A stretch of 64,000 bases of DNA from contig JAFGNV010000181.1 of the NCBI GenBank assembly GCA_016926805.1, positions 101,564 to 165,563 of the forward strand, written 5' to 3'. Position 1 is the first letter of the stretch. Each line of letters starts with the position of its first letter. The notes below the pieces were generated by a model. The model made no database searches. It saw nothing but the letters and a program-made list of their open reading frames with translations, and had not been told where the DNA came from. The DNA is from Anaerolineae bacterium (lineage in GTDB: Bacteria; Chloroflexota; Anaerolineae; 4572-78; J111). A program made the translations under genes and the position numbers. This document shows, in pieces, positions 1 to 64,000 of the stretch.

Positions 1-1
1 T

Positions 2-142
2 GAAAATGTAAAACTACAACTGCCCCGCGCCGGAACATCTTTTTTGACCCTGGTTCAGCCAGATAACGAAATCACCTTACCCTGTTTTGGTGGATTTCAC
101 CAAGAGAAATATCAGACTGAAGTTATTCACAGTATATCATAA
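2..142 (+). CDS. C-terminal fragment of a CDS running in from the left edge (ends ...FGGFHQEKYQTEVIHSIS*)
   Basis: Open frame from base 2 to TAA at 140-142; no start in window. Confidence 0.35.
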   Translation, partial: ENVKLQLPRAGTSFLTLVQPDNEITLPCFGGFHQEKYQTEVIHSIS

Positions 143-240
143 AACGGGGTAAAATGGACGGATTTAGTACTAATTCCTTAAGGCTACCTCCTCCAGACTA
201 CATCCGGCGGCTGGGCATCCGTCTGACCGTTTCATCAGGG

Positions 241-1428
241 TTAATCGGTTCGGGGAGCTACGTAACGCATGCGGGCGGGGTTGGCCTCCAATCCGTAATC
301 CACATAACCGGGGTTGACCTGCACAATGCCGACCGTCCAGAGATAAGTGCCGCTGCGGCCCGACACACCCGCCGCGTAACGAATATTGCTTACTGTCAAA
401 CGGTAGCGATTTCTGCCGATTTGTTCGAGGTCCCCTTTGGTAGTGTTATCGCGGACGGCGTTGTGGACCCCGGCCCGGGCTTGGCCTTCGAGCCAGACGC
501 TTACCTCGAAGCCAAATCTTGGGGCCAGCGGGTCGCCGATCCATTCCCATTCAAAATAGGTCAGCCCGTAAGAAGGTAAATCCAGCGATAGAGGTGAAAG
601 CAAAATGAGCGTGCCGCTGGGTAAATAGGGCGCAGAGGCTGGCGCAGTGAGGTTGGTAACAACCGGCGGCACCGGCGTGCTGGTAGGGGTGGTGGTGAAG
701 GTTGCGGTAGATGTAACGGTAGGTAAAGTGAAACGGCGGGTTGGGGTCGACGTTGGGCGAACAAAACTGAGGGTGGGCGTGGCAGTCGGCGGGATCAGGA
801 TAGGAGTTGGGATGGGAGTAGGGATAGGAATTGTCGGGAAGGTGGTTGGGGTGGAAGTCGGGAAGGTGGTTGGGGTGGAAGTCGGGAAGGTGGTTGAGGT
901 GGCCGTTGGAGAAAAGGGAGTAGTTGTTGAAGTCGGCAGGGGTGGGAGAGGCGTCTGGGTTGGTGTAAATGTGAGGACAGGAGGTAGGGGGGTATCGGTT
1001 GGGGTAGGGGTAGGAGTGACCGGCGCAATCTCATCACGATAGAGAGCTTCCACGGTGTCTATCAGGGGGAGCGGAGTTACGGTGGCTGTTGATGGGGATG
1101 GCACTGGCGTGGCCGTGGTGGAGGGGGTGGGAGTAACGGTCGGCTGGAGCGGCGTTGGAGTAGCCGCAACAGTGATGTTTTGGGACAAAGTGGCGTCTGT
1201 AGAGGTTAAGGTAGCAGAGACGGCCAATGCTTTGTTTTGCGCCGAACTTTGGACCGGTGTTGTTGAGGTGTATAAGATACGGGCCAGCCACAGGAGCGAG
1301 CAGATCATCATACCGATAATCAGCAACGCGGCAAGTATACCCCCAACCGACCAGATCGTAGTTCGTAACCAGGGAGGAAATAGACGTTCCCACCACTCCA
1401 TGGTAGACACTCCCTCTTTCATCAACAA
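241..1428 (-). CDS. Membrane-anchored Pro/Thr-rich low-complexity protein (probable start MEWWERL near 1401)
   Basis: N-terminal hydrophobic segment, long TPTPTPT/TFPTSTPT linker, folded C-terminal part. Confidence 0.6.
   Translation of the reverse strand: MLMKEGVSTMEWWERLFPPWLRTTIWSVGGILAALLIIGMMICSLLWLARILYTSTTPVQSSAQNKALAVSATLTSTDATLSQNITVAATPTPLQPTVTPTPSTTATPVPSPSTATVTPLPLIDTVEALYRDEIAPVTPTPTPTDTPLPPVLTFTPTQTPLPPLPTSTTTPFSPTATSTTFPTSTPTTFPTSTPTTFPTIPIPTPIPTPILIPPTATPTLSFVRPTSTPTRRFTLPTVTSTATFTTTPTSTPVPPVVTNLTAPASAPYLPSGTLILLSPLSLDLPSYGLTYFEWEWIGDPLAPRFGFEVSVWLEGQARAGVHNAVRDNTTKGDLEQIGRNRYRLTVSNIRYAAGVSGRSGTYLWTVGIVQVNPGYVDYGLEANPARMRYVAPRTD
833..904. repeat. 24-bp tandem repeat, 3 copies (GTCGGGAAGGTGGTTGGGGTGGAA), coding for the TFPTSTPT linker
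   Basis: Direct reading of the sequence. Confidence 0.85.
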
Positions 1429-1481
1429 ATTGGCTGTAGTATAAGGGGTCGCCCGGTTAGTGTCAAAAAATATTTAACAAA

Positions 1482-3020
1482 TCATCTCGATTGGATTTCT
1501 TGCATAATCTTCACGCTGGCGCTGGCCCCCAGGCGATTAGCGCCCGCTGCCACCATCGCTTTGGCATCAGCCAGGGTTTTGACGCCACCCGCGGCTTTCA
1601 CGCCCATATCCGGCCCGACCGTCTGGCGCATCAGAGCGACATCGGCCACGGTGGCGCCGCCGGTACTGAAGCCAGTAGAGGTTTTGACAAAATCCGCCCC
1701 GGCCTTTTTGGCTAATGTGCAAGCGCGAACTTTTTCTTCATCGGTCAGCAGGGCGGTCTCAATAATCACTTTCACCATAGCACCGCGACGATGCGCCGTC
1801 TGGACTACGGCCATAATATCGCGTTCCACCAGAGCGTCGTCGCCAGCTTTGAGGCCGCCAAGATTGATGACCATATCCACTTCGGTCGCGCCGTCCTCGA
1901 TGGCTTGTTCGGCTTCGTGCGCTTTCTGTTCCGGGGTCAACGCGCCCAGGGGAAACCCGATGACGGTACACACTCTTACCGGCGTATCGTCTAGAAGTTC
2001 GGCGGCGTGCTTAACGTGCAACGGATTGATACATACCGAGGCAAAATTGTATTGTTTGGCCTCCTGGCACAGTTCGGTAATTTGTTGTAGCGTGGCCTCT
2101 GGCTTGAGCAAGGTATGGTCAAATAGAGCAGCCAGCCAATTGGCGTCCTGGTCAATCAGGGCGACCAACCGGTCAGGGATAAGGTAATCCAGCACTGGCA
2201 TCTCGCGCACCAGTCGGCGGACGAGTCTCACCAGCTTTTCCCCGGCCACCTGGGCCATAGCCAGCACTTGTTCGTGATTGTCGGGCGGCTGGTCTGCCGC
2301 GCCGGTGGCAATATTGGTAATGGCCGATAGCCCCAAAATACGCATCCCGGCATGCCTGGCGGCGGTTACCTCGGGCACGGTGGACATGCCTACGGCGTCG
2401 CCGCCAATCAGCCGCAAAAAGCGTCGCTCTGCCGGAGTCTCATAGGTTGGTCCCGACCAGGCGGCGTAGATGCCCTGTTGCAGGGCAATTTCCTCACGCC
2501 TGGCCAGCCGCAAAGCCAGGGCTTGCAGGTGGGGCGAATAGGTGTGGGTCATATCGGGGAAGCGGGGGCCAAGCTCATCCTCATTGGGGCCGATTAAGGC
2601 GTTAGTGCCCATCAAATTGAGGTGATCGGTAATGAGCATCACGTCACCCGGCTCAAAATCCGGGTTCAAGCCTCCGGCAGAGTTGGTCACAATAAGCACC
2701 CGTGCGCCGAGGGCATACATCACCCGCACCGGCAGGATAACCGTTGCCATCGGCTGCCCTTCGTAGTAGTGAAACCGGCCTTGCATTACAACCACGTGTT
2801 TGCCTTCCAGTTGGCCAACGACCAGCCGCCCGGCGTGGCCCACCACCGTCGTCGCCGGAAAGCCCGGGATCTCGCTATACGGGAATACGGCGTCAATCTT
2901 AACCTCATCGGCCAGGGACCCCAAACCGGAGCCCAAAATAATGGCTACCTGCGGCATGATTTTTGTTCGCGCTTGAATGTAGTCGCGCGCCGCTACGATT
3001 TTTTCCATTTGCTCGCTCAT
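1482..3020 (-). CDS. Bifunctional purine-nucleoside phosphorylase / deoxyribose-phosphate aldolase fusion
   Basis: N-terminal PNP family ([34 protein letters not shown]); C-terminal DeoC ([38 protein letters not shown]). Confidence 0.9.
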
Positions 3021-3095
3021 TGAATAACCTCCTGGGTCATATCAAAAAGTAGGGGGAATCCGGCTGGTTGCCCGGGATCGGCACAAAGCCTGTCC

Positions 3096-4274
3096 CTACT
3101 TCAATATCATCGACTTGAAACTTGTGCCGGCTAAAGGCGGTTTCACACTCAAAATGTCGGCAATGGTGGCGCCCAAATCGGCAAACGTATGGCGCACGCC
3201 AATATTGACTCCTGCTCGAACTGGCACGCCGGTGATGAGCAGGGGCACATACTCGCGGGAGTGGTCGGTGCTGGGAGTAGTAGGATCATTGCCGTGGTCG
3301 GCGGTGATGGCCAAAATATCATCCTCTGCCAGTGCCTCCATAATTTCCGGCAACCGGCGGTCGAAATCTTCCAAAGCGTTGGCATAACCTTGGGGGTTGT
3401 TACGATGGCCAAACTTGGCGTCGAAATCAACCAGATTGATGAAAATCAGACCTCGCTCACGACGCTGGCGAATGGCGGCGATAGTTTTGTCCAGGCCGTC
3501 CATGTTGTCCTGGGTATGAACCGAATCGGTGATACCTTCGCCGTCAAAAATATCGTTGATTTTCCCCACGGCGTACACCATCAGACCGGCTTCCTTTAAA
3601 TGGTCGAGCACGGTAGGCGCTGGCGGCTTCACCGAAAAATCGTGCCGGTTGGCCGTGCGTTGAAACTTGCCGGGTGTACCCACAAAAGGCCGGGCAATCA
3701 CCCGGCTGACTTCGTGTTCGCCGCGTAAAATTTCGCGGGCGATACGGCAAATCCGATACAATTCCTCCACTGGAATCACTTCTTCGTGGGCGGCAATTTG
3801 GAACACGCTATCGCCGGAGGTGTAGACAATGGTTTTGCCGGTACGCATGTGTTCCTCGCCCAACTCCTCGATGATGACGGTGCCGGAAGCCGGATAATTG
3901 CCCAGCCAGCCGCGCCCGGTTTCGGCTTTGTATCGCGCCATAATCTCTGGCGGGAAACCGTCGGGATACAGGGGAAAAGCTTGGGTCAGTTGAAGCCCCA
4001 TTAGCTCCCAGTGGCCGGTGGTGGTGTCCTTACCTGCCGACACTTCAGCCATTTTGCCGTACCCAGCTTTTGGCTGATATTGCGGGATAACGCCCTGCAA
4101 AATGGCAATATTGCCCAGGCCAAGGGCTTCCATGTTTGGCAGGTTCAATCCACCTACCACGCGGGCAATGTTGCCCAGGGTGTGGCTGCCCACGTCGCCG
4201 AAGGTGGCGGCGTCGGGCAACTCGCCAATGCCTACACTATCCAGAACAATGACGATAATCCGGTTGATTGCCAT
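3096..4274 (-). CDS. deoB: Phosphopentomutase
   Basis: [53 protein letters not shown]. Confidence 0.93.
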
Positions 4275-4316
4275 GTTGGTTTCCTGTTATGGGTCAGATC
4301 TTGAATAGGTCTAACT

Positions 4317-5765
4317 TCACCAGATCGATGTGTCATCAAGGGGGCGGTTGAGGTCGATAATGTCGACCCGATTGGTTCCTCCTGATGACCCCTGGGTCAG
4401 AAGGGCCAGGTCTGCGGCCAACCCGTGTTGCTCCAGCCAGTTTCGAGTATATTGCCGCCAGCTTGCCGGGCGTTCGGTTTCGTAAACCGGATAGACTCCG
4501 TAAGAAAACTGCAAGTTTTGGCAAACAGCCTGGTTGGGGCTGACCGCCACCAGCCACACCGGCAGTCGGAAGCGACTCAGACGCCGGGGGGTGGCCCCAC
4601 TGAGTGTGGGGGTGATCACAGCGCAGGGCGACAATGTTTTCACACTGAAATAAATACTCAAAGAGATGAGGTCTTCGAGACTGATTTTGTCCCTGTTTCT
4701 GGCGGCCTCCAGAAGTTGCACGATTTCCTGAACACAGCAACTTGGCTCGGTAACTTCGGCGATGTGGGTCATCATGGCCACGGCGCTGATGGGAAAATTA
4801 CCCATTGCCGTTTCCTCGGAGAGCATTACACAATCTGTCCCATCGAGGATGGCGTTGGCCACATCCGTAGCCTCGGCGCGGGTGGGACGGCTGTTGTACA
4901 CCATCGACTCCAGCATATGGGTGGCTGTAATGACCGGCCGCTCAAACAGATTGGCCTGGCGGATGATCTGTTTCTGGGTAATGGCGATTCGTTCGATTGG
5001 AATTTCCACCCCCAGGTCGCCGCGAGCCACCATAATCCCATCGGCGACTTGCAGGATGGCTTCCAAATTTTCTACCGCCCGCGATCGTTCGATTTTGGCA
5101 ATGATAAACGGCTCGTAGTCTAACGCGGCGGCGGCATCTCGCACGGTTTGAATATCAGCGGGACGCTCCACAAATGATTGGCTGATAGCATCGAGTTTCT
5201 GCTCCGCCGCAAATTCCAAAAACTGCCGGTCGCGCTCGGTGAAGGCGCTAATGCCCAAGTCAATGTCGGGCAGGTTGACCCCTTTGTGGGGACGCAGTTC
5301 GCCGCCGACCAACACCGTGCAGTGGACTTCCTGGTCTATCACCTGCTTGACTTCAAGCTGGATGAAGCCATCGGCAAGAAAAATTTTGTTCCCCGGTTTG
5401 ACGGCCTGAGGTAAACCGGCAAAACTCATCGATACCCGCCGATCGTTGCCGATGATGTCCCCGGTTTGCAAAATGAAGGATTGGCCTTGTTTCAATTCTA
5501 TGGTTTCCTGGTTCAGGCGGCCAATGCGCATCTTGGGGCCGGGCAAATCGCCCATAATGGCCACCCGCTGACTAACCGCGCTCGCTGCCGCGCGGATGTT
5601 TTGGATAACCTGGGCGTGACTGTCAAAATCACCGTGGGCAAAGTTCAGGCGGGCCACGTTCATCCCGTTGCCAATCATCCGCTCGAGTACTGCCTGTGCT
5701 TCAGACGCCGGGCCGATGGTGCAAACGATTTTGGTTTTTTTGGGAGGCAAACTGGTTTTGGGCAT
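4317..5765 (-). CDS. pyk: Pyruvate kinase
   Basis: TKIVCTIGPAS, MNVARLNFAHGD, MVARGDLGVEIP, ATHMLESM, VMLSEETAMG. Confidence 0.93.
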   Translation of the reverse strand: MPKTSLPPKKTKIVCTIGPASEAQAVLERMIGNGMNVARLNFAHGDFDSHAQVIQNIRAAASAVSQRVAIMGDLPGPKMRIGRLNQETIELKQGQSFILQTGDIIGNDRRVSMSFAGLPQAVKPGNKIFLADGFIQLEVKQVIDQEVHCTVLVGGELRPHKGVNLPDIDLGISAFTERDRQFLEFAAEQKLDAISQSFVERPADIQTVRDAAAALDYEPFIIAKIERSRAVENLEAILQVADGIMVARGDLGVEIPIERIAITQKQIIRQANLFERPVITATHMLESMVYNSRPTRAEATDVANAILDGTDCVMLSEETAMGNFPISAVAMMTHIAEVTEPSCCVQEIVQLLEAARNRDKISLEDLISLSIYFSVKTLSPCAVITPTLSGATPRRLSRFRLPVWLVAVSPNQAVCQNLQFSYGVYPVYETERPASWRQYTRNWLEQHGLAADLALLTQGSSGGTNRVDIIDLNRPLDDTSIW

Positions 5766-5766
5766 G

Positions 5767-8238
5767 CTACTCCGTTTCGGTTTTCACCGGCTGCACCTGC
5801 CAAATATCCTGGCAATACTGGCGTATGCTGCGATCCGACGAGAAGAAACCACAACGAGCCGTGTTGAGAATAGACATCCGCGTCCACGATTCCTGGTACT
5901 GGTAGCGCCGCGAAACCTCATCCTGGCAGTCGATATAGGATTGGTAATCGGCCAGCAGCAGGTATTCATCGTGATACAGCAGCGAGTCGACAATGGGCCG
6001 AAATAGTTCCTGGTCTCCGTTGGCAAAGTAGCCGGAAGCGATCCGGTCAATCGCCTGTTTGAGTTCGGGATTGAGGCGATAGGAGTCCATTGGAATGTAG
6101 CCCTGGTTCTTCAGGTTAAATGCCTCTTCGGCGGTCAGTCCAAACAAAAAGAAGTTTTCCTCGCCAACCCGCTCGCGGATTTCAATGTTGGCTCCATCCA
6201 GGGTGCCGGTGGTCAGGGCGCCGTTGAGGGCAAATTTCATATTACCTGTGCCCGATGCCTCCTTGCCCGCCATCGAAATTTGCTCAGAAACGTCTGCCGC
6301 CGGATAGATTTTCTCCCCCAGAGAAACATTAAAATTGGGCAGGAAGACCACTTTGAGCCGGTTACGAACATCGGGGTCGTTGTTGACAACTTCGGCAAGG
6401 GAGTTGATTAGTTTGATGATGAGTTTGGCCATATAGTAACCGGGTGCGGCCTTGGCCCCAAAAATGAACGTGCGGGGAATTATTTCAATATCCGGGTTGG
6501 CCTTGATCCGGTTGTAGAGCGTAATGATGTGCAATGCTTTAAGGAGTTGGCGTTTGTATTCGTGTAGCCGCTTGACCATCACGTCGAAGAGGGAATTGGG
6601 ATCGACTTTAAGGCCGGTGTGTTTGAGAATATAGGCGGCCAAATCTTCTTTGTTTCGCTGTTTGACCTCTCGCCAAGCACGCCGGAATCTGGCGCTGTCA
6701 GCGTGGGCTTCAAGTTGTTTGAGCTGTTCCAAATCGGTCAGCCAGCCATCGCCGATGGTGGTGGTGATGAGGTCGGCCAGGCGGGGGTTGGCCAGCCGTA
6801 TAAAGCGGCGCGGGGTAACGCCATTGGTTTTGTTGTTGAATTTTTCCGGCCACATGTCGGCAAAATCGCGCATGGATTTCTCCCGGAGCAGCTTGGATTG
6901 CAACTCGGCCACCCCGTTGATGGAGAAACACCCCACGCTGGCCAAATGGGCCATGCGGACCTGCTGTTCCGGCCCCTCCTCGATGATGGACATCCGGGCA
7001 ACGCGCGCTTCGTCGTTGGGAAATCTGGTTCGCACCTGATTCAGGAAGCGACTGTTGATTTCAAAGATAATTTCCAGGTGGCGAGGAAGTAGGCGCTCAA
7101 ACAGATCAACCGGCCACTTTTCCAGAGCTTCCGGCATCAGGGTGTGGCAGGTATAGGCAAACATGCGGGTGGTTACGTTCCAGGCCTGGTCCCAGCCAAA
7201 TTTGTAATCGTCCAGCAAAATTCGCATCAGTTCAGGGATAGCTACAACCGGGTGGGTGTCGTTGAGCTGGATAACGGCTTTCTCGGGGAGTTGCTCCAGA
7301 CTATCGTTGAACACCAGGTAACGGCGGATGATGTCTTGCAAGGAACAGGCCACAAAGAAATATTGCTGTTTTAGTCGCAGTTCTTTACCTTGCGGGGTAT
7401 TATCGTTGGGATAGAGCACTTTGGTGATGTTTTCCGAAAAGGTCTTTTGATGCACGGCGCGAGCGTAGTCGCCCACGTCAAAAAGTTGAAAGTCGAATTC
7501 TTTGCTGGCCCGCGCTCGCCAGAGGCGTAACAGATTGACCGAATTGGTTTTGTAGCCGGGTACCAGGGTATGAAACGGCTCGCCCAGCACGGTTTGGCCG
7601 GGCAGCCAGCGGACACGATAATTTCCTTGTTCATCGGTATAGCCTTGCGTGTAACCGCCAAACCCCACTTCGACCATGTCGTCCGGTTGGGCAAATTCCC
7701 AGGGAGTACCGTAATAGAGCCATTCGTCGGGGCTTTCAACCTGCCAGCCATCCTTGAAGGATTGTTTGAAAATACCAAACTCGTAACGAATCCCGTAGCC
7801 GATGCAGGGAATATCCAGCGTGGCCAGCGAGTCGAGAAAGCAGGCCGCCAGGCGGCCCAGGCCACCGTTACCTAACCCTGGTTCGTAGTCAAACTCAATG
7901 AGTTCATCCAGACCAAAATCGTACTCTTTCAGGGCCTGGCGGGCCAATTCGGTGGTGCCGGTATAGAGCATATTTTGGGTCAACTGGCGACCCAGCAGAT
8001 ACTCGGCCGAAAGATAAAAAACAAATTTGGGATTTGTTTCAAAGTAAGTGTCAACGGTTTTGCGCCAGCGTTCCATCAAATAATCCCGGATGGTATAGGC
8101 CAGGGTTGTATACACATCGTAGGGGCTGGCCGTATATATCGCCTGGCCGCGCGTATAGTATAAATTGTCGGCCAGGGCTTTTTCAAACGCTTCCGCCGTT
8201 TTGCCGTTACGACGGCTGGATGTGACAGGTCTGCTCAT
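5767..8238 (-). CDS. glgP: Glycogen/maltodextrin phosphorylase
   Basis: [55 protein letters not shown]. Confidence 0.95.
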
Positions 8239-8311
8239 AGCTCTTCTCCAAGAAACTGCTCTTTCCTAAATGTAGGTCTGCGGTAACGATACCATAACCG
8301 TTTTGTTCTTG

Positions 8312-9208
8312 TCAAACAGATTGGCCAAATGCTTGGGCCAGAGCCTGGCGCATGACTTCGATGGGGGCATTCAAACCGGTCCACATCTTGAAGCCGATTG
8401 CTCCCTGGTAAACCAGCATGCCCAGGCCGTCCAACGTGGTCGCTCCCCGAGCTTCTGCCTCTTTGAGAAAGGGGGTATGGGGTGGATTGGGTATCACATC
8501 ACACACGGTCATTGCGGCGGTGATGGAATCGTAATCAATATCGGGTCTGGCCGTAACCTCGGGAAAGAGGCCAATAGAGGTGGCGTTGACCAGTATATCC
8601 GTGCCGGTTGGGATTTTGTAGGTATCGTCCCACGGCACAAATTCTGCCGCTGCCGGAGTCTTTTGCTTGAGTAGGTTGGCCAGGGTTTGACCGCGCTCAA
8701 CCGAGCGGTTGACCACCGTGATTTGGGCGGCACCGGCCAGGGCCAATTCTACCGTGATAGCCCGTGCCGCGCCACCGGCCCCCAATATCACCGCCCGCTT
8801 GCCCGCCGGATTTAGCCGGGCATCGTCGCGTAAGGCGCGCAAAAAACCTTTGCCGTCGGTGTTTTCGCCGATGAGCTTATCGCCCTCGCGCCGCACCGTG
8901 TTGACTGCGCCCATCAATTTAGCATCTTCGGCTATTTCGTCCAAATATTTGAGAATTTCAACCTTGTGGGGAATGGTCAGATTGATTCCCCGCATGTTGA
9001 AGGCTCGCAACCCCTTGACGGCGTCGGCCAGGTCTTGAGGGTAAACCTCAATGGTCAGGTATCGCCAGTTGAGGTTGAGGGCCTGAAACGCGGCCTCCTG
9101 CATCACAATGGTCGGGTTCTCGGCCACGGGATGGCCAAACACCCCCACCAATTCGGCTTTGTAGTTGGTTTCTTGGGACATGGTTAGACCTCCTTGGTCA
9201 ACACACAA
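8312..9208 (-). CDS. aroE: Shikimate dehydrogenase (probable start MSQETNYKAELVGVFGHPV, near 9181)
   Basis: GVFGHPVAENPT, NLTIPHK, GAVNTV, GENTDGKGF, GAGGAARAI. Confidence 0.92.
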   Translation of the reverse strand: MCVDQGGLTMSQETNYKAELVGVFGHPVAENPTIVMQEAAFQALNLNWRYLTIEVYPQDLADAVKGLRAFNMRGINLTIPHKVEILKYLDEIAEDAKLMGAVNTVRREGDKLIGENTDGKGFLRALRDDARLNPAGKRAVILGAGGAARAITVELALAGAAQITVVNRSVERGQTLANLLKQKTPAAAEFVPWDDTYKIPTGTDILVNATSIGLFPEVTARPDIDYDSITAAMTVCDVIPNPPHTPFLKEAEARGATTLDGLGMLVYQGAIGFKMWTGLNAPIEVMRQALAQAFGQSV

Positions 9209-9211
9209 ATC

Positions 9212-12535
<3,324 letters not shown>

Positions 12536-12571
12536 GGGTGGGTCCTTGCATTATTGACTTAAAAAAATGAA

Positions 12572-13441
12572 TCAGCTCGTCACATTTTTGGTTGTACCTA
12601 ATTCGCGGAGGGCCAGCAATTCGAGCAATTTGGAAAGAACCTCGTCTCGATCCCGACCGCTTAAGGCCAGGGCCAGTTGGGCAGTTAGCAAGCCATATTT
12701 TACACCGACATCATAACGCCAGTCGTGTATTTCCAGGGCCAAATATTTCTCCTTGTTAACCAGTTCGGCTAGGGCATCGGCCAGCTCGGCCCTACCTGGC
12801 TGGCCTGCCCCCTCGATTTGCCTTTCCAGAATATCGATAACGGTAGAAGTCAACACGTGCATTCCAAAAAAGCAGAGATAATGTCCGGCCCGTAGCCCCG
12901 GCACAATGAGACGTTGTTCGGCCTCGGTGGGCGTGGCCTTTTCAACAACCGTTTCCACCTGGTAAAGGTCTGGCCGGCCGGCCAGACGCCGCCCGCCGAT
13001 GGTGCCGTAGTAAGGCAGCAGGTTTTCTCGGGTGGCTTGCACCGCCGAAATTGCGCACGCTTCGGCTTCGGCTACCTTGACCAGGTGTTGGGCGCAACCT
13101 TCATCGGTGCGACTGACGTAAAGATGATCACCCACCAGGTGCAGGAAGGGATCGCGGCCAATAAAATCTTTGGCGCAGTAGACCGCATGTCCATAACCCA
13201 GGGCATTGACTTGATGGACAAAGTGGAGGCGGCCGGCGTGGTCACCGGCGACTTTGGCATAGGATGTTTCGTCGCCCGGCTGAACCACAACACAAATTTC
13301 TTCTACACCGGCTCTGAGCACTTCTTCGACAATGATGCCCAGAACGGATTTTTCGATTCCGTCCCGGTCGATGAGGGTTTGCAGGGGCAAGGTCCGTTGT
13401 TTTGGCCCGGCAGCGGTAATGACGGCTTTGGTGATTTTCAT
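12572..13441 (-). CDS. GalU-like nucleotidyltransferase
   Basis: [25 protein letters not shown], similar to nucleotidyltransferase signature; LHLVGDHLY. Confidence 0.75.
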
Positions 13442-13734
13442 TCGGATACCTCCCTTGAAGGAAAATTTGAGGGATGCTTGTTGATTTTTTGGGGGGCGGT
13501 TATGGGATAGAGGGTGGTAGAATTTTCAGCAGGTATGGCAGGATAAATCTTCTGGACTCACAAACACCCCTATGGCGACGCTGCCATAGAATGCCATAAT
13601 TTTTGCGTGCGCACAAGTTGGGAAAGGAAAAAAGATGAGAAGATAATCTCGTTGCAGATTAACCCAATTTGTAATATAATAAAATCAAAGAAAATGGAGG
13701 TGCTCTCATCACGGAGTCAACCACAAACACGCAA

Positions 13735-15501
13735 GTGAATCCGTTGTTGTTGGATTGGCTGGTTTCCAATCTCAGGTGGTTCTGGCTGATCTTGACCGCC
13801 CTGTTTGTTTTGGGAGAGGGTTTGTTTACAGCCGCACCTTCTCCTTATTTTCTGATTCTCCTGCTGATTGTGGGCGTTGGCCTGGTACTCAATGGGATTT
13901 ATGCCGGCTTTCTCTGGGCCAATTATTATCCAAATTGGATGGCGGTGGTCGCGATTGTGCTGGATGTGGTAATTGCCATAGCCATCCTGGTGCTGATGCG
14001 CGAGCATGCCTTTCTCTTACTGCCCGTAGCGGTCTTTCCGATAATTATTGCTGGCGTGCGTTGGGATACGGAGGCTGGCCTCTTGACGGCGTTGCCTATT
14101 GTTTTGAGCTATGGCGTTACCCTGGTGCCTATTTTGGGTGGAGGTGAAATCGACCGCCCCGAGTTGATCGAGACTTTGTTTTCTATTGGAATGGTTGCCC
14201 TGGTGCTGTTTGCGGCGGGAGCGGTGCCTGGTCTTTTTATGCGACGGCGCGTTGAAAGGCTTGAGCACGCTAACGAAGCGGAATTGGAACGGTTGCGAGT
14301 GGCCAATGAGCGGGGACGGTTGATTTCTGAGATGGCCCTGACCATGAGTTCCACGCTCAACTATCGCAATGTATTACGAACGATGATTGATCTGGCTTTT
14401 TCGGCGATGGTAGAGGCAGGGATTGAGGATGAGACCACCGTGGGGATGGTGCTACTTTTTGAAGGAGACGGCGGCGATGGCAGGGCTAATCAGCTAACTG
14501 TGGTGGCCGGGCACAACCTCGCCCGGCGCGACGAGGGGCGCAAGGTTAGCGGCGAGGAAGGCCTTATTGGACGGACGATTCACACTGCTGAGGTCAAGAT
14601 TACGCATCGGGCGCAACACGATAAGGGATTGGTTTCATTTGCTTCCACCCCAGGTATTCGCTCGGCAATTTGTGCGCCCTTGCGAGCAGGGTTTACCACG
14701 TATGGGGTTGTACTTTTCTGCACCACGGAGCCTAATTTTTATAACGAGGATCATGCCTCATTATTGGCTACTTTTTGCAGTCAGGCCATTATTGCCCTGC
14801 AAAATGCCCAGCTCTTTGAGGATCTCCAGCTTGAACAGCAACGTATTTTGGAAAAGGAAGCGGAGGCACGTCGCAAACTGGCCCGTGATTTGCATGATGG
14901 GCCAACCCAATCGATTGCGGCGATTGCGATGCGCCTCAACTTTATCAAAATGGTCCTGCAGAACAAAGACGTCAACAAAGCCTATGATGAGATCATAAAA
15001 GTTGAAGAAATTGCGCAGCGCACCACTCACGAAATCAGGACCATGCTTTTTGCCATGCGTCCGGTGATTTTGGAAACACAAGGCCTGATGGCGGCTCTGG
15101 AGCAGTATGTGGAAAGGTTGCGGACAACGGAAACCTTTGAGGTGGTTCTGTCGAGCCAGGGTTACGATGGACAATTGGATTCCGAGGCCGAGGGCGTTGT
15201 TTTTGCCATCGTTGAAGAAGCAGTTGGTAACGTCAAAAAACACTCCCAGGCCACCAAACTCAATATCAGCTTGGTTGCCCGGCAGGGCAATTTGTTTGTG
15301 GAAGTCAGAGATAATGGGGTTGGTTTTGATGTGGATACGACCAAGGCTACTTACGACCAGCGTACCAGTTTGGGCCTGATCAATATGGACGAGCGGGCGC
15401 GGGCCGTGGGTGGACGTTGCGTCCTGGAATCGACCCCTGGTAAGGGCGCAACGGTGCGGCTGCAGATTCCTTTTGAGCGGTCTGCGCCGAGGGATAGTTG
15501 A
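13735..15501 (+). CDS. Membrane sensor histidine kinase, GAF + HisKA_3/HATPase
   Basis: N-terminal TM helices; ARKLARDLHDGPTQSIAAIAMRL; VEVRDNGVGFD. Confidence 0.88.
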   Translation: MNPLLLDWLVSNLRWFWLILTALFVLGEGLFTAAPSPYFLILLLIVGVGLVLNGIYAGFLWANYYPNWMAVVAIVLDVVIAIAILVLMREHAFLLLPVAVFPIIIAGVRWDTEAGLLTALPIVLSYGVTLVPILGGGEIDRPELIETLFSIGMVALVLFAAGAVPGLFMRRRVERLEHANEAELERLRVANERGRLISEMALTMSSTLNYRNVLRTMIDLAFSAMVEAGIEDETTVGMVLLFEGDGGDGRANQLTVVAGHNLARRDEGRKVSGEEGLIGRTIHTAEVKITHRAQHDKGLVSFASTPGIRSAICAPLRAGFTTYGVVLFCTTEPNFYNEDHASLLATFCSQAIIALQNAQLFEDLQLEQQRILEKEAEARRKLARDLHDGPTQSIAAIAMRLNFIKMVLQNKDVNKAYDEIIKVEEIAQRTTHEIRTMLFAMRPVILETQGLMAALEQYVERLRTTETFEVVLSSQGYDGQLDSEAEGVVFAIVEEAVGNVKKHSQATKLNISLVARQGNLFVEVRDNGVGFDVDTTKATYDQRTSLGLINMDERARAVGGRCVLESTPGKGATVRLQIPFERSAPRDS

Positions 15502-16241
15502 TGGATCAGGGTTGGGCCGGGGGACTTGCGGTTTTTTCGCTGGTAATTCCCCTTGGCTGGAACTGGTTGAAAAACAAAACTAAAGATGCCCGATGGCAGA
15601 ACCTGGAACAGCGGTGGCTTGGTCGCGCCGCTGAATTTTTTTATATGGTAGGGTTGCCATATCTGGCGATGGTATCGGGGTTGTTGGCCCCTTCCTTTTT
15701 GGGTTTAAAGGGATTGGCATATTTTTCTCTGGTTTCATCCAATTTGCTGGGGTCTGAACTACCCAACGTGATGGCGCTGATCATGCTTGAATGGCTGGGA
15801 GATGGTAGGGCAATCATCATAACTGGCTTGATCGCTCTACTCGTTTTGGCCGGAATTACCTGGGAACTGGCTCGCTCTGGTATTGTGGAAGCAACCTCTT
15901 CAGTGTCGGTTATTGACACTATCTACCACACTGTCCATGGGGCCTTCTATTGGGCGCTCTTTTGGCTGATGACCGATGATCTCTACCTGGGAGTTGTTTT
16001 TGGGACAGGTTGGACAATTTTAGAAAAAATGTTAATCAGCAAACTGCAACAAAATCGGTTCTTCCAACAGCCACAACTTCTGTTGGAAGTTATCATCCTG
16101 ATTCTGGGAGCGACCATTTTCTTCTACCGTCCCAATTTGTGGCTGTTGTGGCCGGTTCACCTGGCCATGGTGGGATTGGTCAGAATCATTCAGATGGCCG
16201 TGAATGGCCCGAAACAATCAGGAATGGCTCGGTCTGAATAA
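15498..16241 (+). CDS. Integral membrane protein, unknown function
   Basis: Multiple hydrophobic segments; overlaps kinase stop codon. Confidence 0.7.
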   Translation: MMDQGWAGGLAVFSLVIPLGWNWLKNKTKDARWQNLEQRWLGRAAEFFYMVGLPYLAMVSGLLAPSFLGLKGLAYFSLVSSNLLGSELPNVMALIMLEWLGDGRAIIITGLIALLVLAGITWELARSGIVEATSSVSVIDTIYHTVHGAFYWALFWLMTDDLYLGVVFGTGWTILEKMLISKLQQNRFFQQPQLLLEVIILILGATIFFYRPNLWLLWPVHLAMVGLVRIIQMAVNGPKQSGMARSE

Positions 16242-16268
16242 GACAAAAATTCACAATTGGTGTAAAAT

Positions 16269-16304
16269 AAACCACCAGGATGTTTGATCTTTTGGTGGTT
16301 TTTT
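16269..16304 (+). terminator. Rho-independent terminator
   Basis: AAACCACCA...TGGTGGTT followed by TTTT. Confidence 0.75.
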
Positions 16305-16332
16305 AACGCTTGATTTTAAGGGAGACCGGAAC

Positions 16333-16986
16333 ATGTCCTCTACGTTTGTTCGAAGAATCATTTTCTTTTTCATTGTAGGAGCAGCAGTAGTGCTGGTCAG
16401 TTTAATAGCGTTCCTGGGGCCGGTAATTGCGTATCGGTTTGGTCCACCGGATTTGACCGCTACGGCAGTGGCCATCTCGGTCCGGGCCACCGAAGCCTCT
16501 TTAGAGGCTACCAAGGCCGCCGTGGAGGAACAAAAAAAATCCGTTGATCTGGGTTCGTCGTTGGCGGCCAACGATACCTGGGATGGATTGCATGTCGAAG
16601 TTCTATCCATTGTCGATGACGCTTGGCCCCTGGTTAAAGCGCAAAATTCCAATAACGATCCGCCTTCGCGAGGCAAACGGATGATGATGGTAACCGTCAA
16701 AGTAACCAATGTGGCAGGTGACGCGGCAGAACCAATCAGGATTGATGCTTCAGATTTTTATCTTATGGGTAACCACCATATTGTTTACAAGCCGTATGGT
16801 TCCGAAACAAGTTGTGGGGTTGTTCCGGCTGAGTTGAATGGGGTGGTGGCTAGAGGTAGCGGGTTTGTCACCGGTAATATTTGCGTTCAGGTTCCGGTTG
16901 AGGAAGGCGATTTCCTGCTGGTTTATGAACGGTTTGTTGGTGATTTCCCGGCAGTATATATCACTTTGCCTGAGAATGAACAATGA
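16333..16986 (+). CDS. Secreted/membrane-anchored protein, DUF4352-like
   Basis: N-terminal TM; MMMVTVKVTNVAGDAAEPIRIDASDFYL. Confidence 0.6.
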   Translation: MSSTFVRRIIFFFIVGAAVVLVSLIAFLGPVIAYRFGPPDLTATAVAISVRATEASLEATKAAVEEQKKSVDLGSSLAANDTWDGLHVEVLSIVDDAWPLVKAQNSNNDPPSRGKRMMMVTVKVTNVAGDAAEPIRIDASDFYLMGNHHIVYKPYGSETSCGVVPAELNGVVARGSGFVTGNICVQVPVEEGDFLLVYERFVGDFPAVYITLPENEQ

Positions 16987-17029
16987 GACAATGAACAATG
17001 GGCGATGAGATAATGAGTGAGCGGCATCT

Positions 17030-18655
17030 ATGAAACGATCAACTGAGGTAGTGGTGATTGGCGGCGGCGTGACGGGCTGCGGCATTCTTTTTGACCTGGC
17101 TCAGCGTGGTTTCAAATGTGCCCTGTTAGAGCGAGGTGGATTATCGAATGGTACCTCCGGTCGTTTCCACGGGCTGTTGCACAGTGGGGCCAGGTATGCG
17201 GTGAGAGACGCCGATACCGCCCGCGAGTGCATTCAAGAGAATATGGTGTTGAAAAAAATTATGCCGCACGCCGTTGAGGATACCGGCGGCCTGGTTGTGG
17301 TTTTGCCAGATGATGGGTCGCCCGCTGTGCCGGATTACCCCACCATATTCTTTGAGGCCTGCCAACGGGCCGGGATACCCGTAGAAGAAATCTCTACCGC
17401 CGAAGCGCTGCGCCGTGAGCCGCTGCTGAATTCGGCGCTCACCCGTTGTTTTGCGGTGCCGGACGCCAGTGTTGAAACCTGGGAGGCGTGCCAGGTACTG
17501 CTCGATGCTGCCGCCGAATATGGCGCGGAAACATTTTTGTATCACCAGGTAATCGATCTTCTGCTTGACCGTGGACAGGTCACCGGAGTTGTAGCCAAGA
17601 ACGTTATCACAGGAGAAAAAATTGCCATTGAGAGCGATCTGGTGGTCAATGCGGCCGGCCCCTGGAGTGGGCGTGTTGCCCGGCTGGCCGGTTGTGAGGT
17701 GACCGTACAGGCAAGCAAAGGCACCTTGGTGGCGATGAATTATCGGATGGTCAATAGGGTGATCAATCGCTGCGCCCCGCCCGGCGATGGTGATATTTTG
17801 GTGCCGGTGGGTTCGGTGGCCGTGGTTGGCACCACCTCGGTGGGGGTGCCTGATCCCGATAATTATGCCATTGAAGATTGGGAAATCAGGAAGATGCTTG
17901 ACAACGGGGCAAAATTGGTTCCTTCGTTCAAGAATTTCCGGCCGTTGCGCGCCTGGGCCGGCGTGCGCCCGTTATACCAGGAAAAAGAGGCGGGTTCCGA
18001 TCTGCGGCAGGTCACGCGTAACCATGCCCTTTTGGATCACGGGTCCCGTGATGGCGTGGATAACTTTATCACGATTACCGGCGGCAAATGGACCACTTAT
18101 CGCCTGATGGCCGAACAGGCGGTTGATCTGGTTTGCCGCAAACTCGGCGTCAAGCGTCCGTGCCGTACCGCCGAAACGATTTTGTCTCCCCCAGGGGCCA
18201 GAAAATTCCATTGGTTGGGAAGTCGATTGGAAAAGGCAGAGAGAGCTGACCCAACCGAACAATTCATCTGTGAATGCGAGCTGGTCACCCGTTCCCAAAT
18301 TGAAACTAGCCTGGCACGCTATCATCACCCCCTCATCAATGACCTGCGCCGCGATTTGCGGGTCGGCATGGGGCCGTGTCAGGGTGGATTCTGTACCTAC
18401 CGGGTGGCCGGGATGATGCAGAAGCAACAACAGTTATCGGCTCGCCAGGTCAATAAGGTTCTGGTTGATTTTTTGCAGGAGCGCTGGAAAGGCATGCTCC
18501 CGGTAATGTGGGGGCAGAACCTGCGCCAGATGCAGCTTGACCAGGGGATCTATTTGGGTTTGCTGGGTTTGGACAAATTGCCCCTGGCGTTGAGTGGTGG
18601 TGAGGAAAAAAGAATCGGCGAATTAGAGACAGAAGGTTATTTTGAAACAGGATGA
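17030..18655 (+). CDS. glpA: Anaerobic glycerol-3-phosphate dehydrogenase subunit A
   Basis: VVVIGGGVTGCGILFDLAQRGF; C-terminal CECE...CQGGFC cluster; operon with glpB, glpC. Confidence 0.92.
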   Translation: MKRSTEVVVIGGGVTGCGILFDLAQRGFKCALLERGGLSNGTSGRFHGLLHSGARYAVRDADTARECIQENMVLKKIMPHAVEDTGGLVVVLPDDGSPAVPDYPTIFFEACQRAGIPVEEISTAEALRREPLLNSALTRCFAVPDASVETWEACQVLLDAAAEYGAETFLYHQVIDLLLDRGQVTGVVAKNVITGEKIAIESDLVVNAAGPWSGRVARLAGCEVTVQASKGTLVAMNYRMVNRVINRCAPPGDGDILVPVGSVAVVGTTSVGVPDPDNYAIEDWEIRKMLDNGAKLVPSFKNFRPLRAWAGVRPLYQEKEAGSDLRQVTRNHALLDHGSRDGVDNFITITGGKWTTYRLMAEQAVDLVCRKLGVKRPCRTAETILSPPGARKFHWLGSRLEKAERADPTEQFICECELVTRSQIETSLARYHHPLINDLRRDLRVGMGPCQGGFCTYRVAGMMQKQQQLSARQVNKVLVDFLQERWKGMLPVMWGQNLRQMQLDQGIYLGLLGLDKLPLALSGGEEKRIGELETEGYFETG

Positions 18656-19943
18656 TTTGAAACCATACCATACGATTATCATTGGGACCGGTCTGGCCGG
18701 ATTGACTACGGCCTGTCTTCTGGCTGGGGCCAACAAAAAGGTTCTGCTGGTGGCCCAGGGCGCTGGCGCCCTCCTGTTAGCCTCGGGCGCAATTGACGTG
18801 TTGGGCTACCACCCCGCAGACTCGCGGGAGCCGGTCCACAATCCGGCGCAAAAACTACCCGATTTTCTGGCCGAACGACCGGAGCATCCTTTTTGCCTGG
18901 TAGGACCGGAGCAGATTCGGGCTGGGTTGGAGGCATTTTTGAGTTTGGTGAAAGGCCGGCTAGACTATCAGGGTTCGTTGGAGCGGAATTGGCTGCTGCC
19001 CGGCCCGGCCGGGGTGGGGCATCCCACGTGCCTGGCTCCGGTGTCGCTGGCCAATGGCGACCTGAATACCCGGGGACGAATGTTGGTGATTGGTTTTGAT
19101 GAGTTGCGCGATTTTTATCCGGCATTGATAAGCCAGAATCTAAACGAGCAGAAGCTTGGGGTGCAGGTTGCTGCGCTGACGATTGATGCGCCCTGGCCTA
19201 TAGCAGGTAAAATGAACGTAACCCCCATCGAACTGGCCCGCGCGTTTGAGCAGCCCGAATTTCGGCAGCAGGTGGTCAAGGCCGTTAAAAGCGCCAGCAG
19301 AGGTTATGGCCGGGTTGGTTTCCCGGCGGTATTGGGGCTGGAACGACATGCCGAGGTAATGGCCGACTTGCAGCGAGGCTTAGGCAAAGTTGTGTTTGAG
19401 GTTAGCACCTTGCCGCCGTCGGTGCCGGGCCGCCGTTTGTTTGACGCTTTGCAGAGTGTGTTTCTGGCAGCCGGGGGACGATTGCTTATTGGTAGTAAGG
19501 TGGTCGATGGGGTAATTGAAAATGGGCGGGTTCAACAGATTCGCCTCGAGACGGCCAGCCGGTTGAAGCCGGTTGTAGCCGAAAATTATGTTTTGGCCAC
19601 CGGCGGTATTTTTGGTGGGGGCATTCAAACCGATGGTGAGGGTAAGGTCTGGGAGCCGATTTTTGACCTGCCGGTTATCGCCGAGGCCGATCGTCACCAG
19701 TGGTTTGAGCCAAAATTTCTGTCCGCCGGGGATCAGCCAATAGCCAATTACGGGGTTAAGGTGAATCGGCAATTGAACCCGGTCGATGAGTCCGGAATGC
19801 CGCTGGCGAAAAATTTGTTTGTAACCGGGGCTACCCTGGCCGGTTCAAACTGGATTGTTGGCCGGACGGGCGACGGGGTGGCCCTGGCCACGGCGGCCAC
19901 GGTGGTAGCTACGATTGTGGACCGCATAAGCCGGGCGGCATAA
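18642..19943 (+). CDS. glpB: Anaerobic glycerol-3-phosphate dehydrogenase subunit B
   Basis: TIIIGTGLAGLTTACLLAGANKKVLLVAQGAGAL; position. Confidence 0.88.
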   Translation: MKQDDLKPYHTIIIGTGLAGLTTACLLAGANKKVLLVAQGAGALLLASGAIDVLGYHPADSREPVHNPAQKLPDFLAERPEHPFCLVGPEQIRAGLEAFLSLVKGRLDYQGSLERNWLLPGPAGVGHPTCLAPVSLANGDLNTRGRMLVIGFDELRDFYPALISQNLNEQKLGVQVAALTIDAPWPIAGKMNVTPIELARAFEQPEFRQQVVKAVKSASRGYGRVGFPAVLGLERHAEVMADLQRGLGKVVFEVSTLPPSVPGRRLFDALQSVFLAAGGRLLIGSKVVDGVIENGRVQQIRLETASRLKPVVAENYVLATGGIFGGGIQTDGEGKVWEPIFDLPVIAEADRHQWFEPKFLSAGDQPIANYGVKVNRQLNPVDESGMPLAKNLFVTGATLAGSNWIVGRTGDGVALATAATVVATIVDRISRAA

Positions 19944-19973
19944 ACCATTTCACGTTTTACCAGGTGAGAATTA

Positions 19974-21251
19974 TTGATGACGACCCAAGTAATTCAAGAC
20001 CAACTCGTCCTGTCTATCTGGGAACAGGCGCAGTACACCGCCGATTTGTGTATTAAGTGTAATATCTGTACCTCGCACTGTCCGGTGCATCGTGTAACCG
20101 ATTTATTCCCCGGTCCAAAGTTTGTGGGGCCGCAAGCGCAACGTTTCCGCAGCCCGCGCGAAATTTCGGTGGATAACAGCCTGGATTATTGCAGTGGCTG
20201 CGGCGTTTGCACTATGGTTTGTCCCCACGGGGTGAAGGTGATGGAGATGAACGCCAAAGCCCGGGCCAGACTCTATCAACGTAAACCAATCCCCCTGCGG
20301 AATCGCTTGTTGGGGCGTTCAGAATTGTTGGGGATGTTGGGTAGCCCCTTTGCGCCGCTGGCTAATGCTCTATTCACCAACGGAATGATTCGCTGGCTCA
20401 CCGAGCAGGTATTAGGGATTCATCGCTATGCGCCGATGCCGCTTTTTTCCTGGGAAACATTTCGGGGTTGGTACAAAGGAGTGCATTGCGAATCGGGCCA
20501 GCGGTTGCAGTCAAACAAAAAGGTTGTATATTTCCACGGGTGCAGCACCAATTATTACGAACCGTGGGTGGGCAAAGCCGCCGTGGCTGTGCTGGAACAC
20601 AACGGTTTTGAGGTGATAGTACCTAAACAGGTGTGTTGCGGCCTGCCCATGTTGTCCAACGCCGAGTTTGGAGCTGCCCGCAAGAACGCTTACCAAAATA
20701 TCAGGTCGTTGGTGAGGTATGCCCGCGAGGGTTATAAGATTGTGGGCACTTCTACCAGTTGTACTCTGAGCCTCAAGTCCGACTATCGCCACATTCTGGA
20801 CATCGACACTACCGAGGCCCGCCTGGTCGCCCAACAAACCTATGACATTTGCGAGTTTCTCCTGGAATTAGCCGAGGCCGGTGAATTGAAGACTGATTTT
20901 CAACCGTTGGATATTACCCTGCCCTATCATTCCCCTTGCCAACTCAAAGCCCACAATATGGGCTTACCCGCCATCGATTTGCTGGAAATGATCCCTGGCG
21001 TAAAAGTCAACCATATTCAGGCCGATTGTTGTGGTATTGCCGGAACCTACGGTTACAAAAAAGAGAAGTACCAGATTGCTATGGAGGTGGGTAAGCCGCT
21101 GTTTGATCAGATCAAGGCTTCGAGGTCGCTGGTGGCGGTATGTGACAGCGAGACGTGTCGCTGGCAGATTGCCCACGCTACTGGCGCCAGAATGTTTCAT
21201 CCCGTGGAACTGCTGGCGCAGGCGTATGGGTTGATTGATCTAAATATCTAA
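19974..21251 (+). CDS. glpC: Anaerobic glycerol-3-phosphate dehydrogenase subunit C
   Basis: CIKCNICTSHCPV, CSGCGVCTMVCPHG, CCG motifs. Confidence 0.92.
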   Translation: MMTTQVIQDQLVLSIWEQAQYTADLCIKCNICTSHCPVHRVTDLFPGPKFVGPQAQRFRSPREISVDNSLDYCSGCGVCTMVCPHGVKVMEMNAKARARLYQRKPIPLRNRLLGRSELLGMLGSPFAPLANALFTNGMIRWLTEQVLGIHRYAPMPLFSWETFRGWYKGVHCESGQRLQSNKKVVYFHGCSTNYYEPWVGKAAVAVLEHNGFEVIVPKQVCCGLPMLSNAEFGAARKNAYQNIRSLVRYAREGYKIVGTSTSCTLSLKSDYRHILDIDTTEARLVAQQTYDICEFLLELAEAGELKTDFQPLDITLPYHSPCQLKAHNMGLPAIDLLEMIPGVKVNHIQADCCGIAGTYGYKKEKYQIAMEVGKPLFDQIKASRSLVAVCDSETCRWQIAHATGARMFHPVELLAQAYGLIDLNI

Positions 21252-21793
21252 TCTAATTGGGCCAGTTTTTGCTGAACACTCTTGAGACAATCACCCATTT
21301 GGGCGTCAGGAGAAAAGCGGAGGATGCTGCTTAAAGCCTGGATAGCATCGTCAACGGGGGCGAAGGTTACCGGTAGCCACTGGTTGTTCCCCAGTGGTAT
21401 CGCCAGGTCGGCCACATAGTCCACGCCCCCTTCCCTGAGAGTGAAGTCACGTTCGGGGTGGAGGTCAGCTTCTTTGAGAGTTACGTATAATCTCCCGGCC
21501 GGTGACTCCTTCTCAAATAAATCGTTGATTTCCTCGGCGGTTTCAAATCTATCCCCGGTAGTGACAATAAACGTGATGCGTCGCCAGTTATGGGAGACAA
21601 TCGGCGGCAATTTGTGTTGTAGCGGGCCAAGCTGGAGCTGGTAATACCAGGTATTGGCCCGTTTGTGATTTGGTTCTGTGGGAATGAGGTCTTTACGGGT
21701 CAGCAGTTCGTGGCCTTCGATGTGGGCGTAGTAGTGAATGGCCCACCTGTCGCTGCCGAAGGTTTGGGTGCTGTAGTGTTCAAAATTTGCCAA
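21248..21793 (-). CDS. Hypothetical protein, TTG start, possibly 5'-disrupted by element insertion
   Basis: 181-aa ORF whose 5' end overlaps the 3' end of the recombinase gene in another frame. Confidence 0.5.
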   Translation of the reverse strand: MANFEHYSTQTFGSDRWAIHYYAHIEGHELLTRKDLIPTEPNHKRANTWYYQLQLGPLQHKLPPIVSHNWRRITFIVTTGDRFETAEEINDLFEKESPAGRLYVTLKEADLHPERDFTLREGGVDYVADLAIPLGNNQWLPVTFAPVDDAIQALSSILRFSPDAQMGDCLKSVQQKLAQLD

Positions 21794-23448
21794 TCGACGT
21801 TAAGAATCGGAAGTGTTATATCCCCTAATCTGCAACTTACGTAAATAATCTTTTGGTCGTTTTCTACAGCTAGTGTCCCTTCTAAATCTAAAGCCTCAAT
21901 CAGTTGACGACGAACGTTAATATTTGTTTCTGCATAGAAAATACCTTTATCTACTTTCTGCGCAAATTGATCGATAATATCTTGGGCTTGCTCTTCAGTT
22001 AGTTCGAGTTGATTCAATTGGGTCATAAAAGCCCTCTCTTGTTTTTTTAGCGCATTAATCGCTGTTTCTAGTCCGGCAATCTTTTCTGACAACATTTCAT
22101 GGGCTACCTCACCCGATATATGGAGATCCAGAGCTCGTTTAAGTTGAGCCTTATTTTCTCCAATCGCAGTTTTTACCGTTTGTAGCCTTTCTTGTAGCAA
22201 ATTTCGCTCTCGCTCTCGTTCGGCTTGAGTTGAAGCCAAGGCCTCTTTAAGAATATTAGGATCTGTAAGTATGGACTTGAGCCATTCCCAGATAATACCA
22301 TCGACATGTTTGACGCGGAAGCTGGGTAGATCACAGGTGCTATTGCTATAGCGAAATCTGTCACTTGAAGGACAGCGATAGTATTGGTACAGTATTCCAT
22401 TATTCCACTTGGTATTACCCATAATGCTTAAGCCACATTGGCAGGTTAGACGTTTTGCCAGTAGATATTCATGTTTGATATTGCGTTTCGCGACTGATCG
22501 ATTTTCTTCAAGCCTCTGTTGCGTTATCTGCCAAGTCTCCATTGTGATTATGGGTGGAACCTCAACGGTGATACGGTGTTCCTCTGGGTTCTCGATAAGT
22601 TTTCCGTTCGAGTTTCTTCGTTTGCCAAATTGCCATTCGCCAATATAGGTTCGATTGCCCAAAATCATACGTACCGATGAGCTTGTCCAATGCCCGTAAC
22701 CATTTCGACGCTTGAATTTCTTGAGTTTTTCAGGGTCTTTGACGCGAAGATCTTTGTACGTTGGAATTTTCATCTCAGTCAATCGTTTTGCGATTAATCG
22801 GACGCCGAGTCGTTCTGGACCAGTGTACCATTCAAAAATGGCCCTGATAATGGTAGCTTCTTTCTCGCAGATCTCGAGTTTGTCTATATAACCATTACTT
22901 ATCAATTTATAGCCATAAGGTGGTTGCTGGGCTACGCTGACATGACCGGCTCGTACTTTATTCCTTCTGCCTCGAACTGACCTTTGTTTGGTTTTTTCAC
23001 GTTCGTATTGGGCTACAATACCTCGAATATGGCGTAGTAAATCACCCTCTGGGGTGTTATCGTAGCTTTCAAGAACATACTCTATTCTTACGTCGAATTT
23101 TTCAAGATCTTTTTCCAACCAAAGCAATTTGCCCAAATCTCGACTGAATCGATCTACTTCTCGGATGACAACAACATCAATCTCTTTGTTTTTGGCTAAC
23201 TCTAGAAGATGTTCGAGACCTGGTAAATTCCAATTAGCTCCGCTAACTCCCTCTTCTTTGATTTCGGCAACAACCTCATAATCTTGTTGCTTACAATACT
23301 CACGCCCCATTACAATTTGGCCTTCGAGATTCCGCCCTTCATTTTTTTGATCATCATAAGAGGTACGTGCGTATAGAGCCGCACGGTCTTTGATAACATA
23401 TTTTGTTGATTCATCTACACTGTTTTGACTGTTATTTTGCTGTGACAT
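21700..23448 (-). CDS. Large serine recombinase (site-specific integrase)
   Basis: ALYARTSYDDQKNEGRNLEGQ, VVIREVDRFSRD, recombinase domain (RAIFEWY...GVRLIAKRL), zinc ribbon (CQCG...C), coiled-coil C-terminus. Confidence 0.93.
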   Translation of the reverse strand: MSQQNNSQNSVDESTKYVIKDRAALYARTSYDDQKNEGRNLEGQIVMGREYCKQQDYEVVAEIKEEGVSGANWNLPGLEHLLELAKNKEIDVVVIREVDRFSRDLGKLLWLEKDLEKFDVRIEYVLESYDNTPEGDLLRHIRGIVAQYEREKTKQRSVRGRRNKVRAGHVSVAQQPPYGYKLISNGYIDKLEICEKEATIIRAIFEWYTGPERLGVRLIAKRLTEMKIPTYKDLRVKDPEKLKKFKRRNGYGHWTSSSVRMILGNRTYIGEWQFGKRRNSNGKLIENPEEHRITVEVPPIITMETWQITQQRLEENRSVAKRNIKHEYLLAKRLTCQCGLSIMGNTKWNNGILYQYYRCPSSDRFRYSNSTCDLPSFRVKHVDGIIWEWLKSILTDPNILKEALASTQAERERERNLLQERLQTVKTAIGENKAQLKRALDLHISGEVAHEMLSEKIAGLETAINALKKQERAFMTQLNQLELTEEQAQDIIDQFAQKVDKGIFYAETNINVRRQLIEALDLEGTLAVENDQKIIYVSCRLGDITLPILNVDWQILNTTAPKPSAATGGPFTTTPTSKATNC

Positions 23449-23464
23449 TTTGCTGTTCTCCTAT

Positions 23465-23518
23465 GTACCGTGTATGTGTACCGGGTACTTGCCAAAATAC
23501 GCCGAGTACACGGTACAC
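23465..23518. promoter_or_regulatory. Inverted-repeat cluster upstream of the recombinase (GTACCGTGTA ... TACACGGTAC; GTGTACCG ... CGGTACAC)
   Basis: Perfect 10-bp and 8-bp inverted repeats between recombinase and FtsK-like gene. Confidence 0.55.
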
Positions 23519-23520
23519 GC

Positions 23521-24720
23521 TTAACTAAATTGAGCGATCACCTGCTTAATCTTCTCAGTTTGTTTGCCACCCGTATGGCCCCACACCTGCCGGGCTATTT
23601 CGTTGAAACTTTCGCCTTGTTGGTATAGGCGCATGATGTGGGCCTCTATTACCGTTGGCTGCGGCTCAAGGTCTTCTTCGGTAAAGGTCATCCTGTCAAT
23701 GTCAATCGTTGGAGAAATATGACTCGCGAACGGACCGGGTAAGATAGCCGGTCTTTCTCCATTCCCCGTATCCAGGGTGGCCCGTCGCTGCCCGTTAACG
23801 TTGGACAATCTGACCACCGCAAAGCCGTCTTTCAGGTCGTACTCACCCTCCAGGCCAAGCGGTTTGGCCCGGTCGCTATGGGTGGCGACGAACACGCTGA
23901 AGGCGGCTTTCCGACTTTCGGTGAGGAGGGCTTTGATGGCTTCGCTGGCGTTTCTGATATTGAAGACAATGGCTCGCCATTCGTCAATGAGAATGGTGAT
24001 TGGGGGATGAGCCATTTCGGCCACCGTGCCTCTGCCGATTTCATCGTAACGTTTGGTCATCAAGCCAACCAGAGCATTCAGAGCATGGTCAATCTTAACG
24101 TAATCACGCCCCGTGCCGACCACTATGCAGCCTTCCGGCCATTTGTGGGGGTAAGCATGCGGGTCGATGACAATCACTCGGGAGGTGTGGAGTTTGCGAC
24201 TGACCAGCCATTGTAAGAGGGTAGTTTTGCCGCTGTCACTCGCCCCAACGATCAAGCAGCGTTGCACCGAATTAAGAACGGCCAACAAATCAACCTGGGT
24301 TTGGGCCGGTAGTAATTCAATCGGTTTATTCGGTACCCGGTGTGGGGTGTTGAATAATTGCCACTGTTGAAACTCTAGTTCACTGGGTTCCCGGTATTGC
24401 CCATTGCTGAACGTTCTTGCTTCCAGATGCATCACACGCCAAACGGCTCGCTGATCGGTGTCACGGACAAAAACCTGATTGCCCGCAGTGACAGTTAGCA
24501 CGTGCGCCTGTTTTTCCGCTTCAATTCGACGAGCGCGGAACAGTCTTATTCGTTCCAATAGATACCAGGTCAACAAAATAACGATCAACAGAAAAGTAAT
24601 AATCAGCAATCCAGCGATGGTGTAACCTGCTACAACGATGACCTGTTTGAGTTCATCGTAGAAGATAGCGGTCAGGATGAAGGTGAGCAGGGCTAATGTA
24701 ATGATGATGTGCTTCTTCAT
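23521..24720 (-). CDS. FtsK/HerA-like membrane-anchored DNA translocase ATPase
   Basis: Two TM helices; Walker A GASDSGKTTLL; Walker B ITILIDEW. Confidence 0.8.
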   Translation of the reverse strand: MKKHIIITLALLTFILTAIFYDELKQVIVVAGYTIAGLLIITFLLIVILLTWYLLERIRLFRARRIEAEKQAHVLTVTAGNQVFVRDTDQRAVWRVMHLEARTFSNGQYREPSELEFQQWQLFNTPHRVPNKPIELLPAQTQVDLLAVLNSVQRCLIVGASDSGKTTLLQWLVSRKLHTSRVIVIDPHAYPHKWPEGCIVVGTGRDYVKIDHALNALVGLMTKRYDEIGRGTVAEMAHPPITILIDEWRAIVFNIRNASEAIKALLTESRKAAFSVFVATHSDRAKPLGLEGEYDLKDGFAVVRLSNVNGQRRATLDTGNGERPAILPGPFASHISPTIDIDRMTFTEEDLEPQPTVIEAHIMRLYQQGESFNEIARQVWGHTGGKQTEKIKQVIAQFS

Positions 24721-24989
24721 AGTTTCACCCCCAGGCCATAGGCCATTGAAAACAGCCCAATTTGCAGCACTTTACCGGTGAAAATGACAGCAACCTGGAC
24801 ATCACGTCGCAGCATAACCCACTCGTATCTAAGTCGAGAAACAACCTGATTTAATCGAGAGATGAAGGCAAAGAATTTGGTGATGAGCCTAATGGAAAAG
24901 GCCAAACCACCAGTGTCATCCTTGACAATCAGGTACATTGTTAGTGTTGTTTGGTGTGTCAATTGACGCATCATTGGACAACCTCCCAA
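24717..24989 (-). CDS. Small membrane-associated protein of unknown function
   Basis: Overlaps flanking minus-strand genes by 4-19 nt. Confidence 0.5.
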   Translation of the reverse strand: MGGCPMMRQLTHQTTLTMYLIVKDDTGGLAFSIRLITKFFAFISRLNQVVSRLRYEWVMLRRDVQVAVIFTGKVLQIGLFSMAYGLGVKL

Positions 24990-25798
24990 CCGTCACCATT
25001 CTTGTAGATGACGCCTTCTTTACACAGTGCGTTCAGATCGTTGTACACTGTGGTCCGGCTGGTGTTCAACCGTTCAGCCAGAGCTGACGGCCCGACCTGT
25101 TCTTCTGAACGCAAGATGTCCACCAGGGCTTGCCGCCGTTGTTCAATGGTTACGGCGTCTTGTTCAGCTTTGATGCCCTGGGCGTGTACAATACTGCTGG
25201 ATTGCACACGTTCAGCAGTGGCTATTTCCTGCTGGAGTTGGGACAGAGTCGTTTTCGCCTGTTCAATCTGGGTGTTCAATTGATTTGCTTCTGCCGTCAA
25301 GGTGTCAAGCTCTTGCTGTTTATTCTCAACAAGCCTGTCAAGCTCTTGACGTTGTGTGTTCAACCGGAGAATGCTTTGAACCAGATTTGAACGTTTAACC
25401 GCGTGTTTGATTTGTCCGAGAAATGTTTCGAAGCTAAGCAACAAAAATAAACTGGGCATGGCCGACATGACTTGACTGATCAGTACGGGTTCGGCGTGCA
25501 GCACGTTGAATGTACCGGCCAGCAATGATGAGCCGATAATCAAGCACCATTGCCATCTGGTATTTTCACTATGGAGACTGCGATAGAGGGCATTGAGCGA
25601 GAAGATAATGACTCCGGCTTCAACCACCAGGGGAAATAATATCGGGATGGTGATACCATGATTGGCAGCCAGATCGGTTAGGGCGTTGAAGGAGAGGACA
25701 AAAGAAAACGAAGCCAGAAGTAAAGTGAGGATTCCGGTGAGCCATGCAATTATTTTGTTGTGGGTAGAGAGGGATTGTGATACAATAAAAGTACCCAT
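24971..25798 (-). CDS. DUF2637 (Spd-like) membrane protein with coiled coil and C-terminal HTH
   Basis: FNALTDLAANHGITIPILFPLVVEAGVIIFSLNALY; HTH at ...GPSALAERLNTSRTTVYNDLNAL. Confidence 0.7.
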   Translation of the reverse strand: MGTFIVSQSLSTHNKIIAWLTGILTLLLASFSFVLSFNALTDLAANHGITIPILFPLVVEAGVIIFSLNALYRSLHSENTRWQWCLIIGSSLLAGTFNVLHAEPVLISQVMSAMPSLFLLLSFETFLGQIKHAVKRSNLVQSILRLNTQRQELDRLVENKQQELDTLTAEANQLNTQIEQAKTTLSQLQQEIATAERVQSSSIVHAQGIKAEQDAVTIEQRRQALVDILRSEEQVGPSALAERLNTSRTTVYNDLNALCKEGVIYKNGDGWEVVQ

Positions 25799-25850
25799 AA
25801 CATAATATCCTTTCCTGTGCTGGGATTGGTTTTTTGTTTGGGTGAAAATG

Positions 25851-25887
25851 TCCCGTGGTAGTGACCGCTACTACGGGCATTTTTTTC
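25851..25887. terminator. Hairpin/bidirectional terminator between RHH gene and DUF2637 gene
   Basis: TCCCGTGGTAGtgaccgCTACTACGGGCATTTTTTT. Confidence 0.5.
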
Positions 25888-25893
25888 ACCTCC

Positions 25894-26088
25894 TTATGAA
25901 TATTTTTGGATATCTTCTTCGGTTATTTTGATGCGATCATCCAACCACATCTTTGCTAGGATTCTTAAATAGACACTGGGCTTGGCCGGTTTACTCTTAT
26001 TGCGTAGTTCATCAAGTAAATCCGGCTCCAACCGTAAACTGGTTGTTACCATTCGCTGACCCCTTTCTTGAGATTGTTTATTAGCCAT
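25894..26088 (-). CDS. Ribbon-helix-helix-type small DNA-binding protein
   Basis: TTSLRLEPDLLDELRNKSKPAKPSVYLRILAKMWLDD. Confidence 0.55.
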   Translation of the reverse strand: MANKQSQERGQRMVTTSLRLEPDLLDELRNKSKPAKPSVYLRILAKMWLDDRIKITEEDIQKYS

Positions 26089-26242
26089 AGTGTCTGCAAT
26101 TATAGCATTGCATTGCGTTTATTGCAAATATCAAGACGCAATACAAGCCTGACTCCGAAAGAATATCCAAGCACAGATTGATAGTTTTGTCCCTCTCTGG
26201 TAAAACAATTTCTGAATTTACGATTTTTGCATAAATCTCCTG

Positions 26243-26470
26243 TCATTTATTCGATAGATACGGCTGATCGCCTACTATGCTCTCTTCCTGTTTGACCCCA
26301 GAGCCATTAAGCTTTGGCCGACCTGCCTGACCTATTTTAACTAGCGTAGATTCCTGACCAGTATTGTTTTCAGTAGTTTGCTCCTCAGCTTCCTCTGCCA
26401 GACTAAGCAACAGTGAATAACATTGCCATAACCGGTGGCGAACATCCGGTGATAGATTATTTTGACTCAT
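26243..26470 (-). CDS. Small hypothetical protein
   Basis: ORF in operon direction. Confidence 0.35.
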   Translation of the reverse strand: MSQNNLSPDVRHRLWQCYSLLLSLAEEAEEQTTENNTGQESTLVKIGQAGRPKLNGSGVKQEESIVGDQPYLSNK

Positions 26471-26627
26471 TTGAATAATCCTTTCTTCATTTGATTTGTT
26501 GAGATGATCGCCACTATTCGTTGGCTGGGGTGCTGGTCAGGTATGATGAAATTGTAAAGGTACGAAATTTCTTGGTGTTCAGGTTTGTCCAGGTAACTGA
26601 TAGTGACGAAAATCGGTCAACTTATTC

Positions 26628-26951
26628 TCATGATAACCACTTGTGCGGATTACAAATCGTGACCATACAATCTGCTGCGGGGATAGGAACCCCACGTTCT
26701 TCCAAATCCAGTTTGACCTGCCCCAGGGAGAGATTGAACTTGGTCGCCAGATAATGGATAAGGCGCTGATATTGGTGGGGGTGTAACAAGTCCAGGTCAA
26801 GATAAAAAACGGGATTCAAATCATCAACATCCGCTGGCGCGGGTAGCTCCGGTTTGAACGATTTGACGTGGAATTTGGTAGTACCCAATGCCTCCAACCA
26901 CTCCAACCGTCGCTCTGGATTGTTAATGGTGACGGTGAAATCTTTACCCAT
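26628..26951 (-). CDS. Small hypothetical protein of the element
   Basis: ORF preceded by RBS-like AAAGGAG and structured leader. Confidence 0.55.
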   Translation of the reverse strand: MGKDFTVTINNPERRLEWLEALGTTKFHVKSFKPELPAPADVDDLNPVFYLDLDLLHPHQYQRLIHYLATKFNLSLGQVKLDLEERGVPIPAADCMVTICNPHKWLS

Positions 26952-27075
26952 TTTTGCGACTCCTTTGCAGTTGCAACAACTATGGGAGAAGCCGCTTTCC
27001 CGGCTTCTCCTCGGAGAAACCCCAGTCAGATCACCTGCCAGGATTCTTTCTGGGGTTTCTCACCACATGATCACC

Positions 27076-27162
27076 ATATCGGCATGTCGAGACATCGGTC
27101 GTTTTTATGACCCCCGCCTCACATGCCTGTTAAAATGTACCGACATGCCGATATCCGATGTC
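27076..27162. repeat. Complex inverted repeats (ATATCGGCATGTCG/CGACATGCCGATAT and GACATCGG/CCGATGTC), origin/iteron-like
   Basis: Perfect 14-bp and 8-bp inverted repeats in interleaved order, beside RepA-like gene. Confidence 0.65.
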
Positions 27163-27167
27163 ATGTG

Positions 27168-28655
27168 TTAAGAAATCTCCCGTAATGTCCAGCGATTGCC
27201 CTTGCGACGCGGCCCGACCGTATCTACAATCTGGGGACACTGCTGGCGCGCCCGTTGTAGAATATTTTCCTTGAACCTGGCTTCACCTGCCCGAGCTTTG
27301 AGATCGCGATAGCTGAGTGGACCGGCCTGCAATGTCTCCACCAGCCAGACCGCACATTGACTCACCGATGATGTCGGATTTTCTTCTAGCTCTGCTTCAT
27401 CGTCATCAGTCTGACCGACCAAGGCCCACTTGTTGCCAAAACGTTTGGGGCCGATGGTGTCTACGAGTTTATCGCCCAGAAATTGGCGGGCTTCGATCAA
27501 CACCCAGTAACGAAAATCCTCACGGGCGGCGAGGTCTTGGATTTCGGTGAAGGGGAGCGGGCCGCGCTCTTCCAGCAGATCAACCAACCAGGCCGCGCAG
27601 CGTTCGGTCAGTGTTTCCGGGTAGCGTTCAAATAGCTGAATGGGACCGTAAGAAAGCACGGCTACGTCGGGGTTGGTAGGCGAGTCCTGATACTGCACCG
27701 ACAACGGTTTGGGGTATTTGCCCCGGTTCTTCTTTAGCACTTTGAGTTGTCGCGGCCCGTTCAAATCCTCTTCCGGCCCGGTGCGGATGATGTCGATGCT
27801 CAAGATGCTGCGTGCCATAGCTACCAAGTGACCCGATCCCCGCAGGTCGTGCATGGTGACCGGTTGGGTAACGCCTTTGTTGGGCTTGCGCAGGTGGTGG
27901 ATCAACAACAAAGCCACATCAAACGCCCCGGCCAATTCGATAAAAAAGCCCAGCACCTCCCGTAAATCCTCGATGTTGTTTTCGCCTCTGGAGTTGACCG
28001 AGGAGAGAGAGTCGACAATGACCATATCAGGTCGCAGGTCGTAACACATATCAATCAAGGGGTCTTGGTATTCCGGGCGGGACATATCAATCAAATCACG
28101 GGGTGGCCGCCGGATGGGGTAGAACTTGCCCAAGTCCATCCCCCAGACCGTGGCCCGTTCGTAAATGTCGGGTAGGAAATCTTCGGCATCCACGTAAACC
28201 ACTTTCCCACTTTGCCAATCAAATTCAGCCTCATCTGGGGCCGGTAACTGGCTGATCACCCGCCTCGCCAAATCCAAAGCCAGGTAGGTTTTGCCGACGC
28301 CGGGCCAGGCTGCTAACAAGGTCAGCAAACCGCGCGGGATCCAGGCCGGCCAGAACCAGGTGGTTTGGGGCAAGTCCGGTCCAATCTCTTGCAGGGTGGC
28401 GTATTTGGCGCGGTAGCCCGGTTCGGCCACCAGCACCGCATCAATAATCCCGGTCAACTTCTCGTCGCTTTCACTCAGCTTCAAACGATAGAGTTCCTGC
28501 TGAATATCGTGCCGGTTGTAGTCGTGTTCCAGACAATCCTGGATTTCCTGCCACAGCCGGCGATAGGGCTTGGACAACGCGGCGTAATCCAACTCCGGCG
28601 TCAGGCCGTGGAGCAAATCAACAATGGCTTGCTGCTGGCGGCGTTCGGTCAGCAT
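27168..28655 (-). CDS. RepA/RecA-fold AAA_25 ATPase with C-terminal repeats (replication-associated)
   Basis: AAWPGVGKTYLALDLA, VVYVDAED, DMVIVDSLSSV, LLIHHLRKPNKG. Confidence 0.8.
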   Translation of the reverse strand: MLTERRQQQAIVDLLHGLTPELDYAALSKPYRRLWQEIQDCLEHDYNRHDIQQELYRLKLSESDEKLTGIIDAVLVAEPGYRAKYATLQEIGPDLPQTTWFWPAWIPRGLLTLLAAWPGVGKTYLALDLARRVISQLPAPDEAEFDWQSGKVVYVDAEDFLPDIYERATVWGMDLGKFYPIRRPPRDLIDMSRPEYQDPLIDMCYDLRPDMVIVDSLSSVNSRGENNIEDLREVLGFFIELAGAFDVALLLIHHLRKPNKGVTQPVTMHDLRGSGHLVAMARSILSIDIIRTGPEEDLNGPRQLKVLKKNRGKYPKPLSVQYQDSPTNPDVAVLSYGPIQLFERYPETLTERCAAWLVDLLEERGPLPFTEIQDLAAREDFRYWVLIEARQFLGDKLVDTIGPKRFGNKWALVGQTDDDEAELEENPTSSVSQCAVWLVETLQAGPLSYRDLKARAGEARFKENILQRARQQCPQIVDTVGPRRKGNRWTLREIS

Positions 28656-28819
28656 AGGTTTTCCTCATTTGGTGTGATATTTATATTTACCTTATACGTT
28701 ACAATAGATGTCATTTTGATTTAAAAAAAGAGATTGAACGATACTCCGGTTTACAAACGATGTATATTTTTAATGTCAGACAGTTTCTTTTTTGCGCCAC
28801 TTCGATTATAATATCGGGT

Positions 28820-29164
28820 ATGAGCGCACTGGCAAAACAAATCGGTAACCGCATCAAGACCGCCCGATTGGCGGCGGAATTAACCCAGGAAGAGGTGGCC
28901 GCGCCGTTGGGCATTGGGCGGGCGGCGTATTCTAACATTGAGAATGGGCACAGCCTGGTTACCGTTGATCATTTACTCAAACTCCCCGCAATTCTGCACA
29001 AACCGGTCACGCATTTTCTGGGCATCGAGACCGAAAATCTGACCCCGGCAGAAGCCGAATGGCTGGAACTGTATCGCATCCTGCCCGCCGACGCCAAAGC
29101 GCTGGTACTGGGTTTTGTGCAGGTGGCCGCGCAGCAGGCCCGTGAGCGCGCGCAAGAACGCTGA
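28820..29164 (+). CDS. XRE-family HTH regulator (ORF track start 28760; ATG at 28820 preferred)
   Basis: IGNRIKTARLAAELTQEEVAAPLGIGRAAYSNIENG. Confidence 0.85.
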   Translation: MSALAKQIGNRIKTARLAAELTQEEVAAPLGIGRAAYSNIENGHSLVTVDHLLKLPAILHKPVTHFLGIETENLTPAEAEWLELYRILPADAKALVLGFVQVAAQQARERAQER

Positions 29165-29168
29165 CCCT

Positions 29169-29336
29169 TCACTGCCCTCTCTCCAATTTCTCCAGCAGCC
29201 GCCGGGCTTGATTAAGCATCTGTTCCAACAGCGGAATCCAATACCGCTTGAGCAGGTCAATGAAATGTTCCCGGTCCTCGCCATCGGTAAAGGAGATGGA
29301 TTGGGTGCTGAAAAAATCTTTCTTCTTTCTGGCCAC
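29169..29336 (-). CDS. Small 55-aa protein, GTG start (VARKKKDFFSTQSISFTDGEDREHFIDLLKRYWIPLLEQMLNQARRLLEKLERGQ), absent from ORF track
   Basis: Protein-like composition; downstream of the same leader motif seen at 26.98-27.06 kb. Confidence 0.45.
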   Translation of the reverse strand: MARKKKDFFSTQSISFTDGEDREHFIDLLKRYWIPLLEQMLNQARRLLEKLERGQ

Positions 29337-29914
29337 GCGTATTGCCCCTCAATAACCTCTGCCATTACTGTGACTGATGTTAAATTTCAATATTGTGAGA
29401 AACCCCGGAAAAAATTTCTGGGACTTCCGAACGCTCTAACCGGGGTTTCTCCAAGGAGAAGCCGATCAAATCACTTGATGGACAAAAGCCGTTGTCCTTC
29501 ATCCTCTTGATAAATCAGTGTCGCTTTCTCGGCTTCTCCCGTAAGGGATGGGGTACCCCGGTTAAATAGACTGACGCAAAACGTGTGATTACCCACCCAG
29601 ATAATCGTGATGCCCAAGTATAGCACATTTGTTCTTTTTGCGCTACTTTTTTGGTGGTTAACATACTTAAAATTATTATGAATTGGCCAGATTTGAAACA
29701 AAAACGGTCATACTAACCGGCCATTTTGTTAAACTGATCCCATACCAATTCACTTTTCCGCCGACTCTTGGTATAATCGAGCAGGGTTTAACAATTCTCT
29801 TGGGTGGGAGATCAACCACGCTACTTCACTTGGAGTCAGGCCGGTCATCCGGCATTGTCACAACCTGGGCCTTCTCGCGGACTCTCCTCAAGTTGGATTC
29901 CGGGAGTCGCACCA

Positions 29915-32900
29915 ATGCCTGACGATTTGCAACAAGCCATTATTGCCCTTAAATCCGGCCAGCGAGATCGGGCCAGACAATTGCTGCTGCAACTTCTAAA
30001 GGAAGAGCCGCACCACGATGCGGCCTGGGTGTGGTTATCACGCGCGGTCAACACCCCGGAGTGGCAGCGCGCCTGTTTGGATCGCGCCCTGAGCATCAAC
30101 CCCGACAATCCTGAAGCCCACGAAGCTTTACTCGATTTGATTGCGGCCGAGGCGGACAGCGAATTACCCGGCAGCAAAAGCCCTCCGGCAACACCTGCCA
30201 CCCCTCCCCTAACCAGTGCCCTTCCCGGCGGCGCCAACCTCAAGGAGTTCTTGCAGAACCTCCACAAAAACCTGAACCTGCTCAAAGAGCGCGAAGCCAA
30301 ATACGCCACCGCTGCCCCGTTGGACCTGCTCAACCAGATTGACGATTACCAAACCGCCATCGCCCTCACCGAACACGCCCTGGAACTGGACGTGCCGATG
30401 GCCGACTTACAGGCCGAGTTCGGTAGCCTGAACCTGCAAATCAGCACCGTAGTTTTTGTCGGCGAGGAAAAACCGCGCCATCCCTTCACCGGGGCCAACC
30501 CCTATCGCGGTCTGCGCAAATTCACCGAGGAGGATGCCAAGTTCTTCTTTGGCCGCAATGCCGCCATCCAGAGCGTATTGGGAATGGTGCAGTACCTGGT
30601 GGACACCGAAACCAGCGTGCAAACGCCTGATCTGATTGCGGTGCTGGGGCCGTCGGGCAGCGGCAAATCCTCGCTGGTGCGGGCGGGCCTGATCCCGGTG
30701 CTGTGGGATAATGGGGTGGAAGGCAGCTTTCAGTGGCCCATCAAGGTGATGCTGCCCGGCGAACATCCGCTGGATGCCCTGGCTTTGACCTTTGCCGGTG
30801 AGGTCGGCCGCGACCTGGCTTCTATTCGCGACACGCTGGCCGGTGGCGAAAAAGCTTTGCATGATCTGATGGTTGAGAGCCTGACCGTGACCAACAAACC
30901 GGACGAGGCAATCTTCGTGCTGGTCATCGACCAATTTGAAGAGTTGTTCAGCCTCTGCGAGGATGAAGCCGAACGCCGCGCCTTTATCGAGCAAATTCTC
31001 TACGCCGCCCAAACACGGCGCAATCGTTGCATGGTACTCCTGACCATGCGCAGCGACTTTTACAGCAAGGTGGCGGCCTACAAACCCTTGGCCGAGGCCG
31101 TGACCCGCCAGCAGATGCTGGTCAGCCCGCTGACCGAGAAAGAGTTGCGCGAGGCCATCCTGCTGCCCGCCGAAACCGTGGGCCTGGAATTGGAAAAAGA
31201 ACTGGTTGAGCGCTTGCTGGCCGACACCGCCGACGCCCCCGGGGTGCTGCCCCTGCTGCAACACGCCTTGCTGGAGTTGTTCCACCGGCGCGACGGCAAC
31301 CTGCTGACCCTGGCCGCTTACAATGAAATTGGCGGGGTGCAGGGCGCGCTGGCCCACCGCGCCGACAGTGTAGTGAACGAATTGACCCCCGACCAGCAGC
31401 AGACCGTGCGCCGTATTTTTCTGCGCCTGATCCAGCCCGGCGAAGGCACCATCGATACCCGCCGCCGGGCGGCGTTAACCGAGGTCTTGACCACCGACAG
31501 CGAGACCGAGTCGGTGGAAGGTTTGGTACAAACTCTGGCCAATGCTAACCTGTTGACCACCAGCTTTAACCCCGAGGCTAATGAAACCGTGCTGGATGTA
31601 TCTCACGAAGCCCTCATTCAAAAGTGGCCGCTGCTACGCCACTGGCTAGACGAAGACCGTGAAGGGCTGCGCATCCGCCAGCAGTTGAGCCAGGCCACCC
31701 GCGATTGGCAGGAACGAGAACACGATGAGGACAGCCTGTACCGGGGCGCGCGTTTGTTGGAAGCGGAGGAATGGGTAGAAACCCACCCGGACGAGATCAA
31801 CCCATTGGAGCAATCATTTATTGCCGCCAGCGTAGCTGCCCGCGAGCAGGCTGCGTTGGAACGCCGGAAACGCACCCAGCGGTTTATTGCCGGTTTGATC
31901 GTGGGCTTAGTCTTGGTGGCCATTGCCGCGGTGTTTGGCTTTGTCGGGCAGGATCGGGCGTCCAAATCCGAAGCCACAGCTCTTTCTGAGTCCACAAACA
32001 CGGCTGAAGAAAGAGATCGCGCCAATTTGCAAAGTACACGTGCTTTTGAAAATGAACAACGGGCTGAGAATGAGAAAGCAACAGCGCTGGCTGCAGTCAA
32101 TGCCGAAGTAACAGCTGTTGCAGTTGCCGAGGCAAGACAGGCAGAAGCCGAAGCTGCCCGTGCTGATGCCGAACAGCAGGCCCGTCTCAGTCAGGCGCGG
32201 GAGTTAGCTATACAATCCCAACAGGCTTTATCAAACAACCATCAACAACGGGCGCTCCTGCTGGCTATAGAAGCCTTCAACACTACGCAAAAAACAGATC
32301 CCTATCAAACCGCTCCCATCCAGGCCCTTCGTGATGTTCTGCCAGAAGTCTCAGGTCTTCCTTTGGTTGGACACAATGGAACAGTGAGTTCCATAGCTTT
32401 TAGCCCGGATAACCAATGGTTGGCGACGGCCAGCACAGGGGATGAAACTGTTCGGTTATGGTCTGTCACAAATCCAGAAGCCGAGCCTTACCTTCTGGAA
32501 AATCATCGCGGTGGTGTAGGTTCCTTAACCTTCAGTCCTGATAATCAATGGTTAGCAGTTTTCAGTCGTAGCGATGGTGCGATATGGTTATGGTCCCTCG
32601 GTAATTTCCAAACTGAGCCTAGGGTTTTACAGAGCCAGGTGGACTTTTTTAGATCCAATGTTCTAACCTTTAGCCCTGATGGCCGATGGTTAGCACATGT
32701 CGGAAGCTTGGAAACAACTGCCGGAACTTATGAAAAAATTATCCAACTGTGGCCAATCACAAATCAAGACGAGGAGCCTCAGCTTCTGCAAGGTCATGAG
32801 GGAGGTGTAAAGGCCGTGACGTTCAGCTCGAACGGTGAATGGCTCGCAGTTGCCAGCGATAGTGGAGTTGTACGGTTATGGTCGGTTGAAGACCTTGCAG

Positions 32901-35335
32901 CAGAGCCGAAAACATTATTCGGTAATGAGGATGAAGTAGACCTTTTGGCCTTTAGCCCCGACAGTCGCTGGCTGGCAACCGGTGGTGATATTGTCCGGTT
33001 ATGGTCGGTCAATAATCTAGAAGCAGAACCGCGGGTGTTCCCTAACCTAAAGCGAGCTTCGGCGCTAGGCTTTAACCAGGAGGGAAACCTACTAATCGCA
33101 ACTGAAAGTGACAGTACTGTTTGGTCGTGGTCAGGCAATGAGCCCGAAGCCGACCCAGAAATAGTACGTGGTTATGAGGGATGGGCTAAAGCGTTCAGCC
33201 CTAACTGTGAGTGGTTTATTACCACCGCAGGCGACAACACCATCCAACTGTGGTCATTAGTTGATCCGGAAGCTGACCCTCAAATGGCACGCGGACATGA
33301 AGATTATATAACATCGGCTGCCTTCAGCCCTGATGGCCAATGGTTGGCTACAGGTAGTGAAGATGGTTCCGCGCGATTGTGGTCTGTGGATAATCTAAAA
33401 ATAGAACCTATGGCTTTGCGTATCCCTTATAAAAATACTGTTTGGGATCTTGCTTTTAGCCCAAACAATCAGTGGCTTGGCGTAGCTAGTCCAATTGGCA
33501 ATATTTTTTTATGGCCAACTGCCGACTTGGAGGCCGAACCTCAATTAATAAATGGTTACCACGATGGGTCAACTATTCTAGATTTTAGCCCTGACGGACA
33601 GTGGTTGGCTACTGCTTCTTCCACTTCCAATGAAAAGGTTGTTCTATTGTGGCGAACTGCCACTCTAGGTGCAGAACCACAAGTACTTCTCGGTCATGAG
33701 GGTTATGTCAATGCCATAGCCTTCAGCCCCGACGGGAAATGGCTTGCTACTGCCAGTACTGATTTTACGATCCGGTTGTGGTCACTAGACAATTTGGATA
33801 TCCAGCCCCGCATCTTTTATACCTATGCTCATACTGAGTATACTCCCCCATATTTAGATATTCCTAAAACGGTAACCTTTAGTCCCGATAGTCAATGGTT
33901 AGCTATCGCCGTAGATAAAACTGTTCAATTACAATCATTGATCGATACTGAAACTTTACCATACATTTTATATGATCACGAAAGTGATGTCTCGGACTTG
34001 GCCTTCAGCCTTGACGGGCAATGGCTGGCATCTGCAAGTAACGATGGTACTGTACGCATATGGTCTTTCGAAACCAATTCAATTGGATCGGAAATAAGCC
34101 CGGTTGGAGAGTCACGTATCTTGCTTGGCCACGAAAGCAGTGTTCACACCGTGGCTTTCAGCCCAGACAGCTATTGGCTGGCTACCGCCAGTGAGGACAA
34201 CACTATCCGAATATGGTCACTCATGTATCCGAAAGCGGAATCTCAGATATTGAGGAGTGAAGGTGTTACAGACATAGCCTTTAGCCCCGATGGGAAATGG
34301 TTAGTTACCGGTAACTGGATTGATAGGGTTTGGTTCTGGCACATGCATGCAGATGAGTTGACCGATTTGGCATGTAAGTACACCGGACGTAATTTTACTT
34401 TTGAGGAATGGCAACGCTATTTCCCGGAAGGATATACCCGGACCTGTCTAAACTGGCCTAAGCACCCCAGCGTAATTGAAGGTATAAAATCGGAGGGCCA
34501 GAGTCTGGTCTTAGCCGGAAAATGTGATGAAGCTATGACTAAACTTAATGAGGCGATCACCCTCAGTGTTGAATATGGGTTTGATTCAGAGGAAATTAAG
34601 CAAGATGTTGTTCGTATATTAGAAACAGGGTGGCAAAACCTTGCTTTTTCCGGTCAGATTGACGAAGCGATCGTATGTTTGAAAAAAATACAGATCATTG
34701 ATCCGGAATCCCAAATAGAAAATCCTGAACGCAATGTTAAAGACCTTGCCACGCATGGTCTAATGAATAAGGGAAACCAGCTCGTAGAGCAAAACAGAAT
34801 TGATGAAGCAATTGCCAAATATAAGGAGGCGATTTCTCTTGCTCAAGAAATAGAAGTGGATTTTGGAGAACTTGATGAAAACAGTTTTGTCGCCTATAAA
34901 CTAATTGAAATTGGAGCAGAGTTAGCACAGTCGGGAGAAATATTGGAGGCTGTGGCGAAATTCGAGAAAGCAAAAACGTTTGATCCGGCGATGGTCACCA
35001 AGGAAATCGACTCGGCATGGAGGTGGAATACTCTTTGTCGGCAGGGTAGTTTGTGGGGGCACGCTAGCCTCGTGAAGGAATTTTGCAATGAAGCCGTAAC
35101 TTCGGCCAATGAATACAGTCTTGCGGAATTCCGTGATAGTCGTGGTATCAACCGGGCCTTGTTGGGTGATTATACAGGAGCCATTGAAGATTTTGAGGAA
35201 TTTGTGAAATTTTACCAAGATAACGAAGATTATCAGGAGCAAGTAGTCCAGCGTCAGGGTTGGATAGAAGATTTACGGGCGGAGAAAAATCCGTTCGATG
35301 ATGAAACGTTAGAGCAATTAAAATCGGATGAATAA
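29915..35335 (+). CDS. nSTAND NTPase with N-terminal TPR-like segment, long WD40 propeller region and C-terminal TPR-like helices (ORF track start 29804)
   Basis: NPYRGLRKFTEEDAKFFFGR, GPSGSGKSSLVRAGLIPVL, VLVIDQFEELFSL, many AFSPDGQWLATAS...IRLWSL repeats. Confidence 0.9.
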   Translation: MPDDLQQAIIALKSGQRDRARQLLLQLLKEEPHHDAAWVWLSRAVNTPEWQRACLDRALSINPDNPEAHEALLDLIAAEADSELPGSKSPPATPATPPLTSALPGGANLKEFLQNLHKNLNLLKEREAKYATAAPLDLLNQIDDYQTAIALTEHALELDVPMADLQAEFGSLNLQISTVVFVGEEKPRHPFTGANPYRGLRKFTEEDAKFFFGRNAAIQSVLGMVQYLVDTETSVQTPDLIAVLGPSGSGKSSLVRAGLIPVLWDNGVEGSFQWPIKVMLPGEHPLDALALTFAGEVGRDLASIRDTLAGGEKALHDLMVESLTVTNKPDEAIFVLVIDQFEELFSLCEDEAERRAFIEQILYAAQTRRNRCMVLLTMRSDFYSKVAAYKPLAEAVTRQQMLVSPLTEKELREAILLPAETVGLELEKELVERLLADTADAPGVLPLLQHALLELFHRRDGNLLTLAAYNEIGGVQGALAHRADSVVNELTPDQQQTVRRIFLRLIQPGEGTIDTRRRAALTEVLTTDSETESVEGLVQTLANANLLTTSFNPEANETVLDVSHEALIQKWPLLRHWLDEDREGLRIRQQLSQATRDWQEREHDEDSLYRGARLLEAEEWVETHPDEINPLEQSFIAASVAAREQAALERRKRTQRFIAGLIVGLVLVAIAAVFGFVGQDRASKSEATALSESTNTAEERDRANLQSTRAFENEQRAENEKATALAAVNAEVTAVAVAEARQAEAEAARADAEQQARLSQARELAIQSQQALSNNHQQRALLLAIEAFNTTQKTDPYQTAPIQALRDVLPEVSGLPLVGHNGTVSSIAFSPDNQWLATASTGDETVRLWSVTNPEAEPYLLENHRGGVGSLTFSPDNQWLAVFSRSDGAIWLWSLGNFQTEPRVLQSQVDFFRSNVLTFSPDGRWLAHVGSLETTAGTYEKIIQLWPITNQDEEPQLLQGHEGGVKAVTFSSNGEWLAVASDSGVVRLWSVEDLAAEPKTLFGNEDEVDLLAFSPDSRWLATGGDIVRLWSVNNLEAEPRVFPNLKRASALGFNQEGNLLIATESDSTVWSWSGNEPEADPEIVRGYEGWAKAFSPNCEWFITTAGDNTIQLWSLVDPEADPQMARGHEDYITSAAFSPDGQWLATGSEDGSARLWSVDNLKIEPMALRIPYKNTVWDLAFSPNNQWLGVASPIGNIFLWPTADLEAEPQLINGYHDGSTILDFSPDGQWLATASSTSNEKVVLLWRTATLGAEPQVLLGHEGYVNAIAFSPDGKWLATASTDFTIRLWSLDNLDIQPRIFYTYAHTEYTPPYLDIPKTVTFSPDSQWLAIAVDKTVQLQSLIDTETLPYILYDHESDVSDLAFSLDGQWLASASNDGTVRIWSFETNSIGSEISPVGESRILLGHESSVHTVAFSPDSYWLATASEDNTIRIWSLMYPKAESQILRSEGVTDIAFSPDGKWLVTGNWIDRVWFWHMHADELTDLACKYTGRNFTFEEWQRYFPEGYTRTCLNWPKHPSVIEGIKSEGQSLVLAGKCDEAMTKLNEAITLSVEYGFDSEEIKQDVVRILETGWQNLAFSGQIDEAIVCLKKIQIIDPESQIENPERNVKDLATHGLMNKGNQLVEQNRIDEAIAKYKEAISLAQEIEVDFGELDENSFVAYKLIEIGAELAQSGEILEAVAKFEKAKTFDPAMVTKEIDSAWRWNTLCRQGSLWGHASLVKEFCNEAVTSANEYSLAEFRDSRGINRALLGDYTGAIEDFEEFVKFYQDNEDYQEQVVQRQGWIEDLRAEKNPFDDETLEQLKSDE

Positions 35336-35456
35336 TAATCTTCCAGTGACATTACGAATTGCAAAGGATAGCTGTGTCCTCAATCGGGTCTTTGTCTGAA
35401 AAACTTGGCGATATGGCCAGCGTCAGAGAAGGTAAAAACCCGGTTTAAAATTAAAA

Positions 35457-35483
35457 AAGACCCCGTCCAAATGACAGGGTCTT
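35457..35483 (-). terminator. Rho-independent terminator of the minus-strand operon
   Basis: Minus strand AAGACCCtgtcatttggacGGGGTCTTTTTTAATTTT. Confidence 0.75.
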
Positions 35484-35497
35484 GGGATAAATATTTG

Positions 35498-36553
35498 TTA
35501 ACCCACAGCCACGCTGCGAAACATCTGCTCAAAGGAGTCGCTGTTGGTGCTGGGAGGCGGGCCATTCTGATAAACTTGTTGAATTACTTCTCCGGGAGAT
35601 AGTAGCTCCTGGCCGCGCTGCTGATGCGCTTGCATAGCTTCGGCTGCCGCCGCTTCCAGTTGCAGGGCATAAGAATTCAGGCCATAAAGCATTGCTGATG
35701 AACGACTCAAGGCAATAGCGACCCTACTGATATCCTGGCCGCTAAAAATGATGAGGCCCATCTTCACCATCCACGCCGGCATTAATGAGGCGGCGGCAAG
35801 ATTCAAGATTGAACTTCCTATTGCTGGATCATGGCAAGTGACGGGTTCGAAAAAACCGACACAAGCTGGTACTACATGTTTGACGAAGTAATCGCGTATG
35901 GCCTCTGGCTCGTCTTCTGGCAAGACCAGCCCGGCCAGCAGCACCGCCCCGCCAAGGATATTGTCGGGATGGCACAAGGCTTGCTTGAGCCGTTCGTGAA
36001 CCATCTGCTCGCCAGTTAACCCTATGGTCATTTCTGCTAACAGTCTAGCGACAGGCCATGGTGTATACACCTCGGCGTTATTGCTACCCATATTCACCCA
36101 AGTCTGATAGAGATAGCCCAGAATATCGGGTCCACTGAGCGGGCCGGCAATGTTGAGACTGTTTGGCTCGCCCCACAAGCCGGGGGCCGTCGCTTCCAGC
36201 AGCAAGGCGAATGCCTCGCCAAAATGTTGCCAGATACGGTGGGTGCGCTCTTCGTTTAGCCAGCCGCCGGCATAGTGGGTGCGAATTTGGGCAAACGTTT
36301 CGGCGATTTCCGGTGGATCGTCGGCAAAGTGACCGGTGGCCCCGACCGCTTTGATCTGTTCCGGCAAGGCTTTCAAGGTCGCCTCAGACAGGAAGACAAA
36401 ATGATCGAAAACCTCACGGTTGGTTCTGCCCGAGATGGCCGTGATTTGCTCAAGCCGCCGGATGATTTCTTTGGGAAAGTCACGTTGGGCAAAAGGGACA
36501 GCCGTTCGCTTTTTTAAGCGACGGCGTTTGACGGTTTTTTTGTTAGCCATCAT
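35498..36553 (-). CDS. Degenerate N6-adenine methyltransferase-like protein (no NPPY)
   Basis: YTPWPVARLLAEMTIG, DPAIGSSILNLAAA, FSGQDISRVAIALSRSSAMLYGL resemble MTase motifs X/I/II-III. Confidence 0.5.
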   Translation of the reverse strand: MMANKKTVKRRRLKKRTAVPFAQRDFPKEIIRRLEQITAISGRTNREVFDHFVFLSEATLKALPEQIKAVGATGHFADDPPEIAETFAQIRTHYAGGWLNEERTHRIWQHFGEAFALLLEATAPGLWGEPNSLNIAGPLSGPDILGYLYQTWVNMGSNNAEVYTPWPVARLLAEMTIGLTGEQMVHERLKQALCHPDNILGGAVLLAGLVLPEDEPEAIRDYFVKHVVPACVGFFEPVTCHDPAIGSSILNLAAASLMPAWMVKMGLIIFSGQDISRVAIALSRSSAMLYGLNSYALQLEAAAAEAMQAHQQRGQELLSPGEVIQQVYQNGPPPSTNSDSFEQMFRSVAVG

Positions 36554-36975
36554 CCTGCTCCTTCCAACACCATTTCCGGTGCTTCTGTCTCTTCAGTGAT
36601 AATGAAGGCAGCTTCCACCAGCAGATCCAGCGAGTCATCATCCTCATCGTCAGCCGTGATGACTTCCTCGGCCAAGCAGATGTCGGTCCAGCGCAGGGAG
36701 GGCGTGGCCGGATAGGTGGTGGTAATGACGATCTCAACGCCGGAAGCCAGCCGGTATCGCGAGACAATATCGGCCAGATCGCTGCGAGTTTCGATGGCCT
36801 GGCGATTGAGCGCGATTTGTTCTTCAGAAATGCTCCCCCCATCACCGGTGAGGTGACGGCAGAGCAGCGCGAGTGCCGTAGCGCCGGTTTCACGGATGGC
36901 GGCCAAAGCCGCCGCCGTGCAGGTGATCTCGCCGGATGCAAAGCGCATTTGTGGTTTTGATTGTTGGTCAGACAT
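36550..36975 (-). CDS. Plasmid-related small protein family (TAAALAAI...LLCRHLTGDGG...N..A...)
   Basis: Resembles plasmid 'LL.RH..GDWG....DR..N..A' proteins. Confidence 0.5.
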   Translation of the reverse strand: MSDQQSKPQMRFASGEITCTAAALAAIRETGATALALLCRHLTGDGGSISEEQIALNRQAIETRSDLADIVSRYRLASGVEIVITTTYPATPSLRWTDICLAEEVITADDEDDDSLDLLVEAAFIITEETEAPEMVLEGAG

Positions 36976-37024
36976 ACGATAACCTCCTGTAGATTTTGAA
37001 CGGGTGACGGTTTAACCAACCAAG

Positions 37025-37059
37025 AATCCCCTGGCGCCACTTAATAACGCCAGGGGATT
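37025..37059. terminator. 12-bp perfect stem hairpin between element genes
   Basis: AATCCCCTGGCG ... CGCCAGGGGATT. Confidence 0.5.
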
Positions 37060-37073
37060 TTGCTGCCGCGAGG

Positions 37074-37439
37074 TCAGGTCTTAATCTGGTCGATACAATG
37101 CGGCGAAGGTGGCTGGTTGGATAGGTTTTGTTGAGTGTCAGAACGGTGCTGTTGTTCTCCTTGTCTCTTCCATTCCTTGTTGACCGCTTCCAATAGATTG
37201 GGGCAGAGTTGCGGCCAATAGAGTGGCCCGGCGATGGCCGAAGCCAGGCAAACAGCGCGGGTAATGGGGTCCAGGCAGTCGGAAATGGCGGTGGTGAAAT
37301 TCAAGTGGGGATTGCGCAGGACAACAATGCTATCTTCCCGGTCGCGTACCTCCAGACCAAGACGCCGGCTCCAGTCGGCCACCGTGGCCACCGGGGCAAA
37401 GGTCATTTCGACCAGGCGGGGGGTGATCAATGTTTTCAT
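37074..37439 (-). CDS. Hypothetical element protein
   Basis: ORF in operon context. Confidence 0.5.
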   Translation of the reverse strand: MKTLITPRLVEMTFAPVATVADWSRRLGLEVRDREDSIVVLRNPHLNFTTAISDCLDPITRAVCLASAIAGPLYWPQLCPNLLEAVNKEWKRQGEQQHRSDTQQNLSNQPPSPHCIDQIKT

Positions 37440-37469
37440 GGTTCAGTCTCCTTTGTTAGGTGAGTTTTT

Positions 37470-38723
37470 TTACAGCAAGGCTGGCCAATCCGGCGATACC
37501 TTGAGTTGGCCGGCCTCGACCTCCCGGGCCAGGGCCAGCCGGATGTCCTCATCGACAATTTCTTGCCAGCGATGCGTGTCAGCATCGTAGTAGATGGCGT
37601 CGGCTTTTTTGGCCATAGTGATGGGATGGGTCAGAATGCCCCGGATGAGGAGGGGATACTGCCGGCCATCCGGGGCGTGATAGCGGTCTTTGATCCGCTC
37701 GTGAGGGGCGCCGGCGGCGGGCACCGGGGGGGGCGAACCTACCGGCGCAGGGCCATTGGTACGAGCAGCGTCAGTGACCTGGTAGGCCCTGGCGGGCGGC
37801 GTACGGGTGAAGAGTGTCGTCGGTGGCCGGGTAGCGGTTGACGGCCAGGCGGGGTAACGCGGTGGCGTCACGTCGCTACCCAGGTCGGGTTGTGACGGGC
37901 GCGGCGCGGGTTGAAACAGCGGACTGGGACCGCGCCCGCCGGGCGGCTGACCTCGGATCAACGGCTGATCACTGATCAGCACGTCATAATCGGCAGTGCC
38001 GGGCTGGCCATCGTCCCGTTCACCTTCATCAATCAACAGCCAATTGGCGGCAAAAAAAGCCCGCTTGAGATAACCCAGGCTGGTGGCGTGTTCCAACTCG
38101 TTGATGCTGCCGATGAAGCCGGGGATACTCTGCGGATCGCGGTCGCCCTTGACCACATCAATGATGACGCGTGGCGCAACTTCGCGGTCAAAATAGAACT
38201 CGCGATGGGGCAGGCTGAAACTGCGGACGTGGGTCAGGGTTTTGCTCACGTCCCACACCTGCACGGTAAAGGTCTGGCCGTGCCAGGTGCGCCCCGACTC
38301 GGGGAAGTAATAGCCGTTGGCCGCCAGCAACCGGCTGCCCAGCAGCCAGCGCAGGGCAGCCGCGGTTCGCGGGGTCAAGGGGCTTTGCCGGATGGTGACG
38401 CCGCGATACCGCTCGATGACGTCGCCGCGCCCCAGCAGCCGCACGCCAAAAGTGACTAGCGAGCCGGTGACCTGTTCCAACGCGTGCAGGGCCATCATCG
38501 CGCCCAGCAAGCCGGTCAGTTTGGGCAGGCCCTTTTCCAATCCGGCCACGCCAAAAAAAGCGGCGGTGATGTCGCCGATGCGGCGAGGTAACTCTTCCGG
38601 CCGGGATACGTCCCGGTAGCTGCTCCAACTGCCGAGGGTATTGAGGTATCGATGCACCTGGCCCAACAGGCCGTTGCGTTGGGCGGCGTTTTTAGAGGGT
38701 AGGTTGTGATGGGAGTGGATCAT
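37470..38723 (-). CDS. Hypothetical element protein (ATG 38723 with AGGAG upstream)
   Basis: Minus-strand AGGAGACGATTTCCTATG. Confidence 0.6.
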   Translation of the reverse strand: MIHSHHNLPSKNAAQRNGLLGQVHRYLNTLGSWSSYRDVSRPEELPRRIGDITAAFFGVAGLEKGLPKLTGLLGAMMALHALEQVTGSLVTFGVRLLGRGDVIERYRGVTIRQSPLTPRTAAALRWLLGSRLLAANGYYFPESGRTWHGQTFTVQVWDVSKTLTHVRSFSLPHREFYFDREVAPRVIIDVVKGDRDPQSIPGFIGSINELEHATSLGYLKRAFFAANWLLIDEGERDDGQPGTADYDVLISDQPLIRGQPPGGRGPSPLFQPAPRPSQPDLGSDVTPPRYPAWPSTATRPPTTLFTRTPPARAYQVTDAARTNGPAPVGSPPPVPAAGAPHERIKDRYHAPDGRQYPLLIRGILTHPITMAKKADAIYYDADTHRWQEIVDEDIRLALAREVEAGQLKVSPDWPALL

Positions 38724-39196
38724 AGGAAATCGTCTCCTGATCAGTGAAATAAGTGTTTTAATGTGGTGAAAAACTCCGGAGGAGTTTCTGACGCTTTCGC
38801 TTACGGTAGAAGCCATTTTTTTGGCTTCTCCCATAACATAGGCTTATCCTTTCTATTCAATTCAGGGGAAAAAACCGGCCCATCCCCCAACAGCGGGGAG
38901 GGGGAGAGAACTTGCGCGCAGCGCGGCCCATTCAACGGCTACCGGGCTGGGTATGGGGTGGAGAGGGGCAATGGCCGGGCCAGACCTGGGTGGGGCAGGG
39001 GCTGGCCCGGGGCATCGCGATTAGCCGTCAAGTCGGGTCAAAAATCTGCTATTCTGCCAATGTTCTGATCGTGGTTTGTCAGGAAGCTCTTATCAGGATA
39101 GCGGTTCTTCGGGAAGGCTGGTTCTGCGCTGTTACTGCCCCGCCAACATCTTCGGGACAGGTTTACGAGTTGCGGGCTGCGCCGCTGACGCCCTGA

Positions 39197-40312
39197 TTAT
39201 GAGCCAGCCGATTGGGGCGGCTTCTGGAACAAGTCGGCAAAGGAGGGGTGACCGGCTTGCCGGCGGGGTTCGGTCGAATCTCCAGTTTCTTGAGTCAACG
39301 GTGGTCGAGTTGGATAGACTGCCAGGGGAGGAACATCGAGGGGGTCGTCGGCCTGTTGTGCCAGTTGCGCCTGGACGTCGGCGAGTGCTCGCGATTGGGC
39401 CAGCCGGTAGCCGTTCAAGCCAAACAGCATTGTATTGATGTTGGCCATCTGCCGCAGCAGGGGATCGGTGGGTTCCCAGACCACACGGACCAGAGCGCTC
39501 TCTAACGCCCACGCTGGAAACTGCGCGGCCGCCGCCAGCAGCATCGCACTGGAGTCAACCAGCGGCGGCCCGACCAGCAGCGGCTCGGCATACGGCAGAA
39601 CGGCCTCATACCATTCGGCGAAATTGTCGCCGGGTTCCGGCGTAAGCGCAACCCCGGCGCGGTGGGCCTTCAGCCCGGCGTACACCAGAACCGTGTTGGC
39701 TTGCTCTGCGCCATCGGGAATAGCAGCCTGGGCCGCGATCAGACAGTCGGCCCAGGAGTCGCCAAAGAACGGGGTCCATCTGGCCGGGAAATCGAGACAG
39801 GTCAGAAACACCTGGCCGATGACGTTGGGATTGAGGTCGGTTTGTTGACCGTAGTGGGCCAGGCCGGGTGCGGCGCTGTCCAGCAGCAGGGCAAAGGCTT
39901 CGCTAAAGGCAGCCTGCATCTGGCGATAAACGGCCGGATATTGGGCCGAAGCGCGCAGATACCGCTCTCTGGCCCGGCTGAAGATGGCCTGGATGTCGGG
40001 GGGGTCTTGGGCAAACTGGCCGGTAGCCGTCAGCGCCCGCCATTGCTCCGGCCACATCTTTAAGCCACTTTCCAGCATCCCCAGCCAATCTTTCAGTAGC
40101 GTGATGATGGGGATAGTTGACGTGGCCGCCATCTGCCGGATGAGGTGGGCGATGACTTGCACATATGGGTTGTCTATCTGTGCGGGAACAAGCGTAGGTC
40201 GGTGGGGAACCGGCCTGGGCTGGTCTAGCGGGGCGGGGAGTCTTCGCGTGGCAGGTGGGGAATGGGTGCTTGGATTCGTCGTCGCACGACGGCGTTTGTG
40301 TTTTTTGCTCAT
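39197..40312 (-). CDS. Paralogue of 35498-36553: methyltransferase-like, further eroded
   Basis: GPPLVDSSAMLLAAAAQFPAWALE...MANINTMLFGLNGYRL parallels DPAIGSSILNLAAASLMPAWMVK...LSRSSAMLYGLNSYAL. Confidence 0.5.
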   Translation of the reverse strand: MSKKHKRRRATTNPSTHSPPATRRLPAPLDQPRPVPHRPTLVPAQIDNPYVQVIAHLIRQMAATSTIPIITLLKDWLGMLESGLKMWPEQWRALTATGQFAQDPPDIQAIFSRARERYLRASAQYPAVYRQMQAAFSEAFALLLDSAAPGLAHYGQQTDLNPNVIGQVFLTCLDFPARWTPFFGDSWADCLIAAQAAIPDGAEQANTVLVYAGLKAHRAGVALTPEPGDNFAEWYEAVLPYAEPLLVGPPLVDSSAMLLAAAAQFPAWALESALVRVVWEPTDPLLRQMANINTMLFGLNGYRLAQSRALADVQAQLAQQADDPLDVPPLAVYPTRPPLTQETGDSTEPRRQAGHPSFADLFQKPPQSAGS

Positions 40313-40608
40313 CGTTCTTTCTCCGGCAGGTCACGATTTTGCTTGTGTTTGAACAGGTCGGCGAAGGATGGGTCAACCGGTGGCGGCGGCGACCGCTTGT
40401 TCAACGTTATCTCCACCACCGTCTTGCCGGCTTCATCCGTAACGTGGGTCAACTGGTGCTGGCCGGGCAACGTCTTGACCATCGCCGCCATTTGCTGAAC
40501 AAACTCCAACGCCAGATCGCGGTTGATCGCCAACCGTTCGTGCAGGAGCGGCGGCCCGCCGTTCTTGCCGGTGACGGTGATTTCGATGTTTGCTTCAGGC
40601 TGTGCCAT
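40309..40608 (-). CDS. Small PRTRC-cassette protein, unknown
   Basis: Overlaps both neighbours; C-terminus PSFADLFK shared with 39197-40312. Confidence 0.5.
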   Translation of the reverse strand: MAQPEANIEITVTGKNGGPPLLHERLAINRDLALEFVQQMAAMVKTLPGQHQLTHVTDEAGKTVVEITLNKRSPPPPVDPSFADLFKHKQNRDLPEKER

Positions 40609-41830
40609 CGGTCACCGCCTCGTTTTCCGGGATCAAGGCGTACCATTCGCACTGGAGGCAATTGAGGACCGGCACGGGCCGGCCATTGCCCTCAAAATCA
40701 ACCACATCCTCGCCAAGCTCCCCGCCGCACTCGGGACAAACTTCCTCCCGCCAGGGACACGCGGCGCAGAAGCGCACCGCAATCAAGACGCCCCGGTACT
40801 CGTCCTGCCCGGCAATGATCTCGCCGCCACAATCGGGACAGGTTTCGGCCATTTCCTCCGGCGCGGCGGCTCTGACCGGGATGTGTTGGGGCCGTTCGGG
40901 CAGCACCAACCGCCCGCCGGTGATGGGGATACTCTTGGTCATACCGGTTTGAAGATTCACCCAGGAGCCGGACCAACCCAAATCTCGACTTTGTAGCAGG
41001 CGGTACAGGTACACGCCCACCAGCGTGGCCATCATCCGGTTGATCATGGCACTCTGTTCGCCCCGCAAGTTCAGGTCGGCGCAGCTCAACTCTTGTTGGA
41101 GATGATCTCGCTCCAACAGCAAACTCGGTTCCTGAAGGTGGGGTAGCGGCAGGCCGAGGCAGTAGCCCAGCGGCGAGAGCAGCGGTTCCGGCTCCAGGCT
41201 GTTGCCGATCAAGACCTGGCCGCTCAGCCGCTCGTTGCCGGCGTCCAGCCAGAAGAACTTGTGTTGGCTGCCATGCTGTTGTTTGAGTTTGGCCGTGATG
41301 GCCTCGGCCATTTTGCGCCGGGCGCAAACATTGTCCACCGCGCCGATGACGATGGTCAGCGTGCCCTGGGGAGAGTAAGCCGGTTGGAAACGATCCAGCA
41401 ATTCTGCCGAGAATTGTTCCACCACCGGGGTGATGGTCAGGCCAAAGGCCGCGGTGTAACGCCAGGCCAGGCTGAAGGCCTTGGGATAGCCGACCTCGGC
41501 GGCACAGAAATTCTGGCGCACCAGGTTCTTTTCCTCAATGATATCGTGGTCCACAAAGTAGAGCCGCAGGTCAATCCCGGCGCTCCTGGCCCAGTTGGCC
41601 AACTGAGCCAGGATGTGGGCCACGAACGCCCCTGTACCGCCACAACCTATCAACAAAATGACCACCCGATCAGGATGGCCGATGTCGAGGCGATAGGTTT
41701 TGTGAGGACTGAGGGGGCGGGGTAGTAAGGGGGGAAGCAACCGTCGGTAAAGACGCTTTAGAAGCGTGCGGCCTTGTTGACCAACGTACAATGCGAGTTG
41801 TTTGAGATAGAGCCAATAGGGTTGCATCAT
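40595..41830 (-). CDS. PRTRC-type ThiF/E1-like protein with C-terminal tandem zinc ribbons
   Basis: VILLIGCGGTGAFVAHILAQLA, FVDHDIIEEKNLVRQNF; CPDCGG..CAAC and CPECGG..CLQC. Confidence 0.85.
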   Translation of the reverse strand: MMQPYWLYLKQLALYVGQQGRTLLKRLYRRLLPPLLPRPLSPHKTYRLDIGHPDRVVILLIGCGGTGAFVAHILAQLANWARSAGIDLRLYFVDHDIIEEKNLVRQNFCAAEVGYPKAFSLAWRYTAAFGLTITPVVEQFSAELLDRFQPAYSPQGTLTIVIGAVDNVCARRKMAEAITAKLKQQHGSQHKFFWLDAGNERLSGQVLIGNSLEPEPLLSPLGYCLGLPLPHLQEPSLLLERDHLQQELSCADLNLRGEQSAMINRMMATLVGVYLYRLLQSRDLGWSGSWVNLQTGMTKSIPITGGRLVLPERPQHIPVRAAAPEEMAETCPDCGGEIIAGQDEYRGVLIAVRFCAACPWREEVCPECGGELGEDVVDFEGNGRPVPVLNCLQCEWYALIPENEAVTDGTA

Positions 41831-42513
41831 TTCCTCCAGGGTAACAGATTTGTTAGCCAGCCGTCCTCGATAGTGGGGGCAAAGGGTGCCGGTTCGCCGG
41901 GGTCAACGTAGACCTGGACAAAAGGGCCAAGATCATCAAAGATGGCTTGGGCCGGCACGTTGGCCAGCCAGTGGCCGTGCATCCCTAATCTCAAGACCAA
42001 CTCCGGCTGCGCTCGTTCTAGGTGGCCGATGACGCCGTAAAATCTTCCGCCCATTTCGTCTCGATCATCCGTGCCGGAGAAAAAAGCCGGCATCGTATTG
42101 TGCGAGTGAATCTCTACGGCGACCCCGGTCGGGTCGGCAGTGTAACCGAGCCAGGTTTTGCCGCGTTCCTGCCGAGGGCGAATGACGGCCCACCGGTTTT
42201 GGGCCGGGTCAAAGCGGAATTGGTAGAGTACTTCCAGTTCCAGGTTTTGCCGGGCGTCGGCCAGTATGTCTTGCAGCAAGCGGCCGGGAATGCGCGGCAG
42301 TTTGAAGCGCACCGGCGGTAAGGGATACGTCGCCAGCCGCAGGCCGGTCAGTGAGACGTCAAGGGGCGCCAACAGGTGGTCGGCGGAAACAAACGGCGTC
42401 TCCAGGCGCTTTACGATGCCCTGCGCGGAGAGGACATAATCATACAACCGTTCGGGCCGGGGCAAGGGGTTGCCCTGATACAGGTAGATGGGGATCAAGT
42501 TTTCATTGAACAT
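41827..42513 (-). CDS. PRTRC protein A-like JAMM/JAB metalloprotease
   Basis: EIHSHNTMPAFFSGTDDRDE = HxHx(7)SxxD. Confidence 0.85.
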   Translation of the reverse strand: MFNENLIPIYLYQGNPLPRPERLYDYVLSAQGIVKRLETPFVSADHLLAPLDVSLTGLRLATYPLPPVRFKLPRIPGRLLQDILADARQNLELEVLYQFRFDPAQNRWAVIRPRQERGKTWLGYTADPTGVAVEIHSHNTMPAFFSGTDDRDEMGGRFYGVIGHLERAQPELVLRLGMHGHWLANVPAQAIFDDLGPFVQVYVDPGEPAPFAPTIEDGWLTNLLPWRK

Positions 42514-43249
42514 GGATCAACCTCCGTAGGGTGAAATGAGTTTCGATTAGATCGTCCAGGGGATAGACGTCGGCATTGGCCTGGTGCAGCGCCTGCCACT
42601 GGTCGAGGATGCAATCGGGGTAGGCTTTGCTTTTGTGGTTGGACAGGTCGCGGTTGAACTTGCTGCTGAAAAAGATGTCCAGCGCGTGCCAGATGGTGGT
42701 CGCACTGGCGCGGGGAAAGGGCGCGCTGCCGCGACAGACGCCTTGAGGATGGACGTTGGGGCAGGGGGCCAGGTACAGCGGGGTGTCGGCGCCGGTGGGT
42801 TCATCCTTCACCGCCCATAAGCCGTAGTCGTAGTCGTGGCCGGTGAAGACCAGGCCGGGCAGCGGCACCCGCCAGGCCTCTGTTTCGTCCCGCACGCTGA
42901 CCAGCCAGACCTGGGGCGGCACGAAAATCCCCAGCCGGTCGGCGCCGTGGTGTTTGCCCCAGAAGAGGCAGTGGCGGGGCAGCAGGCCGGAGTTAAGGTC
43001 CAACCCGGCCAGGGTCGCCGCCAATTCGGTGGGATCAACCAGGTGACAGGCGGACACCTGGCCTTGCTTGAACTTGGAAAGTATCACAAAATCGTCATAC
43101 AAATCCAGGCGAACCTGGAGTTGGGCATAGTCGGCTTCGCCCCACTGGAGAGCCGGGTAGATCAGGTCGGGAATAGCGGTCGGTTCCTGAGGTAGGTGAG
43201 GGGGAGAAGCGTGGGGATTACCATGCAAGGTCATGACAATTACCTCCAT
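42503..43249 (-). CDS. PRTRC protein B-like (E2-like fold)
   Basis: TPLYLAPCPNVHPQGVCRGSAPFPRASATTIWHALDIFFSSKFNRDLSNHKSK; order next to JAMM and ThiF. Confidence 0.78.
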   Translation of the reverse strand: MEVIVMTLHGNPHASPPHLPQEPTAIPDLIYPALQWGEADYAQLQVRLDLYDDFVILSKFKQGQVSACHLVDPTELAATLAGLDLNSGLLPRHCLFWGKHHGADRLGIFVPPQVWLVSVRDETEAWRVPLPGLVFTGHDYDYGLWAVKDEPTGADTPLYLAPCPNVHPQGVCRGSAPFPRASATTIWHALDIFFSSKFNRDLSNHKSKAYPDCILDQWQALHQANADVYPLDDLIETHFTLRRLIHVQ

Positions 43250-44096
43250 TCATCAAAAAATCGGCCAGTTGCGCCAGGCGGCCGTGATCCTGTTCGTACC
43301 ACGCCAGCAGTCGATCCAATACCTCGATCACCGGTTTGGCCCGCCGCCAGGCGGTTTTGAGCTGCTCCACGTCAGGCTCCCGCCAGGTGAACCACGGTCC
43401 TTCCCGGTAGGGGTCGAAGTGCTGATCCAGCATCACGTTGCCGGTGCGATGGCCGGCCCAGCGGGCCAACTCCGGCAGCCAACGCACCGGCTCGGCATAC
43501 CGGCCCGGGTCGGCCTCGATCTGCTGCAACAGCCTCCAGGCCGACTCGCGCTCCTGCGGCGTCCACTCGTCCAGATGGTCGTACAACTCGCTGTCGATGA
43601 GCAGTTGGGAACTGACGGCGTGGATTTCGCACTCGGCCAACAACGCGTGCAGCAGTTCCATCGGCGGGCAGTCGAACAGGGACTCGGTGTCGGTGAAGCC
43701 GTACAGGGTGACCGGAACGTAATGTAAGAACACGGCCAGGTGATCGCCCCGTTCTTCATCCGGATTCTCCATCCAGTGGGACCAGGCATCGTTGAGCACC
43801 GGCCAGTTGATGGTGAACCAGTCGGCTTCTTCGACCAGGTTGGCCAGGTGAGCGAGTACTTCCCACCAACCTTTGCCGGATAGATCGCCGTCGTCGGCCA
43901 GCGCTGCCGGAAAGTACTGCTCGATGAGGCGCAGTCCCCGGCCCAGCCGTTCGTACTCGCCCAGGCGATATTGGAAGCCGGTCAGGGTGACCGGCCGCAG
44001 CCGCCCCAGCCAGGCCCGGGGACGGATCACCTGGCCCGGTTGGGTCAAAAGCCCAGCGGAATCTTTGGATGGGGTATCGGCGTCAGTTGTAAACAT
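43218..44096 (-). CDS. PRTRC protein F-like
   Basis: Operon position; GPWFTWREPDVEQLKTAWRRAKPVIEVLDRL. Confidence 0.5.
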   Translation of the reverse strand: MFTTDADTPSKDSAGLLTQPGQVIRPRAWLGRLRPVTLTGFQYRLGEYERLGRGLRLIEQYFPAALADDGDLSGKGWWEVLAHLANLVEEADWFTINWPVLNDAWSHWMENPDEERGDHLAVFLHYVPVTLYGFTDTESLFDCPPMELLHALLAECEIHAVSSQLLIDSELYDHLDEWTPQERESAWRLLQQIEADPGRYAEPVRWLPELARWAGHRTGNVMLDQHFDPYREGPWFTWREPDVEQLKTAWRRAKPVIEVLDRLLAWYEQDHGRLAQLADFLMNGGNCHDLAW

Positions 44097-44842
44097 TGTT
44101 GTCCGATCCTTTGGCTGGTCGTGGCGATACGTTCGGCCTGGTGCAGCGCGCTCTCGATCTCCGGGGTCAGCGCCAGCAGATGGCTGACGCTGAAGGCCTG
44201 CTGGTCGTCGGTTTCCATAGCCCTGATCCGGTCGAGCAGGGTGATGGCCTGCAACTGGGTGGGAGGCAGTTGGTTCAGGCAGGCTACCAGTTGGCGCGGC
44301 GCGACACCGCCGCCCTTTTCGCCGGTGACTTTGACGAAGGTGATCTCCTCGGTACCATCCGGTAGGGTGCGCGTGTGCCAGGTGCCGTTGCCGAGTTCGG
44401 GATACGTCATTGCCAGGAAGTCGAGCACGTCTTGCGCCGAATATTCCGGGCCCGGATCGGCAAAGACCTGGCTATCGTACAAAAAGACCCGCCGGTAGGG
44501 AGAGTGGTTATCTGTAGGAGCTGGCAGCAGCGGCGGGCTGTCAGATGGCAGGTCGTAGATGGTGACCTGGCCGCCCTTTTCGCCGGTGACTTTGACAAAG
44601 GTGATCTCCTCGACGGCTCCAGCCGGGCCGTCGGGAATGGTGCGGCTGTGCCAGGTGCCGTTGCCGAGCTCGGGATAGGTCATCGCCAGGAAGTTGAGCA
44701 CATCCTGCACCGAATACTCCGGCCCCGGGTCCTCAAAGACCTGGTTGTCGTACAAAAAGACCCGCCGGGGGGCGGGTCGGTCTGGGGCGGAGGCCGAGGA
44801 AACCTGGCCTTGTGCTGGTTGATCAAAAAAATCGGCTTGCAT
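44045..44842 (-). CDS. Tandem PRTRC protein C-like (ubiquitin-like) domains plus C-terminal extension
   Basis: RRVFLYDNQVFEDPGPEYSVQDVLNFLAMTYPELGNGTWHSRTIPDG...EEITFVKVTGEKGG occurs twice (44570-44767 and 44309-44494). Confidence 0.85.
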   Translation of the reverse strand: MQADFFDQPAQGQVSSASAPDRPAPRRVFLYDNQVFEDPGPEYSVQDVLNFLAMTYPELGNGTWHSRTIPDGPAGAVEEITFVKVTGEKGGQVTIYDLPSDSPPLLPAPTDNHSPYRRVFLYDSQVFADPGPEYSAQDVLDFLAMTYPELGNGTWHTRTLPDGTEEITFVKVTGEKGGGVAPRQLVACLNQLPPTQLQAITLLDRIRAMETDDQQAFSVSHLLALTPEIESALHQAERIATTSQRIGQQCLQLTPIPHPKIPLGF

Positions 44843-44903
44843 TTTTTTCTCCTGATAAACAGATTGTTTTCATTGTGTTGTCAATATTGGTTTAGCGTTT
44901 GTT

Positions 44904-45338
44904 TTACTGGCCGGCGCCGTCCGCACCGGGCACGGGGTTGGCGATGACGGTTTCAGCCGTCACCGGCGCGGTGGCGATGATGACCGGCGTGGCTTTGCGG
45001 AACAGCCGACTCAAGGAACGCTGGAAGCGAACCGCCAGACTTAATACTTCGTGCCGCCACAGGTAGAAGGTCACCACGCCGCCGGCCAGAAAGGATAGGG
45101 CGACTAAGGCCACGATAGACCAGATGAGGCGGCGCTGATGACGGATCAACCAGGCCTTCAGCCGGGGCCAGCGAACGATGACAGGATGTAAAACCCAGCG
45201 AAACGGCGCCGTCAGCAGGCGGAGGACCGCTTCGCCCAGGCCGACCAGGCGGAACCAGAGATACAGGGCTAAACCTTGTACATAAAATAGGCCGATGTGG
45301 GGTCGGCGTTGTTCCGAGGTGGTTGTTTGGGTATTCAT
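44904..45338 (-). CDS. Membrane protein of the element (ATG 45338)
   Basis: Hydrophobic segment WSIVALVALSFLAGGVVTFYLW. Confidence 0.6.
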   Translation of the reverse strand: MNTQTTTSEQRRPHIGLFYVQGLALYLWFRLVGLGEAVLRLLTAPFRWVLHPVIVRWPRLKAWLIRHQRRLIWSIVALVALSFLAGGVVTFYLWRHEVLSLAVRFQRSLSRLFRKATPVIIATAPVTAETVIANPVPGADGAGQ

Positions 45339-45603
45339 TTTTACAGTTCCTTTCTTTAATAATATGGTTTGGATTGAATGTTTGGGTGAGTTGACTGAAT
45401 ACGAAACGTAGAGTGGGCGATAGACATCACCTCCTTTGGCGAAAAAGCATTTGTGACAAAGTAAAAAGGCGGAGGACACACGACACCACCTGATGGGGTT
45501 CGGACAGTCTCCGCTGAAATATTTGATTGGGTTTTGAGAGCAATGTGGGAGACTTCAGACCAGTCCTTGCGAAGAATGACGATAGCCTGACAGGAGAGGA
45601 ACG

Positions 45604-45936
45604 TTACCGGATTGGATTCACAATGCGTCGATAGGCCAGCAGAGTACTGATGATGACCGGCACGAACAGCAAGGGCAGCAGCAAAAGCCAGGCCCAGGCG
45701 TGAGGTCTGGTTGTATTGGCCTGGGTAGACTCAGCGCGTGGGTGACGATAAAGAACGTCGGCGATTTCATCCGGCAGCCAGACCACGGCGCCGGGACTGG
45801 TCAGATCGGCTTCCGCTTGCCGGAAGGCGCTGGCCCAGCGCCGGTTTTGAGTGACGGCCACCTCGTCGTCAAGTTCGGTTTGCACCTGACGCAGGGCGTC
45901 TTTCCAGTACAGTTTCTCACTATTTTGGTGGTTCAT
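45604..45936 (-). CDS. Small C-tail-anchored membrane protein
   Basis: C-terminal TM AWLLLLPLLFVPVIISTLLAY. Confidence 0.55.
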   Translation of the reverse strand: MNHQNSEKLYWKDALRQVQTELDDEVAVTQNRRWASAFRQAEADLTSPGAVVWLPDEIADVLYRHPRAESTQANTTRPHAWAWLLLLPLLFVPVIISTLLAYRRIVNPIR

Positions 45937-45937
45937 T

Positions 45938-46609
45938 TCAGCCTCCGTTGATCATTTCACCGGCGGCCACCGGCACCGGTTTTAACAGGGCTTGGTATTC
46001 CAACGGGAACATCAATTGCAGCCCGGTCAGGGGGCGTTGGTGCTTGAGCGCAATTTGGGCAGCATAGGCCAATAGATGGCGGGTGTTCTCGCTGATCTGG
46101 TAATGCGGCGGCAATGCCGCATCGGTGATGTTGGCGTTTAGGGCAAAGTCGTGCCAGGCGGTGATCATTTCCCGGTGTTTGATTTCCAGGTCTTCCAATA
46201 CCTGAATCAGCGGGGGGTACAGCAGGCTGGCTTCCCGACACATGGCTTCTTTCAGGTCGGCGGTCGGGCCGTTCAGCCACTGATAATTGCCGTGTTCGGC
46301 GCTGCGCCGATCCCCGCCGAATTGAGCCATCAATGCTTTGAGCCGGCCTGCCGAACCGGCGCAATGAGTCAGCCAGAACTGCTCGCGGTTGTATCCGTTG
46401 AAGTCACAATAGGTCACCAGGTAGCGGTGCAGTGTTGGCGTAAAGAACAATTTCTTACAGCCGTTGAGTAGGAATTGTTGCCAGTCGTGCAGCACCTGCC
46501 ATTTGTCGGCGGCAGACATGGTGACGGCTTCGCCACGATTGGGGATGATGATTTTTTCATCGGTGAAAGTGTAGGCTTCATTATTAATGAAGGGGATATG
46601 GATATTCAT
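45938..46609 (-). CDS. Hypothetical element protein
   Basis: ORF at head of the minus-strand operon. Confidence 0.55.
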   Translation of the reverse strand: MNIHIPFINNEAYTFTDEKIIIPNRGEAVTMSAADKWQVLHDWQQFLLNGCKKLFFTPTLHRYLVTYCDFNGYNREQFWLTHCAGSAGRLKALMAQFGGDRRSAEHGNYQWLNGPTADLKEAMCREASLLYPPLIQVLEDLEIKHREMITAWHDFALNANITDAALPPHYQISENTRHLLAYAAQIALKHQRPLTGLQLMFPLEYQALLKPVPVAAGEMINGG

Positions 46610-46846
46610 CGTTAAATGCTCCTTTCTTATGGATAGTCTTGGTTAATATTTTGGACAAAATAGAATAAACCCGAAGGTCTGTTTCTTCAGGCAAGATTTT
46701 AGTGATATTAGGTTGGTTTAACTGTAATATTCTTTGGAGAGGGTTAAGAGGGATAATATTTGGGGTTACACTTACTATATTAACATAAAATATAGGTTTT
46801 GTCAATAGTTTGTTCGGTTACCCGGCCCATTTATTTGTTATAGGTG

Positions 46847-46875
46847 TTGCGTTTTGGCTGAATTGATAATATACT
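46847..46875 (+). promoter_or_regulatory. Sigma70-like promoter: TTGCGT - 17 bp - TATACT
   Basis: -35 at 46847-46852, -10 at 46870-46875. Confidence 0.55.
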
Positions 46876-46881
46876 TAAGTG

Positions 46882-47043
46882 ACTTCATTGGTGGGCGAGG
46901 AAGACGCCCATTCAGGTGAATGACCACCAATCATGCACACTCGAAACGTTCGCAGGCAAATTCATAACCTGACGTCGGACATCGGTAGTATATTTGTGAC
47001 TTGCTGACCGCATCGCTCATTATTGGACGATGCGGTTTTTTTT
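46882..47043 (+). ncRNA. Candidate structured small RNA with own terminator
   Basis: No ORF; ATTGGTGG/CCACCAAT stem enclosing two hairpins; terminator follows. Confidence 0.5.
47007..47043 (+). terminator. Strong Rho-independent terminator
   Basis: ACCGCATCG ctcattattgga CGATGCGGT TTTTTTT. Confidence 0.85.
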
Positions 47044-48202
47044 AGGCGATCTCGATTGATTCACCGAGGGGGTGTTGGTCTGTTTGCTGCGAGGCGACAA
47101 TAATGGCCCGGTGCTGATGAGGATAATAGATAGCCACCCAGCACGCCCGTCGATAAAAAAGGGCCAGGCCGGTGTAGAGCCAGGTGGGTAATTTGCCGTC
47201 TAGAATCACCCCATGAGTTGACGGAACTGGGGGCAGGGAAAGAGACAGTTCCGGCTCATATTCCAGATAATCAGCAGGTAGGTCCACTTTTAAATGAAGG
47301 TAGTGTTCCGTTTGTTCGGTAGTAAGCGCGAGTGATGATTTTATGGGGCGAGCGTCGACAAAAATGACCGGTTCAACCCAACCACGGCGGGCATCGAATT
47401 GGTAAAAAGGGTTGGGGGAAATGTAGCCCGCTATCGCGGCATATAACCAGGCCGGACCTCGTCCATACAGCGCCAGCGGAGTATCTTGGGGAAGATAATC
47501 GAGAACAGGTGGAATGTCATCAGGATGCCACCGGTAGCCTGAACGGGAGGGATACAGCTGCCGGTAAAGACGAACCAGATCAACCACCAGATCAGTGGGT
47601 GCTTGCTGTTGGTGGATGTTCAATAGCTCATCATAGCTGTAATTGCAGAGGGCTTTTATACGTGTCACCAAAGCCTCAAATACGGATCCTTCAACCAGTT
47701 GACCCCGTTCCAAATTGGTAATAACTCCCTGCAAGATAGGATACTCAACTTCTAACTCAGATTGACCAACCAAACGCGACTTTAAGATAGCAATGATCGG
47801 CACGTGATATTTTTCCATCATTGCCTGCCAATAAGTTTCTGATTCGGCGTCTTTGACCAGCAAGACGGCGTGACTGCACAGATCAAAAATATCTTCCTGC
47901 CACGATTCTGGTTTGCCGCCAACATCGACCAGAAAAGGGAGAGGGCGGTAAGCAATGTCGCGACACATTTGCTTGACCCAGGTTGGCGTGAATTTTCCTT
48001 TGCGTCGCTCGGTTTCGGCCACAGCGGGAGGGGCCTCGTGAAACCAATCACCCTCACCATCAGGGGCAGCTCGTAGTAAATAATGTTGAATACCGGCCTT
48101 GGTCAGGGCTTCTTTTAGGCTGCGGGCCAGCACCGATTTTCCGGCGTGGGGTGGCCCACCAATGAGAATGGCTGGAAAGCGACTGGTAACTCTATTGGCC
48201 AT
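47042..48202 (-). CDS. P-loop ATPase fused to C-terminal Csx3 (Crn3)-like region, apparently two Csx3-like modules (ATG at 48202 preferred over 48361)
   Basis: GGPPHAGKSVLARSL; LALYGRGPAWLYAAIAGY and GVILDGKLPTWLYTGLALFYRRACWVAIYYPHQHRAIIVAS. Confidence 0.8.
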   Translation of the reverse strand: MANRVTSRFPAILIGGPPHAGKSVLARSLKEALTKAGIQHYLLRAAPDGEGDWFHEAPPAVAETERRKGKFTPTWVKQMCRDIAYRPLPFLVDVGGKPESWQEDIFDLCSHAVLLVKDAESETYWQAMMEKYHVPIIAILKSRLVGQSELEVEYPILQGVITNLERGQLVEGSVFEALVTRIKALCNYSYDELLNIHQQQAPTDLVVDLVRLYRQLYPSRSGYRWHPDDIPPVLDYLPQDTPLALYGRGPAWLYAAIAGYISPNPFYQFDARRGWVEPVIFVDARPIKSSLALTTEQTEHYLHLKVDLPADYLEYEPELSLSLPPVPSTHGVILDGKLPTWLYTGLALFYRRACWVAIYYPHQHRAIIVASQQTDQHPLGESIEIA

Positions 48203-48260
48203 TAGATGTAGCTCGCTTTCTATAATGAGCCGATGATTTTGATGGCGACAGGATGGACCT

Positions 48261-49145
48261 ATGGATAGGAACCACGGCTCTATAATGATTGCCACCCTGG
48301 GGGGACAACCCCAGTTGGTGACATTTGCCCTGGATGAACTGCTGGCGCGGGGTGAGAACATTCATGAAGTGATTGTGCCCTTTCTATCTGCCGAGGGCAG
48401 CCGGGTCAATCGTGCCCTGGACAGGCTCTCGGCAGAGTTTGTCGGCGACTACTACCTTCACGCTAACCATCCCTGTCGCTTGCGGCCAATGCCCATTCGA
48501 GATGAGCTGACCCGTTTGCCGGATATTCAAACCGAGGCCGACGCCAACGCCACCTGGGAAATGCTGCGAGACTTGATCATCACCTTAAAGAACGAACGCC
48601 AGCAACTGCACGTGTGCGTGAGTGGGGGGCGGCGGGTGATGGCGCTGGTGTTGGTTTCGGCGGCGTTGCTGCATTTTAATTACCAGGATAAAATGTGGCA
48701 TATTTACACTCCCGAGGCTTTTTTGGAACAGGCGCAGGAGGGCGCCATGATGCACGCCCGCCCCGAAGATGGCGTGCGGTTGATCCAGGTGCCCCTGGTG
48801 CCGCTGGGCACGCAGTTCCCCATTTTGCGCCAATTGGCCCAGGCCGAGTACGCGACCTTGTTACAACCGGACTCGCTGAAGAAAACCGAACAGGAGCCGT
48901 GCCAGGCCGTGTGGGCGCAATTGAGCTTACGGCAGCGAGAAGTGCTGCGTTTGCTGGCCGACGGCCAGACGCCCCAAGAAGTGGCCGATACGCTGGCTAT
49001 TTCCATCAAAACACTCGATACGCATAAGACCGCCATTTTGGCCGAGTGCCGGGTGGCCTGGGGCCTGCCGGATGACCATTGGCTGGATTACCACTTTTTG
49101 CGAGACAATTTTGGTCCGTTCCTGAGATTTAAGGATAACACATAA
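48261..49145 (+). CDS. CARF (Csx14/NE0113-like) protein with C-terminal LuxR-type HTH
   Basis: MIATLGGQPQLVTFALDELL, LHVCVSGGRRVMALVL; LSLRQREVLRLLADGQTPQEVADTLAISIKTLDTHKTAIL. Confidence 0.8.
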   Translation: MDRNHGSIMIATLGGQPQLVTFALDELLARGENIHEVIVPFLSAEGSRVNRALDRLSAEFVGDYYLHANHPCRLRPMPIRDELTRLPDIQTEADANATWEMLRDLIITLKNERQQLHVCVSGGRRVMALVLVSAALLHFNYQDKMWHIYTPEAFLEQAQEGAMMHARPEDGVRLIQVPLVPLGTQFPILRQLAQAEYATLLQPDSLKKTEQEPCQAVWAQLSLRQREVLRLLADGQTPQEVADTLAISIKTLDTHKTAILAECRVAWGLPDDHWLDYHFLRDNFGPFLRFKDNT

Positions 49146-49155
49146 TTAATTAAAA

Positions 49156-49185
49156 AACATCAGAGGTATCTCTGATGTTTTTGGG
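49156..49185 (+). terminator. Terminator/attenuator between CARF-HTH gene and cas10
   Basis: AACATCAGAG gtat/ CTCTGATGTT TTT. Confidence 0.75.
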
Positions 49186-49249
49186 AGGGATTTCTGATGC
49201 AAAATGCGTCATAATCAGATACGATATTATAGACAAGAGAGGAGGTTGT

Positions 49250-51811
49250 ATGCGAGAAGTTGTATTCAAAATAGCTTTAGCCGGACTGTTGCACGATATT
49301 GGTAAGTTTGCTCAACGGCGAGAAGTAAGGTCCAGAAAACACACGATAGTAGGTGAAGAAGTTTTACAGGAAGTGTTTTCTTCGCTGGTACCGTTTGATT
49401 GGCGAGATGATCTTGGAGATGTTATAAAATTTCATCATTCTGACAAAAAAGAAGAAACCGGCAAACCAATCGTCAAAGCCGTTATTGTGGCCGACTGGCT
49501 GGTCTCGGCCGAACGGTTAAGCGGCCATCCTGAACAGAGCGCCCCGGAAGTTACCGGCCTAATCCCTGTAACGGCCACAGTTGAACTGGACAGGGAATAT
49601 CAGGTTACAGGTTGGAAATTTCCATTGCGAGCATTAACTATTGCCCCTGAAGTAGATACTCCTCCCATTTTTCCAAAACAGGGTATTGAAGTGGGGCGAG
49701 ATGATTATATAAAGCTCTGGTCGCAGTTTACAGAGGCCATGCAATCCTTCCCCTCCCCGATAGATACTTACAGCCGTTTTACCGGCTTAATGAGTACCTT
49801 GCGGCTCTACACCACTCAAATTCCTTCGGCTACGCCCTGGAGTGATGAGAAACATAAAGACAAGCGCACCGTGCCGGATGTATCTCTATATGACCATCTC
49901 AAAGTAACGGCGGCTATTGCCCCCTGTTTGCTGCGCCTGCCAGGCGAGCATCCTGACCATCTGGAAGAATTGCATCAGATGAGGTCGCCTCGAATTTTTG
50001 ACGACACCCGCCCGGTTGCTCAACTCCTGCGGGCCGACCTGTCCGGCATCCAATCTTTTATTTACCGCATCGTTACCCCGGAGCGCGATAAATCCCATCG
50101 CTCCACGGCCAAACGACTACGGGGACGCTCCTTTTATCTTAGTTTGCTCACTGAGGTGATCGCTGATTGGTTTCTGCGTGAGTTGGATTTGACCCCAGCC
50201 AATGTTCTTTTTATTGGCGGGGGACGGTTTGACCTGCTGCTGCCGATAGATCACAAAACTGGCGAAAAGGTACACAAACTTCAACAGGATTTGCAGGAGT
50301 GGCTGGCCGAAAAATTCTACGGCACGGTGGGGCTGGTGCTGGCCTGTGAGAACCTCTTGCCCGGCGACTTTAGAGACCTAGGCCGGGCGACAGCGACCCT
50401 GGACAAAAAACTGACGGCGGCTAAACAGCAAAAGTTCAGCGGGGTTCTCAATGAAGCGTTCTTTATCCCAGAAAAATTCAAGCACGTTTGTGATGTTTGC
50501 GGCTTGACCCCCACTCAGGCAGGTAGCCCAACTTGTGATTTGTGCAAGCTTCATTTAGAAATAGGACAATCGCTGCCCCGCGCAGCTTACCTGGCCCGGC
50601 TCTATAACGCCCAACCCTTGAAGACTTCCAAGACGGCCTGGATAAAGTTTGCCGAACCGTTAAATGTGCAAGTGGCCCTTTTAAAGAGTGAAGCGCAGGT
50701 AGAGGAACTGCTGGCCAAGGTTGACCAGGCCGGGGTCGAGGCCGTTATTTATAGCCTCAATGATACATCTTTGTCCCCGGCGATAAAGTGGCCTGCCCAA
50801 ACCGCCCCGGCCCAATTCTACCTGGCCAACGCTGCTCCGTTACATCCCGATGATCAGGTCTTTAGCTTTGAAGATTATGATGACCGCGCCGCAGAGATTG
50901 TTGAGGAACTCTTACATCCCGATGGTCAGGTCTTTAGCTTTGAAGAGATGGCCGAACTCAGTGTTGGAACAAAACTATTAGGCGTGCTGAAAGCCGACGT
51001 GGACCACCTGGGCTTGATTTTTAGCCTGGGGTTGGCGCCGCTGACTATTTCTCGTACGGCTGCGCTCAGCCACATGTTTGACCACTTTTTTGGCGGCTAC
51101 TTGAACACCCTCTGCCGGAAATTGACAATAAGGTGGCAGGAGGATTTAGCCAAAAACCAGGAGCGCAAAGCTGACCTACAGCAAGCCTTGCAGAAACTAC
51201 GCCAGGAGAGCGACGAGGATGGCCCGGTCAATCTGGACCGCCTGGACAGCCTCTTTTATATCGTCTACGCCGGCGGCGACGACCTGCTCATCATCGGTCC
51301 CTGGGACCAGACCGTTGAACTGGCGCAACAGCTTTACCGGGATTTTCGGGTTTATACCTGTGAAAATCCCAACATTACCCTCTCTGCCGGGATTACCCTG
51401 GTTAAGCCGCATTTCCCGGTGCAGCGCTTCGTGGAACTGGTTGGGGAGGCCCTGGAACAATCCAAAAACAAGGGACGCAATCGCCTGACCCTGTTTGACC
51501 AGACGGTCCTCTGGCGCGATGAGGGCGCAACCAGCTTTGATGAGCTGCACCGGCTGGCCCGCGACCTGTATGATGATGCGGGCCAGATACCCCGCACGCT
51601 GATCCACGATATGCTGCGACTGCGCAAGCAGCAAGAACTCAAAATGCGTAACGGCAAGACCAAACCCATTATCGCGCCTCAACTGCTTTACCTGTTTGCC
51701 CGCCGCCTGCCGGTTGAGGTGCGGGAAAAATACAAACGGCGGCTGCTGGATGCCTGGCCCGGCATCCAGATTCCATTATCTTATGTGAGTTTAAAAACAA
51801 GAAAGGAGTAA
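49250..51811 (+). CDS. cas10: Type III-A Cas10/Csm1 (ATG at 49250, SD GGAGG)
   Basis: HD LLHDIGKFAQR; zinc finger CDVCG...CDLC; palm motif FYIVYAGGDDLLIIG. Confidence 0.95.
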   Translation: MREVVFKIALAGLLHDIGKFAQRREVRSRKHTIVGEEVLQEVFSSLVPFDWRDDLGDVIKFHHSDKKEETGKPIVKAVIVADWLVSAERLSGHPEQSAPEVTGLIPVTATVELDREYQVTGWKFPLRALTIAPEVDTPPIFPKQGIEVGRDDYIKLWSQFTEAMQSFPSPIDTYSRFTGLMSTLRLYTTQIPSATPWSDEKHKDKRTVPDVSLYDHLKVTAAIAPCLLRLPGEHPDHLEELHQMRSPRIFDDTRPVAQLLRADLSGIQSFIYRIVTPERDKSHRSTAKRLRGRSFYLSLLTEVIADWFLRELDLTPANVLFIGGGRFDLLLPIDHKTGEKVHKLQQDLQEWLAEKFYGTVGLVLACENLLPGDFRDLGRATATLDKKLTAAKQQKFSGVLNEAFFIPEKFKHVCDVCGLTPTQAGSPTCDLCKLHLEIGQSLPRAAYLARLYNAQPLKTSKTAWIKFAEPLNVQVALLKSEAQVEELLAKVDQAGVEAVIYSLNDTSLSPAIKWPAQTAPAQFYLANAAPLHPDDQVFSFEDYDDRAAEIVEELLHPDGQVFSFEEMAELSVGTKLLGVLKADVDHLGLIFSLGLAPLTISRTAALSHMFDHFFGGYLNTLCRKLTIRWQEDLAKNQERKADLQQALQKLRQESDEDGPVNLDRLDSLFYIVYAGGDDLLIIGPWDQTVELAQQLYRDFRVYTCENPNITLSAGITLVKPHFPVQRFVELVGEALEQSKNKGRNRLTLFDQTVLWRDEGATSFDELHRLARDLYDDAGQIPRTLIHDMLRLRKQQELKMRNGKTKPIIAPQLLYLFARRLPVEVREKYKRRLLDAWPGIQIPLSYVSLKTRKE

Positions 51812-51817
51812 CAGAGT

Positions 51818-52246
51818 ATGACTATCACCACTATCCCTGACTTAGAAAAAAAGCTTAAAGATGAAAAAGGACCTCTATCGGCCATATTATCGCCCCAGGA
51901 TTTTGCCGATGAGGGCGCGGTAGCCGATGTGATGGCCCAGAAGTTCAAGAAAGATCTGAATCCTACTCAGATGCGTAAGGTTTTTCATGCCTTCAAGCAA
52001 ATTGAGCGCAAACTCAAAGGCAAGCCGGATGGCGATAATCTGGACGGGTTTCGGGCAGAGATCAGTTTGATTACGCCCAATCTGGCTTATGCTGTTGGGC
52101 GGAAATTGATGCCTCCCGAATTTTATGACGTGTTAAAGCTTTGCCTTAAACCGGATAAACTGCAAACCGTAGGCGACTTCAGACGGCTCACTGAATTTCT
52201 GACCGCCATTCTGGCCTATCAAAAGTATTACAGCAAAGGAGACTGA
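51818..52246 (+). CDS. csm2: Csm2 (Cas11)
   Basis: Small helical protein between cas10 and csm3; NPTQMRKVFHAFKQIERKL. Confidence 0.88.
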   Translation: MTITTIPDLEKKLKDEKGPLSAILSPQDFADEGAVADVMAQKFKKDLNPTQMRKVFHAFKQIERKLKGKPDGDNLDGFRAEISLITPNLAYAVGRKLMPPEFYDVLKLCLKPDKLQTVGDFRRLTEFLTAILAYQKYYSKGD

Positions 52247-52252
52247 AAACTG

Positions 52253-53032
52253 ATGACCACGCAATGGAAATTTTTGGGTAAATATATTCTGCAAGGCAAA
52301 ATCCACTGCCAAACCGGCCTGCACATTGGCGGCAATACCGAAGGCTTTGAAATTGGCGGGATGGATAACCCGGTGGTTGTTAACCCGCTCAATGACCAGC
52401 CCTATATTCCCGGTTCATCGCTTAAAGGTAAGTTGCGGCATTTACTTGAATGGAACCTGGGAAAAATAGAGAAAAAGAACCCGGATAAAGAAAATGAAAC
52501 CTATGGACCGCATTTTTGTGGCAAATGTGAAGCCTGCCGGATATTTGGGCCAGCCAATAACGAGGCCGATGTGCGTGAAATGGCCGGACCGACCCGCCTG
52601 TCGGTACGCGACTCTTTTCTAACCAGTAAGAGCGTTACCGAATTACCGCAATGGCTGGGGGAAGGTATTTTTACCGAAGCCAAAACTGAAAACGCAATAG
52701 ATCGTGTAACCGCTGTCGCCAACCCCCGTCCCATCGAGCGCGTGCCGGCCGGGGCCGAATTTGATTTCACCGTCATCTTTGACGTTTATCGGGAGGAGGA
52801 TCGCGCCCTGCTGAAGCATCTCTTTACCGCAATGGCCATGCTGGAAGACAGCGCCCTGGGCGGCGGCGGCTCGCGCGGTCACGGCGTAATTGCGTTCAAA
52901 GAATTAAAAGCCGAATGGCGTTCGGTTGAATATTACCGGAACGGCACATCGGCCAAACCTGTTTCGGTTATTGAGAAAAAGGCTATGAAACAAATCGTTT
53001 CTGACTTTAAGGTGGAAGATTGGAAGGTATAG
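52253..53032 (+). CDS. csm3: Csm3 (Cas7)
   Basis: TGLHIGGNTEGFEIGGMDNPVV, YIPGSSLKGKLRHLLE, GGGGSRGHG. Confidence 0.95.
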   Translation: MTTQWKFLGKYILQGKIHCQTGLHIGGNTEGFEIGGMDNPVVVNPLNDQPYIPGSSLKGKLRHLLEWNLGKIEKKNPDKENETYGPHFCGKCEACRIFGPANNEADVREMAGPTRLSVRDSFLTSKSVTELPQWLGEGIFTEAKTENAIDRVTAVANPRPIERVPAGAEFDFTVIFDVYREEDRALLKHLFTAMAMLEDSALGGGGSRGHGVIAFKELKAEWRSVEYYRNGTSAKPVSVIEKKAMKQIVSDFKVEDWKV

Positions 53033-53035
53033 GCC

Positions 53036-54160
53036 ATGGACACCTACCTGATATTGCTCCAGCCCAGAGGTGCGCATCTTGGCTCCATCACCTCGCAAAA
53101 GCTGTTTGGGGCCATGTGCTGGGCGCTGGACACGCTGGGCATGGTCAATGTGGGCGACCTATTGGCCGGTTTTAGCCAGAACCCTCGCTTTGCTTTTAGT
53201 TCGGCCTTCCCTTTTGTGGTCAAGCCGGAAGCGGCAGCCAAAAATCCGGACAATCTCGGCCCCGCCGACATTATTCGCCTGTTCCCCAAACCCCTCCTGC
53301 CGCCGATAACAATGGCCCAGGTACAAGAAATGGCTAAAGCAAGTGGGCATACCGGCATCCACTTTAAACGGGCCATTAAAGAGATTGTGTCCGAACAGAT
53401 TAAGCCGGTACAGCAGGCAGCTTATGTGTCGGAAGGGCTGTTTAACGGCATTTGCACCGGGGAATGGGATCATGCAGCTCTGGCAAAAGAAGTGAGACAA
53501 AAAGTAAAAAAGGTTGGCACAGCGCTGTGGCTGGATAAAGAATACCGGCAGATTTGGGGACGAACCGGCGACCCGGGAAACCTGTGGTCTACCACCGACG
53601 TGCAGCGCAATGCCGTAGACCGGGTCGCCGGTTCTACGGCGGAAGGGCTGCTCTTTCACGAGACACAGACACTTTATCAGTCGGAGCGGGTGGGCCTGTG
53701 GTTTGCTGCTCGCGTCGATGCCGAAGCCTGGGGCTGGCTGCAAGCCGCCTTTCGCTACCTGGCCGACACCGGCCTGGGCGGCAAACGTACCACCGGCAAA
53801 GGCCACTTTGACTTTCACTGGCAGGCAACGCCCAACTTGCTGCCGGACGCGCCCGACGCGGACAGTTTTGTGACCCTATCTCACTACGTGCCGAATTTTG
53901 AGCAAGGACAAATTGAAGCCCAACCCCAGCGATACACGTTGAAAGTAACGCGCCAAAAAGCAGAAAATAAATTTCCGGGCCAGGAACAGCGAGTTTACAT
54001 CGGCGGCCTTAAATTTTTTACCGAAGGCTCGGTCTTTGAATTTCGACGAAAACAGGCCATTTACGGCAGTTTATCCAGGTTGGATGAAGTTAACGGCCGC
54101 GCGGTCTATTACAATGGCATGGCCGTGCCAGTGTTTGCCAGGTTAGGAGGCGACGTATGA
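53036..54160 (+). CDS. csm4: Csm4 (Cas5)
   Basis: Order; YLADTGLGGKRTTGKGHF. Confidence 0.92.
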   Translation: MDTYLILLQPRGAHLGSITSQKLFGAMCWALDTLGMVNVGDLLAGFSQNPRFAFSSAFPFVVKPEAAAKNPDNLGPADIIRLFPKPLLPPITMAQVQEMAKASGHTGIHFKRAIKEIVSEQIKPVQQAAYVSEGLFNGICTGEWDHAALAKEVRQKVKKVGTALWLDKEYRQIWGRTGDPGNLWSTTDVQRNAVDRVAGSTAEGLLFHETQTLYQSERVGLWFAARVDAEAWGWLQAAFRYLADTGLGGKRTTGKGHFDFHWQATPNLLPDAPDADSFVTLSHYVPNFEQGQIEAQPQRYTLKVTRQKAENKFPGQEQRVYIGGLKFFTEGSVFEFRRKQAIYGSLSRLDEVNGRAVYYNGMAVPVFARLGGDV

Positions 54161-55689
54161 GGTATGAACCTAAGCCGATACCAATTGAATTTAAGACAGC
54201 CAGCCCGGTTTTTGCCGGAAATGGCGAGACCATTCAGCCACTCTCTTTTGTGGCCGACAAGAAATGGGTCTACATGGTGGACGAAAACCTGTTCTTTCAG
54301 CAAGCATTGTCGGAACAGGGGCGAGTATTGTTCTTGTCCTGGATAGACCCTATTATGGAACAGATGGCGCAACTAAATGAAGAGATGGAAAAGCTAGACA
54401 GGTTTGACGAACGTCGGCGTCCGTTAAAAACTAAGCAGCGCAATCTGGAGGCGCGTTTATCTATTCAAAATTTTGTGCAGGAAAAAATGCCAACCCTGGA
54501 TGCGGTGCAGATAATCAAAACCAGGGGATGTGTAGCTTATCAAGTGCAAACACAAACCAATCTGGATCACAATGGTTTCCGGGCCTGTTGTAAAGACGTT
54601 GAAAACAGACCCTATTTGCCTGGTACCGAGATTAAGGGCGCTCTGCGTACCGCCTGGCTGTTTGCTTTGCTGGAGGATGAGAATAATTATCGCCTCCTGG
54701 CGCAGGCTATTCAAGACTTGAAGCCAATAGCTAATAATTATAAAAAGATTGAAAAGAGATTACCCGAGGTGATTGATACCATTGAAGCAAGGCTCTTGCG
54801 CGGGCGAGAAAACGATGCCAAGTATGACCTGCTGCGCCTGCTGCGGGTGAGCGACAGCGATCCATTTGATCCGGGCTGGCTACGTTTGGAACATTCCAAA
54901 TCGGCGGGAACCAGAAAATTTACAGACACGGTTTTGGAGACACTGCAACTACCAGATGAGCAATCCGGCCAATTTCGGCTGGAAGTGGTGGCGGACCAGC
55001 CTGAACTGTTGAACAAATTAGGCTTCAAACAGTCTATCAGCCTGGCAGCCCTGATGGAAGCTTGCTACAAACATGCGGCGGCTATCCTGGAAACCGAAGC
55101 GGCTTACTTTGACCGGCAAGGGGAGCGAGAACTGACCCACCGGGCTGACGCATTGGCTCAAAAAAACACGCCTCAAACCCCGTTGCTGCGTTTGGGCGGG
55201 GGACAGGGTCTGCTTTCTATTACCGCCGATTTGTGGCTGGCTACTCGTGATCCTGAAGTGTACGAAATATTCCGCCAGGCGGTCAGCACCATGCGCAAGT
55301 GGAAAAACACCGTGCCGGGCAATTTTCCCAAAACCCGCCGGGCAATCTGGCGCAATGGCCGACCGGCCGATCTTTTGGGCTGGCTACAACTCTTTCCGCC
55401 GGAAGCGGCGCGAAGCCATGCTCCAGCCAATTTCAAATTTGAATCAGCCGCAATTTCAGTCACCCCCAAAACGGTTGCGCCGGTCAAACAAGGCCGCCAG
55501 ACGGGTCGAGTGCAACAATTTAATACAACCAAAGGGTATGGTTTTATCAAACCCGATAGCGGCGGCGAGGATGTTTTTGTGCATGTTTCTGATGTGGATG
55601 GACCACCCTTGCAAAAAGGCGAAAAGGTCAGTTTTATGGTTCAAAGGGGTGGAAAAGGTTGGCAGGCCAAAGATGTCAGGCGTGGCTAA
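54157..55689 (+). CDS. csm5: Csm5 (Cas7-like) with C-terminal cold-shock domain
   Basis: PYLPGTEIKGALRTAWL; C-terminal GRVQQFNTTKGYGFIKPDSGGEDVFVHVSDV...GEKVSFMVQRGGKGWQAKDV. Confidence 0.92.
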   Translation: MRYEPKPIPIEFKTASPVFAGNGETIQPLSFVADKKWVYMVDENLFFQQALSEQGRVLFLSWIDPIMEQMAQLNEEMEKLDRFDERRRPLKTKQRNLEARLSIQNFVQEKMPTLDAVQIIKTRGCVAYQVQTQTNLDHNGFRACCKDVENRPYLPGTEIKGALRTAWLFALLEDENNYRLLAQAIQDLKPIANNYKKIEKRLPEVIDTIEARLLRGRENDAKYDLLRLLRVSDSDPFDPGWLRLEHSKSAGTRKFTDTVLETLQLPDEQSGQFRLEVVADQPELLNKLGFKQSISLAALMEACYKHAAAILETEAAYFDRQGERELTHRADALAQKNTPQTPLLRLGGGQGLLSITADLWLATRDPEVYEIFRQAVSTMRKWKNTVPGNFPKTRRAIWRNGRPADLLGWLQLFPPEAARSHAPANFKFESAAISVTPKTVAPVKQGRQTGRVQQFNTTKGYGFIKPDSGGEDVFVHVSDVDGPPLQKGEKVSFMVQRGGKGWQAKDVRRG

Positions 55690-55710
55690 ATCCTGAGATA
55701 AGGAGGCATT

Positions 55711-56700
55711 ATGGGCATTATTCACCTGGCCCCAACGGGCCGTTCGCCCGGCGCGGTAACGGCTCCGCTGGCTCATCTCGAACACGTTTTTGCAGAACAG
55801 CAAGATAACGGCCAACGGCTAGAAAAATCGGTGCTGCCGCGGCGATTGGGCTACCCGGTTGAAGCCATTGTGCTGTTTGTGTCGGACCCCATGCGGCGGG
55901 CCTATAAAGGCCACGCGGCCTACGAAACTATTTACAATAAATATGGTTCGCGCGAGGCTATTCACGTTTATCCTAAAGAGCGGCACAGCGTGAATGACAT
56001 TGTTGCCGATTTTGTGGAAAAAGCCCTGCGCGACGCCCATAAGACCACGCTCTACGTCCGGCAAGTCAATGTAAATGATTTTAACGATTGCTTCCGGGTT
56101 ATTGCCGAAACCGTGCTGGCCCTGGGCCGGCCTGACGACCTGGGCAAAACTTTGTGGGCCAATCTTACCGGCGGCACCAATATTCTTAATGCCGCCTTAT
56201 TGGAGGTAACTTTTTTAAGCGGCCTGATCAGCAACCTTTATTACATTTTTACCGACGGCGACGACCGCAAATATCTGCAACCTGTTACCACGGATTACCG
56301 TCGTTTTGTGGATAATCACTGGCGCGACGTGCCTCTGGTAAAAACCAACTTTGATGAACGTTACCGCCATCTACTCTTCTTCTTGGCCGCCGAAGACAAG
56401 TGGTGGGAAACCGCTCAGCTTTTTTATGCCCTGCAAAGCCAATTTCCCGAAGCGTTCCAATTGATGCAGTTAGAGTTGTTCCAGAAACAGTGGCTCCGCA
56501 AAATGGGCCGGGACCTTGACTGGGAGCTGGCTGAAAACAACCAGGAAACCGGCCGGGTTCGCCTGACTGAAGCCGGCTACCAAACCATTGGTCGGCTGGA
56601 AGGTAATTTGTTCCAAACCCTGGTGCAGCGTGGTGACGCACCGCTGATTGATATTCAGGCTCTTAGAGATAAACTGGATACTGATAAGATAGACTTATAA
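55711..56700 (+). CDS. CARF-domain protein with C-terminal wHTH-like region, no recognisable HEPN motif
   Basis: LWANLTGGTNILNAALLEV; C-terminal RVRLTEAGYQTIGRLEG. Confidence 0.75.
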   Translation: MGIIHLAPTGRSPGAVTAPLAHLEHVFAEQQDNGQRLEKSVLPRRLGYPVEAIVLFVSDPMRRAYKGHAAYETIYNKYGSREAIHVYPKERHSVNDIVADFVEKALRDAHKTTLYVRQVNVNDFNDCFRVIAETVLALGRPDDLGKTLWANLTGGTNILNAALLEVTFLSGLISNLYYIFTDGDDRKYLQPVTTDYRRFVDNHWRDVPLVKTNFDERYRHLLFFLAAEDKWWETAQLFYALQSQFPEAFQLMQLELFQKQWLRKMGRDLDWELAENNQETGRVRLTEAGYQTIGRLEGNLFQTLVQRGDAPLIDIQALRDKLDTDKIDL

Positions 56701-56759
56701 ACCAATACCCAGCCTGCCCTTGGGGTGGGTGTTGATGGAATTAAAGGATCGGAGGCAGC

Positions 56760-57647
56760 ATGAGCAATAAAATGGTAGCCTTGATGGGCGAGCAGCCCAT
56801 TCCTAACCTGCTACCGATTCGTTACGATCAGCCGACCGAGGTTTTGTTGGTGCGAACCAAACGCACCGAACAGACAGCGGCGCGCCTGGCCCGGATCATC
56901 AGACCAAAGGCCAAGGTCTTTTTCAGTGACGTTGATCCCTACGATATTTCAGCCATTTATCAGGAGCTGACAGAGAGAATAGAAGTGTTGGGGTGGTTGT
57001 GGGCTGAAACTGTTTTCAACCTGACCGGCGGCACCAAGACGATGGCGTTTGCGGCCTATCAGGTGGCCGTTGATCAGGCTAGCCAATTTCTTTACCTGGA
57101 GAGCGAGCACAGTCAGAGCCGCCTGCGCCAATATGCGTTTGAGCACCGGCTGGCCACGTTACAGCGGGATACCATCATTCCTGCCGTGATCACCATTGAC
57201 GACTACTTGCGGGCTTACCTGGACGATTACCAGTTTCGTGAGGTTAAGGAAGCCTTTGAGCAAACGCTTCTAGATGCGCTGAAGGGCAAAGTGGACGAAA
57301 TCGCAGCGGCAGTGCAAGGCCCAACCGGCAGCCTGGACCTGGATTTGGTGATACGCACCGGCAATCAGGTGGGCATTGTTGAGGCCAAAACCGGGCGCAA
57401 GGCGAAGAGGAAAGAAGGGATTGACCAGCTTAACACCGCCGCTGGGCAGAAGTACTTGGGCACATATACCAAAAAATTCTTGGTGGTTGATGCCTCTTGG
57501 GAGAAACTGACCAATCTACGTGATCTGGCCGACGCCCGGCACGTAAAGGTGATCGAGTTACCTGACTACGGCGAGACTAAGACGTTGACTGTGGCTGAAC
57601 AACAGAGACTGGTGCAAGCAATCAAAGCCGAACTGGGAGACGCTTAA
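56760..57647 (+). CDS. Card1/Can2-like CARF + PD-(D/E)XK nuclease
   Basis: VFNLTGGTKTMAFAAY; LDLDLVIRTGNQVGIVEAKTG. Confidence 0.85.
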   Translation: MSNKMVALMGEQPIPNLLPIRYDQPTEVLLVRTKRTEQTAARLARIIRPKAKVFFSDVDPYDISAIYQELTERIEVLGWLWAETVFNLTGGTKTMAFAAYQVAVDQASQFLYLESEHSQSRLRQYAFEHRLATLQRDTIIPAVITIDDYLRAYLDDYQFREVKEAFEQTLLDALKGKVDEIAAAVQGPTGSLDLDLVIRTGNQVGIVEAKTGRKAKRKEGIDQLNTAAGQKYLGTYTKKFLVVDASWEKLTNLRDLADARHVKVIELPDYGETKTLTVAEQQRLVQAIKAELGDA

Positions 57648-57650
57648 CCG

Positions 57651-58037
57651 ATGATTCTCATCAACCTCTCCCACCCGTTCACCGACGCCCAGCGGGCAGC
57701 TATCGAAACGATGACCAACCAAACCATCACCCGCCTGATCGAGCGAATGGTCCACTTTGAGGTGGATCAACCGTTTGCCGAACAAGCAGCCACCCTGGTG
57801 GATGGCTTGGGCCTGACCCCCATCGAGTGGCAGCAGTCGCCATTGGTGGTGAATCTGCCCAGTCTGAATTTTGGGGCAGCGGCAGTGCTGGCCGAGCTGC
57901 ACGGACGCTGCGGCTACTTTCCATCGATGGTGCGGCTGCGGCCGGTGGAGAATAGCCTACCGCCGCAGTATGAGGTGGCGGAGATTGTGAATCTGCAAGC
58001 CATCCGCGATAAAGCCAGACAAAAACGGGGTAAGTAG
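57651..58037 (+). CDS. Csx15-like CRISPR ancillary protein
   Basis: MILINLSHPFTDAQRAAIETM...LVVNLPSLNFGAAAVLAELHGRCGYFPSMVRLRPV...YEVAEIVNLQAIRDKAR. Confidence 0.75.
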   Translation: MILINLSHPFTDAQRAAIETMTNQTITRLIERMVHFEVDQPFAEQAATLVDGLGLTPIEWQQSPLVVNLPSLNFGAAAVLAELHGRCGYFPSMVRLRPVENSLPPQYEVAEIVNLQAIRDKARQKRGK

Positions 58038-58093
58038 GCCCGAAATCGCACATTGCCAATCGCAAATCGTAAATCGCAAAAAGGAACATTGAA

Positions 58094-58657
58094 ATGACAC
58101 TCCAAAATATCTTATCTATCTGTGCCATTATCACCGGGGTGGTGGCGGTGATTGAACTGTTGGAATACGTTTTTACCAAGAACATTCCCTGGCTGGCGCG
58201 CCTGGCGCGCCAACTGATGCGCTGGCTGCGGCGGCGATTGGGTCGGACAGCAGTGGCGCCGGGCCAGCGCTGTCTGGTGCTCAACTTCTCGGCCCATCCG
58301 ATTATGCCCAGCCAGCGGCAGGCCATTCGGACTGCAATGAATTGGCCCACCCTCGAGGTGATTGACGCCGGGTTGGGTAATGTACCGGAAGATAAGGATT
58401 TTGTAGCCGAAGCTATCAATCACCTGGAGAGAATTGATCTTTTGCCCAGCGAGTGGCAAATCTTCCCCATGGTGGTGGTGCCGGCCGGTTATGCGCCGGT
58501 CTGGTCGGTGCTGCTGGCCGAATTGCATGGCCGGTTGGGGTATTTTCCCGATATGGTGCGGCTGCGCCCAACATTGGTTGAGGCCGAGGAAAAATACGAG
58601 GTGGCCCAGATTGTATCGCTGCGGGAGATCCGCAACCAGGCCCGGGCCAAACGATGA
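58094..58657 (+). CDS. Membrane-anchored Csx15-like protein
   Basis: N-terminal hydrophobic segment + basic linker, then LVLNFSAHPIMPSQRQAIRTAM...LLAELHGRLGYFPDMVRLRP...YEVAQIVSLREIRNQAR. Confidence 0.75.
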   Translation: MTLQNILSICAIITGVVAVIELLEYVFTKNIPWLARLARQLMRWLRRRLGRTAVAPGQRCLVLNFSAHPIMPSQRQAIRTAMNWPTLEVIDAGLGNVPEDKDFVAEAINHLERIDLLPSEWQIFPMVVVPAGYAPVWSVLLAELHGRLGYFPDMVRLRPTLVEAEEKYEVAQIVSLREIRNQARAKR

Positions 58658-58736
58658 CCCACGATTTACGATTTCGGATTTACGATTTCGGATTTACGAT
58701 TTTAGGCTGACGACATCGCGCCCTGGGGGTTGTTGA

Positions 58737-59732
58737 ATGGGACGTTTGTTTAACCAAATCACCAGCCTGAATAACCTGGCCGGGGCCTGGGAGGAGGTGG
58801 TGGATAACAAAGGCAGCCCCGGCATTGACGGAATAACCCTGGAGGAGTTTGCCCGCCACTGGGAGGCGAACCTGATGGAGCTGCGCCAGGCGGTACGGGC
58901 CAACCGCTACCGGCCGGATCGGCTGCAACGTTTTACCATTCCCAAGCGAGACGGCTCGCCGCGCCTGTTGGGCAACCTGACCGTGCGAGACAAGGTGTTG
59001 CAGCGAGCCGTACTGCGGGTGCTGGACGACCTCTACGAACGTTGTTTTTTGGATTGCAGTTTTGCCTACCGCCAGGGCCGCTCGGTGCAGCAGGCGGTGG
59101 AACGGGTGGTGCAGGCCCGCGACCTGGGCCGGCGGTGGGTGTTAGACGCCGATATCGACGATTTTTTTCATAGCCTGGATCACCACCTGCTCTTGCGTTT
59201 TTTGCGGGAAACCATTAACGATGAACCTTTGTTGCGTCTGATTGTGCTCTGGCTCAACGAGGGCTGCCCCGACCCGGATTGGGCCGCCGGTACGCCGTTG
59301 GGCGCCATTATCTCGCCGCTGTTGTCGAACATTTACCTGCATTACCTGGATTTGGTGATGACCCGGACTTTGCCCGGCTTCGGTTTGAGGGAGGCTGATA
59401 CCCAATCGGAGGATTGGGCCCAATCGGAGGATTGGGCCCAACTAAGTGATTGGGAATACGTGCGTTATGCCGATGACTTCATTGTGCTGTGCCGCAGCCA
59501 GGCCCAGGCTGAAGCGGCTTTGCAGGTGGTGGAGGAAACGTTGGCAACCCTGCTTTTAGATTTGGAACCCAACAAAACAACCATTACCACCTTTGACCAG
59601 GGCTTTGAATACCTGGGCTGCATCTTTGAGGGCGATCTTTTCTATTTTGAGTGGGAGGAGCAACGCATTGAAGTCAGCGATGATCGGGGTTGGAAGCTGT
59701 TTTACCGGTACGGGCCGGAGGGATACGAGTGA
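58737..59732 (+). CDS. CRISPR-associated reverse transcriptase (group II-like, stand-alone)
   Basis: NKGSPGIDGITLEEF, IPKRDGSPRLLG, GTPLGAIISPLLSNIYLH, YVRYADDFIVLC; stop overlaps cas1 start. Confidence 0.93.
   Translation: MGRLFNQITSLNNLAGAWEEVVDNKGSPGIDGITLEEFARHWEANLMELRQAVRANRYRPDRLQRFTIPKRDGSPRLLGNLTVRDKVLQRAVLRVLDDLYERCFLDCSFAYRQGRSVQQAVERVVQARDLGRRWVLDADIDDFFHSLDHHLLLRFLRETINDEPLLRLIVLWLNEGCPDPDWAAGTPLGAIISPLLSNIYLHYLDLVMTRTLPGFGLREADTQSEDWAQSEDWAQLSDWEYVRYADDFIVLCRSQAQAEAALQVVEETLATLLLDLEPNKTTITTFDQGFEYLGCIFEGDLFYFEWEEQRIEVSDDRGWKLFYRYGPEGYE
59402..59437. repeat. 18-bp perfect tandem duplication inside the RT gene, degenerate third unit follows
   Basis: CCAATCGGAGGATTGGGC x2 then CCAACTAAGTGATTGGG. 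Confidence 0.9.
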
Positions 59733-60739
59733 TGGCCACTTTATACGTAACCGAGCCGGGCGCGCGCCTGGAAAAAGAATACAAGCGACTGCGGGTGGTT
59801 GACCCGGAGGACCAGACCCTGCTGGTGGTACCCCTGGTGCGGGTGAGTGAGGTGGTGCTGGTGGGCTGGGCGGGCGCGACCACACCGGCCATGTTGTCGT
59901 TGCTGGATAACGATATTGGCCTGACCTTTTTGACCCGGCAGGGTAAACTGCGGGGCCGGTTGACCCCGCCCACCGGCAAAAATCTGCCGCTGCGCCGCCA
60001 GCAATACCGGCAGGCGGAAGACGCCCCGTTTTGCCTGCGCCTGAGCCGGGCGATTGTGGGCGGCAAGCTGCGCAACAGCCGCACTATGGCCCGCCGGATG
60101 ATGCGCGGAGGCGCCGCCGCCGCGCCGGAGCAGATTCAGCGCCTGAAAACGTGCCTCCGCGAAGCCGGTCGCAGCGCCGATATTGCGGCCCTAATGGGCC
60201 AGGAAGGCCGGGGGGCCAAGGCTTATTTTGCCGTGTTTCGCGCGGCCATCCAGGAACGGTTGCCTTTTGGGGCGCGCACGCGCCGGCCGCCCCAGGACCC
60301 GGTGAACGCCTTGCTTGGCCTGGGCTACAGCTTATTGACCGGCAATCTGATCACGGCCCTGGAAATTGTGGGGTTAGACCCCTACTGCGGTTTTTTCCAC
60401 GGGCCAACCAGCTATGGCCGGCCCGCCCTGGCCCTGGACTTAATGGAGGAATTCCGGCCCCTGGTGGTCGACTCGGTGGTGCTGACCCTGGTCAACAAAC
60501 GCATGCTGACCGGGGAGGATTTTGAAGCCGGTGGTCCGGCGGAGCAGGGCATTTATTTGACCCGGCGCGGCCGGCGGGTTTTTTTTGAACAATATACGCG
60601 CCGGCTCAACACATCGGTGTATCACCCCACCGCCGGACGCGCCTTGAGCTATCAAAAGATTTTTGAAGTGCAGGCCCGCCAACTGGCCAAGTTGATCCAG
60701 GCTGAGATTGACGAGTACCAGCCGTTTTTGGTAAAATAA
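59732..60739 (+). CDS. cas1: Cas1 (ATG at 59732)
   Basis: LYVTEPGARLEKEYKRLRV, LDNDIGLTFLTRQGKLRGRL, YSLLTGNLITALEIVGLDPYCGFFH. Confidence 0.95.
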   Translation: MATLYVTEPGARLEKEYKRLRVVDPEDQTLLVVPLVRVSEVVLVGWAGATTPAMLSLLDNDIGLTFLTRQGKLRGRLTPPTGKNLPLRRQQYRQAEDAPFCLRLSRAIVGGKLRNSRTMARRMMRGGAAAAPEQIQRLKTCLREAGRSADIAALMGQEGRGAKAYFAVFRAAIQERLPFGARTRRPPQDPVNALLGLGYSLLTGNLITALEIVGLDPYCGFFHGPTSYGRPALALDLMEEFRPLVVDSVVLTLVNKRMLTGEDFEAGGPAEQGIYLTRRGRRVFFEQYTRRLNTSVYHPTAGRALSYQKIFEVQARQLAKLIQAEIDEYQPFLVK

Positions 60740-60752
60740 ATCGACAATCGCC

Positions 60753-61037
60753 ATGTCCAGACAATTCATTTTAGTCGTCTACGACATCAGCAACGACAAA
60801 CGGCGGACCAAACTGCACAATACGCTGAAAGATTTTGGCACGCCGGTGCAATATAGCGTGTTTGAATGCCTGTTGGACGAGGCCGGTTTGAAGAAAATGA
60901 AAAAAGCCGTGACCAAAGTGATCAAACCCCGGCTCGACCGGGTGCGCTACTATCCCATGTGCCAGGCCTGCCTGCAAGGCGTGCAGGTGACCAGCGGCCC
61001 GGAACTGCTGCACGAAACCGAAGTAACGGTGGTATAG
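60753..61037 (+). CDS. cas2: Cas2
   Basis: FILVVYDISNDKRRTKLHNTLKDFGTPVQYSVFECLL. Confidence 0.96.
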   Translation: MSRQFILVVYDISNDKRRTKLHNTLKDFGTPVQYSVFECLLDEAGLKKMKKAVTKVIKPRLDRVRYYPMCQACLQGVQVTSGPELLHETEVTVV

Positions 61038-61278
61038 GCGAGACAATGGCAAATTACAAATCGCCAATCGTCAATCGACAATCGTAAATCCGAACATGTT
61101 CCAAACCACCCTACCCCCCGGCCATGCCCGGATTCTATTTGACATAACCGGGCCAAACCAGCGCCTAAACCCGGCGTGGGTGAGGTCGGGCCGGGCGCTG
61201 GCGGTCATCGGCCGGTCGATTTCAGCGCCGGGCTCGCCGGATGGCCGGGCTCGCCGGAATCGATCTCCCACTCTGGCC

Positions 61279-61394
61279 CGCCTGGGGGCGAGAGATGGGG
61301 TTGAAGACCCCCAGGCGGAGCCAGGGGGTGGCCCCCCTGGACAGGGGGCCAAAAACGAGCATGGCCGGGCCTGGCAGCCGGGAAACGATGCTCG
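61279..61394. repeat. Stacked inverted repeats between cas2 and the CRISPR array
   Basis: CGCCTGGGGG/CCCCCAGGCG, CCAGGGGG/CCCCCTGG, CGAGCAT/ATGCTCG. Confidence 0.6.
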
Positions 61395-61494
61395 GAAACC
61401 AAACAATTTGCCTCAAACGCAGAAAGGAGACCAAAAAATGACCCAAAGAAAGCAAAAAGGCCAAATGTTTGCAGTTGGGTAGGGGAGAGAGAGG

Positions 61495-63897
61495 GATGAA
61501 ATAGACTGAAAGCTCGGAGGAGCATTAAGACTCGGCTTCAGCCTCCTCGGCCTTCACCTCTACCGTAGCAACCACAGGATGAAATAGACTGAAAGCTCGG
61601 AGGAGCATTAAGACGTTTTTCGGCGGCCAAAGCAGCCACCGGAACCAAGGCCTTCGGATGAAATAGACTGAAAGCTCGGAGGAGCATTAAGACAGAAACG
61701 TTGATATTTTGATAAATTGCTACAGGAATGCAGATGAAATAGACTGAAAGCTCGGAGGAGCATTAAGACTAGGGGATGGCCGGATTGGTGACAATTTCGT
61801 CGCGGCTGAGATGAAATAGACTGAAAGCTCGGAGGAGCATTAAGACGGGCAGGGTTACCAACAGATCGCCATAGCCATCGGCAAAGACGATGAAATAGAC
61901 TGAAAGCTCGGAGGAGCATTAAGACCTTTCCCTCCATAGGAGGTTCGGGTGCAGCTTCCCCAGGATGAAATAGACTGAAAGCTCGGAGGAGCATTAAGAC
62001 TCGCTTCAGGCTTACTCTACTGGCAGCAAATAAACCCGCTCAGATGAAATAGACTGAAAGCTCGGAGGAGCATTAAGACATAAAAAACAGCGGTCGAATT
62101 AAAAATACCGCCCGAGTAGATGAAATAGACTGAAAGCTCGGAGGAGCATTAAGACTCGAAGTGACAGGAGTCACGATGCTACCCGAAATCGACAAGATGA
62201 AATAGACTGAAAGCTCGGAGGAGCATTAAGACGTTGGTGCCGCTTTGTAATGCAAGGGCTAAAATACGAGCGATGATGAAATAGACTGAAAGCTCGGAGG
62301 AGCATTAAGACGAAAAAGGCCCGCGGATTACCTGGGTCGTCTGTCCTAAGGATGAAATAGACTGAAAGCTCGGAGGAGCATTAAGACGACCAACAGGCTC
62401 TTGCCCGGGTAAAGGCCCTCAAACTCAAGATGAAATAGACTGAAAGCTCGGAGGAGCATTAAGACACTGTCGCTAGGCTTGTAATAAAGCCTCACACTGG
62501 AAAGATCCGATGAAATAGACTGAAAGCTCGGAGGAGCATTAAGACCGATGGTTTTGATTAAAAAGGTTCTTACAAACACTGCTACTTTAGTTGATGAAAT
62601 AGACTGAAAGCTCGGAGGAGCATTAAGACCAAGGCAGGGAATGGGTACATCGGGCTGAAACATTGGATGAAATAGACTGAAAGCTCGGAGGAGCATTAAG
62701 ACATAGACCGTAAATGCCATGTACAACACGGCTATCGTGACCAACACGATGAAATAGACTGAAAGCTCGGAGGAGCATTAAGACTTGCCAACCTGTGCTC
62801 CGGAAACGCAGCCAGCGGTGCTTTGGATGAAATAGACTGAAAGCTCGGAGGAGCATTAAGACGACTAGGCACAACTCCAGTGTCTGATGCGCTACTACCA
62901 CAAGCGATGAAATAGACTGAAAGCTCGGAGGAGCATTAAGACAGATAGTGCTGTAGGCCCATACCGTGTCGTCTGGATTTGATGAAATAGACTGAAAGCT
63001 CGGAGGAGCATTAAGACTCGTTGATACCTACAAGTTCCGCAATCGGTTGCGTCAAACTTGTAGATGAAATAGACTGAAAGCTCGGAGGAGCATTAAGACA
63101 CAATGGACTGCCGGGTTTGACCCATAACGGCAAAAAATCAACAGATGAAATAGACTGAAAGCTCGGAGGAGCATTAAGACCCACCGCCCCGTTGACATTG
63201 AGCCTATTCGGACTCGCTGGCTGGATGAAATAGACTGAAAGCTCGGAGGAGCATTAAGACACGACGGTCAATCTCTTCTTGGTCATTCTGACCTCCATTT
63301 CCCGCATCGGATGAAATAGACTGAAAGCTCGGAGGAGCATTAAGACTAGCCCCAGTCCCTCCAAGACTTTCTCAGCATAGACGAGATGAAATAGACTGAA
63401 AGCTCGGAGGAGCATTAAGACGATAATCCCGAGGTAGCTGGAGTGGATTTCTTCTTAGATGAAATAGACTGAAAGCTCGGAGGAGCATTAAGACCAAAAC
63501 AGCGGTAGGCCACTTCTCATCATTACGCTTTGATGAAATAGACTGAAAGCTCGGAGGAGCATTAAGACTTAACATCCCTTTACCGCTCCAATCCACCGTT
63601 CTAGTCGGGCCTCCCAGTCGAGATGAAATAGACTGAAAGCTCGGAGGAGCATTAAGACTCAAGTCGGAACGTTCCGACTTTGTCAAACCACCGGGCGGCT
63701 CAGATGAAATAGACTGAAAGCTCGGAGGAGCATTAAGACCGAGCAGCAGCAACTTGCCAACTCGTGGTAGGATTTGATGAAATAGACTGAAAGCTCGGAG
63801 GAGCATTAAGACCTTCGGCGGCATCGCAGGCAAACTGGCTGATGCTCACCACACCAAATAGATGAAATAGACTGAAAGCTCGGAGGAGCATTAAGAC
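61495..63897 (+). CRISPR. CRISPR array, 31 repeats of GATGAAATAGACTGAAAGCTCGGAGGAGCATTAAGAC (37 bp), 30 spacers of 36-53 bp
   Basis: Every repeat start located by eye (61495 ... 63861); the copies look identical. Confidence 0.98.
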
Positions 63898-64000
63898 CGT
63901 ATTCCCGTGACTTGCGTCCGACGACAACTATAATTACACTGATGACAATTAAAAATGCCCACTAGAAAAGTTGGTGCAAGATCAGTACACTAAATCCCCA

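What the first reader, a model, noticed from the sequence alone, without database searches (positions are those of the whole stretch)
44309..44767. Tandem ubiquitin-like (PRTRC protein C-like) domains in one polypeptide, each ending in VTGEKGG: a candidate bacterial polyubiquitin-like precursor
The 265-aa ORF holds two near-identical domains (RRVFLYD[N/S]QVF[E/A]DPGPEYS...TYPELGNGTWH...EEITFVKVTGEKGG) separated by a 25-aa linker. Known PRTRC-C proteins are, to my knowledge, single ubiquitin-like domains. JAMM, E2-like and E1-like genes follow in the same operon. The GG endings plus a JAMM protease suggest processing into monomers, or a dimeric modifier. A C-terminal extension follows the second domain.
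Basis: partly seen in the sequence, partly recalled or inferred. Interest (0 to 1): 0.8.

Follow-up and report, generated by a model that had tools for sequence, protein, structure and literature searches.

The report
Bacterial tandem ubiquitin-like precursor
A bacterium of the Chloroflexota (Anaerolineae) makes two near-identical ubiquitin-like proteins joined in one chain, next to genes for the enzymes that would cut, activate and attach them; this looks like a small bacterial version of the polyubiquitin gene, in a gene cassette whose other known members carry only one copy.

Summary
The 265-aa ORF (44842-44045, minus strand) carries two PRTRC_C/Prok_Ub domains, 88% identical, each ending VTGEKG, then a C-terminal extension. 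It heads a PRTRC / Iyer type-6d cassette: Ubl, helical protein, E2-like, JAMM, E1-like. Catalytic motifs are intact. A MAG of the same family, another genus, has an orthologous tandem, so it is not an artefact: its linker is 35% identical, but both domains are 82-88% identical and both tails unchanged.

The invariant terminus is a single Gly ([K/R]G), the exact C-terminus of many relatives. Among 66 cassettes with context, all 51 with residues after this Gly encode the JAMM. All 8 without a JAMM end exactly at the Gly, yet keep E2 and (where readable) E1 cysteines. This supports JAMM as the maturation protease, so the internal EKG is probably a second cleavage site.

Best reading: a di-Ubl precursor cut by the JAMM into monomers (about 0.6). 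An uncut ISG15/BilA-like di-Ubl is the main rival. Tandem bacterial Ubls are known in other operon types (6e polyUbl, BilA), so this is a new variant of a known kind. Nothing was tested biochemically.

The parts
44045..44842 (-). tandem PRTRC_C / Prok_Ub protein, 265 aa (di-Ubl precursor)
   Evidence: orthologue in L039
44573..44767 (-). Ubl domain 1, aa 26-90, ends VTGEKG; carries a 4-aa insert (PAGA) shared with domain 1 of the orthologue
44573..44575 (-). Gly90 codon: inferred internal JAMM cleavage site (EKG|GQVT)
   Evidence: invariant Gly across family; inference
44495..44572 (-). linker, aa 91-116, predicted disordered, 35% identical to orthologue
44312..44494 (-). Ubl domain 2, aa 117-177, ends VTGEKG
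   Evidence: AF2 single-domain pLDDT 87.9, beta-beta-alpha-beta-beta
44312..44314 (-). Gly177 codon: inferred second JAMM cleavage site (EKG|GGVA)
   Evidence: inference
44048..44311 (-). C-terminal helical extension, aa 178-265, ending PKIPLGF; 59% identical to orthologue
43218..44096 (-). helical protein of the cassette (position of PRTRC_F / the alpha-helical protein of type 6d); overlaps the Ubl gene by 52 nt
   Evidence: no Pfam or NCBIfam match
42503..43249 (-). E2-like protein (Prok-E2_D / PRTRC_B), conserved VCRG cysteine
41827..42513 (-). JAMM/JAB protease (PRTRC_A), motif E plus HSHx7SxxD intact
40595..41830 (-). E1-like (PRTRC_ThiF) with SCAD cysteine and C-terminal zinc-ribbon cysteines
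40309..40608 (-). 99-aa protein, conserved downstream in G007 and L043
39197..40312 (-). 371-aa protein, conserved in G007
44904..45479 (-). 191-aa upstream protein, conserved upstream of the tandem in G007
45604..45936 (-). 110-aa upstream protein, conserved in G007 (and G007 C568 copy)
45938..46609 (-). 223-aa upstream protein, conserved in G007, L040 and L043

Best explanation
The gene encodes a precursor of a ubiquitin-like modifier: two copies of the PRTRC-C Ubl in series plus a C-terminal cap. The JAMM protein of the same operon is inferred to cut after the conserved Gly of each copy (Gly90 and Gly177), releasing two conjugation-ready Ubls and the cap. The E1 adenylates the exposed Gly and carries it on its SCAD cysteine, the E2-like protein takes it on its VCRG cysteine, and it is attached to a still unknown target; the JAMM may also remove it. 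Doubling the Ubl doubles modifier dose per enzyme in a tightly overlapping operon. Shown by sequence: the tandem, intact motifs, purifying selection on both domains and tails, and the JAMM/tail association. Inferred: cleavage, conjugation, target and dose.
For: Gene order Ubl-helical-E2-JAMM-E1 is conserved from Chloroflexota to a betaproteobacterial plasmid and a Burkholderia phage. E1 Cys is present in 75/75 and E2 Cys in 82/82 covered sequences; the JAMM HxHx7SxxD motif is intact. The terminal [K/R]G is present in every full-length Ubl found, and is the exact C-terminus in many. Of 66 cassettes with context: JAMM+ with residues after Gly 51, JAMM+ ending at Gly 7, JAMM- ending at Gly 8, JAMM- with residues after Gly 0. 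Fisher p = 1.1e-6 by locus, 0.023 by 60%-identity cluster. JAMM absence was checked over whole replicons. In the tandem orthologue, domains 1 and 2 have saturated synonymous sites (third-position identity 0.39), yet both tails are FVKVTGEKG, while the linker is only 35% conserved. There is no internal start codon in the linker, so domain 2 exists only as part of the precursor. The tails and linker are predicted disordered. An archaeal JAMM (CsRpn11) is shown to cut its Ub precursor after the Gly (PMC6043591).
Against: No biochemistry. Only two tandem genes are known, from one duplication. The internal site might be sterically uncut; BilA and ISG15 keep two Ubls joined. In the window itself the two tails are almost identical in DNA, so gene conversion may add to their likeness there. 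JAMM-less systems could borrow a host JAMM. The C-terminal extension is itself conserved (ends P.PLGF), so it may not be a mere throw-away cap.
Confidence: 0.6

Rival explanations
1. ISG15/BilA-like di-Ubl: the JAMM trims only the C-terminal extension after Gly177, and the two domains stay joined and are conjugated as one double modifier.
For: BilA is described as two consecutive Ubls trimmed by a JAMM (PMC11354881). The 26-35 aa linker differs from direct head-to-tail polyubiquitin.
Against: Domain 1 keeps the whole tail VTGEKG in both genomes while the following linker drifts. The two domains are near-identical, which a specialised double modifier would not need.
Confidence: 0.25
2. Domain 1 is a non-conjugated docking or avidity domain that binds E1, E2 or JAMM; its tail is kept only because the same surface is recognised or by gene conversion.
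For: A 43-nt stretch at 98% identity in the window suggests recent homogenisation; G000 d1/d2 dS 0.47 against 0.77 between orthologous d1.
Against: In G007 the two copies are not homogenised (72% DNA identity), yet the tails are identical in protein.
Confidence: 0.1
3. The cassette does not conjugate; Ubl and E1 work as a sulfur carrier or in another non-conjugating role, and the tandem is incidental.
For: ThiS/MoaD/ThiF-type systems use the same chemistry (established knowledge); the target is unknown.
Against: An E2-like protein with an invariant cysteine and a JAMM accompany it, with no sulfur-metabolism genes alongside; the position in plasmids and phages does not suggest a biosynthetic pathway.
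Confidence: 0.05

Closest known systems
PRTRC cassette (NCBIfam TIGR03735-03738) = Iyer et al. 2006 operon type 6d
   Same: Same gene order C-F-B-A-ThiF, same Ubl family, same E1/E2/JAMM families (PMC1779556)
   Different: Described as a small standalone single Ubl; here tandem plus extension. A, B and ThiF score below NCBIfam cut-offs; the adjacent genes gave no NCBIfam match to ParB or protein E
PolyUbl of operon type 6e (Iyer et al. 2006)
   Same: Two to three Ubl domains in one protein beside an E1/JAB gene (PMC1779556)
   Different: A different Ubl family; E1 fused to JAB; inactive E2-like fold; repeats described only as similar, not near-identical
BilA of Bil (BilABCD) anti-phage systems
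   Same: Two consecutive Ubls, JAMM maturation, E1 and E2 (PMC11354881)
   Different: BilA resembles ISG15 and is used as one unit; gene families differ
Eukaryotic polyubiquitin (UBB/UBC, UBI4)
   Same: Near-identical head-to-tail units each ending in the reactive Gly, with extra residues after the last unit
   Different: Here two units, a 26-aa linker and an 88-aa cap; the end is KG; the putative protease is a dedicated JAMM; not homologous at sequence level
Archaeal CsUb/CsRpn11
   Same: A JAMM cuts a Ub precursor after Gly to remove a tail (PMC6043591)
   Different: Single Ub with a 9-aa tail

Membership tests
PRTRC protein C (TIGR03738 / PF14454) | Ubl domain above curated cut-off | tested here: met
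   68.9 bits against 45.95; PF14454 76.3 against 25; two stretches
PRTRC protein C (TIGR03738 / PF14454) | single Ubl domain per protein | tested here: not met
   two domains; all other surveyed members have one
PRTRC protein C (TIGR03738 / PF14454) | conserved terminal Gly | tested here: met
   KG in both domains
PRTRC / type 6d cassette | gene order C-F-B-A-ThiF | tested here: met
PRTRC / type 6d cassette | A, B and ThiF above NCBIfam cut-offs | tested here: not met
   A 53.8/101.8, B 57.4/131.45, ThiF 119.6/144.75 bits: significant but divergent
PRTRC / type 6d cassette | ParB and protein E next to C | tested here: not met
   adjacent genes without NCBIfam match; present in Cupriavidus plasmid, not annotated beside C in the Polaromonas plasmid either
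PRTRC / type 6d cassette | E2 Cys plus conserved downstream His | tested here: inconclusive
   Cys invariant; the downstream His is not conserved in the closest relatives
PRTRC / type 6d cassette | JAMM catalytic motif | tested here: met
   Glu and HSHx7SxxD
PRTRC / type 6d cassette | JAB-N domain with conserved Arg and Trp | not tested
   the JAMM has an N-terminal region of suitable length; residues not mapped
beta-grasp (ubiquitin-like) fold | beta-beta-alpha-beta-beta topology | tested here: met
   AF2 pLDDT 87.9
beta-grasp (ubiquitin-like) fold | significant structural match to a solved Ubl | tested here: inconclusive
   no match at E <= 0.001; the better TM-scores (0.44-0.55) include PB1, EccD5 and BAG1 Ubl folds
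polyubiquitin-like precursor (works like) | proteolysis after each unit | not testable with these tools
   indirect: JAMM/tail association

The most novel reading that the evidence does not exclude
A polyubiquitin gene analogue that arose independently in bacteria: a mobile-element Ubl conjugation cassette that increases modifier dose by in-frame duplication, with each unit released by a dedicated JAMM after a single Gly.
Probability: 0.5. Interest if true: 0.65.

Novelty: new variant of a known kind. Interest (0 to 1): 0.52.

Why it matters
PRTRC cassettes are widespread on megaplasmids (126 Pseudomonas records) and occur in Burkholderia phages and prophages, yet no function is on record in the papers searched here. 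The tandem form and the JAMM/tail association give a sharp, cheap prediction: the JAMM is the maturation protease and cuts after a single Gly. The same prediction tells which homologues can be used mature as encoded. If the tandem is processed, it is an independent bacterial polyubiquitin.

Tried and rejected
Assembly artefact: rejected, because a diverged orthologue exists in another MAG. Internal start giving domain 2 alone: none in the linker. Foldseek of the full-length model: uninformative; of the single domain: no significant match. Solved structures by sequence: none for the Ubl or the JAMM. IMG/VR search with the Ubl alignment found none, but the phage E1 query found 47. PADLOC: only weak E1-E2 matches for the E1 and none for the other four core proteins, so no link to a catalogued defence system. 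Link to the neighbouring type III CRISPR: rejected, not conserved in G007. Literature: 'PRTRC' with 'ubiquitin-like' gives no held paper. Gong et al. 2025 (Structure) on multi-domain bacterial Ubls is not held; from memory it reports bacterial Ubls with one to three beta-grasp domains.

Full report
OBSERVATION. The ORF at 44842-44045 (-) is 265 aa. Pfam Prok_Ub (E 1.6e-21) and NCBIfam PRTRC_C (68.9 bits, cut-off 45.95) each match it in two stretches. The domains span aa 26-90 and 117-177. They are 88.5% identical in protein over 61 ungapped residues; the DNA shows a 141-nt direct repeat at 86% and a 43-nt one at 98%. Domain 1 has a 4-aa insert (PAGA). An 88-aa extension follows domain 2. The one correction is the end motif: the second Gly of 'GG' is S in the tandem orthologue and T in the next single-domain relative, while the Gly after K/R is invariant.

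GENE CONTEXT. Downstream, mostly overlapping, lie a helical protein (292 aa), an E2-like protein (Prok-E2_D / PRTRC_B), a JAMM (Prok-JAB / PRTRC_A), an E1-like protein (PRTRC_ThiF with C-terminal zinc-ribbon cysteines), and 99-aa and 371-aa proteins. The order Ubl-helical-E2-JAMM-E1 recurs in other Chloroflexota, in a Polaromonas and a Cupriavidus plasmid annotated as PRTRC, and in Burkholderia phage BgVeeders33. It is operon type 6d of Iyer et al. 2006, described there with a small standalone Ubl with a C-terminal Gly, a helical protein, an E2 with a conserved Cys, a JAB and an E1 (PMC1779556). The window's A, B and ThiF fall below the NCBIfam cut-offs: a divergent member.

ACTIVE SITES. JAMM: Glu plus HSHx7SxxD present and conserved. 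E1 Cys in SCA[DE]: 75 of 75 covered sequences. E2 Cys in xCxG: 82 of 82.

IS THE TANDEM REAL AND SELECTED? A genome of the same family but another genus (G007; the same contig as MAG HKST-UBA12, JAGRBZ010000002.1) has the orthologous tandem (284 aa) with the same neighbours on both sides. Between the two proteins, domain 1 is 88% identical, domain 2 82%, extension 59%, N-terminus 52%, linker 35%. Both domain 1 copies share the 4-aa insert. In G007, domains 1 and 2 agree at only 39% of third codon positions, yet both tails read FVKVTGEKG. A tree of concatenated E2, JAMM and E1 groups the two tandem loci (bootstrap 98), with single-Ubl loci L043 and L040 branching next. So there was probably one duplication, kept by selection in both copies. 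Some local homogenisation in the window is likely (dS 0.47 within, against 0.77 between orthologous domain 1). L043's single Ubl gene carries frameshifts, probably sequencing errors, but holds only one copy.

HOW COMMON? Tandem Ubls occur in 2 of 91 ORFs surveyed (1 of 16 clusters at 60% identity). 47 viral contigs with a related E1 were fetched, and every Ubl found in them is single. A PRTRC-C search gave 199 places in 196 plasmid records; two of the records with an extra place were opened and each shown locus has one C gene of 69-76 aa. In the class sample, 18 of 396 genomes have the family; in the phylum sample, 7 of 400.

FOLD. AlphaFold2 gives beta-beta-alpha-beta-beta for each domain. 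The single domain has pLDDT 87.9. The full-length model has pLDDT 62, with the tails and linker (87-114, 174-185) below 50, that is, flexible. Foldseek finds no significant match; the better TM-scores (0.44-0.55) include PB1, EccD5 and BAG1 Ubl folds. The fold is compatible with a minimal beta-grasp, not proven by structure search.

DOES THE JAMM PROCESS THE Gly? The family offers a natural experiment. Many members end exactly at [K/R]G; others have 1-100 residues after it. Among 66 cassettes with enough context, JAMM+ with residues after Gly: 51; JAMM+ ending at Gly: 7; JAMM- ending at Gly: 8; JAMM- with residues after Gly: 0 (Fisher p = 1.1e-6 by locus; 0.023 after clustering at 60% identity). 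The JAMM-less cases come from Pseudomonas, Deinococcus and Tunicatimonas plasmids and a Chloroflexota chromosome. No PRTRC_A exists anywhere on those replicons, and no Prok-JAB on six of the seven plasmids. They keep the E2 Cys, and the E1 Cys wherever that stretch is covered. Thus residues after the Gly are tolerated only where a JAMM is present, as expected if the JAMM removes them. Relatedness inflates the locus-level p value, and a host JAMM in trans cannot be excluded.

MECHANISM. With the JAMM as maturation protease, the internal EKG of domain 1, identical in sequence, flexible, and conserved before a drifting linker, is most simply a second site. Products would be Ubl-1 (aa 1-90), Ubl-2 (91-177) and an 88-aa cap. 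No start codon lies in the linker, so domain 2 cannot be made alone. Precedent: archaeal CsRpn11 cuts CsUb precursor precisely after Gly-Gly (PMC6043591). Rivals are an uncut ISG15/BilA-like double modifier (0.25), a docking domain (0.1), and a non-conjugating role (0.05).

COMPARISON. Tandem bacterial Ubls are known: polyUbl (two to three domains) in type 6e operons (PMC1779556) and BilA (two Ubls, JAMM-trimmed; PMC11354881). What differs is the family (6d/PRTRC, otherwise single), the near-identity of the two units, and the preservation of both tails. Hence 'new variant of a known kind'.

LIMITS. All evidence is from sequence and structure prediction. The cassette's biological role and target are unknown.

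Noticed in passing
window 48261-57647 and 61496-63900: Type III-A CRISPR locus: CARF/Csx1, Cas10, Csm3, Csm4, a RAMP protein with cold-shock domain, Card1-like CARF protein, and an array of about 31 repeats (GATGAAATAGACTGAAAGCTCGGAGGAGCATTAAGAC) running to the contig end.
   Followed up: partly
window 47042-48361 (-): AAA-Csx3 fusion (C3a67) beside the PRTRC cassette; not conserved beside the cassette in G007.
   Followed up: partly
window 58737-59732 (+): Reverse transcriptase near the CRISPR locus.
   Followed up: no
window 29804-35335 (+): 1843-aa nSTAND1 NTPase with WD40 propellers, a possible defence or signalling protein.
   Followed up: no
window 21700-23448 (-): Large serine recombinase; may belong to an integrated element that includes the cassette.
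   Followed up: no
L065, L119, L120, L121: Pseudomonas megaplasmid PRTRC cassettes lack the JAMM gene and have a 70-aa Ubl ending exactly at K/R-Gly.
   Followed up: yes
L066-L112: 47 IMG/VR contigs (relatives of Burkholderia phage BgVeeders33) carry related E1 genes; those with a Ubl found have a single Ubl, mostly with a C-terminal extension, and a JAMM.
   Followed up: partly
L040 (G007 contig C568): The tandem-bearing genome G007 has a second cassette with a single Ubl plus extension.
   Followed up: partly
L043 8001-8181: Single Ubl gene in MAG H5_CFX7 broken by frameshifts, probably sequencing error.
   Followed up: partly
window 44048-44311: The C-terminal extension ends in P.(V/I)PLGF in many Chloroflexota Ubls, within the overlap with the next gene; why this end is conserved is unexplained.
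   Followed up: no
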